Shown here: one piece after another, positions 1 to 64,000 of the stretch
Layout of the letters: each line of letters begins with the position of its first letter
Numbering within the stretch: position 1 is the stretch's first letter
The notes under the pieces: generated by a model
The model's database searches: none
The model's input: only the letters and a program-made list of their open reading frames with translations
Told to the model about the DNA's origin: nothing
Assembly (NCBI GenBank): GCA_947650365.1
Contig: OX393555.1
Coordinates: 80,667,995-80,731,994 of the forward strand
Origin: Chamaelirium japonicum
Lineage: Eukaryota > Streptophyta > Magnoliopsida > Liliales > Melanthiaceae
Reading direction: 5' to 3'
Length of the DNA: 64,000 bases
Translations under genes and position numbers: made by a program

Positions 1-104
1 TTAAATCTCTCTTATAAATAACGTTCATACCTAATCCATATTTAAATCTCTCCTACCTATAATCAATTAAATATAGGTCTTTTTTCTTCCATTTTTGTTC
101 GTTC

Positions 105-247
105 ACCTCAACGTTATAATTAGTTAAATAATAATATATCATAATAATGCTACTATAATTTTTTTAATTAAATTAATCATTATATTAAAACAAAGAGAGA
201 AGAGAATTTAATATGATAATCATAATAACGTTGAGATGATACTATTA
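105..247. repeat. AT-rich foldback (MITE-like) element
   Basis: The left arm carries 'cctcaacgttataat' and the right arm 'ataacgttgagatg' in inverted order, around a core with 'ctataattttttttaatta'-type sequence. The right arm joins directly to a minus-strand internal unit beginning 'aagtggag'. The partner in copy 2 is near 49,905-50,040. The type is the same as the 144-bp element at 10,978-11,121. Confidence 0.6.
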
Positions 248-620
248 AGAAGTGGAGTTTTGGAATTTAGATTCCTTCTTACTTCACACCTATACCCGTG
301 ACCAATGGACTGGAGCAGATCTTCTTCTTTCTTCTCTCTTCGTTTATCTCTCCGTTCTATTCTCTCTTCTTTTATCTCTTCTGTCTTTGTTTCTCTCTTC
401 TTTTTCTTGTGACTGGTTGGCTGGGCTCGACAAGTTCGTACTGATAACGTATTGTGAGATAGGAGGTTACATATTTATTTTAGTTATTTTATTTATTTTA
501 ATTAATATTTTCTAAATAAAATTATATAATTAATTCTCTCAATTAGTAAGCTTATCCTATAAATAGACTGGAGCAGGACTTCTCCTATCTTCTCTCTTCA
601 TTTATAATTTAATTAAAAAA
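246..620 (-). repeat. Minus internal unit with LTR stub
   Basis: Reads as the reverse complement of the TRIM internal segment: 'aagtggagttttgg' block, 'cccgtgaccaatggactggag', long pyrimidine tract, then the primer-binding site at 436-449 and the first bases of an LTR ('attgtgagat'). Bases 466-540 are AT-rich filler. At 541-600 a 'cttatcctataaata' LTR-promoter fragment is fused directly to 'gactggagcaggacttct', so a promoter box abuts internal sequence of opposite sense. Confidence 0.75.
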
Positions 621-1319
621 GTATCATCTCAACGTTATTATGATTATCATAGTAATGTTACTATAATTTTTTTAATTAAATTATTTATTTAATTTTTTAT
701 TAAATAATTAAATAATTTAATTATTAAGTTTAGTAAAATAAATAATTTATTTAATATTAAATAGATGATTAATTTAAATCATATACGAAGAAATATTATA
801 GAAACCCTATTTATTAAATTATTATAGTTTAATTTTTTTAAATTATAGTAACATTACTATAATAATCATTATTTCTTTAATTACTTATTTATTTAAATAT
901 TTATTCAATTTATTAACAAATTAGTTATTCAATAACTAAATAATCTATTTAATATATTTCTTCACTAAATAAATATTTAAATATTTAAATAATTAACTTA
1001 TTATTTAATTAATTAAAAATAAATAATAATTAATAAATTAATTATATAATTAAATCATTATTTCTTTATTTAATAATTAAAACAATTAAATAGTTACCTA
1101 ATTGAATTATTTAATAATATAATAATAATAAATAAATAATATAATAAATTTAATTTAATAACTAGATAATTTAATAATTAAATAAATTAAATATTTTACT
1201 AAAAAATTAATTATTGAAATTATTAAATTAATTTAAATATTAAAAATTAAATAAATAATTAATTTAATTAAAAAAATATAGTAACATTACTTTGATAATC
1301 ATAAAAACGTAAAGATGAC
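621..1319. repeat. AT-rich foldback element, long form (~700 bp)
   Basis: The left arm starts 'gtatcatctcaacgttatta' at 621. The right arm ends with its degenerate complement, 'gataatcataaaaacgtaaa', near 1,300. The core is almost pure A/T with short permuted motifs such as 'aataataaataaat' and 'attaaataactagataat'. The homologue in copy 2 is about 50,320-50,990. There is no open frame. Confidence 0.65.
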
Positions 1320-2096
1320 TGGTCAGCCTTAATTAATGGGAGAGATTCGACGGTGGATAGCGATCTGATAATTAGAGAGAGAAGAAGAGAGAAGAGAGAA
1401 GACATCTTACGCTAGTCCATTCACCACGGGTATAGGTGTGAAGTAAGAAAGATGGCTGTCCACCGTTGGATCTCTCACATGGATTAGGGTTTCCCATAGA
1501 TTGTTTAGGCCCTAAGTAAGCTTACCCTCTAAATAATATATTATCGTTTTAGAGTGGGGCACGTTTGACGGCTCTCTCTTTCTCCCACATCATAATACGT
1601 TATCAGCATGAACATATCGAGCCCAATTGACCAGTCGCAAGAAAACGGAGAGAGAAATGAAGACAGAAGAGCGAGAAGAAGAGATAAGAAAACAAAGAGA
1701 TAAATGAAGAAAGAAGAAGTCCTGCTTCAGTTCATTAGTTACGGGTATAGGTGTGAAGTAAGAAGGAATCTAAATTCTAAAACTCCTCAGAATAGAGAGA
1801 AGAAGAGAGAAGAGAGTAGAGAGATAAATGAAGAGAGAAGAAAGAAGAAGTCTTGCTCCCATCTCACAACACGTTATCAGCATGAATATATTGAGGCTAG
1901 CTGATTAGACACTAGAAAACAGATAGAAAAACAAAAAGAGAAGAGAGAAGAAGTCCTGCTCCAATCCATTAGCCACGGGCATAGGTATGAAGTAGTGTGA
2001 AGTAAGAAGGAGTCTAAATTACATAACTCAACTTCTCAATAAATAATATAGGACCCCTTTAGGGTGAGGCACGTTTGACGACTCTCTCTTTTTTAA
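1316..2096 (+). repeat. Plus TRIM units with inverted U3 pair
   Basis: A minus U3 scrap ('agagattcgacggtggatag', 1,343-1,365) and a plus U3 ('gatggctgtccaccgttgg', about 1,452-1,470) flank one internal piece. A truncated LTR with telo-box follows, ending at 1,597. Primer-binding sites are at 1598-1611 and 1872-1885. The purine tract runs roughly 1,640-1,730 and again 1,795-1,850. Copy 2 (51,600-51,680) has extra LTR sequence that copy 1 lacks before 1872. Confidence 0.75.
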
Positions 2097-2510
2097 TTAT
2101 AAACTTGAAATAATCAATGTTTTTATAAATATTCTTTAGGGTGGGGCACTATTATTTATCTCTACATTCTCTTACTTCGTTTAAATAATTAACTAAATAT
2201 TTAATTATTTAAAAATAAGATAATAATTAAAGAAATAACTAATAAAATAAATTAATAAATTAATTATATAATTAAATCATTATTTCTTTATTTAATTATT
2301 TAAATAATTAAATAGTTATCTAATTTAATTATTTAATAATAAAATAATAATAATAAATAAAATAATAAATTTAATTAAATAATTAGATAATTAAATAAAT
2401 TAATTATTTTAATAAAAACTTAATTATTAAATTATTTAAATTAATTAATAATTAAATAAAATTTTAATTTAATTTAAAAATTTATAGTATCATTAATATG
2501 ATAATCATAA
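2097..2510. repeat. AT-rich segment
   Basis: Starts with 'ttctttagggtggggcac', a lone R-region scrap at about 2,136-2,153. It is then A/T sequence related to 1,000-1,300, ending in the foldback right arm 'gataatcataataacgttga' at 2,500. Partner: 51,900-52,320. Nothing coding is seen. Confidence 0.65.
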
Positions 2511-4545
2511 TAACGTTGAGAAGATACTATTGAGAAGTGGAGTTTTTGAATTTAGATCCTTCTTACTTCATACCTATACCCGTGGCCAATGGACTAGAGC
2601 ATGACTTCTTCTTACTTAGGGCCTAAGCAATCTATGCGAAACCCTAATCCATGGGAAAGATCCGATTGTAGACAATTATCCGATAATTAGAAAGAGAAGA
2701 ACATAGAAGAGAGAATAAGTCCAGCTTCAGTCCATTCGCCATGGGTATAGGTATGAAGTAAGAATAATGACTGTCCACCGTCGGATCTCTCCTATAGATT
2801 AGGGATTCCCATAGATTACTTAGGCCTTAAGTAAGCTTACCCTATAAATAATAAATTATCCCTTTAGGGTGGAGCACGTTTGACGGCTCTTTCTTTCTCC
2901 CATTTCACAACACGTTATCAGTATGAACATATCAAGCCCAGCCGACCAGTCGCAAGAAAATAGAGAAAGAAATGAAGATAGAAGAGAGAGAGAAGAAGAG
3001 AGAAAAGAACAGAGAGATAAATAAAGAGGGAAGAGAAAAGAAGTCCTACTCTAGTTTATTGGCCATGGGTATTGGTGTGAAGTAAGAAGGAATCTAAATT
3101 CCAAAACTCCAAAGAAGAGAGAGAAGAAGAGAGAAGATAACGAAGAGATAAATGAAGAGAGAAAAGAGAAGAAGTCCTGCTCTAGTCCATTGGCCACGGG
3201 TATAAGTATGAAGTAAGAAGGAATCAAAATTCTAAATCTCCACAGAAGAGAGAGAAGAAGAGAGATTAAATAAGGAGTAGGACTAAAAATAATATTAGTT
3301 AAATAATCTCTCCCATTCAGCACGAACATGTCGAGCCCAGCTGTTCAATCACAAAAAAACGGAGAGAGAAACGAAAACAGAAGAGAGAGAAGAACAGAGA
3401 AGAGAACAGAGAGATAAATAAAGAGAGAAGAGAGAAGAAGTCCTGCTCCAGTCCATTCACCACGGGTATAGGTGTGAAGTAAAAAGGAATCTAAATTCCA
3501 AAACTTTAGTTCTCAATAATATAATTAAATCTTTCCATTCTCTTCTCTCTTCTTCTCTCTCTTTTATCTTCTCTTCTCTCTTCATTTTCTTGCGACTGGT
3601 CGGCTGGGCTCGATATGTTCGTACAGATAACGTGTTGTGAGATGGGCGAAAAAGAGAAAAGAACAAAGAGATAAACAAGGAGAGAAGTAAGAAGAAGTCC
3701 TGCTTAGGCCCTAAGTAATCTCCCGTGGATTAGGATTTATCATAGATTGGTTAGGCCCTAAGTAATCTTATCCAATAAATAATATACCTGTGACCTCTCC
3801 AGTCCATTGGCCACGGGTATAGGTGTAAAGTAAAAAGGAATGTAAATTCCAAAACTCCACTTCTTAATATTTATACGACTCATTTAGGGTGGGCATATTT
3901 GATAGCTCTTCCTTTCTCCCATCTCGCAACTTGTTATCAGCATGAACATGTCGAGCTGAGCCGACCAGTCATAAGAAAATGGAGAGAGAAATAAAGACAG
4001 AAGTGGAGTTTTGGAATTTATATTCTTTCTTACTTTATATATATACCCGTGGATAATGGACTGGAGCATGATTTCTTCTTTCTTTTCTCTTCGTTTATCT
4101 CTCTGTTATCTTCTCTCTTCTTTTCTTTCTTCTGTCTTTGTTTTTTTCTCTATTTTTTTGTGACTGGTCAGCTGGGCTCGATATGTTCGTGCTGATAACG
4201 TGTTGTGAGATTAAATAAGTATAATAAATAATAAGATAGTAGAGATCTGATGGGTCGTATAAATATTAAGAAGTGGAGTTTTGAAATTTAGTTTCCTTCT
4301 TACTTCATAACTATACCCATGGTGAATGGACTAGAGTAGGAGTTCTTCTCTCTTCTCTCTTTGTTTATCTCTTCGTTCTCTTCTCTCTTCTTTGAAGAAT
4401 ATACGACCCCTTTAGGATAGGGCACGTTTGACGGCTCTTTTCTCCCATCTCAAAACACGTTATCAGTACGAACATATTGAAGAGAGAAGAAGTTATATAA
4501 TCAATTAAATATTTATTTAATTAGATTCCATGGGGCTCGATATAT
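2511..4545. repeat. Mixed-orientation TRIM units
   Basis: Short units alternate strand. Plus primer-binding sites: 2913-2926, a truncated one at about 3,318, 3932-3945, 4458-4471. Minus sites: 3619-3632 and 4187-4200. Bases 2,650-2,800 repeat the inverted-U3 arrangement seen at 1,343-1,470. Bases 4,201-4,265 are a small AT insert ending '...gagatctgatgggtcgtat'. Copy 2 lacks bases 4,308-4,452 of this stretch, with 'tca' at both edges. Confidence 0.7.
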
Positions 4546-4559
4546 TCGTGCTAATAATG

Positions 4560-4727
4560 TGTTGTGAGATGGGAGAAAGAGAGAGCCGTCAAATGTGCCC
4601 CACCCTTAAAGGGTCGTATATTATTTATAGGGTAAGCTTACTTAGGGCCTAAGCAATATATGGGAAACCCTAATCTACGGGAGAGATCCGATGGTAGGTA
4701 GCCATCCGATCGAACGATCTCATAATA
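4560..4727 (-). repeat. Complete 168-bp LTR
   Basis: On the plus strand it runs from 'tgttgtgagatggga' to 'cgatctcataata', the reverse complement of the consensus LTR (TGTTGTGAGATCG...CCATCTCACAACA). It directly follows the primer-binding-site complement at 4546-4559, as expected for a 5' LTR read on the minus strand. It contains the TATA box complement (4,622-4,629) and an intact telo-box AAACCCTAA (4,665-4,673). The outer flank, 'gttgtaatgtttt', is the reverse complement of the flank outside the plus LTRs, so flank and LTR were copied together. LTR identity is inferred from terminal TG..CA, inverted ends, TATA box and adjacent primer site. Confidence 0.75.
4622..4673 (-). promoter_or_regulatory. 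LTR promoter: telo-box and TATA box
   Basis: In minus-strand order: TTAGGGTTT at 4673-4665, a CTTAGGCCCTAAG palindrome, then TATAAATA at 4629-4622. This is the clearest minus-strand copy of the U3 core. Confidence 0.55.
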
Positions 4728-5260
4728 GTTGTAATGTTTTAATTTTTTTTAAAAAAAAAATTAAATATTTTTCATGTAAAAAATTAGTTTATTTAAATTA
4801 ATTATTTTACTAAAAACTTAATTTATAAATTTTTTAAATTATTAAATAATTTAAACGAAGATAAATAAGAGAGAAGAGAGAAGAAGTCTTGCTCCAGTCC
4901 ATTCACCACGGGTATAGGTGCGAAGTAAAAAGGAATCTAAATTCTAAAACTTCACTTCTCAATAGTATCATCTCAACGTTACTATGATTATAATAGTAAA
5001 TTCTCTTCTCTCTTCATTTTAACTAAATAATTAATTTAATTAAAAAATTATAGTAGCAACACTCCACTTAATTATCATAGTAATAAAATAAAGTGAGAAG
5101 AGAGAAGATAATTAAATATTTAATTATTTAACTATTTAATTTATTAAATAATCAAATTAATTAAATAATAGGAAGTAAAGAAAGAAGATGAAGCACACTC
5201 GAATTTTTTACTTTAAAAATATTTTACATTTTTCTTTAAAAAAATATAAAACATTACAAT
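4728..5260. repeat. AT-rich spacer between two divergent LTRs
   Basis: Lies upstream of both the minus LTR (4560-4727) and the plus LTR (5261-5427). Contains AT-rich sequence, one plus internal fragment (about 4,857-4,960), a foldback arm 'ctcaatagtatcatctcaac' (4,958-4,980), and the conserved pre-LTR flank ending 'aaacattacaat'. Copy 2 keeps the arrangement at 54,176-54,719. Confidence 0.7.
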
Positions 5261-5427
5261 TGTTGTGAGATCGTTCGATCGGATGGCTGTCCACAGTCGA
5301 ACCTCTCCCATGGATTAGGGTTTGTCGTAGATTGCTTAGGCCCTAAGTAAGCTTACCTTATAAATAATATACGACACTTTTAGGGTGGGGCACGCTTGAC
5401 GGCCCTATTTTTCTCCCATCTTACATA
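5261..5427 (+). repeat. Complete LTR (~167 bp)
   Basis: Starts TGTTGTGAGATCG and ends 'cttacata' immediately before the primer-binding site. Carries 'gatcggatggctgtccac' (U3), a telo-box (5,315-5,323), a TATA box (5,359-5,366) and the R/U5 'ttagggtggggcacg' block. The expected terminal 'cacaaca' is decayed to 'tacata'. It forms a divergent pair with the minus LTR 534 bp away. Confidence 0.75.
5315..5366 (+). promoter_or_regulatory. LTR promoter: telo-box and TATA box
   Basis: TTAGGGTTT at 5315-5323 lies 35 bp upstream of TATAAATA at 5359-5366, with the palindrome near 5,334-5,349 between them. Transcription would start about 25-30 bp after the TATA box, in the 'ctttagggtgggg' block. That start is inferred from spacing only. 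Confidence 0.5.
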
Positions 5428-5441
5428 CGTTATCAGCACGA
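5428..5441 (+). other. Primer-binding site, tRNA-Ile(IAU) anticodon-arm type
   Basis: Exact consensus 14-mer CGTTATCAGCACGA directly after the LTR end. It is complementary to bases 27-40 of plant tRNA-Ile(AAU), as I recall that sequence, if wobble base 34 is inosine (read as G). The match stops outside the anticodon arm, which suggests priming by an internal or half tRNA rather than the CCA end. Confidence 0.55.
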
Positions 5442-7132
5442 ACATATCGAGCCCAGCCGACCAGTCGCAAAAAAATGGAGAGAGAAACAAAGACAGAAGA
5501 GAGAGAAGAATATAGAAGATAACGGAGAGATAAATGAAGATAGAAGAGAGAAGAAGTCCCGCTCTAGTCCATTAGCCATGGGTATAAGTACGAAGTAAGA
5601 AGAAATTTAAATTCAAAAACTCTACTTCTATATTTGATTCTCTCTCTGTTTTCTTACGATTGGTCGGCTAGGCTCGATATGTTCATGCTGATAACATGCT
5701 AAGAGATCGGAGAAAGAAAGAAGAGAGTAAAGAGATAAACGAAGAGAGAAGAGAGAAGAAAGAAAAAGTCCTGCTCTTTCTAGTTTAAGATGATTTTCTA
5801 TCTCTTTTCTATCAATACTTATTTATTTTATTTTATACTATAAGAGAAAGAGAGAGAAATAAAGAAAACGGGGAGAGAAACAAAAGATAACGTGTTATAA
5901 GATGGGAGAAAGAGAGAGCCGTCAAATATGCCCTACCCTAAAGGAGTCGTATATTATTTATAGGGTAAGTAGTATGAGATGGGAGAAAGAGAGAGCTATC
6001 AAACGTACCCTACCCTAAAGGGGTCGAATATTATTTATAGGGTAAGCTTACTTAGGGCCTAAGAATTCTATGGGAAACCCTAATCCATGGGAAAAGAGAG
6101 AAGAGAACAGAGAAATTTAATTATATTATTGAGAAGTAAAGTTTTGGAATTTAGATTCCTTCTTAATTAAACAAGATATATTATCAGCACGAACATATCG
6201 AGCCCAGTCGACCAGTTGCAAGAAAACAGAGAGAGAAACAAAGACAGAAGTGGAGTTATGGAATTTGGATTCTACCTTACTTTACACCTATACCCGTAGC
6301 CAATGGACTGGAGCATTACTTCTTCTCTCTTCATTTATCTCTCCGTTCTCTTCTCTCTTCTTCTTTCTCTCCTGTCTTCGTTTTTCTCTCTATTTTCTTG
6401 CGACTGGTCGGCTGGGCTTGACATGTTTGTGCTGATAACGTATTGTGATTTGGGAGAAAGAGATAGAGCCGTCAAATATGCCCTACCCTAAAAGGGTCAT
6501 GTATTATTTATAGGGTATGCTTACTTAGAGCCTAAGCAATGTATGGGAAATCCTAATCCATAGGAGAAGAGAGAAGAGAACGAAGATTTTTAATTATATT
6601 ATTAAGAAGTGGAGTTTTGGAATTCAGATTCCATATTACTTCAAACCTATACCCATGGCTAATGTACTCGAGCAGAACTTCTTCTCTCTTTATTTATCTC
6701 TCTGTTCTCTTCTCTTTTCTTCTCTCTCTTCTATCTTTGTTTCTCTCTCCTTTTTCTTGTGACTAGTCCGCTGGGCTCGATATGTTCATATAGATAACGT
6801 GTTGTGAGATGGGAGAAAGAGAGAGCGTCAAACATGCCCCACCATAAAGGGGTCATTTAAATATTAAGAAGTGGTGTTTTTGAATTTAGATTCATTCTTA
6901 CTTCAAATCTATACCCGTGGCCAATGGACTGGAGCAAGACTTCTTATCTCTTCTATCTTCGTTTATTTCTCCGTTATTTTCTTTCTTCTTCTCTCTCTTT
7001 TGTATTCATTTCTCTCTTCATTTTCTTGTGACTGGTCGGTTGGGCTCGATATGTTCGTGCTGATAACGTATTATGAGATGGGATAAAGAGAGAGTCATCA
7101 AACTTGCCCTACCCTAAAGGGGTCGTATATTA
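5442..7132. repeat. Mixed TRIM units, mostly minus
   Basis: Plus internal to about 5,630. Minus primer sites at 5683, 6427, 6786 and 7055; a plus site at 6179. Bases 5,795-5,890 hold a module with 'ttctatctcttttctat' and an AT run, found otherwise only at 55,230-55,350; its copy there carries a small tandem duplication of 'acggggagagaaa'. The minus LTR starts at 5,893-5,960 and 5,971-6,090 are partial tandem copies. Confidence 0.7.
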
Positions 7133-7437
7133 TTTATAGGGTAAGCTTACTTAGTGCCTAAGAAATCTATGGAAAACCTTAATCCATGGGAGAAGAAAGA
7201 AGAGAACAGAGAGATTTAATTATATTATTAAGAAGTGGAGTTTTGGAATTTAGATTCCTTCTTACTGCATACCTATAACCGTGGCCAATGGACTAGAACC
7301 TGACTTCTTCTCTCTACTATCTTTATTTATCTCTTCATTCTCTTCTTTCTTCTTCTCTCTTTTGTCTTTGTTTCTCTCTCCGTTTTCTTGCGACTGGTCA
7401 CTGGGCTCGACATGTTCGTGCTGATAACGTGTTGTGA
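7133..7437 (-). repeat. 305-bp tract identical to 11,384-11,688
   Basis: Base-for-base identical to the downstream tract at an offset of 4,251, including odd states such as 'ttagtgcctaag', 'cttactgcat', 'ctataaccgtgg' and 'gaacctgac'. It runs from the LTR promoter region (minus) through a whole internal unit to the primer site at 7416-7429. Copy 2 has unrelated unit sequence here (about 56,600-56,680), while 'cttagtgcc' is kept at 60,915, the homologue of 11,402. So 11.4 kb is the likely donor and this site the recipient. Confidence 0.85.
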
Positions 7438-10400
7438 AGTGGATTTAATTATATTATTGAGAAGTGGAGTTTTGGAATTTAGATTTCTTCTTACTTCACA
7501 CCTATACCTGTGGCGAATGGACTGAAGCAGGACTTCTTCTCTCTTCTCTCTTCATTTATCTCTTTGTTCTCTTCTCACTTGTCGTAACATATTATTAGCA
7601 CAAACATGTCGAGCCCAGCCGACCAGTCATAAGAAAACGGAGAGAGAAATAATGACAGAAGTGAGAGAAGAAGAGATAAGAGAACGGAAAGATAAACGAA
7701 GAGAGAAGAGAGAAGAAGTCCTACTCCAGTCCATTAGCTATGGGTATAGGTGTGAAGTAAGAATGAATCTAAATTCCGAAACTCCATAGAAGAGAGAGAA
7801 GAAAAGAGGAGAGAACGGAGAGATAAATAAAGTTAGAATATAAAAGAAGTCCTACTCCAGTCCATTGGCCATGGGTATAGGTATGAAGTAAGAAGGAATC
7901 TAAATTCCAAAACTCCATTTCTATCTTCATTTCTCTCTCCATTTTCTTGTAACTGGTCGGTTGGGCTCGATATTTTTGTGCTGATAATGTGTTATGAGGT
8001 ATGAGAAAGAGAGAGCCATCAAATGTGCCCCTCCCTAAAGAGGTCATATATTATTTGTAGGGTAAGCTTAATTAGGGCCACCGTCGAATCTCTCCCATAG
8101 ATTAGGATTTCCTATAGATTGCTCCAAGTAATCTTACCTTATAAATAATATATGACCCTTTTAGGGTGGGGCACGTTTGACGGCTCTCTCTTTTTTCCAT
8201 CTTATAATAAGTTATCAGTACGAACATATCGAGCCCAGCCGACCAGTCACAAGAAAACGGAGAGAGAAACAAAGACAAAAGTGGAGTTTAGGAATTTATA
8301 TTCCTTCTTATGTCACACCTATACCTGTGGCCAATGGACTAGAGTAGGACTTCTTCTCTCTTTATTTATCTCTCCATTCTATTCTCTCTTCTTATTTCTC
8401 TTATGTGGAGTTTTGAAATTTAGATTCTTTATTACTTTACAGCTATACGCGTAGCCAATGGACTGGAGCAGGACTTCTTATATCTTCTCTCTTTGTTTAT
8501 CTCTCTGTTATCTTCTTTCTCTTCTTTCATCTTTTCTCTCTCTGTTTTCTTATGATTGGTCGGTTAGGTTCGACATGTTCATGTTGATAATGTGTTGTGA
8601 GAAGAGAGAAGAGAACAGAGAGACAAATAACAAAGAGAGAAGAGAGAAGAAGTCCTGTTCCAGTCCATTTTCCACAGGTATAGGTGTGAATTAAGAAAGA
8701 TTCTAAATTCCAAAACTCCACTTCTTAATAATATAATTAAATCCCTTCGTTCTTTTTTCTCTTTGTCTATGGATTAGGGTTTCTCATAGATTGCTTAGGC
8801 CCTAAGTAAGCTTTTCCTATAAATAATATACGACCCCTTTAGGGTGGGGCACGTTTGACGGCTCTCTCTTTCTCCCACCTCACAGCATATTATCACTACG
8901 AATATATCGAGCCTAGCTGACCAGTCGCAAGAAAATAGTAAGAGAAATAAAGATAGAAGTGGAGTTTTGGTATTTATATTCCTTCTTACTCCACATTTAT
9001 ACCCGTGGCTAATGTACTGGAGTAGGACAACTTCTCTCTTCTCTCTTCATTTATCCCTCTGTTTGCTTCTCGCTTCTTATATCTCTTTTGTCTTCATTAA
9101 ACTCCACTTCTTCTCTATATTAACGGATAGAGAAACGAAGACAAAAGAGAAAGAAAAAGAGAGAAGAAAATGGAGAGATAAACAAAGAGAGAAGAAGTCC
9201 TGCTCCAGTCCATTGGCCACTGGTATAGGTGTGAAGTTCTTTATTTTCTCTTTATTTATCTCTCTATTCTCTTCTTGCTTCTTATCTCTCTTCTGTCTTC
9301 GTTAAAGTCCCCTTCTTCTGTAAATAAACGGATAAAGAAAAGTAGACAGAAGTAAGAGAAGAAGAGAAAAGAGAACGGAGAGATAAACGAAGAGAGAAGA
9401 GTGAAAAAGTCCTGCTCTAGTTAATTGGCTACAGGTATATGTGTGAAGTAAGAAGGAATTTAAATTCCAAAACTCCACTTCTGTCTTCGTTTCTGTTTCT
9501 GTTTTCTTGCGACTGGTCAGCTGGGCTCGATATGTTCGTGCTGATAAAGTATTATGAGATGGGAGAAAGGAAGAGCTATCAAACGTGCCCCACCATAAAG
9601 GGGTCATATGTTATTTATATAGTAAGGTTACTTAGGTCCTAAGCAATCTATGGAAAACCCCAATCCATGGGAGAAGAGAGAAGAGAATAGAGAGATTTAA
9701 TTACATTATTTAGAAGTGGAGTTTTGAAATTTAGATTCCTTCTTACTTCACATCTATACCCGTGGCGAATGGACTAGAGTAATATTTCTTCTCTCTTCTT
9801 TCTTCGTTTATCTCTCCTTTCTCTTCTTTCTTCTTTTTTTTTCTCACAACTCGTTATCAGCATGAACATATCGAGCCTAGCCGGCCAGTCACAAGAAACT
9901 GAAGAGAGAAACAAAGACAGAAGAGAGGGAAGAAAAGAGAAGAGAATGGAAAGAAAAATAATTTAAATAATATATTTAAATAATTTAGTTAAATTCTAAA
10001 TAGTGGTTGGCTGGGCTTGATATGTTCATGCTGATAACGTGTTGTGAGTAAAGAGAAGAAGAGAGAAGAGAATGGAGAGATAATGAAGAAAGAAGAGAGA
10101 AGAAGTTCTGCTCCTGTCCATTATCCTCGGGCATAGGTGTTAAGTAAGAAGAAATCTAAAACTCCACTTCTCAATAATATAATTAAATCTCTCCATTCTC
10201 TTCTCTCTTCTCCCATGGACTAGGGTTTCTCATAGATTACTTAGGCCCTAAGTAACCCTATAAATAATATACGATCCCTTTAGGGTGGGGCACATTTGAC
10301 GGCTCTCTCAGTCTCCCATCTCATAATACGTTATCAGCACGAACATGTCGAGCCCAGTCGACTAGTCGTAAGAAAAACAGAGAGACAAATGAAGATGAAA

Positions 10401-10977
10401 GATGAGAGAAGAGAACGAAAAGATAAACGATGATAGAAGAGAGAACTTCACACCTATACCCATGGCGAATAGACTAGAGCAGGACTTCTTCTCTCTTCTC
10501 TCTTCATTTATTTCTCCATTCTCTTCTCTCTTCTTCTCTCTCTTCTATCTTCGTGTCTCTCTTCATTTATTAAGAAAAGAAGTGGAGTTTAACGAAGATA
10601 GAAAAGAGAGAAGAAGAGAGAAGAAAATAGAGAGATAAATGAAGAGAGAAGAGAGAAGAAGTCCTGCTCCAGTCAATTAGCCATGGGTATAGGTGTAAGG
10701 TAAGAAGGAATCTAAATTATAAAAATCTACTTCTGTCTTCGTTTTTTTATCCATTTTCTTATAATGGGTCGGCTGGGCTTGACATGTTCGTGCATATAAC
10801 GTGTTGTGAGATGAGAGAAAGAGAGAGCTGTCAAATATGACCCACCCTAAAGGGGTTGTATATTATTTATAAGGTAAGCTTACTTAGGGCCTAAGCAATC
10901 AATAGGAAAACATAATCCATGGGAGAAGATAGAAGAGAAATGAGAGATTTAATTATAATATTGAGAAGTAGAGTTTT
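7438..10977. repeat. Mixed-orientation TRIM units
   Basis: Plus primer sites: about 7589, 8210, 8888, 9852, 10329. Minus sites: 7976, 8579, 9536, 10026, 10788. At about 8,080 the joint 'agggcca|ccgtcg' marks a 350-bp deletion relative to copy 2 (57,314-57,663), with a 3-bp 'cca' at each edge. Bases 9,090-9,345 hold two copies of a small module 'ctccacttcttct..ta..aacggata'. Bases 9,955-10,010 hold an AT patch, 'atttaaataatatatttaaa'. The reading frames in this stretch are purine or pyrimidine tract artefacts. Confidence 0.7.
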
Positions 10978-11121
10978 CTCAATAATATTATCTCAACGTT
11001 ATTACGATTATTATAGTAAATTCTATTCTCTCTTCGTTTTAATTAAACAATTAATTTAATTAAAAAAATTATAGTAACATTACTATGATAACCATAATAA
11101 CATTGAAAAGATACTATTGAG
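10978..11121. repeat. 144-bp foldback element with ~42-bp inverted arms
   Basis: Left arm 10,978-11,019 and right arm 11,080-11,121 are imperfect inverted repeats starting 'ctcaat' and ending 'attgag'. The core is AT-rich with 'cttcgttttaattaaacaat'. Both flanks carry the internal-unit motif ('aagtagagtttt' left, 'aagtggtgcttt' right), resembling a 12-bp target duplication or a repeat-in-repeat insertion. The copy at 60,495-60,638 is exactly the same length with the same flanks. Confidence 0.7.
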
Positions 11122-11383
11122 AAGTGGTGCTTTGAAATTTAGATTCCTTCTTACTTCATACCTATACCCATGGCGTATGGACTGGAGTATAACTTCTTCT
11201 CTCTTCTCTTTTCGTTTTTCTCTCCGTTCTCCTCTTATCTTTTCTCTCTTCTCTCTTCGTTTCTCTCTCCGTTTTCTTGTGACTGGTCAGCTGGGCTCGA
11301 TATGTTCGTGCTGATAACGTGTTATGAGATGAGAGAAAGAGAGAGCCATCAAACGTGCCCCACCCTAAAGGGGTCGTATATTT
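11122..11383 (-). repeat. Minus TRIM unit
   Basis: Internal block, pyrimidine tract, primer site 11306-11319 and LTR 3' half. Homologue: 60,639-60,900. Confidence 0.7.
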
Positions 11384-11688
11384 TTTATAGGGTAAGCTTA
11401 CTTAGTGCCTAAGAAATCTATGGAAAACCTTAATCCATGGGAGAAGAAAGAAGAGAACAGAGAGATTTAATTATATTATTAAGAAGTGGAGTTTTGGAAT
11501 TTAGATTCCTTCTTACTGCATACCTATAACCGTGGCCAATGGACTAGAACCTGACTTCTTCTCTCTACTATCTTTATTTATCTCTTCATTCTCTTCTTTC
11601 TTCTTCTCTCTTTTGTCTTTGTTTCTCTCTCCGTTTTCTTGCGACTGGTCACTGGGCTCGACATGTTCGTGCTGATAACGTGTTGTGA
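11384..11688 (-). repeat. Donor tract identical to 7,133-7,437
   Basis: Minus unit with LTR promoter portion, internal segment and primer site (11667-11680). Its homologue in copy 2 (about 60,896-61,200) shares 'cttagtgcctaag' and 'gactagaac', which makes this the original location of the 305-bp sequence. Confidence 0.8.
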
Positions 11689-13270
11689 GATGGGAGAAAA
11701 AGAGAGCCATTAAACATGTCCCACCTTAAAGGGGTCGTATATTATTTATAAGGTAAGCTTACTTAGGGCCTAAGTATTCTATGGGAAACCCTAATCTATA
11801 GGTGATATCCGACAGTGTATCTCTTAATATTTGAACTTAGGGCCTAAGCAATTCGGGTGTGCCACTTCTTACTATCGAGCCCAGCCGACCAATCATATCT
11901 CACTCTTCTGTCTTTGTTTATCTCTTCGTTCTCTTCTATCTTTTTCAGTCACTTCTATGAAGTTTTGGAATTTAGATTCCTTCTTACTTCACACCTGAAC
12001 CCATGGCTAATGGATTGGAGAAGGACTTCTTTTCTCTTCTCTCTTCGGAGAGATTTGAGAGAAGAAGAAAGAAAAGAACAGAGAGATAAATAAAGAAAGA
12101 AGAGAGAAGAGAGAAGAAGTCCTGCTCCAGTCCATTGACCACGGGTAAAGGTGTGAAGTAAGAAGGAATCTAAATTCCAAAACTTCTCTTCTATCTTCGT
12201 CTCTTTCCATTTTCTTGTGATTGGTAGGCTGGGCTCGATATATTCATGCTGATAATGTGTTGTGAGATGGGAGAAAGAGAGAGCCGTCAAAAGTGCCCCA
12301 CCCTAAAGGGGTCAAATATTATTTATAGGGTAAATGTTATTAGATGAGAGAAAGAGAGAGCCATAGACGTGCCCCACCCTAAAGGGGTAATATATTATTT
12401 ATAGGATAAGCTTACTTAGGGCCTAAGCAATCTATGGGAAACCCAAATCCATGGGAGAAGAGAGAAGAGAACAGAGAGATTTAATTATATTATATGACCT
12501 CTTTAGGGTGGAGCAAGTTTGACGGCTCTCTCTTTCTCCTATCTCATAACACATTAATAAGTAAACTTAATTATTAAATTATTTAAATTATTTAGTAATT
12601 AAATAAATAATTAATTTAATTAAAAAAATTATAGTAATATTACTATGATAATCATAATATCGTTGAGATGATACTATTGAGAAGTAGAGTTTTGGAATTT
12701 AGATTCCTTCTTACTTCACACCTATACCCATGGTGATAATCAGTTATATATAATTAAATATTTATAAGGTAAGCTTACTAATTAAGAGAATTAATTTAAT
12801 AATTATTTAAATAAATAATTAATACGACCCCTTTAGGGTGGGGCATGTTCGATCGGATGGCTGTTCACCGTCAGATCTCTCCCATGGATTAGGGTTTCTC
12901 ATAGATTGCTTAGGCCCTAAGTAAGATTACCCTATAAATAAAATACGTTATCAACACGAACATGTCAAGCCCAGCCGACCAGTCATAAGAAAACAGAGAG
13001 AAAAAAGAAGACATGAGAGAGAAAAAAAGAGAGAAGAGAACAGGGAGATAAACGAAGAGAGAAGATAGAAGAAGTCCTACTCCAACCTATTGGCCACGGG
13101 TATAAGTGTAAAGTAAGAAGAAATCTAATTAGGGTGGGGCATGTTTGATTGCTCTCTCTTTCTTCCATCTCATAACACATTATAGTAGAAACATATCGAG
13201 CCCAACCGACCAGTCATAAGAAAACAGAGAGAGAAACGAATACAAAAGAGAGAGAAGAAGATATAGTCAA
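11689..13270. repeat. Mixed TRIM units and AT patches
   Basis: Bases 11,811-11,890 hold a composite 'gtgtatctcttaatatttga' / 'ttcgggtgtgccacttctt' joint, also at 61,326-61,400. Minus primer site at 12244; plus sites at 12946 and a degenerate 13178. At 12,930-12,946 the TATA box ('cctataaata') is fused straight to the primer site, deleting R-U5; that unit is absent from copy 2. Bases 12,555-12,665 and 12,735-12,825 are AT-rich. The truncated plus LTR at 12,843 begins 'gttcgatcggatggctgtt'. Confidence 0.7.
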
Positions 13271-13713
13271 AAAAATAATAATTTTAATAAATTTATTATA
13301 TAATTAATTAATTAAAATTTTCTTATTAAATTATAAAATATTAATTAAAATAAATAAAAAATTAATTATTTAATTAAGTAATAAAATAAAATAATAATTC
13401 AATAACTATTTACTTATTACTTAAATAATAAGTTAATTTTTTGAATATATAAATAATAAAATATTTTTTTAAATAACTTAAATTTTTTTAAATAATCAAA
13501 TTAATATTTAAATATTAAATAAATTATATAAATAATTTAAATATTTAGTTATAAAGATAATTAAATATTTATTTAATTATTTAACTATTTAATTTATTAA
13601 ACTAATTAAATTAATTAAATAATAGAAAGTTAAGAAGGAAGATGAGGCACACCCAAATTTTTTGATTTAAAAATAATTTATATTTTTCTTTAAAAAATTT
13701 AAAATATTACAAC
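13271..13713. repeat. AT-rich segment upstream of a plus LTR
   Basis: Almost pure A/T with poly-permuted 'ttaaataat' motifs. It ends with the conserved pre-LTR block 'aagatgaggcacacccaaat' (about 13,640-13,660), 'ctttaaaaaatttaaaat' and 'attacaac'. Partner: 62,520-62,981. No gene is seen. Confidence 0.7.
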
Positions 13714-13881
13714 TGTTATGAGATTGTTCGATCGAATAGCTGTCCACCGTCGGATCTCTCCTATGAATTAGGGTTTCCCTTAGATTGCTTAGGCCCTAAG
13801 TAAGCTTACCCTATAAATAATATACAACCCCTTTAGGGTGGAGCATGTTTGATGGCTCTCTCTTTCTCCCATCTCACAATA
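13714..13881 (+). repeat. Complete 168-bp LTR
   Basis: Starts TGTTATGAGATTG and ends 'atctcacaata' next to a perfect primer-binding site. Telo-box 13,768-13,776; TATA box 13,812-13,819. Its length equals 4560-4727 and 62,982-63,149, which supports 168 bp as the family length. Confidence 0.75.
13768..13819 (+). promoter_or_regulatory. LTR promoter: telo-box and TATA box
   Basis: TTAGGGTTT and TATAAATA, with the 'cttaggccctaag' palindrome between them. All three are intact in this copy. Confidence 0.5.
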
Positions 13882-15616
13882 CGTTATCAGCACGAATATG
13901 TCGAGCCTAGCCGACCAGTCATAAAAAAACAGAGAGAGAAACGAAGAGAGAAGAAGAAAGAAGAGAACGGAGAGATAAATAAAGAGAGAAGAGAGAAGAA
14001 GTCCTGCTGCAATCAATTCGCCATGGGTATAAGTGTAAACTAAGAAATAATCTAAATTCTAAAACTCCACTTCTTAATATTTATATAGCCCCTTTAGGGT
14101 GGGGCATATTTGACGGCTCTCTTTTTCTCCATTACACAATACGTTATCAACACGAACATGTCAAGCTCAGCCGACTAGTCATAAGAAAACAGAGAGAGAA
14201 AGGAAGATAGGAGAGAGAAAAAAAAAAGAAGAGAATAGGGAGATAAACGTAGAAAGAAGATAAAAGAAGTCTTGCTCTAACCTATTGGCCACATGTATAG
14301 GTGTAAAGTAAGAATAAATCTAATTAGGGTGGGGCATGTTTGATGGCTCTCCCTTTCTCCCATCTTACAGCACGTTATCAGTACGAATATGTCGAGCCCA
14401 ACCGACCACTTATTAGAAAACAGAGAGAGAAACGAAGACAGAAGAGAGAGAAGGAGATAGAAGAAAATATAGAGATAAACGAATAGAGAAGAGAGTAGAA
14501 GTCCTACTCCAGTCTATTTGCTATGGGTATAGATGTATAGTAAGAAGGGATCTAAATTATAAAACTCTACTTATCAATAAAATAATTAAATCTGTCCGTT
14601 CTCTTCTCTCTTCTCCCATGGATTAGGGTTTACCATAGATTGCTTAGGCCCTAAGTAAGCATACCCTATAAATAAAATATGACCCCTTTATGGTAGGGCA
14701 TGTTTGACAGGTCTCTTTTTCTCCTATCTCACAAAACGTTATCAGCACAAACATGTCTAGCCCAGCCAACCAGTCATAAGAAAACAAAGAGAGAAACAAA
14801 GACAGAAGAGAGAGAAGAAAATTAAGAATTAATTATTTAAATAGTTTCTTCTTATACGGGTATAGGTGTGAAGTAAGAAGGAATCTAAATTCTAAAACTC
14901 CACAAAAGAGAGAGAAGAAAAGAGAAAAGAACAAAGAAATAAATAAAGAGAGAAGAGAGACGAAGTCTTACTCTAGTCCATTAGCCACGGGTATAGGTAT
15001 GAAGTAAGAAAGAATCTAAATTCCAAAACTCTATTTTTCAATATTTATACGACCTATTTAGGGTGGGGCATGTTTGACGGCTCTCTCTTTCTCCCATCTC
15101 ATAATACTTTATCAGTACGAACATGTCGAGCCTAACCGACCAGTTATAAGAAAATGGAGAAAGAAATGAAGACAAAAGAGAGAGAATAAGAGAGAAGAGA
15201 ACAGAGAGATAAACAATGAGAGAAGAAAGAAGAAGACCTGCTCTAGTCTATTGGCCATGAGTATAGATGTGAAGTAAGAAGGAATCTAAATTCCAAAATG
15301 CCACTTCTCAATAATATAATTAAGTCTCTTTATTCTCTTCTTTCTTCTCCCATGGATTAGGGTTTTCTATAGATAGCTTAGGCCCTAAGTAAACTTACCC
15401 TATAAATTATATACGACCCCTTTAGATGGGGCACGTTTGATGACTCTCTTTTTCTCCCATCTTATAATACGTTATCAGCACGAATATGTCGAGCCCAGTC
15501 GATCAATCACAAGAAAACGGAGAGAGAAACGAAGATAAAAGCGAGAGAAGAAGAGAGAATAGAATAGAGATATAAACGAAGATAGAAGAGAAAAGAAGTT
15601 CTACTCCAATTTATTG
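13882..15616 (+). repeat. Uniform plus-strand TRIM array
   Basis: Six primer sites on one strand at 13882, 14142, 14373, 14737, 15107 and 15470, giving spacings of 260, 231, 364, 370 and 363 bp. The short spacings lack U3; the long ones at 14737 and 15470 carry 'cccatggattagggttt' and TATA, and the one at 15107 includes an extra partial internal piece. This is the clearest head-to-tail run and defines the monomer sizes. Confidence 0.8.
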
Positions 15617-16714
15617 CCATCCGATCGAACGATCTTATAACAGTTGTATTGTTTTAAAATTTTTCAAAGAAAAATATAAATTAATTTTATTACAAAAAAT
15701 TCATTGACAATCGATTAAGAGAAGAAGAGAGAAGAGAATGATGAGATGAATGAAAAGAGAAGAGAGAAGTAGTCCTACTCCAGTCCATTCGCCACAGGTA
15801 TAGGCATGAAGTAAGAAGAATCTAAATTCCAAAACTCTACTTCTCAATAGTATCATCCCAAAGTTATTATGATTATCATATTAATGTTATTATAATTTTT
15901 TTAATTAAATTAAGTATTTATTTACTTATTAAATAATTTAAATAATTTAATAATTTAATAATTATATTTTTGGTAAATTAATTAATTTATTTAATTACTT
16001 ATTTATCTAGTTATTTAATAAAATTTATTATTTTATTTATTTATTATTAGTATATTATTAAATAATAATTTAATTATATAATTAATTTATTAATTCTTTT
16101 TATTAGTTATTTCTATAATTATTATTTTATTTTTAAATAATTAAATAATTAGTCAAAAATTTAAATATTTAAAAATTTATTTAGTTAAAAATATATTAAA
16201 TAGATAATTTACTTAAAGGAATAAATAATTTAATAATTTAATTATTTTATAGTTAAATAAATAATATTTTAAATTAATTAATATATAATTAAATAAATAA
16301 AAAATTATTTTATTAAAGTATGAAATATTAAATAAAATAAAAAAATTAATTATTTAATTAAGTAATAAAATAAAATAATAATTTAATAACTATTTACTTA
16401 TTATTTAAATAATTAGTTAATTATTTGAATATATAATTAATAAAATATTTTTTTAAATAACTTAATATTTTTTTAAATAATCAAATAAATATTTATTTAT
16501 TTTAATATTTAAATAATAAATAAATTATTTAAATAATTTAATTATATAGATAATTAAATATTTATTTAATGATTTCATTATTTAACTATTTAATTTATTA
16601 AAATAATAAATTAATTAAATAATAGGAATTAAAAACGGAAGATAAGGCACACTTAAATTTTTTTCTTTAGAAATAATTTATATTTTTCTTTAAAAAAATT
16701 TAAAACAGTACAAA
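15617..16714. repeat. AT-rich spacer with a minus LTR remnant
   Basis: Bases 15,617-15,650 are the outer end of a minus LTR ('gccatccgatcgaacgatct', then 'tataaca'). The conserved flank and one plus internal fragment (15,715-15,845) follow. A foldback arm sits near 15,850-15,890, then about 800 bp of A/T sequence to the pre-LTR block at 16,640-16,714. It has the same divergent-LTR design as 4,560-5,427 but with one arm truncated. Confidence 0.7.
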
Positions 16715-16860
16715 TGCTATGAGATCGTTCGATCGGATGACTATCCATCGTCGGATCTCTCCCATGGATTTGGGTTTCCCATAGATTGCTTAGGCCCTAA
16801 GTAAGCTTAACCTATAAATAATATACGACCCCTTATGGGTGGGGCACGTTTGACATCTCT
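16715..16860 (+). repeat. 3'-truncated LTR
   Basis: Starts TGCTATGAGATCG, contains TATAAATA at 16,813-16,820 and a mutated telo-box ('tttgggttt'). It breaks after 'gtttgacatctct' into 'actccacttctc' of an internal unit, so U5 and primer site are missing. The joint looks like unequal or illegitimate recombination between units. Confidence 0.7.
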
Positions 16861-17099
16861 ACTCCACTTCTCAATAATATAATTATATCTCTTTGTTCTC
16901 TTTTATCTTCTCCTATGGATTAGGGTTTTCCATAGATTGCTTAGGTCCTAAGTAAGCTTACCCTATAAAGAATATACGACCCCTTTAGGGTGGGGCACGT
17001 TTGATGACTCTCTTTCTCCCATCTCACAACAAGTTATCAGCACGAACATAACTAGCCCAGCCGACCAGTCGCAAGAAAACGGAGAGAGAAACAAAGACA
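16861..17099 (+). repeat. Plus TRIM unit with promoter
   Basis: Short U3 (telo-box variant, TATA), R-U5 and a primer-site variant at 17032-17045 ('agttatcagcacga'), followed by 'cgaccagtcgcaagaaaacg'. It then flips to a minus internal at about 17,103. Confidence 0.7.
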
Positions 17100-18760
17100 G
17101 AAGTGGAGTTTTAGAATTTAGATTTTTTCTTAGTTCATACTTATACCCATGGTCAATGGACTAGAGCATGACTTCTTCTCTCTTATATCTTTGTTTATCT
17201 CTCCGTTCTCTTCCATCTGTCTTTGTTTCTCTCTCTATTTTCTTACGACTGGTCGATTGGGCTCGACATGTTCGTACTGATAACGTGTAGTGAGATGGGA
17301 GAAAGAGAGAGCCGTCAAATATGCCCAACTCTAAAGGGGTCGTATAAATATTGAGAAGTTGAGTTTTGGAATTTAAATTCCTTCTTACTTCATATCTATA
17401 TTCGTGGCTAATGGACTGGAGCAGGACTTCTTCTCCCTTCGTTTATTTCTTCATTCTCTTCTCTCTTCTTCTCTCTTCTGTCTTTGTTTTTTTTTTGTTT
17501 TCTCTTCTCTTTACTTCTCTCTCTTCTGTCTTTGTTTCTCTCTCTATTTTTACTTGACTGGTAGGTTGGGCTCAGTACGTTCATTCTGATAACGTACTGT
17601 AAGGTGGAAGAAAAAGAGAGCCGTCAAACATGCCCTACCCTAAAGGGGTCATATAAATATTAAAAAGTGGAGTTTTGTAATTTAGATTCTTTCTTACTTC
17701 ACACCTATACCCATGGCCAATGGACTGGAGCAGGACTTCTTTTCTTTTCGTACTGATAATATTTCTATAATTGTTTTAATTAAATTAATTATTTAATTAA
17801 AACGAAGAGAGTTTTGGAATTTACTATGATAATTATAATAACTTTGAGATGATGCTATTAAGAAGTGGAGTTTTGAAATTTAGATTTATTCTTACTTCAC
17901 ACTTATACCCACAGTGAATGGACTGGAGCAGTATTTCTTTTCTCTTCTCTCTTTATTTATCTCTCCGTTCTCTTCTCTTTTCTGTATTCGTTTCTCTTTT
18001 TGTTTTCTAGCAACTGGTCAGCTGGGCTCGACATGTTCATGCTGATAAAGAATTGTGAGATGGGAGAAAAAGAGATCCATCAAACATGCCCAACCCTAAA
18101 GGGGTCGTATTTATTTATAGGGTAAGCTTATTTAAGGCCTAAGCAATCTATGGGAAACCGTAATCCATGGGAGAATAGAGAAGAGAACGGAGATATTTAA
18201 TCATATTATTGAGAATTGGAGTTTTGAAATTTAGATTCCTTCTTACTTCACTCCTATACCGGTGGCGAATGGACTGGAGTAAGACTTTTTTTCTCTTCTC
18301 TCTTTATTGTTCTCTCCATTCTCTTCTCTCTTCTCACAACACGTTATCAGCACGAACGTCTCGAGCCCAACCGGCCAGTCACAAGATAACGATACAAGAA
18401 ACGAAGACAGAAGAGAGAGAAGAAGAGAGAAGAGAACAGAGAGATAAATAAAGAGAGAAGAAGAGAAATAAAATATTTTTTATGCATATAAATTTATATA
18501 AATTATTTAATAAATATAAAATGTTTTATAATTAAATATTTATATGATAATATTGAGATGATATAATTTTAATATTTAAAGAAACGATATACTTTATAAT
18601 ATTTAAAAAAATATTAATTGAAATAAATAAAATAAATAAGCAATCTCCCATCTCACAATACGTTATCAACACGAATATGTCAAGCCCAATGGACCAGTCT
18701 TAAAAAAACGGAGAGAGAAATGAAGACAGAAGAGAGAGATGGAGAGAGAAGGAGAGAGAA
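17100..18760. repeat. Third partial paralog of the 5.3-kb duplication
   Basis: Landmarks 17272, 17748, 18342 and 18661 match 31101, 31579, 32183 and 32501 (offset about 13.83 kb). The last three also match 36955, 37570 and 37877 (offset about 19.2 kb). Diagnostic joints are shared: a pyrimidine tract running straight into a primer site and AT core at 17,740-17,765; 'gagaagagaacggagatatt' at about 18,180; and a plus primer site fused to a minus pyrimidine tract at 18,335-18,355. Primer sites: -17272, -17581, -17748, -18047, +18342, +18661. Confidence 0.8.
18470..18648 (+). repeat. AT module of ~180 bp ('ataaaatatttttt' type)
   Basis: Starts 'gaaataaaatatttttta' and ends just before 'caatctcccatctcacaata'. 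Related modules are at 32,305-32,485 and 37,675-37,860, and in reverse at 27,990-28,150. It replaces the upstream LTR in front of a plus primer site each time, so it is inherited as part of the unit rather than inserted independently. Confidence 0.7.
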
Positions 18761-20749
18761 GAGAACTGAGAGCTAAAAAAAGAGATAAGAGAGAAGAAGT
18801 CTTGCTCCTGTCTATAGGCTATGGGTATAGGTGTGAAGAAAAAAAGAATCTAAATTCCAAAACTCCACTTCTCAATATTAATAGTACCCCTTTAAGGTGG
18901 GGCATGTTTGACGGCTTATTATTTCTCCCATTTTACAACACGTTATCTTCACGAATATGTCGAGCCCAGCCGATTAGTCACAAGAAAATGAAGAGAGAAA
19001 CGAAGACAAAAGAGAAAAAAGAAGAGAAAAGATAACAGAGAGATAAATAAAGTGATAAGAGGGAAAATGTCCTGTTTCAGTCCATTGGCCACGGGTATAA
19101 TGTAAAGTAAGAAGAAATCTAAATTCCAAAACTCCACTGCTCAATATTTATACGACCCTTTTAGGGTGGGGCATGTTTGATGGCTCTTTCTTTCTCTCAT
19201 CTTATAATACGTTATCAGCAGAACATGTCGATCCTACCCGATCAGTCATAAGAAAATAGAAAGAGAAACAAAGATAGACGAGAGAGAAGTAGAGAGAAGA
19301 GAACAAAAAGATAAACGAAGAGAGAAAAGAGAAGAAGTCCTGCTCTAACTATTGGCCACGGGTATAGGTGTGAAGTAAGATAGAATCTAAATTCTAAAAC
19401 TCTACAGAAGAGAGAGAAAAAGAGAGAAAAGAATATAGAGTTAAATAAAAAAAGAAGAGAGAAGAAGTCATGCTCTAGTTTATTGGCCACGGTTATAGGT
19501 GTGAAGTAATAAGGAATCTAATTTCCAAAACTCCACTTCTGTCTTCGTTTTTCTCTCTATTTTCTTGCGACTGGTCTGCTGGGCTCGACATGTTCGTACT
19601 GATAACATGTTATGAGATGGGAGAAAGAGAGAGCCGTCAAACGTACCCCACCCTAAAGGGGTCATATATTATTTATAGGGTAAGTATTGTGAGATGAATA
19701 AAAGAGAGAGCCATGAAACATGCCCCAACCTAAAGGGGTCTTATATTATTTATAGGGTAAGCTTACTTAGGGCCTAAGCAATCTATAGGAAACCCTAATC
19801 TATGAGAGAAGAGAGAAGAGAATGGGGAGATTTAATTATATTATTGAGAAGTAGAGTTTTGAAATTTAGATTCTTTCTTACTTCACAGCTATACCCATGG
19901 CCAATGAACTGGAGTAGGACTTCTTCTCTCTTTGTTTATCTCTTCGTTCTCTTCTCTCTTCTTCTCTCTCTTTTGTCTTTGTTTCTCTCTCTATTTTCTT
20001 ATGACTGGTTGGCTGGGCTCAATATGTTTGTGCTGATAACTTATTGAGATAGGAGAAAAAAAGAGTCGTCAAACTTTTCCCACCCTAAAGGGGTTGTATA
20101 TTATTTATAGGGTAAACTTACTTAGGGCCTAAGCAATTTATAGGAAACCCTAATCCACAGGAGAAGAGAGAAGAGAACAGAGACAGAAGAGAACAAAGTG
20201 ATTTAATTATATTATTAAGAAGTAGAGTTTTGGAATTTAGATTCCTTCTTACTTTACACAAATACCCATGGCCAATGGACTGGAGCAGGACTTCTTCTCT
20301 CTTCTCTCTTTATTTATCTCTCCGTTATCTTCTCTCTTCTTCTCTCTTTTCTGTGGAATTTTGGAATTTAGATTCCTTCTTACTTCACACCTATACCCAT
20401 GACCAATGGATTGGAGCAAAACTTCTTCTCTCTTCGTTTATCTCTCTATTCTTTTCGTTCTTCTTCTCTCTTTCTGTTTTCATTTCTGTCTCCGTTTTCT
20501 TGTGACTGGTCGACTGGGCTCGATATGTTCATGCTGATAACGTATTATGAGATAGGAGATTTCTTATTTATTTTATTTATTTTGATCGGATGACTGTCCA
20601 TCGTCGGATCTCTCTTATGGATTAGGGTTTCCCATAGATTGCTTAGGCTCTAAGTAAGCTTACCCTATAAATATTTGACTTATTTAATTAATTATCGCCA
20701 CGGGTATAGATGTGAAGTAAAAAGGAATCTAAATTTCAAAACTTTACTT
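18761..20749. repeat. TRIM units: plus array then minus array
   Basis: Plus primer sites 18941 and 19210 (269-280 bp spacing), then minus sites 19594, 20028 and 20529. Bases 19,680-19,760 are a tandem partial LTR (minus). At 20,230-20,500 two internal blocks follow each other without a primer site, a pattern also seen at 44,209-44,500. Bases 20,585-20,680 are a plus U3 starting 'gatcggatgactgtccatcg'. Confidence 0.7.
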
Positions 20750-20868
20750 CTTAACAATATCATCTCAACATTATTACTATAATTTTTTTAATTAATAATC
20801 GTTTATAATTAAGAGAGTTTTGGAATTTACTATGATAATCGTAATAACTTTGAGATGATACTATTGAG
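20750..20868. repeat. Foldback element, variant with internal-unit insert
   Basis: Left arm 'atatcatctcaacattatt', right arm 'ttactatgataatcgtaata...ctattgag' (20,827-20,868). The core includes 'agagagttttggaattt', a scrap of the TRIM internal segment. Related copies lie at 17,748-17,875, 31,579-31,695 and 36,955-37,070. Confidence 0.6.
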
Positions 20869-23279
20869 AAGTGGAGTTTTGGAATTTAGATTTATTCTTA
20901 CTTTACACCTATACCTATGGCCAATGGACTCGAGCAGGACTTCTTCTCTTTTCTTTTTTTGTTTATCTCTCCATTCTCTTCTCTTTTCCTCTCTCTCTTC
21001 TGTTTTCGTTTCTCTCTTCGTTTTCTTGTGACTGGTCGAGTGGGCTCGATATGTTCGTACTAATAACGTATTGTGAAATGGGAGAAAGATAAAGCCGTCA
21101 AATGTGCCCCACCCTAAAGGGGTCGTATAAATATTGAGAAGTAAAGTTTTGGAATTTTGATTCCTTCTAACTTCACACCTATACCCGTGGCCAATGGACT
21201 GGAGCAGGACTTCTTCTCTTTTCTCTTTTTGTTTATCTCTCCGTTCTCTTCTCTCTTCTTCTCTCTCTTCTATCTTTATTTCTTTCTCTGCTTTCTTGTG
21301 ACTGGTCGGCTAGGATAGACATGTTCATGCTGATAACGTATTGTGAGATGGAAGAAATAGAGAGATGTCAAATATGCCCCACACTAAAGGGGTCATATAA
21401 ATATTAAGAAGTAGAGTTTTGAAATTTAGATTCCTTCTTACTTCATGTCTATAACCGTGGCTAATGGACTGGAGCAGGACTTCTTTTCTCTTCTCTTATT
21501 ATTTATTTCTCCGTTCTCTTCTCTCTTCTCCTCTTTCTTCTGTCTTCGTTTCTCTTTTCATTTTATTGTGACTGGTCAGCTGAGCTTGACATGTTCATGC
21601 TGATAACATGTTATGAGATGGGATAAAGAGAGAGTTATCACGGGTATAGGTGTGAAGTAAGAAAGAATCTAAATTCCAAAACTCCACTTCTCATTAATAT
21701 AATTAAATCTCTTCGTTCTCTTCTATCTTCTTCCATGGATTAGGGTTTTCCATATATTGCTTAGACCCTAAGTATGCTTACCCTATAAATAATATACGAC
21801 CTCTTTAGGGTAGGGCACATTTGACGGCTCTCTCTTTTTCCTATCTCACAATACTTACCCTATAAATTATATATGACCCATTTAGGGTGGGGCATGTTTG
21901 ACGGCTTTCTCTTTCTCCCATCACACAATACGCTATCAGCACGAACATGTCGTGCCCAACTGACCAGTCGGAAGAAAATGGAGAGAAACAAAGACAGAAT
22001 TGGAGTTTTGGAATTTAGCTTCTTTCTTACTTCACACCTATACCCGTGGCCAATGGACTGGAGTAGGACTTCTTCTCTCTTCCCTTTTTATTTATCTCTC
22101 CATTCTCTTCTCTCTTCTTCTCTCTCTTCATTGGAGTTTTGTAATTTAGATTCCTTCTGACTTCACACCTATAGTAGTATCTAATGGCCTGGAGCAGGGC
22201 TTCTTCTCTCTTCTCTCTTCGTTTATCTCTCCATTCTCTTCTCTCTTTTCTATCTTCATTTCTCTCTTTGTTTTCTTATGACAGAGAGATAAATAAAGAG
22301 AGAAGAGAGAAGTAATCCTGCTCCAATCCTTTGACCATGGGTATAGGTGTGAAGTAAGAGGGAATCTAAATTCTAAAACTCTACTTCTGTCTTCATGTCT
22401 CTCTTCATTTTCTTATGACTGGTCGGCTAGGCTCAACATGGTCGTGCTGATAATGTGTTATGTGATGGGAGAAAGAGATAGCCGTCAAACGTGCCCCACC
22501 CTAACAGGGTCGTATAAATATTGAGAAGTAGAGTTTTGGAATTTAGATTCATTCTTACTTTACATCTATACCCGTAGCTAATGAACTGGAGTAGGACTTC
22601 TTATCTCTTCTCTCTTCGTTTATCTTTTCGTTCTCTCCTCTTTTCGTTCTCTCTCTTCTATCTTTATTTTTCTCTCTGTTTTCTTATGACTGGTCGGTTG
22701 GGCTCGACATGTTCATGCTGATAACGTGTTGGGAGAAGAGAAAAGAAGAGAGAAGAGAATGGAGAGATAAACAAAGAGAGAAGAGAGAAGAAGTCCTACT
22801 CTAGTCCATTCGCCATGGATATTGGTGTGAAGTAAAAAGGAATCTAAATGCCAAAACTCCACTACTTAATAATATAATTAAATCTCTCCATTCACTTCTC
22901 TCTTTTCCTATGGATTAGGGTTTCCTATAGATTTCTTCTTACTTCACATCTATACCCGTGGCCAATGGACTGGAATAGGTCTTCTTCTATCTCTTCTCTC
23001 TCTATTCTCTTCCCTCTTCTCTTATGGATTTGGGTTTCCCATAGATTACTTAGGCCCTAAGTAAGTTTACCATATGAATAATATATGACCCCTTTAGGGT
23101 GGGGCATATTTGACGACTCTCTCTTTCTCCCATCTCATAATATATTATCAGCACGAACATATCGAACCCAGTCAACCAGTCACAAAAAACGGAGACAGAA
23201 ATGAAGACAGAAGAGGGAGAGAGAAGAAAAGAGAAGAGAACGGAGAGATAAACGAAGAAAGAAGAGAGAAACTCTACTT
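20869..23279. repeat. TRIM units, including a strict 270-bp minus array
   Basis: Minus primer sites at 21055, 21325 and 21595 are spaced exactly 270 bp. Each unit is R-U5 plus internal with no U3. Then a plus site at 21931, minus sites at 22442 and 22713, and a plus site at 23143. Short plus fragments lie at 22,280-22,385 and 22,735-22,935. Confidence 0.75.
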
Positions 23280-23385
23280 CTCAATAATATTATCTCAATG
23301 TTATTATGATTATCATAGTAAATTCTAAAACTCTCTTCGTTTTAATTAAATAATTAATTTATTTAAAAAAATTATAGTAAAATTA
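23280..23385. repeat. Foldback element missing its right arm
   Basis: Left arm 'ctcaataatattatctcaat' (from 23,280), then 'ctaaaactctcttcgtttta' and 'aaattatagtaa', where it stops. It then passes to 'aattaccagcc' and a plus internal unit. Confidence 0.5.
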
Positions 23386-24830
23386 CCAGCCAGAAAAGAG
23401 AAGAAGTCCTGCTCAAGTCTATTAGCCACGGGTATAGGTGTGAAGTAAGAAGAAATCTAAATTTCAAAACTCCACTTCTTAATATTTATACGACCCCTTT
23501 AGGGTGGGGCACGTTTAACGGCTCTCTCTTTCTTCCATATCACAACACATTATCAGTGCAAATATATCGAGCCCAGCCTACCAGTCACAAAAAAATAGAG
23601 AGAGAAACGAAGACAGAAAAAAGAGAAGAAGAGAGAAAATAAAACGGAGAGAGAAACAAAGACAAAAGAGATAGAAAAGAATGAAGAGATAAATGAAAAG
23701 AGAAGAGAGAAGAAGTCATGTTCCAGTCCATTGGCCATGGGTATAGGTGTGAAGTAAGAAGGAATCTAAATTCCAAAACTCAACTTCTTAATATTTATAT
23801 GACCCCTTCAGGGTGGGGCATATTTGACGGCTCTCTCTTTCTCCTATCTCACAACATGTTATCAGCACGAACATGTCAAGCCCAACCAATCAATCACAAG
23901 AAAATGAAGATAGAAATAAGGACAGAAGAGAGAGAAGAAGAGAGAAGAGAATAGAGAGATAAATGAAAGGAGAAGAGAGAAGAAGTCTTGCTCTAGTCTA
24001 TTGGCCACGGGTATAGATGTGAAGTATAAAGGAATCTAAATTCCAAAACTCCACTTCTCAATAATATAATTAATTCTCTCCATTCTCTTATCTATTCTCC
24101 CATGGATTAGGGTTTCCTATAGATTGCTTAGGCCCTAAGTAAGCTTACCCTATAAATAATAAATAATATATGATCCCTTTAGGATGGGGCACGTTTGACG
24201 GCTCTCCTTTTCTCCCATCTCATAATATATTATCAGCACGAATATGTCGAGCTCAGCCGACCAATCGTAAGAAAATGGAAAGAGAAACGAAGATAGAAGT
24301 AGAGTTTGGAATTTAGATTCCTTCTTACTTCACACCTATACCCGTGGTCAAAGGACTGGAGCAGGACTACTTCTCTCTTCATTTATCTCTCCATTCTCCT
24401 TTTTCTTCTTCTTTTTCTTTTGTCTTTTTTTATCTTTCAATTTTCTTTTGACTGGTCGGCTGGGCTTGACATGTTCGTGCTGATAACGTGTTGTGAGATG
24501 GGAGAAAGAGAGATATGTTATACGTGCCCCACCCTAAAGGGCTCGTATAAATATTAAGAAGTAAAGTTTTGGAATTTAGATTCCTTCTTACTTCACACCT
24601 ATATCCGTGGCCAATGAACTAGAGCATGACTTCTTCTCTCTTCGTTTATCTCTCCGTTCTCTTCTCTCTTTTTCTCTCTTTTCTATCTTCGTTTCTTTCT
24701 CTATTTTCTAGTGACTTGTCGGTTGGGCTCGACATGTTCGTGCTGATAACGTATTATGAGGAGAGAGAATAGAACCTAATTAAAATAATTCAAATCTCTC
24801 TAGTTTTAATAATTGAATAGAAGTTTCTCC
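23386..24830. repeat. Plus array followed by minus array
   Basis: Plus primer sites 23548, 23867 and 24228; minus sites 24475 and 24738 (263-bp spacing). The 24,060-24,180 LTR fragment carries a short tandem 'aataataaataata' next to the TATA box. Bases 24,765-24,830 are unassigned AT-rich sequence. Confidence 0.7.
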
Positions 24831-26318
24831 TCATCTTCTCTCTCTTCTGTGGAGTTTTGGAATTTAGATTTCTTATTACATCACACCTATACCCGTAGCC
24901 AATGGACTGGTGCAGGACTTCTTCTCTCTTCGTTTATCTTTCTATTCTCTTCTCTTTTCGTCTCTCTCTCTCTTCTTCTCTTCTCTCTTCTTTTCTCTCT
25001 TTTTTAGAGTTTTGGAATTTAGATTCCTTTTTACTTCATACCTATACCCATGGCCAATGGACTAGAGCAGGACTTCTTATCCCCTTCTCTTTTCATTTAT
25101 CTCTCCGTTCTTTTTTCTCTTCTATATAAATAATTTATTTAAATAATATAATTATTTAATTGAGATAGAAACAAAGACAGAAGAGAAAGAAGAAGAGAGA
25201 AGAGAAAGGAAAGATAAACAAAGAGAGAAAACAGAAGAAGTCCTGCTCTAGTATATTTGCAACGGGTAAAGGTGTGAAGTAAGAACGAATCTAAATTCCA
25301 ATACTACACAGAAGAGAGAGAAAAAGAGAGAAGAGGATAGAGAAATAAACGAAGACAGAAGTAAGTTTTGGAATTTAGATTCTTTCTTACTTTACACCTA
25401 TACCCATGGCCAATGGACTGGAGCATCACTTCTTCTCTCTTTTCTCTTCATTTATCTCTCCTCTTATCTCTTCTTCTCTTTTCTGTGGAGTTTTGGAATT
25501 TAGATTCCTTCTTACTTCACACCTATACCTGTGGCCAATGAATTAGAGCAGGACTTCTTCTCTCTTTTATCTTCATTTATCTCTATGTTCTCTTCTCTCT
25601 TCTTCTCTCTTTTCTGTCTTCGTTTCTCTCTTCATTTTCTTTCGATAAGTCGGCTGGGCTCGACATGTTCGTACTGATAAAGTGTTGTGAGATGGGAGAA
25701 AGACAGAGCCGTCAAACGAGTCCCACCCTAAAGGGGTCGTATAAATATTAAGAAGTAAAGTTTTGGAATTTAGATTCTTTCATACTTCAAAATTTTTTAA
25801 TAATTAAATAATAATTAATTTAATTAAAAAAATTATTCTAATATTACTATGATAATCATAATAACATTGAGATGATACTATTGAGAAATGGAATTTTAGA
25901 ATTTAGATTCCTTCTTACTTTACACTTATACTCGTAGCCAATGGACTGGAGTAGGATTCTTTCTTCGTTTATCTCTTCGTTCTCTTCTTTCTTTTTCTCT
26001 CTCTTCTGTCTTCATTTTTCTCTTAATTTTTTTATGACTGGTCGGCTGGAATCAACATGTTCGTGCTGATAATGTGTTGTGAGATAGGCAAAAAAAAGAG
26101 AATGGAGAGATTTAATAATATTATTAAGAAGTAGAGTTTTGGAATTTAGATTCCTTCTTACATCACACCTATACCCACAGCCAATGGACTAGAGCATGAC
26201 TTCTTCTCTCTTTTTTCTTCGTTTATCTCTTCATTCTCTTCTCTCTCTTCTGTCTTCATTTCTCTCTCTATTTTCTTGTGACTGGTCGGCTGGGCTCGAC
26301 ATGTTTGTGCTGGTAATA
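24831..26318. repeat. Minus TRIM units with tandem internal blocks
   Basis: Two consecutive internal blocks without primer sites (24,840-25,110). A small plus and AT patch lies at 25,120-25,345, then minus sites 25669, 26061 and 26305. A foldback right arm lies at 25,800-25,885. Confidence 0.7.
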
Positions 26319-26497
26319 TATTATGAGATGGGAGAATGAGAGAGCCATCAAACATGCCCCACCCTAAAGGGGTTGTATATTATTTATAGGGCAAGCTTAC
26401 TTAGGGCCTAAGAAATCTATAGGAAACCCTGATCCATGGGAGAGATCCGACGGTTAATGGACGGTGGATATCCATCCGATCGAACGATCACATAACA
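26319..26497 (-). repeat. Complete LTR (~179 bp)
   Basis: Runs from 'tattatgagatgggagaatg' to 'cgaacgatcacataaca'. It is longer than 168 bp because of an extra 'cggttaatgga' near 26,450. TATA complement at 26,381-26,388. The telo-box is decayed to 'aaaccctga'. The adjoining primer-site variant is at 26305-26318. Confidence 0.7.
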
Positions 26498-27270
26498 GTT
26501 GTAATATTTTAAATTTTTATAAAGAAAAATATAAATTATTTTTAAAGCAAAAAAATTCAGGTATGCCTCATCTTCCTTCTTTACTTTCTATTATTTAATT
26601 AATTTAACTAGTTTGATAAATTAAATTTTTAAATAATTAAATAATTATTTAATTATCTATATAATTAAATATATAAATAATTTTAATAATTTATTTATTA
26701 TTTAAATATTAAAATAAATAAATATTTAATTGATTATTTAAAATAATATTAAATTACTTAAAAAAATATTTTATTATCTATATATTCAAAAAATTACATA
26801 ATAAATTATTTTAATTATTATTTAGTTAATTATAAAATTATTTAAAAATTAAATTATATTTTTGATTAATTAAATAATCTATTTAATATATTTCTATACT
26901 AATAAGTTTTTAAATATTTAAATAATTGACTAATTATTTAATTATTTCATAATAATATAATATTTAAAAAAATTTCTAATAAAATAAATTAATAAAGTAA
27001 TGATATAATTAAATAATTATTTTTTTATTTAATAATTTAAATAATTAATAGTTACCTAATTTAATTATTTTATAATATAATAATAATAAATAAATAAAAT
27101 AATAAATTTAATTAAATAAATAGATAATTAAATAAATAAATTAATTAATTATTTTACTAAAATCTTAATTATTATATTATTTAAATTATTAAATTATTTA
27201 ATAATTTAATAAATAATTAATTTAATTAAAATAATTATATTAACATTACTATGAAAATTATAATAACGTT
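26498..27270 (-). repeat. AT-rich segment joined to the minus LTR
   Basis: This is the inverse of the segments at 33,206-34,083 and 38,586-39,499. The pre-LTR block reads 'gtatgcctcatcttccttct' at about 26,562. It ends with the foldback right arm 'ataataacgttgagatgata' at 27,262 and an internal unit. No coding potential is seen. Confidence 0.7.
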
Positions 27271-27989
27271 GAGATGATACTATTGAGAAGTGGAGTTTTG
27301 AAATTTAGATTCCTTTTTACTTCACACCTATACCCGTGGCCAATGGACTGGAGCATGACTTCTTCTCTCTTCATTTATCTCTCCGTTCTTTTCCCTCTTC
27401 TTTTATTTCTTCTGTGGAGTTTTGGAATTTAGATTCTTTCTTACTTCACACTTATACCTGTGGCCAAAGGATTGGAGTAGGACTTCTTCTCTCTCCTCTC
27501 TTCGTTTATCTCTTCATTCTCTTCTCTCTTCTTCTCTGTTCTGTTTTCATTTCTCTCTCCGTTTTCTTATGACTAGTTGGTTGGGCTCGACATATTTATA
27601 CAGATAATATATTATGAGATGGGAGAATGAGAGAGCAGTCAAACGTGCCCCACTCTAAAGGGGTCGTATATTATTTATAGGGTACGCTTACTTAGGGCCT
27701 AAGCAATCTATAGGAAACCCAATTCTATGGGAGAAGAGTGAAAAGAACGGAGAAATTTAATTATATTATTGAGAAGTAGAGTTTTGGAATTTAAATTCCT
27801 TCTTACTTCACACCTAAACCCCTGGCGAATGGACTAGAACAATACTTCTTCTCTCTTCTCTCTTTGTTTATCTCTCCATTCTTTTCTCTCTTCTACTCTC
27901 TCTTCTGTCTTCGTTTCTCTCTCCGTTTTCTTATGACTGGTCGGCTGGGCTCGACATATTAGTGCTGATAACGTGTTATGAGATGGGAG
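27271..27989 (-). repeat. Minus TRIM units
   Basis: Internal blocks, then primer sites 27596-27609 (heavily transition-mutated) and 27960-27973. The second LTR breaks off after 'gagatgggagaatga' into the AT module. Confidence 0.7.
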
Positions 27990-28160
27990 AATGATTATTA
28001 ATTTTATTTATTTCAATTAATATTTTTTAAATATTATAAAGTATATTATTTATTTAAATATTTAAATAGTATCATCTCAACGTTATTATTTAAATATTTA
28101 ATTATAAAATATTACAAAACTATTAAATAATTTATATAAATTTATGAGCATAAAAAATAT
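27990..28160 (-). repeat. AT module of ~180 bp, inverted copy
   Basis: Reverse-complement relative of 18,470-18,648, ending 'tgagcataaaaaatatttta'. It includes 'gtatcatctcaacgttatta', a foldback arm, showing that the AT modules and foldbacks have recombined. Confidence 0.6.
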
Positions 28161-29639
28161 TTTATTTCTCTTCTTCTCTCTTTATTTATTTCTTCTTTCT
28201 CTTCTCTCTCTTCTGTGTTCATTTCTCGCTCTATTTTCTTTTGACTTGTCGGCTGGGCTCGACATGTTCGTGCTATAACGTGTTGATAGAAGAGAGGAGA
28301 GAGAAGAGAGAAAAGAAATGAGAGATAAACGAAGAGACAAGAAGTTCTGCTCCAGTCAATTAGCCACGAGTATAGGTATAAAGTAAAAAGGAATCTAAAT
28401 TTCAAAACTCCACTTCTCAATAATATAATTATATCTCTCCGTTCTCTTCTCTATTCTACTATGGATTAGGGTTTTCTATGGATTGCTTATGCCCAAAGTA
28501 AGCTTACCCTTTAAATAATATACGACCCTTTTAGGGTGGGGAATATTTGACGGCTCTCTATTTCTTCTATTTCATAATACGTTATCAGCACGAACATATC
28601 GAGCCCAGCCGACAAGTCACAAGAAAATAGAGAGAGAAACGAAGGCAGAACAGAAAGAAGAAGAGAGAAGAGAATAAAGAGATAAATAAAGAGAGAAAAA
28701 AGAAGAAGCCCCGCTCCAATACATTGGCCACGGGTATAGGTGTGACGTAAGAAGGAATCTAAATTCTAAACCTTCACTTCTCAATAACATAATTAAATTT
28801 CTCCGTTTTCTTCTCTCTTCTCCCATAGATTAGGGTTTGATATAGATCGATTAGGCACTAACTATGCTACCCTATAAATAATATACGGCCCCTTTAGGGT
28901 AGGGCACGTTTGACGGTTCTCCCTTTCTCCCATCTCACAATACGTTATCAGCACGAATATGTTGAGCCCAGCCAACCAGTCGCAAGAAAACAAAGAGAGA
29001 AAAGAAGACAGAAGAGACATAAGAAGAGAGAGGAGAACAGAGAGATAAATGAAGGGAGAAGAGATAAGATGTCTTACTCTATTCCCTTGACCATGGGTAT
29101 AGGTGTGAAGTAAGAAGGAATCTACATTTCAAAACTCCACTTCTGTCTTCGTTTTTCTCTCCATTTTCTTACGACTGGTCGGCTGGGCTTGACATGTTCG
29201 TGCAGATAACATGTTATGAAATGGGAGAAAGAGAGAGTCATCAAACATACCCCACCCTAAAGAGGTTATATATTATTTATAGGGTAAGCTTACTTAGACC
29301 CTAAGCAATCTATAAGAAACTCTAATTAATCCATGCGAGAAGAGAGAACAGAATGGAGAGATTAATTATATTATTGAGAAGTGGAGTTTTAGAATTTAGA
29401 TTCCTTCTTACTTCACATCTATACCCGTGGCCAATGGACTGCATCAAGACTTCTTCTCTCTTTTCTCTTTATTTATCTCTCTGTCCTCTTCTCTCTTCTT
29501 CTCTATCTTCTGTTATCGTTACTATCTCCGTTTTCTTGTCTCGCCTAGGCACGACATGTTCATGTTGATAACGTGTTGTGAGATGGGAGAAAGAGAGGAC
29601 CATCACATGTGCCGCACCCTAAAGAGGTCATATAAATAT
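28161..29639. repeat. Mixed TRIM units
   Basis: Primer sites: -28268 (one base short), +28580, +28943, -29198, -29560. LTR promoters with TATA near 28,508 and 28,871. No feature other than unit fragments. Confidence 0.7.
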
Positions 29640-32304
29640 TGAGAAGTAGAGTTTTTGAATTTAGATTCCTTCTTACTTTACACCTATACCAGTGGCGAAT
29701 AGACTGAGTAAGACTTCTACTATCTTCTTTCCTCGTTTATCTCTTTATTCTCTTCTTTCTTTTGTCTTCTCTTCTCTTTTAATTAAATAATTATGTTATT
29801 TAATTAAATTATTTAGGTAGAAGAGAGAACAAAACAGAGAGATAAACAAAGAGAGAAGGGGAGAAGAAGTCCTGCTCCAGTCCATTGGCCACGGGTATAG
29901 GTGTGGAGTAAGAAGGAATCTAAATTCCAAAACTCTACAGACGAGAGAGAAGAAGAGAGAAAAAAAGAGAGATGAGAGAGAAGAATAGAGAAGATAACGT
30001 AAAGATAAACAAAAAGAGAAGATAGAAGAAGTTCTGCTCCAATCCATTGGCCACGGGTATAAGTGTGAAGTAATAAGAAATCTAAATTCCAAAACTTCAC
30101 AAAAGAGAGAAAAGATAAGAACAAACTTTATTTAATTATTAAAACTAGAGATATTAATATTATTTTATTTAGGTTCTCTTCTTTCTTCTCACAATACATT
30201 ATCAGTACAAACATGTCGAGCCCAACCAACTAGTCATAAGAAAACGGAGAGAGAAATAAAAACAGAAAAGAGAGAAAAAGAGAGAAAAGAACAAAGAGAT
30301 AAACGAAGAGATAAGAGATTAGAAGTCCTGCTCTCTATTTCCCCCATCTCACAACACATTATCAACACGAACATATCATGCCCAGCTGACTAGTCACAAG
30401 AAAACGGAGAGATAAACAAAGACAAAAGAGAGAAGAGGACAAAAAGATAAACGAAGAGACAATAAAGAAAAAGTCCTGCTCAAGTCCATTGGTCAAGGGT
30501 ATAGGTGTGAAGTAAGAAGGAATCTAAATTCAAAAACTCCATAGAGGAAAGAGAAGAAGAGAGAAGAGAACGAAGAGATAAATAAAGAGAGAAGAGAGAA
30601 GAAGTCCTAATCCAATCCTTTGGCCATGGGTATAGGTGTGAAGTAAGAAGGAACCTAAATTCCAAAACTTCACTTCTGGCCTCGTTTCTCTCTCTGTTTT
30701 CTTACGACTGGTCAGCTGGGCTCGACATATTCGTGTTGATAACGTGTTGTGAGATAAAAGAAAGAGAGAGCGTCAAACGTGCCCCACCCTAAAGGGGTCA
30801 TAAATTATTTATTATTTATAGGGTAAGTATACTTAGGGCCTAAGCAATCTATAGGAAACCCTAATCCATGGGAAAAGTGAGAAGAGAATGGCGAGTGTAA
30901 ATTATATTATTGAGAAGTGGAGTTTTGGAATTTAGATTACTTGTTACTTCACACCTAGACCCGTGGTTAATGGAGTAGAGCAGAACTTTTTCTCTCTTCT
31001 GTCTTCGTTTATCTCTCCGTTCTTTTCTTTCTTGTTTTTTCTCCTCTGCCTTCATTTCTCTCTCCATTTTTTTGTGACTGATCGACTGGGCTCGATATGT
31101 TCATGCTGATAACGTATTGTGAGATAGGAGAAAGAGAGAGACGTCAAATGTGCTCCACCCTAAAGGGGTCGTATAAATATTGAGAAGTTGAGTATTGGAA
31201 TTTATTTTCCTTCTTACTTCATACCTATATCCGTAGCCAATGGCCTGGAGCAGAACTTCTTCTCTCTTCATTTATCTTTTCGTTCTATTCTCTCTTTTTC
31301 TCTCTCTTCTGTCTTCGTTTCTCTCTCCGTTTTCTCTTCTCATTTTTTCCCTCTCTTCTGTATTCGTTTCTCTCTCCGTTTTCTTGTGACTGGTAGGCTG
31401 TGCTCGATATTTCGTGCTGATAACATATTGTGAGGTAGAAGAAAGAAAGATCCATCAAATATGCCCCACCCTAAAGGTGTCATATAAAAATTGAGAAATA
31501 GAGTTTTGTAATTTAGATTACTTCTTACTTTACACATATACTCGTGGCTAATGGACTGGAGCAGGACTTTTTCTCTTTTCGTGCTGATAATATTACTATA
31601 ATTTTTTTAATTAAATTAATCGTTTAATTAAAATAAAGAGAGTTTTGGAATTTACTATGATAATGATAATAACATTGAGATGATACTATTGAGAAGTAGA
31701 GTTTTGGAATTTAGATTCCTTCTTAATTGACACCTATTCCCATGGCGAATGGACTGGAGCATGACTTCTTATCTTTTCACTCTTTATTTATCTTTCTATT
31801 TTCTTCTTATTTTTTCTCTCTTTTGTCTTCGTTTCTCTCTCTGTTTTCTTATGACTGGTAAGCTGGGCTCAACATGTTCGTACTGATAACGTATTGTGAG
31901 TTAGTAGAAAGAGAGAGAGCCGTCAAAGATGCCCCATCCTAAAGGGGTCGTATATTATTTATAGAGTATGCTTACTTAGGGCCTTAGCAATCTATGGGAA
32001 ATCCTAATCTATGGGAAAAGAAAGAAAAGAATGGAGAGACTTAATTATATTATTGAGAAGTAGAGTTTTGGAATTTAGATTCATTCTTACTTCACACCAA
32101 TACCTTTGGGGAGTGGACTGGAGTAAAACTTCTCTCTTCTCTCTTCATTTATCTCTCTGTTCTCTTCTCTCTTCTCACAATACGTTATTAGCACGAACAT
32201 ATCGAGCCCAGCCGACCAGTTAGAAGAAAACGGTGCAAGAAACGAAGACAGAAGAGAGAGAAGAAAAGAGAAGAGAAAGGAGAGATAAATAAAGAGAGAA
32301 GAAG

Positions 32305-32485
32305 AGAAATAAAATATTTTTCGTGCTCATAAATTTATATAAATTATTTAATAATTATGTAATATTTTATAATTAAATAATTAAATAATAATATTGAGAT
32401 GATACTATTTAAATATTTAAAGAAATAATATTCTTTATAATATTTAAAGAAATATTAATTAAAAAAATAAAAAAAATAAGTAATT
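32305..32485 (+). repeat. AT module of ~180 bp
   Basis: Begins 'gaaataaaatatttttcgtg' and ends before 'tttcccatctcacaacacg'. Same position in the unit as 18,470 and 37,675. Confidence 0.65.
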
Positions 32486-33205
32486 TCCCATCTCACAACA
32501 CGTTATCAGCATCAACATGTCGAGCCCAGTAGACCAGTCACCAAAAAACAAAGAGAGAAACGAAGACATAAGAGATAGAAGGAGAGAGAAGAGAACGGAG
32601 AGATAAACAAAGAGAGAAGAGAGAAGAAGTCCTGCTCCAGTCCATTCGCCACGGGTATAGGTGTGAAGTAAGAAGGAATCTAAATTCCAAAACTCTACTT
32701 CTTAATAATATAATTAAATCTCTCTGTTCATTTCTCTTTTCTCCCATTGATTAGGGTTTCCTATAGATTGCTTAGGTATTAAGTAAGCTTACTCTATAAA
32801 TAATATATGACCGCTTTAGGGTGCGGCACATATGATGGCTCTCTTTTTCTCCCATCAGATAATATATTATCCGTACGAACATATCGAGCCCAGCCGACCA
32901 ATTACAAGAAAATGGTGAGAGAAACGAAGACAGAAGAGAGAGAATAAGAAAGAAGAGAACGAAGAGATAAATAAAGAGAAAAAAAATAAGAAGTCCTGTT
33001 CCAGTCCATTCGCCATAGGTATAGGTGTGAAGTAAGAAGGAATCTAAATTCGAAAACTCTATAGAAGAGAAAGAATAAGAGAGAAGAGAACGGAGTGATA
33101 AATGAAGAGAGAAGAGAGAAGAAGTCCTGCTCAAGTCCATTAGCCACGGGTATAGGTTTGAAGTAAGAAAGAATCTAAACTTCAAAACTCCACTTCTCAA
33201 TAGTA

Positions 33206-34083
33206 TCATCTCAACATTATTATGATTATCATAGTAATAATTTTATATATTTTTTTAATTAAATTAATTAATTATTTAATTATTAAATTATTTAAATAAT
33301 TTAATAATTATGTTTTTTGTAAAATATTTACTTTTTTTAACTTATTTAATTATTTAAATTATTTATTTTTGATTATATTATTAAATAATTAAATTATATA
33401 CCGATTTAAATATTTAAATTATTAAATAAAGAAATATAGATTTAATTATATAATTAATTAATTATTTTATTTTATTAGTTATTTCTTAAAATATTATTTT
33501 CTTTTTAAATATTTAAATAATTTGTCAATTATTTAAATATTTAAAAACTTATTTAGTGAAGAAATATATTAAATAGATTATTTATTAAAATAAATAAATA
33601 ATTTAAATATTAAATAATTTTATAGTTAAATAAATAATAATTAAATAACTTATTATATAATTAAATAATTAAATAATTATTTTATTAAATTATAAAATAT
33701 ATATTGAAATTAATAAAAAAATTAGTTATTTAATTAAGTAATAAAATTAAAAATAAATTATATAACTATTTACTTATTATTTAAATAATTAGTTAATTAT
33801 TTGAATATATAAATAATAAAATATTTTTTTAAATAACTTAATATTTTTTGAAGTAATCAAATAAATATTTATTTTATTTTAATATTTAAATAATAAATAA
33901 ATAATTTAAATAATTTAGTTATTTAATTATATAAATAATTAAATATTTATTTAATTATTTAATTTATTAAACTAATTAAATTAATTAAATAATAGGAAGT
34001 AAAGAAGGAATATAAGGTAATATGAATTTTTTATTTTAAAAATAATTTATATTTTTCTTTAAAAAAATTTCAAACATTACAAC
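33206..34083 (+). repeat. AT-rich segment of a full unit
   Basis: Starts directly after 'ccacttctcaatagtatcat' and runs as A/T sequence to 'aggaagtaaagaaggaatat' (about 33,995) and the flank 'caaacattacaac' abutting the LTR. The purine run about 90 bp before the LTR is a possible polypurine primer, but its distance argues against that role. Confidence 0.7.
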
Positions 34084-34308
34084 TGTTCTAAGATCGTTCG
34101 GTGGGATGGCTATCCACCGTCTGATCTCTTCTATGGATTATGGTTTCCTATATATTACTTAGGCCCTAAGTAAGGTTACCCTATATATAATATATAACTC
34201 CTTTTCCATAGATTTCTTAGGCCCTAAGTAAGCTTACTCTATAAATAATATATGACCCTTTTAGGGTGGGACACATTTGATGACTCTTTTTTTTCCCATC
34301 TTATAACA
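34084..34308 (+). repeat. LTR with tandem-duplicated U3/TATA (~225 bp)
   Basis: Starts TGTTCTAAGATCG. A stretch of about 60 bp from 'ttcc..tagatt' through 'cttaggccctaag' to 'tataaataatatat' occurs twice, with TATA-like boxes at 34,182-34,189 (TATATATA) and 34,240-34,247 (TATAAATA). The LTR at 39,500-39,725 has the same duplication, so it predates the 5.3-kb duplication. Confidence 0.75.
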
Positions 34309-34505
34309 CGTTATCAACACGAACATATCGAGCCCAGCCGACCAATCATAAGAAAACGGAAAGAGAAATGAAGACAGAAGAGAGAAAAGAAGAGAGAATA
34401 TAACAAAGAGATAAACAAAGAGAAAAAAGAGAAGAAGTCCTGCTCTAGTCCATTAGACACGGGGATAGGTGTGAAGTAAGAAGGAATCTAAATTCCGAAA
34501 CTCCA

Positions 34506-34929
34506 CTTCTTAATAATATAATTAAATCTCTCTGTTCTCTTCTTTCTTCCACCTCACAACATTTTATCAGTACGAAAATATCGAGCCCAACCGACCAGTC
34601 ATAAGAAAACGGAGAAAGAAACAAAGATCGAAGAGAGAGAAGAAGAAGGAAGAGAATGGAGAGATAAACGAAGAGAGAAGAAGTTCTGCTCCAGTCCATT
34701 AGCCATGGGTATAGGTGTAAAGTAAGAAGAAATCTAAATTCCAAAACTCTACAGAAAAAAGAGAAGAAAAGAGAAAAGTACAGAGAGATAAATGAAGAGA
34801 GAAGAGATCGAGAAGAAGTTCTGCTCCAGTCCATTGTCCACGGGTATAGGTGTGAAGTAAGAAGGATTCTAAATTCCAAAACTCCACTTATATCTTTATA
34901 TATCTCCTTTATCTTTTCTCTTCTTTTCT
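34506..34929. repeat. TRIM units between the two 5.3-kb copies
   Basis: Plus primer site 34562-34575 in a truncated LTR, then a plus run with two consecutive internal blocks (34,690-34,890). It has no counterpart after 39,943. Confidence 0.65.
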
Positions 34930-37674
34930 CTCTTCTGTATAGTTTTAAAATTTAGATTCCTTCTTATTTCACACCTATACCCATGGCTAATGGACTGGAG
35001 CAGGACTTCTTCTCTCTTCTCTATTTATTTATCTCTCTGTTCTTTTCTCTCTTCTTCTTTCTCTTCTGTCTTAGTTTCTACCTCAATTAAATAATTATAT
35101 TATTTAATTAAATTATTTAGGTAGAAGAGAGAAAAGAACAGAGAGATAAACAAAGAGAAAAGGGCAAAAGTAGTCTTGCTCCAATCCATTGGCCAAGGGT
35201 ATAGGTATGAAGTAAGAATGAATCTAAATTCCAAAACTCCATAAAAGAGAGTGAAGAAGGAAGAAGAGAATAGAGAATGGAGAAGAGAGAGAAGAATCGA
35301 GAAGAGAATGTAAAGATTAACGAAGAGAGAAGAGAGAAGAAGTATTGCTCCAGTCCATTGGCCACAGGTATAGGTGTGAAGTAATAAGGAATCTTAATTC
35401 CAAAACTCCACAGAAGAGAAAGAAGATAAGGACATACTTCTATTTAATTATTAAAACTAGAGAGATTTATATTAATTTATTTAGGTCCTCTTCTCTTTTC
35501 TCATAACACGTTATATGCACGAACATATTGAGCCCAACCGACTAGTCACAAGAAAACGAAGAGAGAAATAAAGATAAAAGAAAGAGAAAAAGATAGAAGA
35601 GAACGGAGAGATAAATGAAGAGAGAAGAGAAAAGAAGTCCTGCTCCAATGCATTGGCCATGGGTATAAGTGTGAAGTAAGAAAGAATCTAAATTCCAAAA
35701 CTCCACTTTTTAATATTTATACGACCCCTTTAGGGTAGGGCACGTGTGATGGCTTTCTCTTTGTCCTATCTCATAACACGTTATCAGCATGAATATATCG
35801 AGCCCACTCGACCAGTTATATGAAAATAGAGTGAGAAACGAAGACAGAAGAGGGAGAAGAAGAGAGAAGTGAACAGAGAAATAAACGAAAATAGAAGAGA
35901 AAAGAAGTCTGGCTCCAATCCATTGGCCACGGGTATAGGTATAAAGTAAGAAGGAATCTAAATTCAAAAACTCAATAGAAAAGAGAGAAGAAGAGGGAAG
36001 AGAATGAAGAGATAAATAAAGAGAGAAGTAAGAAGAAGTCCTACTCTAATCCAAAACTTCACTTATGTCTTCGTTTCTTTCTCCGTTTTCTTACGACTGG
36101 TCAGTTGGGCTCGACATGTTCGTACTGATAACATGTTATGAGATGGGAGAAAGAGAGAGCTGTTAAACGTGCACCACCCTAAAGGGGTCGTATATTATTT
36201 ATTATTTATTGAGTAAGCTTATTTAGGGTCTAAGCAGTCTATGGGAAACCCTAATCCATGGGAAAAGAGAGAAGAGAATGGAGAGATTTAATTATATTAT
36301 TGAGAAGTGGAGTTTTGGAATTTAGATTACTTCTTACTTCTTACCTAGACCCGTGGCCAATGGACTATAGTAGGACTTCTTCTCTTTTTTCTCTTCGTTT
36401 ATCTCTCTGTTCTCTTCTATCTTGCTCTCTCTCTTCTATTTTTTCTCTATCTCCATTTTCTTATAACTGATCGGCTAGGCTCGATATGTTCATACTGATA
36501 ACGTTTTGTGAGATAGAAGAAAGAGAGAGCCGTCAAATATGCACCACCATAAAGAGGTCGTATAAATACTAAGAAGTTGAATTTTTAAATTTAGATTTCA
36601 TCTTACTTCACACCTATACTCATAGCTAATGGACTAATATAGGACTTCTTCTCTCTTCGTTTATCTCTTTATTCTCTTCTCTTCAGTCTTTGTTTCTCTT
36701 TCCGTTTTCTCTTCTCTCTTCTTCTCTCTCTTTTGTGTTCGTTTCTTTCTGCGTTTTCACTTGATTGGTAGGCTGGGCTTAATATATTCATTCTGATAAC
36801 GTATTATGAGGTAGAAAAAAGAGAGAGCCATCAAACGTGCCCCACCCAAAAGGGGTCATATAAATATTGAGAAGTAGAGTTTTGTAATTTAGATTCCTTC
36901 TTACTTCATACGTATACCTATGACCAATAGACTGGAGCCGGATTTCTTCTCTTTTCGTATTGATAATATTACTATAATTTTTTTAATTAAATTAATTATT
37001 TAATTAAAATGAAGAGAGTTTTGAAATTTACTATGATAATCATAATAACTTTGAGATGATGCTATTGAGAAGTGGAGTTTTAGAATTTAGATTCCTTCTT
37101 ACTTTACACTTATACCCATGGCGAACTGGACTGGAGCAAGACTTCTTTCTCTTTTCTCTTTGTTTATCTCTCCATTCTCTTCTCTTTTCTTCTCTCTTTT
37201 TTGTCTTCGTTTCTCTCTTCGTTTTCTTACGACTGGTCGGCTGGGCTCGACATGTTCATACTGATAACGAATTATGAGATGGGAGAAAGAGAGAGCCATA
37301 AAACATGCCCCATTATAAAGGGATCATATTTATTTATAGGGTAAGCTTACTTAGGGCCTAAGCAATCTATAGGAAACCCTAATCTATGGGAGAATAGGGA
37401 AGAGAACGGAGATATTTAATTAGATTATTATGAAGTGGAGTTTTGGAATTTAGATTCCTTCTTACTTCACTCCTATACCCGTGGTGAATGGACTGGAGTA
37501 AGGCTTCTTTTTTTTTTTTTTTCATTGTTCTTTCCGTTCTCTTCTCTCTTCTTTTCTCTTCTCACAACACGTTATCAGCACAAACATGTCAAGCTTAGCC
37601 AACCAGTCACAAGAAAACGGTGCAAGAAATAAAGACAGAAGAGAGAAGAGAACGAAGAGATAAATAAAAAGAGA

Positions 37675-37860
37675 AGAAAAGAAATAAAATATTTTTTGTG
37701 CTTATAAATTTATATAAATTATTTAATAAATATATAATATTTTATAATTAAATATTTAAATAAAAATATTAAAATAATACTGTTTAAATATTTAAAGAAA
37801 TGATACACTTTATAATATTTAAAGAAATATTAATTAAAATAAATAAAATAAATAAGTAAT
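37675..37860 (+). repeat. AT module of ~180 bp
   Basis: Begins 'gaaataaaatattttttgtg' and ends before 'ctcctatctcacaacacg'. It is followed by a perfect 14-bp primer site at 37,877-37,890 with no U3 or TATA in front, so this unit has lost its promoter. Confidence 0.65.
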
Positions 37861-38585
37861 CTCCTATCTCACAACACGTTATCAGCACGAACATGTCGAG
37901 CCCAATGGACTAGTCATAAAAAAAACAGAGAGAGAAATGAAGACAGAAGAGAGAGAAGAAGGGAGAAGGAGAGAGAAGAGAACGGAGAGATAAATGAAAA
38001 GATAAGAGAGAAGAAGTCTTGCTCCAGTCCATTCACTACGGGTATAGTTGTTAAGTAAGAAGGAATCAAAATTCAAAAACTCCACTTCTCAATAATCTAA
38101 TTAAATCTCTCTATTCTCTTCTCTCTTCGCCCATGGATTAGGGTTTCCTATAGATTGCTTAGGCCCTAAGTAAGCTTACCTTATAAATAATATACGACCC
38201 CTTTAGGGTGGGGCATGTTTGACGACTCTCTCTTTCTCCTATCTCATAATATATTATCAACACAAATATTTCGAGCCCAACCGACTAGTCACAAGAAAAT
38301 AGAGAGGGAAACGAAGACAGAAAAGAGAGAAGACGAGAGAAGAGAATAAAAAGATAAATATAGAGAGAAGAGATAACAAGTTCTACTCTAGTCCATTGGC
38401 CATATGTATAGGTGTGAAGTAAGAAAAAATCTAAATTCCAAAACTCTACAGAAGAGAGATAAGAAGAGAGAAGAGAACAGAGAGATAAATGAAGAGAGAA
38501 GAAGTCCTACTCAAATCCATCAGCCACGGGTAAAGGTGTGAAGTAAGAAGGGATCTAAATTCCAAAACTCCACTTCTCAATTATA

Positions 38586-39499
38586 TTATGTCAACGTTAT
38601 TATGATTATCATAGTAATGCTACTAAATTTTTTTTAATTAAATTAATAAATTATTTAATTATGAAATAATTTAATAATTTATTAATTAAAATTTTAATAA
38701 AATAATTAATTAATATACTTATTTAATTATATAGTTATTTAATTTAATTAAATAAATAATTAATTATTATTAAATTATTAAATATTTAAATTAGGTAACT
38801 ATTTAATTATTTAAATTATTAAATAAAAAAAATAGTTTAATTATATACTTATTTAATTTATTTATTTTAATTGGTATTTCTTAAAATATTATTTTATTAT
38901 TAAATAATTAAAAAATTAGTCTATTATTTAAATATTTAAAAATTTATTTAGTGAAGAAATATATTAAATAGATTATTTACAAAAACAAATAAATAATTTA
39001 ATTATTAAATATTTTTATAGTTAAATAAATAATAATAAAATAAATTATTATATAATTAAATAATTAAATCATTAAATAAATATTTTATTAAATTATGAAA
39101 TTTTAATTAAAATTAATAAAAAAATAAATTATTTAATTAAGTAATAAAATAAAAAATAATTTAATAACTATTTACTTGTTATTTAAATAATTAGTTAATT
39201 ATTTGAATATATAAATAATAAAATATTTTTTAAATAACTTAATATTTTTTTAAATAATTGAATAAATATATTTTTATTTTAATATTTAAATAAAAATAAT
39301 TTTTTTAAATAATTTAGTTATTTTTTTATATGGATAAATAAATATTTATTTAATTATATAATTATTAAATAATTTAATTTATTAAAGTAATTAAATTAAT
39401 TAAATAATAAGAAGTAAAGAAGGAAGATGCGGTACACCCGAATTTTTTACTTTAAAAATAATTTATATTTTTCTTTAAAAAAATTTAAAACATTATAAT
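38586..39499 (+). repeat. AT-rich segment of a full unit
   Basis: Follows 'aattatattatgtcaacgtt' and ends 'aggaagatgcggtacacccg' (about 39,420) plus the flank 'cattataat'. It is the longest AT-rich segment of this orientation here (about 910 bp). No reading frame or gene is seen. Confidence 0.7.
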
Positions 39500-39725
39500 T
39501 GTTATAAGATCGTTCGATGGGATGGCTATCCACCGTTGGTCCTCTCCCATGGATTAGGGTTTCCCATAGATTACTTAGGCCCTAAGTAAGCATACCCTAT
39601 AAATAATATACAACCCCTTTCCCATAGATTACTTAGGCCCTAAGTAAGCTTACCCTATAAATAATATACGACCCTTTAAGGATATGGCACGTTTAACGGC
39701 GCTTTCTTTTTCCCATCTCACAATA
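39500..39725 (+). repeat. LTR with tandem-duplicated U3/TATA (226 bp)
   Basis: Starts TGTTATAAGATCG. The first promoter has a telo-box at 39,554-39,562 and TATAAATA at 39,598-39,605. After 'caacccctttcccatagatt' a second palindrome and TATAAATA (39,656-39,663) follow. The second copy lacks the telo-box. This is the better-preserved example of the doubled promoter. Confidence 0.75.
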
Positions 39726-39876
39726 CGTTATCAGCACAAATATATCGAGCCCAACTGACCAGTCACAATAAAATGAAAAGTGAAATAAAGACAGAAGAGA
39801 GAAAAGAAGAGAGAAGAAAATAGAGAGATAAACGAAGAGAGAAGAGAGAAGAGAGAAGAGAGAAGAAGTCCTGCTC

Positions 39877-40010
39877 CAGTCCATTGGCCACGGGTATAGG
39901 TGTAAAGTAAGAAGGAATCTAAATTCCAAAACTCCACTTCTCATAAGAAGTGGAGTTTTGGATTTTAGATTCCTTCTTACTTTACACCTATACCCGTGGT
40001 CAATGCACTG
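39877..40010. repeat. Near-perfect palindrome at a plus/minus unit junction
   Basis: A 41-bp arm at 39,901-39,941 pairs with 39,946-39,986 with one mismatch and a 4-bp spacer 'cata'. The arms extend to about 65 bp with two further mismatches. The plus unit ends 'ccaaaactccacttct' and the minus unit begins 'agaagtggagttttgg'. It marks the boundary between the 5.3-kb and 3.4-kb duplications. Confidence 0.85.
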
Positions 40011-42300
40011 AAGCAGGTCTTTTTCTCTCTTATCTCTTCATTTATCTCTCTATTCTTTTTTCTCTTCTTCTCTCTCTTTTGTGTTCGTTTCTTTCTTCTT
40101 TTTTTGCGACTGGTCGATTGGGGTCGACATGTTTATACTGATAACATATAAGAAGAAAGAAGAAGAGAGAAGAGAACGGAGAGATAAACGAAGAGAGAAG
40201 TCCTGTTCATGTCCATTTACCACGGGTATAAGTATGAATTAAGAAGGAACCTAAATTCCAAAACTCTATTTCCCAATAATACAATTAAATCTCTCCGTTC
40301 TCTTCTTGATCTCTTATATGGATTAGGGTTTCCTATAGATTTCTTAGGCCCTAAGTAAGTTAACCTTATAAATAATATACGACCCCCTTGGGGTGGGGAA
40401 TATTTGACGGCTCTCTCTTTCTCCTATCGCACAAGACATTATTAGCACAAATATGTCGAGCCCAACCGACCAGTCGTAAGAAAATAGAGAGGGAAACAAA
40501 GATAGAAGTGGAGTTTTAGAATTTAGATTTCTTCTAAACTTCACACCTATACCCGTGGCCAATGGAGTGGAGCAGGACTTCTTCTCTCTTCTTTCTTTGT
40601 TTATTTCTCCGTTCTCTTCTATCTTCTCTCATAGATTAGGTTTTCACATAGATTGCATAGGCCCTAAGTAAGCTTACCTTATAAATAATATGCGACCCCT
40701 TTAGGGTGGGGTATGTTTGACGACTTTCTCTTTCTCCCATCTCACAACACATTATCAGTGCAAAAATATCGAGCCCATCTGACCAGTCATATGAAAACGG
40801 AGAGAGAAACGAAGACAGAAGTGAAGTTTTAGAATTTAGATTCCTTCTTACTTCACACCTATATCCGTGGCCAATGGATTGGAGTAGGACTTCTTCTATT
40901 TTCTCTCTTTATTTATCTCTCTTTTCTCTTCTCTCTTCTTCTCTCTCTTCTGTGGAGTTTTGGAATTCAGATTCCTTCTTACTTCACACCTATACCCTTG
41001 ACCAATGGACTGGAGTAGGACTTATTCTCTCTTCTATCTTTGTTTATATCTCCATTCTCTTCTATCTTCTTCTCTCTTCTCTATCATTGTTTCTCTCTCC
41101 GTTTTCTTACGACTAGTCGGCTGGGCTCGATATGTTCATGCTGATAACGTATTATGAGATGGGGAAAAGTACAAGCCGTCAAACATGTCCCACCCTAAAG
41201 GGGTCGTATATTATTTATAAGGTAAGCTTATTTAGGGCCTAAGCAATCTATGGGAAACCCTAATCTATGAAAGAAGAGAGAAGAGAACGGGGAGATTTAA
41301 TTATATTATTGAGAAGTGGAGTTTTGGAATTTAGATTCCTTCTTACTTCATACCTATACCCGTGATGAATAGACTGGAGCAGGATTTCTTCTCTATTCTC
41401 TCTTTATTTATCTTTCCGTTCTCTTCTTTCTTCTTTTCTCTTCTCACAACACATTATCAGTACGAACATGTCGAGCCCAATCGACCGGTCGTAAGAAAAT
41501 GGAGAGAGAAACAAAGACTGAAGAGAGAAAAGAAGAGAGAAGAGAATGGAGAGATAAATGAAGAGAGAAGAAGCCCTGCTCCAGTCCATTGGCTATGGGT
41601 ATAGGTGTGAATTAAGAAGGAATCTAAATTCTAAAACTTTACTTCTCAATATTTATACGACCCCTTTATGGTGGGGCACGTTTAACGGGTCTCTCTTTGT
41701 CCTATCTCACAACACATTATCAACATGAACATATTGAGCCCAGCGGACCAGTCGTAAAAAAATAGAGAGAGAAACAAAGACAGAAGTGGAGTTTTGGACT
41801 AGAGTAGAACTTTTTCTCTTTTCGTTTCTTCTCTCTCTTCTATGGAGTTTTGGACTAGAGTAGAACTTTTTCTCCCTTCTATCTTTGTTTATCTCTTTGT
41901 TCTCTTCTTTATTCTGTCTTTGTTTCTCTCTCCATTTTCTTGTGACTTGTCGGTTGGGATCAACATGTTCATGCTGATAACATGCATGTTGTGAGATGGA
42001 TGAAAGAGAACCGTCAAATATGCCCCCCCTAAAGGTGTCGTATAAATATTGAGAAGTGGAGTTTTGGAATTTAGATTCCTTCTTACTTCACAGCTATACC
42101 CATGACCAATGGCCTGGAGCAGGACTTCTTCTCTCTTCTCTGTTTGTTTATCTCTTCGTTCTCTTTTCTCTTTTCTCTCTTCTGTCTTTATTTCTCTCTC
42201 TGTTTCTTGTGACTGGTCGACTGGGCTTGACATGTTCATGCTGATAACGTGTTATGAGAAGAGAGAAGAGAGAAGAGAAGGGAGAGATAAATAAATTATT
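39946..42300. repeat. Copy A of a ~3.4-kb direct duplication
   Basis: Colinear with 43,301-46,070. Primer-site pairs: 40133/43490, 40437/43818, 40750/44130, 41136/44523, 41452/45109, 41715/45379, 41969/45708, 42236/45978 (offset 3.36-3.74 kb). Shared private states include 'ttttggattttagattcc', 'caatgcactg', 'catttaccacggg' and 'gaaggaacctaaattcc'. Confidence 0.85.
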
Positions 42301-43300
42301 TAACGGCTGGGCTCGATATGTTCATATTGATAACGTATTGTAAGATGGGATAAAGAGAGAGCCGTCATATATGCCCCATCCTTTATATTATTTATATGGT
42401 AAGGTTATTTAGGGCTTAAGCAATCTATGAGAAACCCTATTCCAAAAGAAAGATCCGACGGTGGATAATGAACTAGAGTAGGTCTTCTTCTCTTTTCTCT
42501 CTTCATTTATCTCTCTGTTCTCTTTTCTCTTCTTTTTAATCTTCTGTGTAGTTTTGGAATTTACATTCCTTACTACTTCACACCTTTACCCATGGTCAAT
42601 GGACTGGATCAGGACTTCTTCTCTCTTCTTTCTTCGTTTATTTCCTTTTCTTCTCTCTCTTCTGTCTTTGTTTTTCTCTCTCTCTTTTATCTTCGTTTTT
42701 CTCTTTGTTTTCTTATGACTGGTCGGCTGGGCTCGACATGTTCATGCTGATAATGTGTTTTGAGAAGAGAGAAGAGAATAGAAAGATAAACGAAGAGAGA
42801 AGAAGTCCTGCTCCAATCTATTCGCCATGGGTATAGGTATGAAGTAAGAAAGAATCTAAATTCCAAAACTCCACTTCTCAATAATATAATTATAATCTCT
42901 CCGTTCTCTTCTCTCTTTTCCTATGGATTAGGGTTTACCATAGATTGCTTAGGCCCTAAGTAAGCTTACACCATAAATAATATACAACCCCTTTTGGATG
43001 GGGCATGTTTGACGGCTCTCTCTTTCTCCCATCTTATAACACGTTGTCGGATTTTTTCTGACTTCACACTTATACCCGTGACCAATGGAATAGAGCTGGA
43101 CTTCTTCTCTTTTCTTCCTTTGTTTATCTCTCTGATCTCTTCTCTCTTCTTCTATCTCTTCTGTCTTCGTTTATCTCTCTGTTTTCTTGTGACTGGTCGG
43201 TTGAGCTCGAAATGGTCGTGCTGATAACGTGTGATGAGATGAGTCAAAAAGAGAGCCGTCAAACGTGCCCTACCTTAAAGGGATCGTATAAATATTAAGA
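42301..43300. repeat. TRIM units between the 3.4-kb copies
   Basis: Minus primer sites 42322, 42742 and 43216. A plus LTR at about 42,915-43,040 ends in a broken primer site ('cgttgtcgg', 43,042) that jumps into a minus internal block. No gene is seen. Confidence 0.65.
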
Positions 43301-46070
43301 AGTGGAGTTTTGGATTTTAGATTCCTTTTTACATCACACCTATACCCGTGGCCAATGCACTGGAGTAGGTCTTCTTCTCTCTTCTCTCTTCTCACATCAT
43401 TTATCTCTCCGTTCTCTCCGTTCTTTTCTCTCTTCTGTCTCTGTTTCTCTCTCTATTTTTTTGTAACTGGTTGGTTGGGGTTGACATGTTCATGCTGATA
43501 ACATGTTATGAGAAGAGAGAAGAGAATAGAGAGATAAATGAAGAGAGAAGATAACAGAGAGATAAATAAAGAGAGAAGAAGTCCTGCTCATTTCCATTTA
43601 CCACGGGTATAGGTACAAAGTAAGAAGGAACCTAAATTCCAAAACTCCATTTCTTAATAATATAATTAAATCTCTTTGTTTTCTTTTTTATCTCTCATAT
43701 GGATTAGGGTTTTCTATAGATTGCTTAGGCCTTAAGTAATCTTACCTTTTAAATAATATACAACCCTCTTAGGGTTGGGAATGTTTGACGACTCTCTCTT
43801 TATCCCATCACATAACACATTATCAGCACGAACATGTCAAGCCCAGCCGACCAGTCGTAAAAAAACAAAGAGAAAAATAAAGACAGAAGTGGAGTTTTGG
43901 AATATAGATTCCTTCTAACTTTACACCTATAACTATAGCCAATGGACTGGAGTAGGACTTCTTCTCTCTTTTATCTTCATTTATTTCTCCGTTCTCTTCT
44001 ATCTTCTCCTATGGATTTGGGTTTCTTATAGATTGCTTAGGCCCTAAGTAAGCTTACCCTATAAATAATATACGACCCCTTTAGGGTAGGGCACATTTGA
44101 TGACTTTCTCTTTATCCCATCTCAAAACACATTATCAGCACGAACATATCGAGCCCATTCGACCAGTCATAAGAAAATAGAGAGAGAAACGAAGACAGAA
44201 GTAGAGTTTTGGAATTTAGATTCCTTCTTACTTCATACCTATACTCGTGGCCAATGGACAGGAGTAGGACTTCTTCTCTTTTCTCTCTTTATTTACCTCT
44301 CTATTCTCTTCTCTCTACTTCTCTCTCATCTATGGAGTTTTGGAATTTAGATTTCTTCTTACTTCACACCTATACTTGTGGCCAATGGACTGGAGCAGGA
44401 CTTCTTCTTTCTTCTCTCTTCTCTCTTTGTTTATCTCTTCGTTCTTTTCTCTTTTCATCTCTCTCTTTTGTCTTTATTTCTCTCTCTGTTTTCTTGTAAT
44501 TGATCGGTTATGCTCGACATATTCGTGCTGATAACGTATTGTGAGATAGAAGAAAGTGAGCACCATCAAACGTGCTCCACCCTAAAGGGGTTGTATATTA
44601 TTTATAGGGTATGCTTACTTAGGGCCTAAGCAATCTATGGAAAACCCTAATCCATGGGAAAAGAGAGAAGAGAATAGTGAGATTTAATTATATTATTGAG
44701 AAGTGGAGTTTTAGAATTTAGATTCCTTATTACTTCATTCCTATACCCGTGGCCAATGGACTGTACTAGGTCTTCTTCTCTCTTCTATCTTCGTTTATAT
44801 CTCCGTTCTCTTCTTTCTCCTCTGTCTTTGTTTCTCTCTCCGTTTTCTTGCGACTGGTCGGTTGGGCTCGACATGTTCGTACTGATAACGTGTTATGAGA
44901 TAGGAGAAAGAGAGAGCCGTCAAATGTGACCCACCCTAAAAGGATCGTATATTATTTATAGGGTAAGCTTACTTAGGGCCTAAGCAATCAATGAGAAACC
45001 CTAATCCATGGAAGAAGAGAGAAGAGAATGTAGAGATTTAATTATATTATTAAGAAGTGGAGTTTTTGACTTCTTCTCTATTCTCTCTTCTTCTCTTTTC
45101 TCACAACACGTTATCAGTATGAACATGTCGAGCCCAGCCGACCAGTCGCAAAAAAACGAAGAAAGAAACAAAGACAGAAGAGAGAGAAGAATAGAGAAAA
45201 GAACAGAGAGATAAATAAAGAAAGAAGAGAGAAGAAGCCCTACTCCAATCCATTGGCAACGAGTATAGATGCGAAGTAAGTAGGAATCTAAATTCTAAAA
45301 CTCCACTTCTCAATATTTATACGACCCCTTTATGGTGGGGCATGTTTGACGGGTCTCTCTTTGTCCTATCTCACAACACGTTATCAGCACGAATATATCA
45401 AGCCCAACCGACCTGTCCCAAGAAAATAGAGAGAGAAACAAAGACAGACGTGGAGTTTTTGAATTTATATTTCTTCTTACTTCACACCTATACCCATGGC
45501 CAATAGATTAGAGCAGGACTTCTTCTCTCTTCTCTCTTTATTTATCTCTCTGTTCTATTCTCTTTTATTTTCTCTCTTCTATAGAGTTTTCGACTGGAGT
45601 AGGACTTCTTCTCCTTTCTATCTTCATTTATCTCTCCGTTCTTTTCTCTCTTTTGTCTTTATTTCTCTTTTCGTTTTCTAATGACTGGTCGGCTGGGATC
45701 GATATGTTTGGGTTGATAACGTGTTGTGAGATGGGAGAGAGAGAGAGCCGTCAAATATGCCCCACCCTAAAATGATCATATAAATATTGCAAAGTGGAGT
45801 TTTAGAATTTAGATTCCTTCTTACTTTACAGCTATACCCATGGACAATGGACTGGAGTATGACTTCTTCTCTCTTCTCTCTTCGTTTATCTCTTTATTCT
45901 CTTTTCTCTTCTTCTCTCTCTTCCCTCTTCGTTTCTTTCTCTGTTTTATTATGACTGGTCTGCTGGGCTCGACATATTCGTGTTGATATCGTGTTATGAG
46001 AAGAGAGAAGAGAATGGAGAGATAAATAAAGAGAGAAGAGAGAAGAAGTCCTACTCTATATTATTTAACT
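43301..46070. repeat. Copy B of the ~3.4-kb direct duplication
   Basis: Longer than copy A because of an extra minus unit (about 44,620-44,900, primer site 44877). Other primer sites: -43490, +43818, +44130, -44523, +45109, +45379, -45708, -45978. It includes two adjacent internal blocks at 44,205-44,500. Confidence 0.85.
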
Positions 46071-49000
46071 AATATATGATTGTGAAAAAAACAAAGAGAG
46101 AAACAAAGACAGAAGACAGAGAAGAAGAGAGAATAGAACAGAGAGATAAACGAAGAGATAAATGAAGAGAGAAGAAGTTCTGCTTTAGTCCAATGGCCAC
46201 GGGTATAGGTGTAAAGTAAGAAGGAATCTAAATTCTAAATCTCTACTTCTCAATATTTATACGACCTGTTTAGGGTGAGGCATGTTCGATGGCTCTCTCA
46301 TTCTCCCATCTCATAATACTTACAATATAAATAATGTACGACCCCTTTAGAATGGGGCACATTAGACTGCTCTCTCTTTCTCCCATCTCACAATATGTTA
46401 TCAGCACGAATATATCGAGCCCAACTGACCAGTCATAAGAAACAGAGAGAGAAATAAAGACAGATGAGAGAGAAGAAGAGAGAGAAGAGAATAGAGAGAT
46501 AAACGAAGAGAGAAGATAGATAAAGTCCTGCTCTAGTCCATTAACCACGGGTATAGGTGTGAAGTAAGAAGGAATCTAAATTCCAAAACTCCACTTCTAT
46601 CTTTGTTTCTCTTTTCGTTTTCTTATGACTGGTCGGCTGGGCTCAATAGGTTCATGCTGATAACGTGTTATAAAATTGGAGAAAGAGAGAGCCGTCAAAC
46701 GATCCCCACCCTAAAGGGGTCGTATAAATATTAAAAAGTAGAATTTTGGAATTTAGATTCCTTTATACTTCACACCTATACCCATGGTCAATGGACTGGA
46801 GTAGGACTTCTTCTCTCTTCGTTTATCTCACCATTCTCTTCTATCTTCTTCTGTTTTCTCTCTTCGTTTATCTCTCCGTTCTGTTCTCTTTTCTTTTATC
46901 TCTTTTATATTCGTTTCTTTCTCTATTTTCTTGTGACTGGTCGGTTGGACTCGATATGTTCATACTGATAATGTGTTTTACGATAGAAGAAAGAGAGAGC
47001 CATCAAACGTGCCCCACCCTAAAGGGGTCGTATATTATTTATAGGGTAAGCTAACTTAGGGCCTAAACAAATATGGGAAAAAGAAACAAAGACAGAAGAG
47101 AGAAGCAAATGTAGAGAGAAACGAAGATATAAGAGAGAGAAGAAGAGAAAGGAGAACAAAGAGATAAACGAAGAGAGAAGAGAGAAGAAGTCTTGCTTTA
47201 CTCTATTCATCACGGATATAGGTGTGAAGTAAGAAGGAATCTAAATTCCAAAACTCCACTTCTCAATATCATCTCAACGTTATTATGATTATCATAGTAA
47301 TGTTACTATAATTATTTATTTAATTATTAAATAATTTAATAATTAGATAATTTAATAATTAAGTTTTAAGTAAAATAATTAATTAATTTAATTAATTAAT
47401 TATCTAGTTATTTAATTATTTTTTTAATATTAACAATATAAAGTAAACTAATTAAATAAATATTGAGAGAGAAGAGATAAGAAGTCCTGCCTAGTCCATT
47501 CACCACGGGTATAGGTATGAAGTAAGTAGGAATCTAAATTTCAAAACTCCACAGGAAAAAGAAAAGAAGAGAGAAGAGAACAAAGAGATAAATAAAGAAA
47601 GAAGAAGTCATGCTCCAGTTCATTGGCCACGGGTATAAGTGTGAAGTAAGAAGGAATCTAAATTTCAAAAACTCCACTTTGTAATAATTTATTTTATTTA
47701 GATAATTGAATAACTATTTATACTATAATAATTATATTTAATTAATTATTTTACTAAAAATTTAATTATTAAATTATTTAAAATATTTAATAAATAAATA
47801 AAAGGTTAATTTAATTTAAAAAATTGTTTTAATATTACTATGATAAGTCGAGATGATACTATTGCGAAGTGGAGTTTTAGAATTTAGATTCCTTCTTACT
47901 TCACACCTATACCCATGGCTAATGGACTGGAGCAGGACTTCTTCTTTCTTCTCTCTTCATTTATCTTTACGTTCTCTTCTCTCTTCTTCTCTCTTTTCTG
48001 TTTTTGTTTCCTCTCTGTTTTTTTTTCTCTTCTTCTGTCTCTTCTTTGGAGTTTTGGAATTTAGATTCCTTCCTACTTCATACCTATACCCGTAGCCAAT
48101 TGACTAGAGTAGGACTTCTTCTCCCTTCTCTCTTTATTTATCTCTCCGTTCTCTTTTCTTTTCTTCTCTCTCTTCTGTAGAATTTTAGAATTTATATTCT
48201 ATCTTACTTCACTCCTATACCCATGGCGAATAGACTAGAGCAGGACTTCTTTTCTCTTCTCTTTCAATGTTTATTTTATTAGTTTATTTTATATTATTAA
48301 TACTAAAAAAATAATTAAATAACTAGTTAATTAAATTTTTAAATAAATTTAAATTATTTAAATATTTCTTATATTATTTATTAAATTAAATTATTAATAA
48401 CATGTTTAATAAATTTCATTTAATTTAAGCTCATCATATTTATGTCTCCGTTCTCTTCTCTCTTTCTTCCATCTCACAATACGCCCAGCTGACCAGTCGC
48501 AAGAAAACGGAGAGAGAAACAAAGACAGAAGTGAACTTTTGGAATTTAGATTCCTTCTTACTTCACACCTATACCCGTGGTCAATAGAATAGAATAGGAG
48601 TTCTTCTCTCTTCTATCTTCGTTTACCTCTCCGTTCTCTTCGTTTTTCTTCTCTCTCTTCTGTCTTCGTTTCTTTTTCTGTTCTCTCTTCTTTCTTCTTC
48701 TCTCTATTCTGTGGAGTTTTGGAATTTAGATTCCTTCTTACTTCATACCTATATCCGTATGAAGTATAGGTGTAAAGTAAGAAGGAATCTAAATTCCAAA
48801 ACTCTACTTCTGTCTTTATTTCTTTCTCTGTTTTCTTATGACTAATCGGTTGGGCTCGATTTATTCGTACTGATAACATGTTGTGAGATGTGAGAAAGAG
48901 AGAGTCGTCAAACGTGTGCTACCATAAAAGGGTCATATAAATACTGAGAAGTAGAGTTTTGGAATTTAGATTCCTTCTTACTTCTTTCTTCTCTTTTCTT

Positions 49001-49795
49001 CTCTCTTCTCATAATACATTATCAGCACGAACATGTCGAGCCCAGCTGACCAGTCACAAGAAAATAGAGAGAGAAATGAAGATAGAAGAGAGATAATAAG
49101 AGAGAATAGAACAGAGAGATAAACAAAGATAGAAGAGAGAAGAAGTCCTGTTCGAGTCCATTCGCCACAGATTTAGGTATGAAGTAAAAAAGAATATAAA
49201 TTCTAAAACTTTACTTATGTCTTTGTTTCTCTTCCCGTTTTCTTTTGATTGGTCGACTCGGCTCAACATGTTCGTACTGATAACGTATTGTGAGATGGGA
49301 GAAAGAGAGAGCCGTCAAATATGCCCCACTCTACAGGGGTCCTATATTATTTAAAGGGTAGGTCTAAGCAATCTATGAGAAACCCTAATCTATTAGAGAG
49401 ATCTAACGATGGACAGCCATCCTTCTTACTTCACACTTATACCCGTGGCGAATGGACTGGAGCAGGACTTCTTCTCTCTTCTATCTTTGTTTATCTCTCC
49501 GTTCTCTTATTCTTCTTCTCTCTTTTCTGTCTTCGTTTATCCCTCCGTTCTCTTCTCTCTTCTTCTCTTTCTTTTGTCTTTGTTTCTCTCTTTGTTTTCT
49601 TATGACTGGTCGGTTGGGCTCGACATGTTCGTGCTAATAACGTGTTGTGACGTGGGAGAAAGTGAGAAGGGAACAGAGAGATAAACATAGAGAGAATTGT
49701 TAAATATTAAATTATCTTACAACACGTCATCAGTACGAACATGTCAAGAAAGAAGAGAGACGAGAGAAGAAGTCCTGCAATCAATTAATCAGAAT
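46071..49795. repeat. Mixed TRIM units and AT patches
   Basis: Primer sites: +46396, -46652, -46960, -48865, +49017, -49272, -49629, +49725. AT-rich patches at 47,265-47,460 (foldback left arm), 47,690-47,865 and 48,265-48,450. At 48,477-48,500 the LTR end 'atctcacaat' joins 'acgcccagctgaccag', deleting the primer site. The 49629 copy reads 'tcgtgctaataacg', i.e. the unmodified tRNA-Ile sequence. Ends at the start of the copy 2 duplication. Confidence 0.7.
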
Positions 49796-50319
49796 TTAAA
49801 TCTCTTTTATAAATAATATTCATACCTAATCTATATTTATATCTTTTATACATGCAATCAATTAAATATAGGTCTTTTTTCTTCTACTTGTCTTCATTCA
49901 CCTCAACGTTATAATTAGTTAAATAATCATATATCATAATAATGCTACTATATTTTTTTTAATTAAGTTAATCGTTAAATTAAAACAAAGAGAGAAGAGA
50001 ATTTAATATGATAATCATAATAACGTTGAGATGATACTTTTGAGAAGTGGAGTTTTGGAATTTAGATTCCTTCTTACTTCACACCTATACCCGTGGCCAA
50101 TGGACTGGAGCAGAAGTTCTTCTCTCTTCGTTCTCTTCTCTCTTCTTCTATCTCTTCTGTCTTCATTTCCCTCTCTGTTTTCTTGTGACTGGTCGGCTGG
50201 GCTCGACATGTTCGTGCTGAAATGCGTTGTGAGATAGAAGATTGCTTATTTATTTTATTTATAGGCTGGAGCAAGACTTCTCCTCTCTTCTCTCTTCATT
50301 TATAATTTAATTAAAAAAA

Positions 50320-50990
50320 AATAATCTCAATGTTATTATGATTATCATAGTAATGTTAATTAAATTTAAATAATTTAATTATTAAGTATTTAGTAAAATA
50401 AATAATTTATTTAATATTGAATAGATGATTAATTTAACTAATATAAGAAGAAATATTATAGAATCCTTATTTATTAAATTATCATAGTTTAATTTTTTTA
50501 AATTATAGTAATATTACTATGATAATCATTATTTCTTTAATTAGTTATTTAAATCATCTCAACGTTATTATGATTATAAAAAAAAAATTTAATTAAATTA
50601 TTTTTTTATTTAAGTACATAATCTATTTAATATATTTCTTCACTAAATAAAATTATAATTAAAGATAAATAATAATTAAAGAAATAATTAATAAAATAAA
50701 TTAATAAATTAATTATATAATTAAATAATTATTTCTTTATTTAATAATTTAAATAATTAAATAGTTACCTAATTGAATTATTTAATAATATAATAATAAT
50801 AAATAAATAAAATAATAAATTTAATTAAATAACTAGATAATTTAATAATTAAGTAAATTAATTATTTTACTAAAAACTTAATTATTTAAATTATTAAATT
50901 ATTTTAAATATTTAATATTTAAATAAATAATTAATTTAATTATTTTTTTTTCATAATATTACTATGATAATCATAATAACGTAGAGATGA
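50320..50990. repeat. AT-rich foldback, long form (copy 2 of 621-1319)
   Basis: Left arm 'tctcaatgttattatgatta', right arm 'ttactatgataatcataata' (50,959-50,978). The core aligns with 700-1,300, with slightly different spacing. Confidence 0.65.
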
Positions 50991-51959
50991 CTAGTCAGTC
51001 CTAATTATTTATAGGGTAAGTTTACTTAGGGCCTAAGCAATCTATGGGAAACCCTAATCAATGGGAGAGATCCGACGGTGGATTATGATCCGATAATTAG
51101 AGAGAGAAGAAGAGAGAAGACGTCCTGCTCCAGTCCATTCACCATGGGTATAGGTGTGAAGTAAGAAGGATGACTATCCACCATCGGATCTCTCCCACGG
51201 ATTAGGGTTTCCCATAGATTGCTTAGGTCCTAAGTAAGCTTACCCTATAAATAATATATTATCGTTTTAGAGTGGGGCATGTTTGACTGCCTCTCTTTCT
51301 CCTACATCATAACACGTTATCAGCATGAGTTTGTTGAGCCCAGCCAACCAGTCGCAAGAAAATAAATAGAGAAATGGAGACAAAAGAGCGAGAAGAAGAT
51401 ATAAGAGAACTGAGAGGTAAATGAAGAGAGAATAGAGAAGAAGTCCTGCTCCTGTTCATTAGCCATGGGTATAGGTATGAAGTAAGAAAGAATCTAAATT
51501 TCAAAACTCCTTAGAAGAGAGAGAAGAGAATAGAGAGATAAATGAAGAGAGGAGAAAGAAGAAGTCCTACTCCAATCTATTGGTCATAGATATAGGTGTA
51601 AAGTAAGAAGGAATCTAATTAGGGTATGGCATGTTTGACGGATCTCTCTTTCTCCCATCTCACAATACGTTATCAGTACGAACATATCGAGCCCAGCTGA
51701 CCAGTTACAAAAAAATGGAGAGAGAAACAAAGAGAGAAGAGAGAAGAAGCCCTACTCCAGTCCATTAGCCACGGGTATAGGTGTGAAGTAGTGTGAAGTA
51801 AGAAGGAGTCTAAATTCCAAAACTCAACTTATCAATAAATAATATAGGACCCCTTTAGGGTGGGGCACATTTGACAGCTCTCTCTTTTTTAAGCATGAAC
51901 CTGAAATAATCAATGTTATTATAAATTTTCTTTAGGGTGGGGCACTATTATTTATCTCT

Positions 51960-52320
51960 ACGTTCTCTCAATCCGTTTAAATAATTAACTAATTATTTAA
52001 TTATTTAAAAATAAATTAATATTTAAAGAAATAACTAATAAAATAAATTAATAAATTAATTATCTAATTAAATTATTATTTATTTATTGAATAATTTAAA
52101 TAATTAAATATTTACCTAATTTAATTATTTAATAATTAAATAATAATAATAAATAAATTAAATAATAAATTTAATTAAATAATTAGATATTTAAATAATT
52201 ATATAAATTAATTATTTTATTAAAAACTAATTATTAAATTATTTAATAATTAATAAAATTTTAATTTAATTTAAAAAATTATAGTAACATTAATATGTTA
52301 ATTATAATAACGTTGAGATG
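51960..52320. repeat. AT-rich segment
   Basis: Copy 2 counterpart of 2,160-2,510. Ends in a foldback right arm, 'ataataacgttgagatgata'. Confidence 0.65.
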
Positions 52321-54008
52321 ATACTATTGAGAAGTAGAGTTTTTGAATTTAGATTCCTTCTTACTTCACACATATACCGTGGCTAATGGATTAGAGCAGG
52401 ACTTCTTCTTACTTAGGGCCTATGCAATCTATGCGAAACCCTAATCTATGGGAGAGATCCGATGGTGGACAGCTATCCGATAATTAGAAAGAGAAGAAGA
52501 GAAAAGAAGTCCAGCTCCAGTGCATTCGCCACGGGTATAGGTGTGAAGTAAGAAGGATGGTTGTCCATCATCGGATCTCTCCCATAGAATAGGGTTTCCT
52601 ATAGATTGCTTAGGTCCTAAGTAAGCTTACCCTAAAAAAAATATATTATCCCTTTAGGGTGGAGCACGTTTGACAGCTCTTTCTTTCTCCCATCTCATAT
52701 TACGTTATCAGCTTGAACATATCGAGCCCAGCCGACCAGTCGCAAGAAAAGAGAAAGAGAAACGAAGATAGAAGAGGGAGAGAAGAAGAGAGAAGAGAAC
52801 GGAGAGATAAATTAAAAGGAAAGAGAAATAAAGTCTTATTCTAGTTCATTGGCACGATTAAAAAGAGATTAAACATGGATCAAGACTAAAAATAATATTA
52901 GTTAAATAATCTCTCCCATTCAGCACGAATATATTGAGCCCAACAGACCAGTCACAAGAAAACGAAGAGAGAAACGAAGACAAAAAAGAGAGAAGAGAAC
53001 AGAGAGACAAACGAAGAGAGAATAGAGAAGAAGTCCTACTCTAATCCATTCGCCACGGGTATAGGTGTGAATTAAGAAGGAATCTAAATTCCAAAACTCT
53101 AGTTCTTAATAATATAATTAAATCTTTCCGTTCTTTTCTCTCTTCTTCTCTCTCTTTTGTCATCTCTTCTCTCTTTAATTTCTTGCGACTGGTCGGCTGG
53201 GCTCGATATGTTAGTACTGATAACGTGTTGTGAGATGGAAGAAAGAGAGAAAAGAACAGAGAGATAAACGAGGAAAGAAATGAAAAGAAGTCCTACTTAT
53301 GCCCTAAGTAATCTCCCAGGGATTAGGGTTTACCATAGATTTCTTAGGCCCAAAGTAATCTTACCTAATAAATAATATACCTGTGGCCTCTCTAGTCTAT
53401 TGGCCACGGGTATAGGTGTGAAGTAAGAAGGAATATAAATTCCAAAACTCCACTTCTTAATATTTATACGACCCCTTTAGGGTGGGGCATATTTCACAGA
53501 TCTCTCTTTCTCCCATCTCACAACACGTTATCAGCACGAATATGTCGAGCCGAGCCGACCAGTCATAAGAAAACAGAGAGAGAAACGAAGACAGAAGTAG
53601 AGTTTTGGAATTTATATTGTTTCTTTCTTTACACCTATACCCGTGGCCAATGGACCAGAGCAGGACTTTTTCTCTCTTTTCTCTTTGTTTATCTCTCCGC
53701 TCTCTTCTTCTCTTTCTTCTGTCTTCGTTTCTTTCTCCATTTTCTTGTGACTGGTCGACTGGACTCGATATGTTCGTGCTGATAATATGTTGTGAGATTA
53801 AATAAGTATAATAAATAAAGAGTTGGTAGAGATCTGATGGGTCGTATAAATATTGAGAAGTGGAGTTTTAGAATTTAGCTTCCTTCTTACTTCAAAACAC
53901 ATTATCAGTACGAACATATCGAAGAGAGAAGAGAGAAGAAGTTCTGTAATTAATTAAATATTTATTTAATTAGATTCCATGGGGCTGGACATATTCGTGC
54001 TAATAATG

Positions 54009-54175
54009 TGTTGTGAGATGAGAGAAAAAAAGAGCCGTCAAAATGCCCTACCCTAAAAGGGTCGTATTTTATTTATAGTGTTAGCTTACTTAGGGCCTAA
54101 GCAATCTATAGGAAATCCTAATCCATTAGAGAGATCTGATGGTGGGCAGCCATCCGATCGAACGATCTTATAATA
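54009..54175 (-). repeat. Complete LTR (167 bp)
   Basis: Starts 'tgttgtgagatgagagaaaa' after the primer-site variant at 53995-54008 and ends 'cgatcttataata'. TATA complement 54,070-54,077. The telo-box is mutated to 'aaatcctaa'. It is the copy 2 counterpart of 4560-4727. Confidence 0.75.
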
Positions 54176-54719
54176 GTTGTATTGTTTTAATTTTTTTTAA
54201 AAAAATATTAATTATTTTTAAAGCAAAAAATTTAATTTTTTATTTAATTATTTTACTAAAAACATAATTTATAAATTTTATAAATTATTAAATAATTTAA
54301 ATGAAGATAAATAAGAGAGAAGAGAGAAGAAGTCCTACTTCAGTCCATTCGCCATGGGTATAGGTGTGAAGAAAAAAGAAATCTAAGTTCTAAAACTCCA
54401 CTTCTCAATAGTATCATCTCAACGTTACTACGATTATCATAGTAAATTCTCTTCTCTTTTCATTTTAATTAAACTATTAATTTAATTAAAAAAATTATAG
54501 TAACAACACTCTATTTAATTATTATAGTAATAAAATGAAGTGAGAAGAGAGAAGATAATTAAATATTTATTTAGTTATTTAATTATTTAACTATTTAATT
54601 TATTGAATAATTAATTTAATTAAATAATAGGAAGTAAAGAAAGAGGATGAGGCACACTCAAATTTTTTGCTTTAAAAATATTTTATATTTTTTATTAAAA
54701 AAATATAAAACATTACAAC
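54176..54719. repeat. AT-rich spacer between divergent LTRs, copy 2
   Basis: Holds a plus internal fragment (about 54,305-54,410), a foldback arm (54,410-54,445) and the pre-LTR block 'gaggatgaggcacactcaaa' (about 54,641). Matches 4,728-5,260. Confidence 0.7.
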
Positions 54720-54887
54720 TGTTGAGAAATCGTTCGATCGGATTGCTATCCACCGTCGGACCTCTTCTATGGATTAGGGTTTCCCGTAGATTACTTAGGC
54801 TCTAAGTAAGCTGATCCTATAAATAATATATGACACCTTTAGGGTAGGGCATGCTTGACGGTTCTCTTTTTCTCCCATCTTACAACA
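54720..54887 (+). repeat. Complete 168-bp LTR
   Basis: Starts 'tgttgagaaatcgttcgatc' and ends 'catcttacaaca' beside a perfect primer site. Telo-box 54,774-54,782; TATA box 54,818-54,825. About 13% different from its copy 1 partner by my count of the first 145 bases. Confidence 0.75.
54774..54825 (+). promoter_or_regulatory. LTR promoter: telo-box and TATA box
   Basis: TTAGGGTTT and TATAAATA both intact. The intervening palindrome is altered to 'cttaggctctaag'. Confidence 0.5.
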
Positions 54888-54901
54888 CGTTATCAGCACG
54901 A
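54888..54901 (+). other. Primer-binding site, perfect consensus
   Basis: CGTTATCAGCACGA directly after the LTR end 'acaaca', with C at the position facing tRNA wobble base 34. The best LTR/primer-site junction in copy 2. Confidence 0.55.
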
Positions 54902-57313
54902 ACATATCGAGCCCAGCCGACCAGTCGTAAAAAAATGGAGAGAGAAACGAAGACAGAAGAGAGAGAAGAAGAGAGAAGAGAACGGAGAGATAAACGAAGA
55001 TAGAAGAGAGAAAAAGTCCCACTCTAGTCCATTAGCCATGGGTATACGTATGAAGTAAGAAGAAATTTTAATTTGAAAACTCTACTTCTGTCTTCGTTTC
55101 TCTCTCTGTTTTCTTGCAACTGGTTGGCTAGGCTCGATATATTCATGCTGATAATATGTTATGAGATGGGAGAAAGAAAAAAAAGAATAATAAAATAAAC
55201 GAAGAGAGGAGAGAAAAGAAGTCCTGCTCTCTCTAGTTTAAAATAATTTTCTATCTCTTTTCTATTAATACTTATTTATTTTATTTTATACTATAAGAGA
55301 AAGAGAGAGAAACAAAGAAAACGGGGAGAGAAACGGGGAGAGAAATAAAAGATTATGTGTTATAAGATGGGAGAGAGAGAAAGCCATCAAATGTGCCCTA
55401 CCCTAAAGGGGTCGTATATTATTTATAAGGTAAGTGTTGTGAGATGGGAGAAAGAGAGAGTCATCAAACGTGCCCTAACCTAAAGGGGTCGAATATTATT
55501 TATAGGGTTAGCTTACTTAGAGCCTAAGCAATCTATGGGAAACCCTAATCTATAGGAGAAGAGAGAAGAGAACAAAGAAATTTAATTATATTATTAAGAA
55601 GTGAAGTTTTGGAATTTAGATTCCTTCTTAATTAAACTAGATATGCTATCGGCATGAACATATTGAGCCCAGCCGACCAGTCGCAAGAAAATGGAGAGAA
55701 AAACGAAGAAGAAGTGGAGTTTTGGATTTTAGATTCCATCTTACTTTACACCTATACCCATGGCCAATGGACTGGAGCATGACTTCTTCTCTCTTCATTT
55801 ATTTCTCCATTCTCTTCTCTCGTCTTTTCTCTCTTCTGTCTTTATTTCTCTCTCCATTTTCTTGCGACTAGTCAGCTGGGCTCGACATGTTCGTGCTAAT
55901 AACGTGTTGTGATTTTGGAGAAAGAGATAGAGCCGCCAAACATGCCCTACCCTAAAGGGGTCATGTATTATTTATAGGGTATACTTACTTAGGGCTTAAG
56001 TAATCTATGGGAAATCCTAATCCATAGGAGAAGAAAGAAGAGAACGGAGATATTTAATTATATTATTGAGAAGTGGAGTTTTTGAATTCAGATTCCTTCT
56101 TACTTCATTCCTATACCCATGGCCAATGTACTGGAACATAACTTCTTCTCTCTTCGTTTATCTCTCTGTTCTCTTCTCTTGTTTTCTCTCCCTTCTGTCT
56201 TCGTTTCTCTCTCCGTTTTCTTGTGACTGGTCAGCTTGGCTCGACATGTTCGTGTAGGTAACGTGTTGTGTGATCGGAGAAAGAGAGATCCATCAAATAT
56301 GCCTTATCATCAGGGGTCATATAAATATTAAGAAGTGGAGTTTTGGAATTTTGATTCCTTCTTACTTCAAATCTATACCCGTGGCTAATGGACTGGAGCA
56401 GGACTTCTTCTCTCTTCTATCTTCGTTTATCTCTCTGTTCTCTTCTTTCTTCTTCTCTCTCTTTTGTCTTCGTTTCTCTCTCCGTTTTCTTACGACTAGT
56501 CAGCTGGGCTTGACATGTTCGTGCTAATAATATATTATGAGATGGGATAAAGAGAGAGTCATCAAATGTGTCCCACCCTAAAGGGGTCGTATATTATTTA
56601 TAGGGTAAACTTACTTAGGGCCTGAGCAATCTATGGGAAACCCTAATTCATGGGAGAAGAGAGAAGAGAAATGAGAGATTTAATTATATTATTGAGAAGT
56701 GGAGTTTTGGAATTTAGATTTCTTCTTACTTTACACCGATACCCGTGGTGAATGGACTGAAGCAGGACTTCTTCTCTCTTCTCTCTTCATTTATCTCTTC
56801 GTTCTCTTCTCACTTGTCATATCATATTATCAGAACAAACATGTCGAGCCCAGCCGACCAGTCATAAGAAAACGGAAAGAGAAACAAAGACAGAAGTGAG
56901 AGAAGAAAAGAGAAGATAACGGAGAGATAAACAAAGAGAGAAAAGAGAAGAAGTCATGCTCCAGTCCATTGGCCATGGGTATAGATGTGAAGTAAATATG
57001 AGTCTAAATTCTGAAACTCCATACAAAAGAGAGAAGAAGAGAGAAGAGAACGGAGAGATAAATAAAGTAAAAAGAGAAGAAGTTCTACTCCAGTCCATTA
57101 GCCACGGGTATAGGTGTGAAGTAAGAAGGAATCTAAATTCCAAAATTCCTTTTCTATATTTGTTTCTTTCTCCGTTTTCTTATGACTGGTCAGTTGGGCT
57201 CGATATTTTCATGCTGATAATGTGTTATGAGATGCGAGAAAGAGAGAGCCATCAAACGTGCCCCTCCCTAAAGGGGTCGTATATTATTTATAGGGTAAGA
57301 TTAATTAGGGCCA

Positions 57314-57663
57314 AAGAAATCTATAGGAAATCCAAATCCATGGGAGAGCGAAGGATAGCCATCCTTCTTACTGCACACCTAAACTCATAGCTAATGGACT
57401 TGAGTAAGACTTCTTCTCTTTTCTCTCTTTATTTGTCTCTTCGTTCTCTTCTCTTTTCTTCTCTCTCTACTGTCTTTGTTTCTCTCTCTGTTTTCTTGTG
57501 ACTAGACGGCTGGGCACGATATATTCATACTGATAACGTGTGGTGAGATGAGAGAAAAAGAGAGAAGAGAATGAAGAGATAAACAAAGAGAGAAGAGAAA
57601 AGAAGTCTTGCTCCATTCTATTGGCCACGGGTATAGGTGCGAAGTATGAAGGATGGCTGTCCA
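57314..57663. repeat. 350-bp segment absent from copy 1
   Basis: Contains a minus U3 end ('cgaaggatagccatcc'), a minus internal unit with primer site 57525, and a plus fragment up to 'gatggctgtccacc'. Copy 1 joins at about 8,080. The trinucleotide 'cca' lies at both edges, a typical microhomology deletion footprint in copy 1. Confidence 0.75.
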
Positions 57664-60494
57664 CCGTCGGATATCTCTTATGGATTAAGATTTCCTATAG
57701 ATTGCTTAGGCCCTAAGGAAGCTTACCCTATAAATAATATATGATCCTTTTAGGGTGGGGCATGTTTGACGGCTCTCTCTTTCACCCATCTCATAACACG
57801 ATATTAGTACGAACATGTCGAGCCCTGCTGACCAGTCACCAGAAAACAGAGAGAGAAACAAAGACAGAAGGGGAGTTTAGGAATTTAGATTCCTTCTTAC
57901 GTCACATCTATACCCGTGGCCAATTGACTGGAGTAGGACTTGTTCTCTCTTCTCTCTTTATTTATCTCTTCTTTCTCTTCTCTCTTCTTATCTCTCTTAT
58001 GTAGAGTTTTGGAATTTAGATTCCTTCTTACTTTACAACTATACGTGTAGCCAATAGACTGGAGCAGGAGTTCTTCTATCTTTCTTCTTCATTTATCTCT
58101 CCGTTATCTTCTCTCTCTTTTATCATCATTTCTCTCTTTGTTTTCTTATGACTAGTCGGTTGGGCTCGACGTGTTCATATTGATAACGTGTTGTGAGAAG
58201 AGAGAAGAGAACGGAGAGACAAACAAAGAGAGAAGAGAGAAGAAGTCCTGTTCCAGTCTATTCGCCATGGGTATAGGTGTACAGTAAGAAGGAATCTAAA
58301 TTCAAAAACTCTACTTCTTAATAATATAATTAAATCTCCCTGTTTTCTTTTCTCTTCGTCTATGGATTAGGGTTTCCCATATATTGCTTAGGCCCTAAGT
58401 AAGCTTTCCCTATAAATAATATACGACCCCTTTAGGGAGGGACATGTTTGATGGCTCTCTCTTTCTCTCATCTCACAACATGTTTTCAGCACGGATATAT
58501 CGAGCCCAGCCGACCAGTCGCAAGAAAACAGTAAGAGAAATGAAGACATAGTGGAGTTTTGGTATTTAGATTCCTTCTTACTTCACACTTATACCCATGA
58601 CCAATGGACTGGAGCAGGACATCTTCTCTCTTTATTTATCTCTCTGTTCCCTTCTCGCTTCTTATCTCTCTTCTGTCTTCGTTAAATTCCACTTCTTCTC
58701 TATATAAACGGATAAAGAAATGAAGAAAGAAGACAAAGAAAACGAGAGAAGAAAACGGAAAGATAAATGAAGAGAGAAGAGAGAAGAAGTCCTGCTCCAG
58801 TCCATTGGTCATGGGTATAGGTGTGTAGTTCTCTCTTTTCTCTTTATTTATCTCTTCATTCTCTTCTCGATTCTTATCTCTCTTCTGTCTTTATTAAACT
58901 CTTCTTCTTCTCTCAATAAACGAATAGAGAAATGTAGACAGAAGTGAGAGAAGAAGAGAAAAGAGAAATGAGAGATAAACGAAGAGAGAAGAGTGAAGAA
59001 GTCCTGCTTTAGTCTATTGGCCACGGGTATAGGTGTGAAGTAAGAAGGAATTTAAATTCCAAAACTCTACTTCTGTCTTCGTTTCTCTTTCTGTTTTCTT
59101 GCGACTGGTCAGCTGGGCTCAATATGTTTGTGCTGATAAAGTGTTATGAGATGGGAGAAAGGAAGTGCCGTCAAACGTGCCCTAAAGGTGTCGTATATTA
59201 TTTATAGGGTAAGATTACTTAGGTCATAAGCAATCTATGGGAAGCTCTAATATATGGGAGAAGAGAGAAAAGAATTGAGAGATTTAATTATATTATTTAG
59301 AAGTGGTTTTTTGGAATTTAGATTCCTTCTTACTTCATACCTATACCCGTGCCGAATGGACTGGAGTAGTACTTCTTCCCTCTTCTTTTTTCGTTTATCT
59401 CTCCCTTCTCTTTTCTTTTCTTTTTTTTTTTCTTATAACTCGTTATCAGCATGAACATATCGAGCCCAGCCGATCAGTCACAAGAAACCGGAGAAAGAAA
59501 CGAAGACAGAAGAGATAAAAGAAGAGTGAGGAGAATAGAGAGATAAATAATTTAAATAATATATTTAAATAATTTAGTTAAATTCTAAATAGTGGTCGGC
59601 TGGGCTCGGCATGTTCATACTGATAACTCTTGTGAGTAAGGAGAAGAAGATAGAAGAGAATAGAGAGATAAACGAAGAAAGAAGAGAGAAGAAGTTCTGC
59701 TCCAGTCCATTAACCATGGGTATAGGTTTTACGTAAGAAGGAATCTAAATTCCAAAACTCCACTTCTCAATAATATAGTTAAATCTCTCCGTTCTCTTCT
59801 CTCTTCTCCCTTGGAGTTGGGTTTCTTATTTAACGGCTCTCTCTTTCTTCCATTTTATAATATGTTATTAGCACGAACATGTCGAGCCCAGTCGACCAGT
59901 CGTAAGAAAAACAGAGAGAAAAACAAAGACAAAAGAAGAGAGAAGAGAACAGAGAGCTAAACAAAGATAGAAGAGAGAACTTCACACCTATACCCATGGC
60001 CAATGGACTGAAGCAGGACTTCTTCTCTCTTCTCTCTTTGTTTATCTCTTTTTTCTCTTCTCTCTTCTGTCTTTATTTCTTTCTCCATTTATTGAGAAAA
60101 GAAGTTGAGTTTAACGAAGACAGAAGAGAAAGAAGAAGAGAATCGAGAGATAAATGAAGAGAGAAGAGAGAAGAAGACCCACTCTAGTCAATTGGCAATG
60201 GGTATAGGTGTGAAGTAAGAAGGAATCTAAATTCAAAAACTCCATTTCTGTCTTCGTTTTTCTATCCATTTTCTTGTGATGGGTCAGCTGGGCTCGACAT
60301 GTTCGAGCTAAAAACATATTGTGAGATGAGAGAAAGAGAGAGAGCCATCAAACGTGCCCCACTCTAAAGAGGTCGTATATTATTTATAAGGTAATCTTAA
60401 TTAGGGCCTAAGTAATCCATGGGAAAACCTAATCCATGGGAGAAGATAGAAAAGAACAGAGAGATTTAATTATATTATTGAGAAGTGGAGTTTT

Positions 60495-60638
60495 CTCAAT
60501 AGTATCATCTCAACGTTATTACAATTATCACAGTAAATTCTCTTCTCTCTTCGTTTTAATCAAATAATTAATTTAATTAAAAAAATTATAGTAACATTAC
60601 TATGATAATCATAATAACGTTGAGAAGATACTATTGAG
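60495..60638. repeat. 144-bp foldback element
   Basis: Arms 60,495-60,536 and 60,597-60,638 pair with 4 mismatches in 42. Flanked by 'aagtggagtttt' on both sides. It is the best-preserved foldback in the window. Confidence 0.75.
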
Positions 60639-62519
60639 AAGTGGAGTTTTAAAATTTAGATTCCTTCTTACTTTATACCTATACCCATGGCGAAAAGACT
60701 GGAGTATGACTTATTCTCTCTTCTCTTTTCGTTTATCTCTTTATTATTTTCTCTTATCTTCTATTTTTGTTTCTCTCTCCGTTTTCTTATAACTGGTCGG
60801 TTGGGCTAGACATGTTTGTGCTGATAACGTGTTGTGAGATGGGAGAAAGTTAGAGCCATCAAACATGCCCTACTCTAAAGGGGTCGTATATTAATTATAG
60901 GATAAGCTTACTTAGTGCCTAAGCAATCTATGGTAAACCCTAATCCATGGGAGAAGATAGAAGAGAATGGAGAGATTTAATTATATTTTTGAGAAGTGGA
61001 GTTTTGGAATTTAGATTCCTTCTTACTTCACACAAATACTCGGGGCCAATGGACTAGAACAGGACTTTTTCTCCCTTCTTTCTTCGTTTATCTCTCCATT
61101 CCCTTCCTTCTTCTTCTCTCTCTTATGTCTTTGTTTCTCCCTCCATTTTCTTGCGACTGGTTGCTGGGCTCGACATGTTCGTGCTGATAATGTGTTATGA
61201 GATAGGAGAAAGAGAGAGCCGTTAAACATGCCCCACGCTAAAGGGGTTATATATTATTTATTGGGTAAGCTTACTTAGGGCCTACATATTCTATGGAAAA
61301 CCCTAATCTATGGGAGAGATCCAACTGTGTATCTCTTAATATTTGAACTTAGGGCCTAAGCAATTCGGGTGTGCCACTTCTTACTATCGAGCCCAGCTGA
61401 CCAGTCGTATCTCTCTCTTCTGTCTTTGTTTATCTCTTCGTTCTTTTCTCTCTTCTTCTCTCTCTTCTATGGAGTTTTAGAATTTAGATTCCTTCTTACT
61501 TCACACCTTTACCCATGGCGAATGGATTGGAGAAGAACTTCTTTTTCTCCTCTCTTCGGAGAGATAAGAGAGAAGAAGAAAAAAAAACAGAGAGATAAAT
61601 AAAGAGAGAAGAAAGAAGAAGTCCTGCTCCAGTTCATTGACCCTGGGTATATGTGTGAAGTAAGAAGGAATCTAAATTCCAAAACTCCTCTTCTGTCTTC
61701 GTTTCTCCATCTGTTTTCTTACGACTGGTCGGCTGGGCTTGATATGTTTGTGCTGATAATGTGTTGTGAGATGGGAGAAAGAGAGAGCCGTAAACGTGCC
61801 CCACCTTAAAAGGGTCGTATATTATTTATAGGGTAAGCTTACTTAGGGCCTAACCAATCTATAGAAAACCCTAATCCATAGGAGAAAAGTAAAGAAAACG
61901 GAGAAATTTAATTATATTATAGGACCCCTTTAGGGTGGAGCAAGTTTGATGACTTTCTCTTTCTCCCATCTCACAACACGTTAATTAGTAAATTTAATTA
62001 TTATATTATTAAATTATTTAAATTATCTAATAATTAAATAAATTAATAATTTAATTAAAAAAATTATAGTAACATTACTATGATAATTATAATAACGTTG
62101 AGGTGATACTATTGAGAAGTGAAGTTTTGGAATTTAGTTCCTTCTTACTTCACACCTATAACTATGGCAATAATCAATTATATATAATTAAATATTTATA
62201 AGGTAAGCTTACTAGTTAAGAGACTTGATTTAATAATTATTTTAATAAATAATTAATACGACCCCTTTAGGGTGGGGCATGTTCGATCGGATAGTTGTCC
62301 ACCGTCGGATCTCTTCCATGGATTAGGGTTTCCCATAGATTGCTTAAGCCCTAAATAAGTTTACCCTATAAATAGTATACGACCCCTTTTGGGTGGGGCA
62401 CGTTTGACAGGTCTCTCTTTCTTTCATCTTACAACGCATTATCAGCACGAACATGTCGAGCCCAACCGACCAGTCACAAGAAAATAGAGAGAGAAACGAA
62501 GACAGAAGAAAGAGAAGAA

Positions 62520-62981
62520 GATAAAGTTAAAAAATTAATAATTTTAATAAATTTATTATGTAATTAATTAATTAAACCTTTTTTTATTAAATTATGAAAT
62601 ACTAATTGAAATAAATAAAAAAATTTATTATTTAATTAAGTAATAAAATAAAATAGTAATTCAATAACTATTTACTTATTATTTAAATAATAAATTAATT
62701 TTTTGAATATATAAATAATAAAATATTTTTTTAAATAACTTAAATTTCTTTAAATAATCAAATTAATATTTATTTATTTTAATATTTAAATATTAAATAA
62801 ATTATTTAAATATTTAGTTATAAAGGTAATTATATATTTATTTAATTATTTAACTATTTAATTATTAAATTAATTAAATTAATTAAATAAAAGGAAGTAA
62901 AGAAGGAAGATGAGGCACACCCAAATTTTTTGCTTTAAAAATAATTTATATTTTTCTTTAAAAAATTTAAAATATTACAAC
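62520..62981. repeat. AT-rich segment upstream of a plus LTR, copy 2
   Basis: Aligns with 13,271-13,713. Pre-LTR block 'gaagatgaggcacacccaaa' at about 62,906-62,925, then 'attacaac'. Confidence 0.7.
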
Positions 62982-63149
62982 TGTTATAAGATCGTTCGAT
63001 AGGATAGCTGTCCACCATTGGATCTCTCCCATGGATTAGGGTTTCCTATTGATTACTTAGGTTCTATATAAGCTTACCCTATAAATAATATACGACCCCT
63101 TTAGGGTGGAGCATGTTTGATGACTCTTTCTTTCTCCTATCTCACAACA
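62982..63149 (+). repeat. Complete 168-bp LTR
   Basis: Starts TGTTATAAGATCG and ends 'atctcacaaca'. Telo-box 63,036-63,044; TATA box 63,080-63,087. The following plus array (primer sites 63150, 63418, 63641) repeats the 13,882 array with nearly the same spacings. Confidence 0.75.
63036..63087 (+). promoter_or_regulatory. LTR promoter: telo-box and TATA box
   Basis: TTAGGGTTT at 63036-63044 and TATAAATA at 63080-63087. The palindrome between them is degraded ('cttaggttctata'). Confidence 0.45.
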
Positions 63150-64000
63150 CGTTATCAGCACAAACATGTCGAGCCCAGCTGACCGGTCATAAGAAAACGA
63201 AGAGAGTAACGAAGACAGAAGAGAGAGTAGATGAAAGAAGAGAACGAAGTATAAATGAAGAGAGAAGAGAGAAGAGGTCATGCTCCAGTCCATTCACTAT
63301 GGGTATAAGTATAAAGTAAGAAAGAATATAAATTCCAAAACTCAACTTCTTAATATTTATATGACCCCTTTAAGGTGGGGCACGTTTGATGGCTCTCTTT
63401 TTCTCCATCACACAATACGTTATCAGCATGAACATGTCGAGCCCAACCGACCAGTCATAAGAAAACAGAGAGAGAAAGGAAAATAGAAGAGAGAAGAGAA
63501 TGCGGAGATAAACGAAGAGAGAAGATAGAAGAAGTAGTTATGCTCCAACCAATTGGCCACAGGTATAGGTGTGAAGTAAGAAAAAATCTAATTAGGGTGG
63601 GGCATATTTAATGGCTCTCTCTTTTTCCTATCTCATAACATGTTATCAGCACGAATATGTCGAGCCCAATCGACCAGTCATAAGAAAACAGAGAGAGAAA
63701 TGAAGACGGAAGGGAAAGAAGAAGAGAGAAGAAAATAGAGAGATAAACGAATAGGGAAGAGATAAGAAGTCCTGCTTTTGTCTATTCACCATAGGTATAG
63801 GTGTGTAATAAGAAAAAATCTAAATTCTAAAACTCTACTTCTTAATAATATAATTAAATCTCTCTATTCTCTTCTCTCTTCTCCCATGGATTAAGGTTTA
63901 CCATAGTTTCCTTAGGCCCTAAGTAAGCTTACCCTATAAATAAAATACAACCTCATTAGGATAGGGCACGTTTGACTACTCTTTCTTTCTCCTATCTCAT

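What the first reader, a model, noticed from the sequence alone, without database searches (positions are those of the whole stretch)
1..14735. Direct ~49.5-kb duplication (higher-order repeat)
The first 14.7 kb and the last 14.2 kb match in order, orientation and private mutations, with only small indels. If tandem, the window shows about 1.3 periods of a very long higher-order unit.
Basis: seen in the sequence. Interest (0 to 1): 0.75.

Follow-up and report, generated by a model that had tools for sequence, protein, structure and literature searches.

The report
Giant dispersed palindrome of plant satellite
The 49.5-kb duplication is real, but it is an old two-copy piece inside one arm of a giant mirror-image block of non-coding satellite DNA that has been copied almost unchanged to many places in a plant genome, which matters as an example of how repetitive chromosome regions can grow and spread.

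Summary
Observation confirmed; HOR reading only half right. Window 1-14,731 and 49,796-63,999 are colinear: the partner is the best in-window match in 24 of 29 tiles, mean 86.8%. With flanks, the duplication pairs -10.2..35.7 kb with 39.9..81.3 kb: two nearly adjacent copies, and no third found at the neighbouring ~49.5-kb steps. It is one old tandem duplication, not a 49.5-kb array.

The real structure is larger. The window (unnamed plant, contig C7) lies in the right arm of a giant palindrome: -7.6..104 kb matches -71.5..-182.6 kb inverted, 97.7% over 111 kb. Five markers recur at 96-100% in mirrored order O-A2-T-A1-S | S-A1-T-A2-O, with gaps, on C2, C3, C4, C7, C10 and small contigs. A centre marker forms 17 inverted pairs, 5.6-8.1 kb apart. 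Near one end each of C2 and C4, twelve arms alternate strictly.

I read it as a satellite-built palindrome amplified by unequal exchange and spread between chromosomes. I found no genes in the window. Function untested; species unidentified; some interior positions may be scaffolding errors.

The parts
1..14731 (+).
49796..63999 (+). Copy A2 (part of duplication copy 2, which runs from about 39.9 kb to 81.3 kb, i.e. 17 kb past the window)
1..35703 (+). In-window part of copy 1 of the direct duplication
   Evidence: chain at offsets 45.6-50.1 kb; the stretch 25.2-30.0 kb has no colinear partner in the chain
39948..64000 (+). In-window part of copy 2 of the direct duplication
1..64000 (+). Whole window = middle of the right arm of a giant palindrome; the mirror copy lies inverted at C7:80,485,377-80,596,504 (window -182,617..-71,490), 97.7%
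   Evidence: centre of symmetry near window -68 kb is inferred from the centre pairs of other sites
9100..9900 (+). Marker A1: 40 of 40 listed full matches at 96-100%; two length classes (800-802 bp, 28; 813-814 bp, 12)
20862..21631 (+). Marker T (270-bp unit, 2.9 tandem copies): 38 matches at 98-100% and 2 at 94%, on 8 contigs
59900..60700 (+). Marker A2: 24 matches at 96-100% and 16 at 94-95%; 10 of these 16 are shown to lie 0.57-0.62 Mb from a contig end
30330..34510 (+). Second internal direct duplication inside the arm (partner 35,752-39,941, 82.6%)
35752..39941 (+). Partner of 30,330-34,510

Best explanation
The window is non-coding plant satellite DNA with units of roughly 130-365 bp in both orientations. 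Shown: a tandem duplication of a satellite segment of about 41-46 kb gave A1 and A2 (now about 86-87% alike). That segment is part of a much longer block that exists as a palindrome. At the window's site the arms are 97.7% alike over 111 kb; at other sites the arms reach to within about 8 kb of each other and about 150 kb outward. The block recurs at many places on at least five chromosome-size contigs at about 98%. Inferred: the palindrome arose by a fold-back (inverted) duplication; ectopic exchange or duplication then copied it as a unit to other chromosomes; near two chromosome ends, unequal exchange between palindromes amplified it to six palindromes (twelve alternating arms) inside a frame of outer flanks, and there only the outermost arms were found to keep A2. 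The 49.5-kb step is thus a passenger feature of the arm that was there before the spread: 15 of 19 arms with both markers keep it at 49-51 kb, marker to marker, and 4 have 64-68 kb. No function is indicated by anything found here.
For: Two-copy limit and irregular other copies. Inverted arms -7,575..104,000 against -71,490..-182,617, 111,284 aligned columns at 97.67%; no N in the 304-kb stretch. Mirrored marker order, no listed marker out of order or strand: (markers). The centre marker makes 17 pairs, all in -,+ order, 5.6-8.1 kb apart, with 4 singles. Strict -+ alternation of marker S, 12 of 12 on C2:0.40-1.25 Mb and 12 of 12 on C4:93.68-94.50 Mb; read from the inner side, 6 of 11 gaps agree within 2 kb (113 of 20,000 permutations reach this). 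The A1 length classes of these two arrays, read the same way, also run in similar order. A2 and O matches at 96% or more occur only on the outermost arms of these two arrays. Spread after arm divergence: of nine head-to-head pairs outside the two arrays with A1 on both arms, five show the 813/801-bp pattern and four the 801/802-bp pattern. Over 3.77 kb the window arm is 98.1-98.5% like six of seven other loci (97.3% like the seventh) and 97.9% like its own other arm. No ORF of 170 aa or more, no Rfam match and no tRNA in the window.
Against: Each genome search scores only its best 40 candidates, so completeness is unknown. Of eight two-arm sites only one (C163) shows all five markers on both arms; the others lack one or more, at C3 the whole outer right arm (A2, O) twice. 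The window's own palindrome is incomplete: its left inner arm lacks S and centre, so symmetry there is shown for 111 kb, not to the centre. On C10 an inner arm does carry A2. Of ten tail-to-tail joints in the two arrays only six have both T markers; the other four differ, and the one joint probed is not a fold-back at its midpoint. Several sites lie 3-20 Mb inside scaffolds, and an N stretch abuts a telomere array at C1:105.03 Mb, so scaffolding errors are possible. The A1 predicted at C5:0.53 Mb was not there: that place is an inverted A2 at 92.5%. C3 has two sites 1.51 Mb apart at 99.92%, which could be a recent duplication or an assembly double.
Confidence: 0.75

Rival explanations
1. A true tandem higher-order-repeat array with a 49.5-kb period, of which the window shows 1.3 periods.
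For: Two nearly adjacent same-strand copies with similar anchor order.
Against: No third copy found at either neighbouring step (on the right only the first 4.7 kb of A2 could be tested at 49.5 kb); A-segment copies at irregular spacing and orientation, star-like tree.
Confidence: 0.07
2. Assembly artefact: inverted or duplicated contigs, uncollapsed haplotypes or mis-scaffolding make the palindromes and the dispersal.
For: About 428 Mb of the 1,519 Mb lies outside the 12 large contigs (sum of lengths), with more than 100 open rbcL copies among the small ones, as plastid leftovers give; an N stretch sits at an internal telomere array; the C3 pair is 99.92% alike.
Against: The 304-kb stretch has no N. 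Arms differ by 2.3% and carry arm-specific indels shared between contigs. The mirrored order repeats at many places, including the small contigs C163 and C207.
Confidence: 0.1
3. Breakage-fusion-bridge cycles (telomere loss, sister fusion, repeated breakage) directly produced the alternating arrays, rather than unequal exchange between ready-made palindromes.
For: Alternating -+ orientation and inverted centres near two chromosome ends; four of ten tail-to-tail joints differ from the common type.
Against: Six of ten tail-to-tail joints share one step of 19.85-19.91 kb, which fits one joint amplified as a unit; the C2 joint probed is asymmetric; two-arm sites lie inside scaffolds and share the outer markers.
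Confidence: 0.25
4. The palindrome is selected for a chromosome-structure function (end protection, pairing, centromere-like activity).
For: Similar megabase arrays near two chromosome ends; related blocks at similar distances from several contig ends.
Against: No chromatin data; spread by exchange alone explains the pattern.
Confidence: 0.12

Closest known systems
Subterminal heterochromatic caps of chimpanzee, bonobo and gorilla (pCht satellite with segmental-duplication spacers; PMC12058530: start of abstract, passages and the section on subterminal heterochromatin seen)
   Same: Megabase blocks near chromosome ends with a higher-order structure of hundreds of kilobases, present on many chromosomes and implicated in ectopic exchange.
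   Different: There a 32-bp satellite alternates with a ~32-34-kb spacer from a once euchromatic duplication; here the unit is itself satellite, is palindromic, and alternates in orientation. A plant, not an ape.
Large palindromes of mammalian Y chromosomes (as described in the review PMC5704215, passages seen; arm sizes recalled)
   Same: Long inverted arms of high identity.
   Different: No genes found here; copies on several chromosomes; arms are no more alike within a site than between sites, so no sign of arm-to-arm conversion in the one piece tested.
Plant subtelomeric satellites (general knowledge; only search listings seen, e.g. PMC10827815)
   Same: Non-coding tandem units of a few hundred bp, on several chromosomes and near chromosome ends.
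   Different: A ~300-kb palindrome as the repeated unit was not met in the listings and passages I saw.
Segmental tandem duplication (the 49.5-kb pair itself)
   Same: Two nearly adjacent same-strand copies with indels.
   Different: Made of satellite DNA, hence embedded in dense background similarity.

Membership tests
Higher-order repeat (HOR) array with a 49.5-kb unit | Unit-to-unit identity clearly above that between arbitrary segments of the array | tested here: met
   86.8% and best match in 24 of 29 tiles, against a background mean of 76.9%
Higher-order repeat (HOR) array with a 49.5-kb unit | Three or more consecutive units at a regular step | tested here: not met
   No colinear copy found at the next step on either side; right side tested for 49.8-54.5 kb only at that offset
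Large palindrome | Two long inverted arms of high identity | tested here: met
   111,284 aligned columns at 97.67%
Large palindrome | Arms meet at a short central spacer | tested here: met
   17 inverted centre pairs 5.6-8.1 kb apart at other sites; not met at the window's own site, whose left inner arm lacks these markers
Y-type palindrome kept by arm-to-arm gene conversion | Arms of one site more alike than arms of different sites | tested here: not met
   97.93% own arm against 97.27-98.51% for seven other loci over 3.77 kb; one place only
Subtelomeric repeat | Location next to telomeres on several chromosomes | tested here: inconclusive
   Arrays within 1.4 Mb of a contig end on C2 and C4 and related 94-95% blocks 0.57-0.62 Mb from several ends, but the window lies 5.1 Mb from the end of C7 and others 3-20 Mb inside
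Ape-type subterminal cap | Short satellite tracts interrupted by a non-satellite spacer at regular intervals | tested here: not met
   In the 304 kb, tiles of -50..102 kb (the part printed) show satellite-like matches except mainly around a young retrotransposon at -42.8..-29.8 kb
Macrosatellite | Large unit in tandem, variable copy number between alleles | tested here: inconclusive
   Palindrome number per site is 1, 2 or 6 between loci; no population data

The most novel reading that the evidence does not exclude
A palindromic macrosatellite: a ~300-kb mirror-image unit built of an older satellite (with nested 45-kb and smaller duplications) that passes between non-homologous chromosomes as one piece and amplifies to megabase arrays of strictly alternating arms within shared outer flanks. 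This would be a level of satellite organisation above the ordinary HOR, in which inversion symmetry is part of the repeated unit.
Probability: 0.45. Interest if true: 0.7.

Novelty: new variant of a known kind. Interest (0 to 1): 0.55.

Why it matters
Satellite DNA is usually described by its monomer. Here the unit that is copied between chromosomes is about a thousand times larger than the monomer and is a palindrome, so the traffic of single identifiable units between chromosomes can be followed by arm-specific indels and shared gaps. That makes the question of how such repeat blocks are exchanged and amplified directly testable, and it warns that colinear 'duplications' in such regions can be small parts of larger symmetric structures.

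Tried and rejected
49.5-kb array: tested with flanks and rejected locally. Telomere-to-telomere fusion as the origin of the palindrome centre: no run of three or more TTTAGGG/CCCTAAA repeats (one mismatch per repeat allowed) in the 304-kb stretch, so not supported; the window site's centre is damaged, so not excluded elsewhere. Link to rDNA: none of the 15 listed 5.8S matches lies near these sites. Idea that the 94-95% terminal blocks carry the same A1-A2 step: the place predicted on C5 is an inverted A2. Perfect fold-back at the tail-to-tail joint: the 2-kb probe near one midpoint is still one arm, 97.7%. Organism: plant-type telomere repeat, 12 large contigs (C7; the other eleven), rbcL nearest to 1wdd in the PDB (that 1wdd is rice is recalled); species not identified. 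The resemblance of the satellite to a retrotransposon LTR (TATA-like and primer-site-like motifs) is recalled, not tested. A search for rubber-tree subtelomeric satellite papers was a guess at the species and found nothing.

Literature: searches (with no paper at all) showed me no description of a palindromic plant satellite unit of this size; this covers only the held open-licence library, those terms and the rows listed.
Full report
What was checked. The window is C7:80,667,995-80,731,994 of an unnamed 1.52-Gb genome in 3,253 contigs. It has TTTAGGG telomere repeats and over a hundred rbcL copies on small contigs, as plastid sequence gives, so it is a plant. Twelve contigs are of chromosome size, 69.9-137.3 Mb (C7, the other eleven). 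The window holds dense tandem satellite with spacings of about 130, 270 and 365 bp in both orientations, four stop-to-stop ORFs of 156-168 aa and none longer, no Rfam family and no tRNA.

The observation. The two segments match colinearly. Against the window's own background, the partner at about 49.5 kb is the best match in 24 of 29 tiles (one more is a tie), mean identity 86.8%, while 602 other alignments of 300 bp or more average 76.9%. One of the exceptions, the tile at 7.0 kb, is beaten by a local near-copy: 6,862-7,437 against 11,115-11,688 at 93%, which looks like a local conversion or short duplication.

How far it goes. I fetched 200 kb to the left and 40 kb to the right. The colinear track runs from -10.2 to 35.7 kb in copy 1 and from 39.9 to 81.3 kb in copy 2, at offsets of 45.6-50.1 kb, with most blocks at 85-90% and a few at 80-85%; weaker, patchy pieces continue on both sides, and the whole chain with them averages 85.6%. 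The copies are nearly adjacent, so one tandem duplication of a 41-46-kb segment is the plain reading. No third copy was found at the next step on either side; on the right, the fetched flank allows that test at 49.5 kb only for 49.8-54.5 kb. Other copies of the ~18-kb A segment lie at irregular places: A3 at about 82-90 kb, an inverted copy at about -68 to -46 kb, and A4 at about -197 to -182 kb. In a 2.15-kb piece, A1 is 92.8% like the inverted copy, 88.6% like A2, 88.2% like A4 and 86.8% like A3. The 49.5-kb pair is not a privileged relation.

The larger structure. The window and its flanks from -7,575 to at least 104,000 match -71,490 to -182,617 in inverted orientation, 111,284 aligned columns at 97.67%, with no N in the 304 kb. 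The match still runs where the fetched flank ends. The region between holds the inverted A copy and a retrotransposon with reverse transcriptase, RNase H and integrase domains, flanked by two 750-bp repeats that differ at one base, so it is a young insertion.

Copies elsewhere. Six markers were searched in the whole genome; each search scores only about its best 40 candidates, so counts are lower bounds. T (20.9 kb): 38 of 40 at 98-100%, 2 at 94%. A2 (59.9 kb): 24 of 40 at 96-100%, 16 at 94-95%. A1 (9.1 kb): 40 of 40 at 96-100%. S (-9.7 kb): 40 of 40 at 97-100%. O (100 kb): 22 at 96-100% plus the window's own left arm split in two; the rest at 83-86%, apart from split pieces at 92-93% on C36 and C4. 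Centre (-65 kb): 13 full-length at 97-100%, 25 partial at 93-98%, 2 at 89-90%. Sorted by position, the five outer markers fall in the mirrored order O-A2-T-A1-S | S-A1-T-A2-O on C2 (three places), C3 (two, plus one right arm alone), C4, C7 (two), C10, C163 and C207. None of those kept is out of order or strand, but many arms lack a marker: of eight two-arm sites only C163 has all five on both arms; both C3 sites lack A2 and O on the right; the window's site lacks S on the left. Some gaps may be due to the cap, but for O, where the list drops sharply to 86%, a missing copy is real or strongly diverged. C1, C164 and C255 show only A2 and O. The centre marker occurs as 17 pairs, all -,+, 5.6-8.1 kb apart, and 4 singles, among them the window's own site. 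From centre to O is 149-165 kb on eight of the eleven arms measured; the others are 175 and 214 kb (C163) and 90 kb (C10).

The arrays. On C2:0.398-1.250 Mb and C4:93.678-94.498 Mb, marker S alternates strictly, 12 of 12 arms each. Read from the inner side, 6 of 11 gaps agree within 2 kb, which 113 of 20,000 class-keeping permutations reach; the other five differ by 10-24 kb, as insertions or deletions would make them. Both begin with a 41.9-kb gap in place of the usual ~80 kb. Read the same way, the A1 lengths of the six head-to-head pairs are 814/801, 813/801, 813/801, 802/801, 802/not listed, 813/801 on C2 and not listed/801, 813/801, 813/801, 800/802, 802/not listed, 813/801 on C4 (my reading), again similar. 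A2 and O at 96% or more occur only at the outermost arms of both arrays; on C10, with four arms, an inner arm does carry A2. Of the ten tail-to-tail joints, six have T markers 19.85-19.91 kb apart and four lack one or both T markers. A 2-kb probe near one midpoint is still one arm at 97.7%, so that joint is asymmetric.

The 49.5-kb step in the copies. Of 19 arms that have both A1 and A2, 15 keep them 49.2-51.3 kb apart (marker to marker; 50.8 kb in the window) and 4 have 63.9-68.2 kb. The duplication is therefore older than the spread. A2 was not found on the inner arms of the two arrays, and A1 was not found where predicted at C5:0.53 Mb, which is an inverted A2 at 92.5%.

Arm types. Marker A1 is 813-814 bp long in 12 of 40 matches and 800-802 bp in 28. 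Of nine head-to-head pairs outside the two arrays with A1 on both arms, five show 813/801 (the window's site, C10, C207, C163, C2 at 109.9 Mb) and four 801/802 (second C7 site, two C3 sites, C2 at 111.4 Mb; a one-base difference). This fits copying of whole palindromes after the arms had diverged. Over 3.77 kb the window arm is 97.3-98.5% like seven other loci and 97.9% like its own other arm, so there is no sign of arm-to-arm homogenisation there.

Position. Of the nine 94-95% A2 matches that lie on C1-C12, seven lie 0.576-0.619 Mb from a contig end; the exceptions are C4:0.11 Mb and C5:83.36 Mb. The ~98% family lies within 1.4 Mb of a contig end on C2 and C4 but 3-20 Mb inside on C1, C3, C7, C10 and at the other places on C2. 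An N stretch abuts a telomere array at C1:105.03 Mb (N may also be a withheld stretch), so some interior positions may come from scaffolding. I therefore do not call the family strictly subtelomeric.

Mechanism. Shown: old two-copy duplication, palindrome, dispersal, alternating arrays. Inferred: fold-back duplication as origin, ectopic exchange as vehicle, unequal exchange as amplifier. Not tested: any function, and whether the region is heterochromatic. With plant rates of about 0.7-1.3 x 10^-8 per site per year (recalled), 2.3% between arms would be roughly 1-1.7 million years and 13% between A1 and A2 roughly 5-10 million; these are rough.

Known relatives. Ape subterminal caps share the scale and the link to exchange between chromosomes but have a different unit (PMC12058530; passages and one section seen). 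Y palindromes share the symmetry but carry genes and sit on one chromosome (PMC5704215, passages). A holocentric plant has satellites whose 23- and 28-bp monomers can form palindromic structures (PMC10264360, passages), a different scale. Searches showed me no description of a palindromic plant macrosatellite.

Verdict. Observation right; HOR reading half right; the interest lies in the giant palindrome that contains it.

Noticed in passing
window -42.8 kb to -29.8 kb (L024, L025, start of L026): Young Ty3/gypsy-type LTR retrotransposon in the central region of the palindrome: two 750-bp repeats with one difference, a pol ORF of 1,126 aa with RT, RNase H and integrase domains, and an ORF of 666 aa on the opposite strand with only one Pfam match, below its cut-off.
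   Followed up: partly
window 6862-7437 and 11115-11688: Two stretches 93% alike (97% in one tile), far above their surroundings: a sign of recent local conversion or duplication inside A1.
   Followed up: no
window 30330-34510 and 35752-39941: Another internal direct duplication, offset 5.4 kb, 82.6%: the arm is built of nested duplications of several ages.
   Followed up: no
window about 870-1270, 2180-2460, 13280-13620, 15900-16620, 26590-27240: Recurring blocks of a few hundred bases made almost only of A and T inside the satellite.
   Followed up: no
C1:105,031,018-105,052,468 (L029): Internal TTTAGGG array in + and then - orientation next to a stretch of N: an old fusion, a scaffolding join of two chromosome ends, or a withheld stretch.
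   Followed up: partly
C3:95.36-95.59 Mb and 96.88-97.10 Mb: Two palindrome sites 1.51 Mb apart, 99.92% alike over 3.77 kb and equally spaced: a very recent megabase duplication or an assembly double.
   Followed up: no
C3, C5, C6, C7 (both ends), C12; also C14, C44, C77: A related 94-95% family of the A2 segment lies at a near-constant 0.57-0.62 Mb from contig ends, which suggests colinear subtelomeres on several chromosomes.
   Followed up: partly
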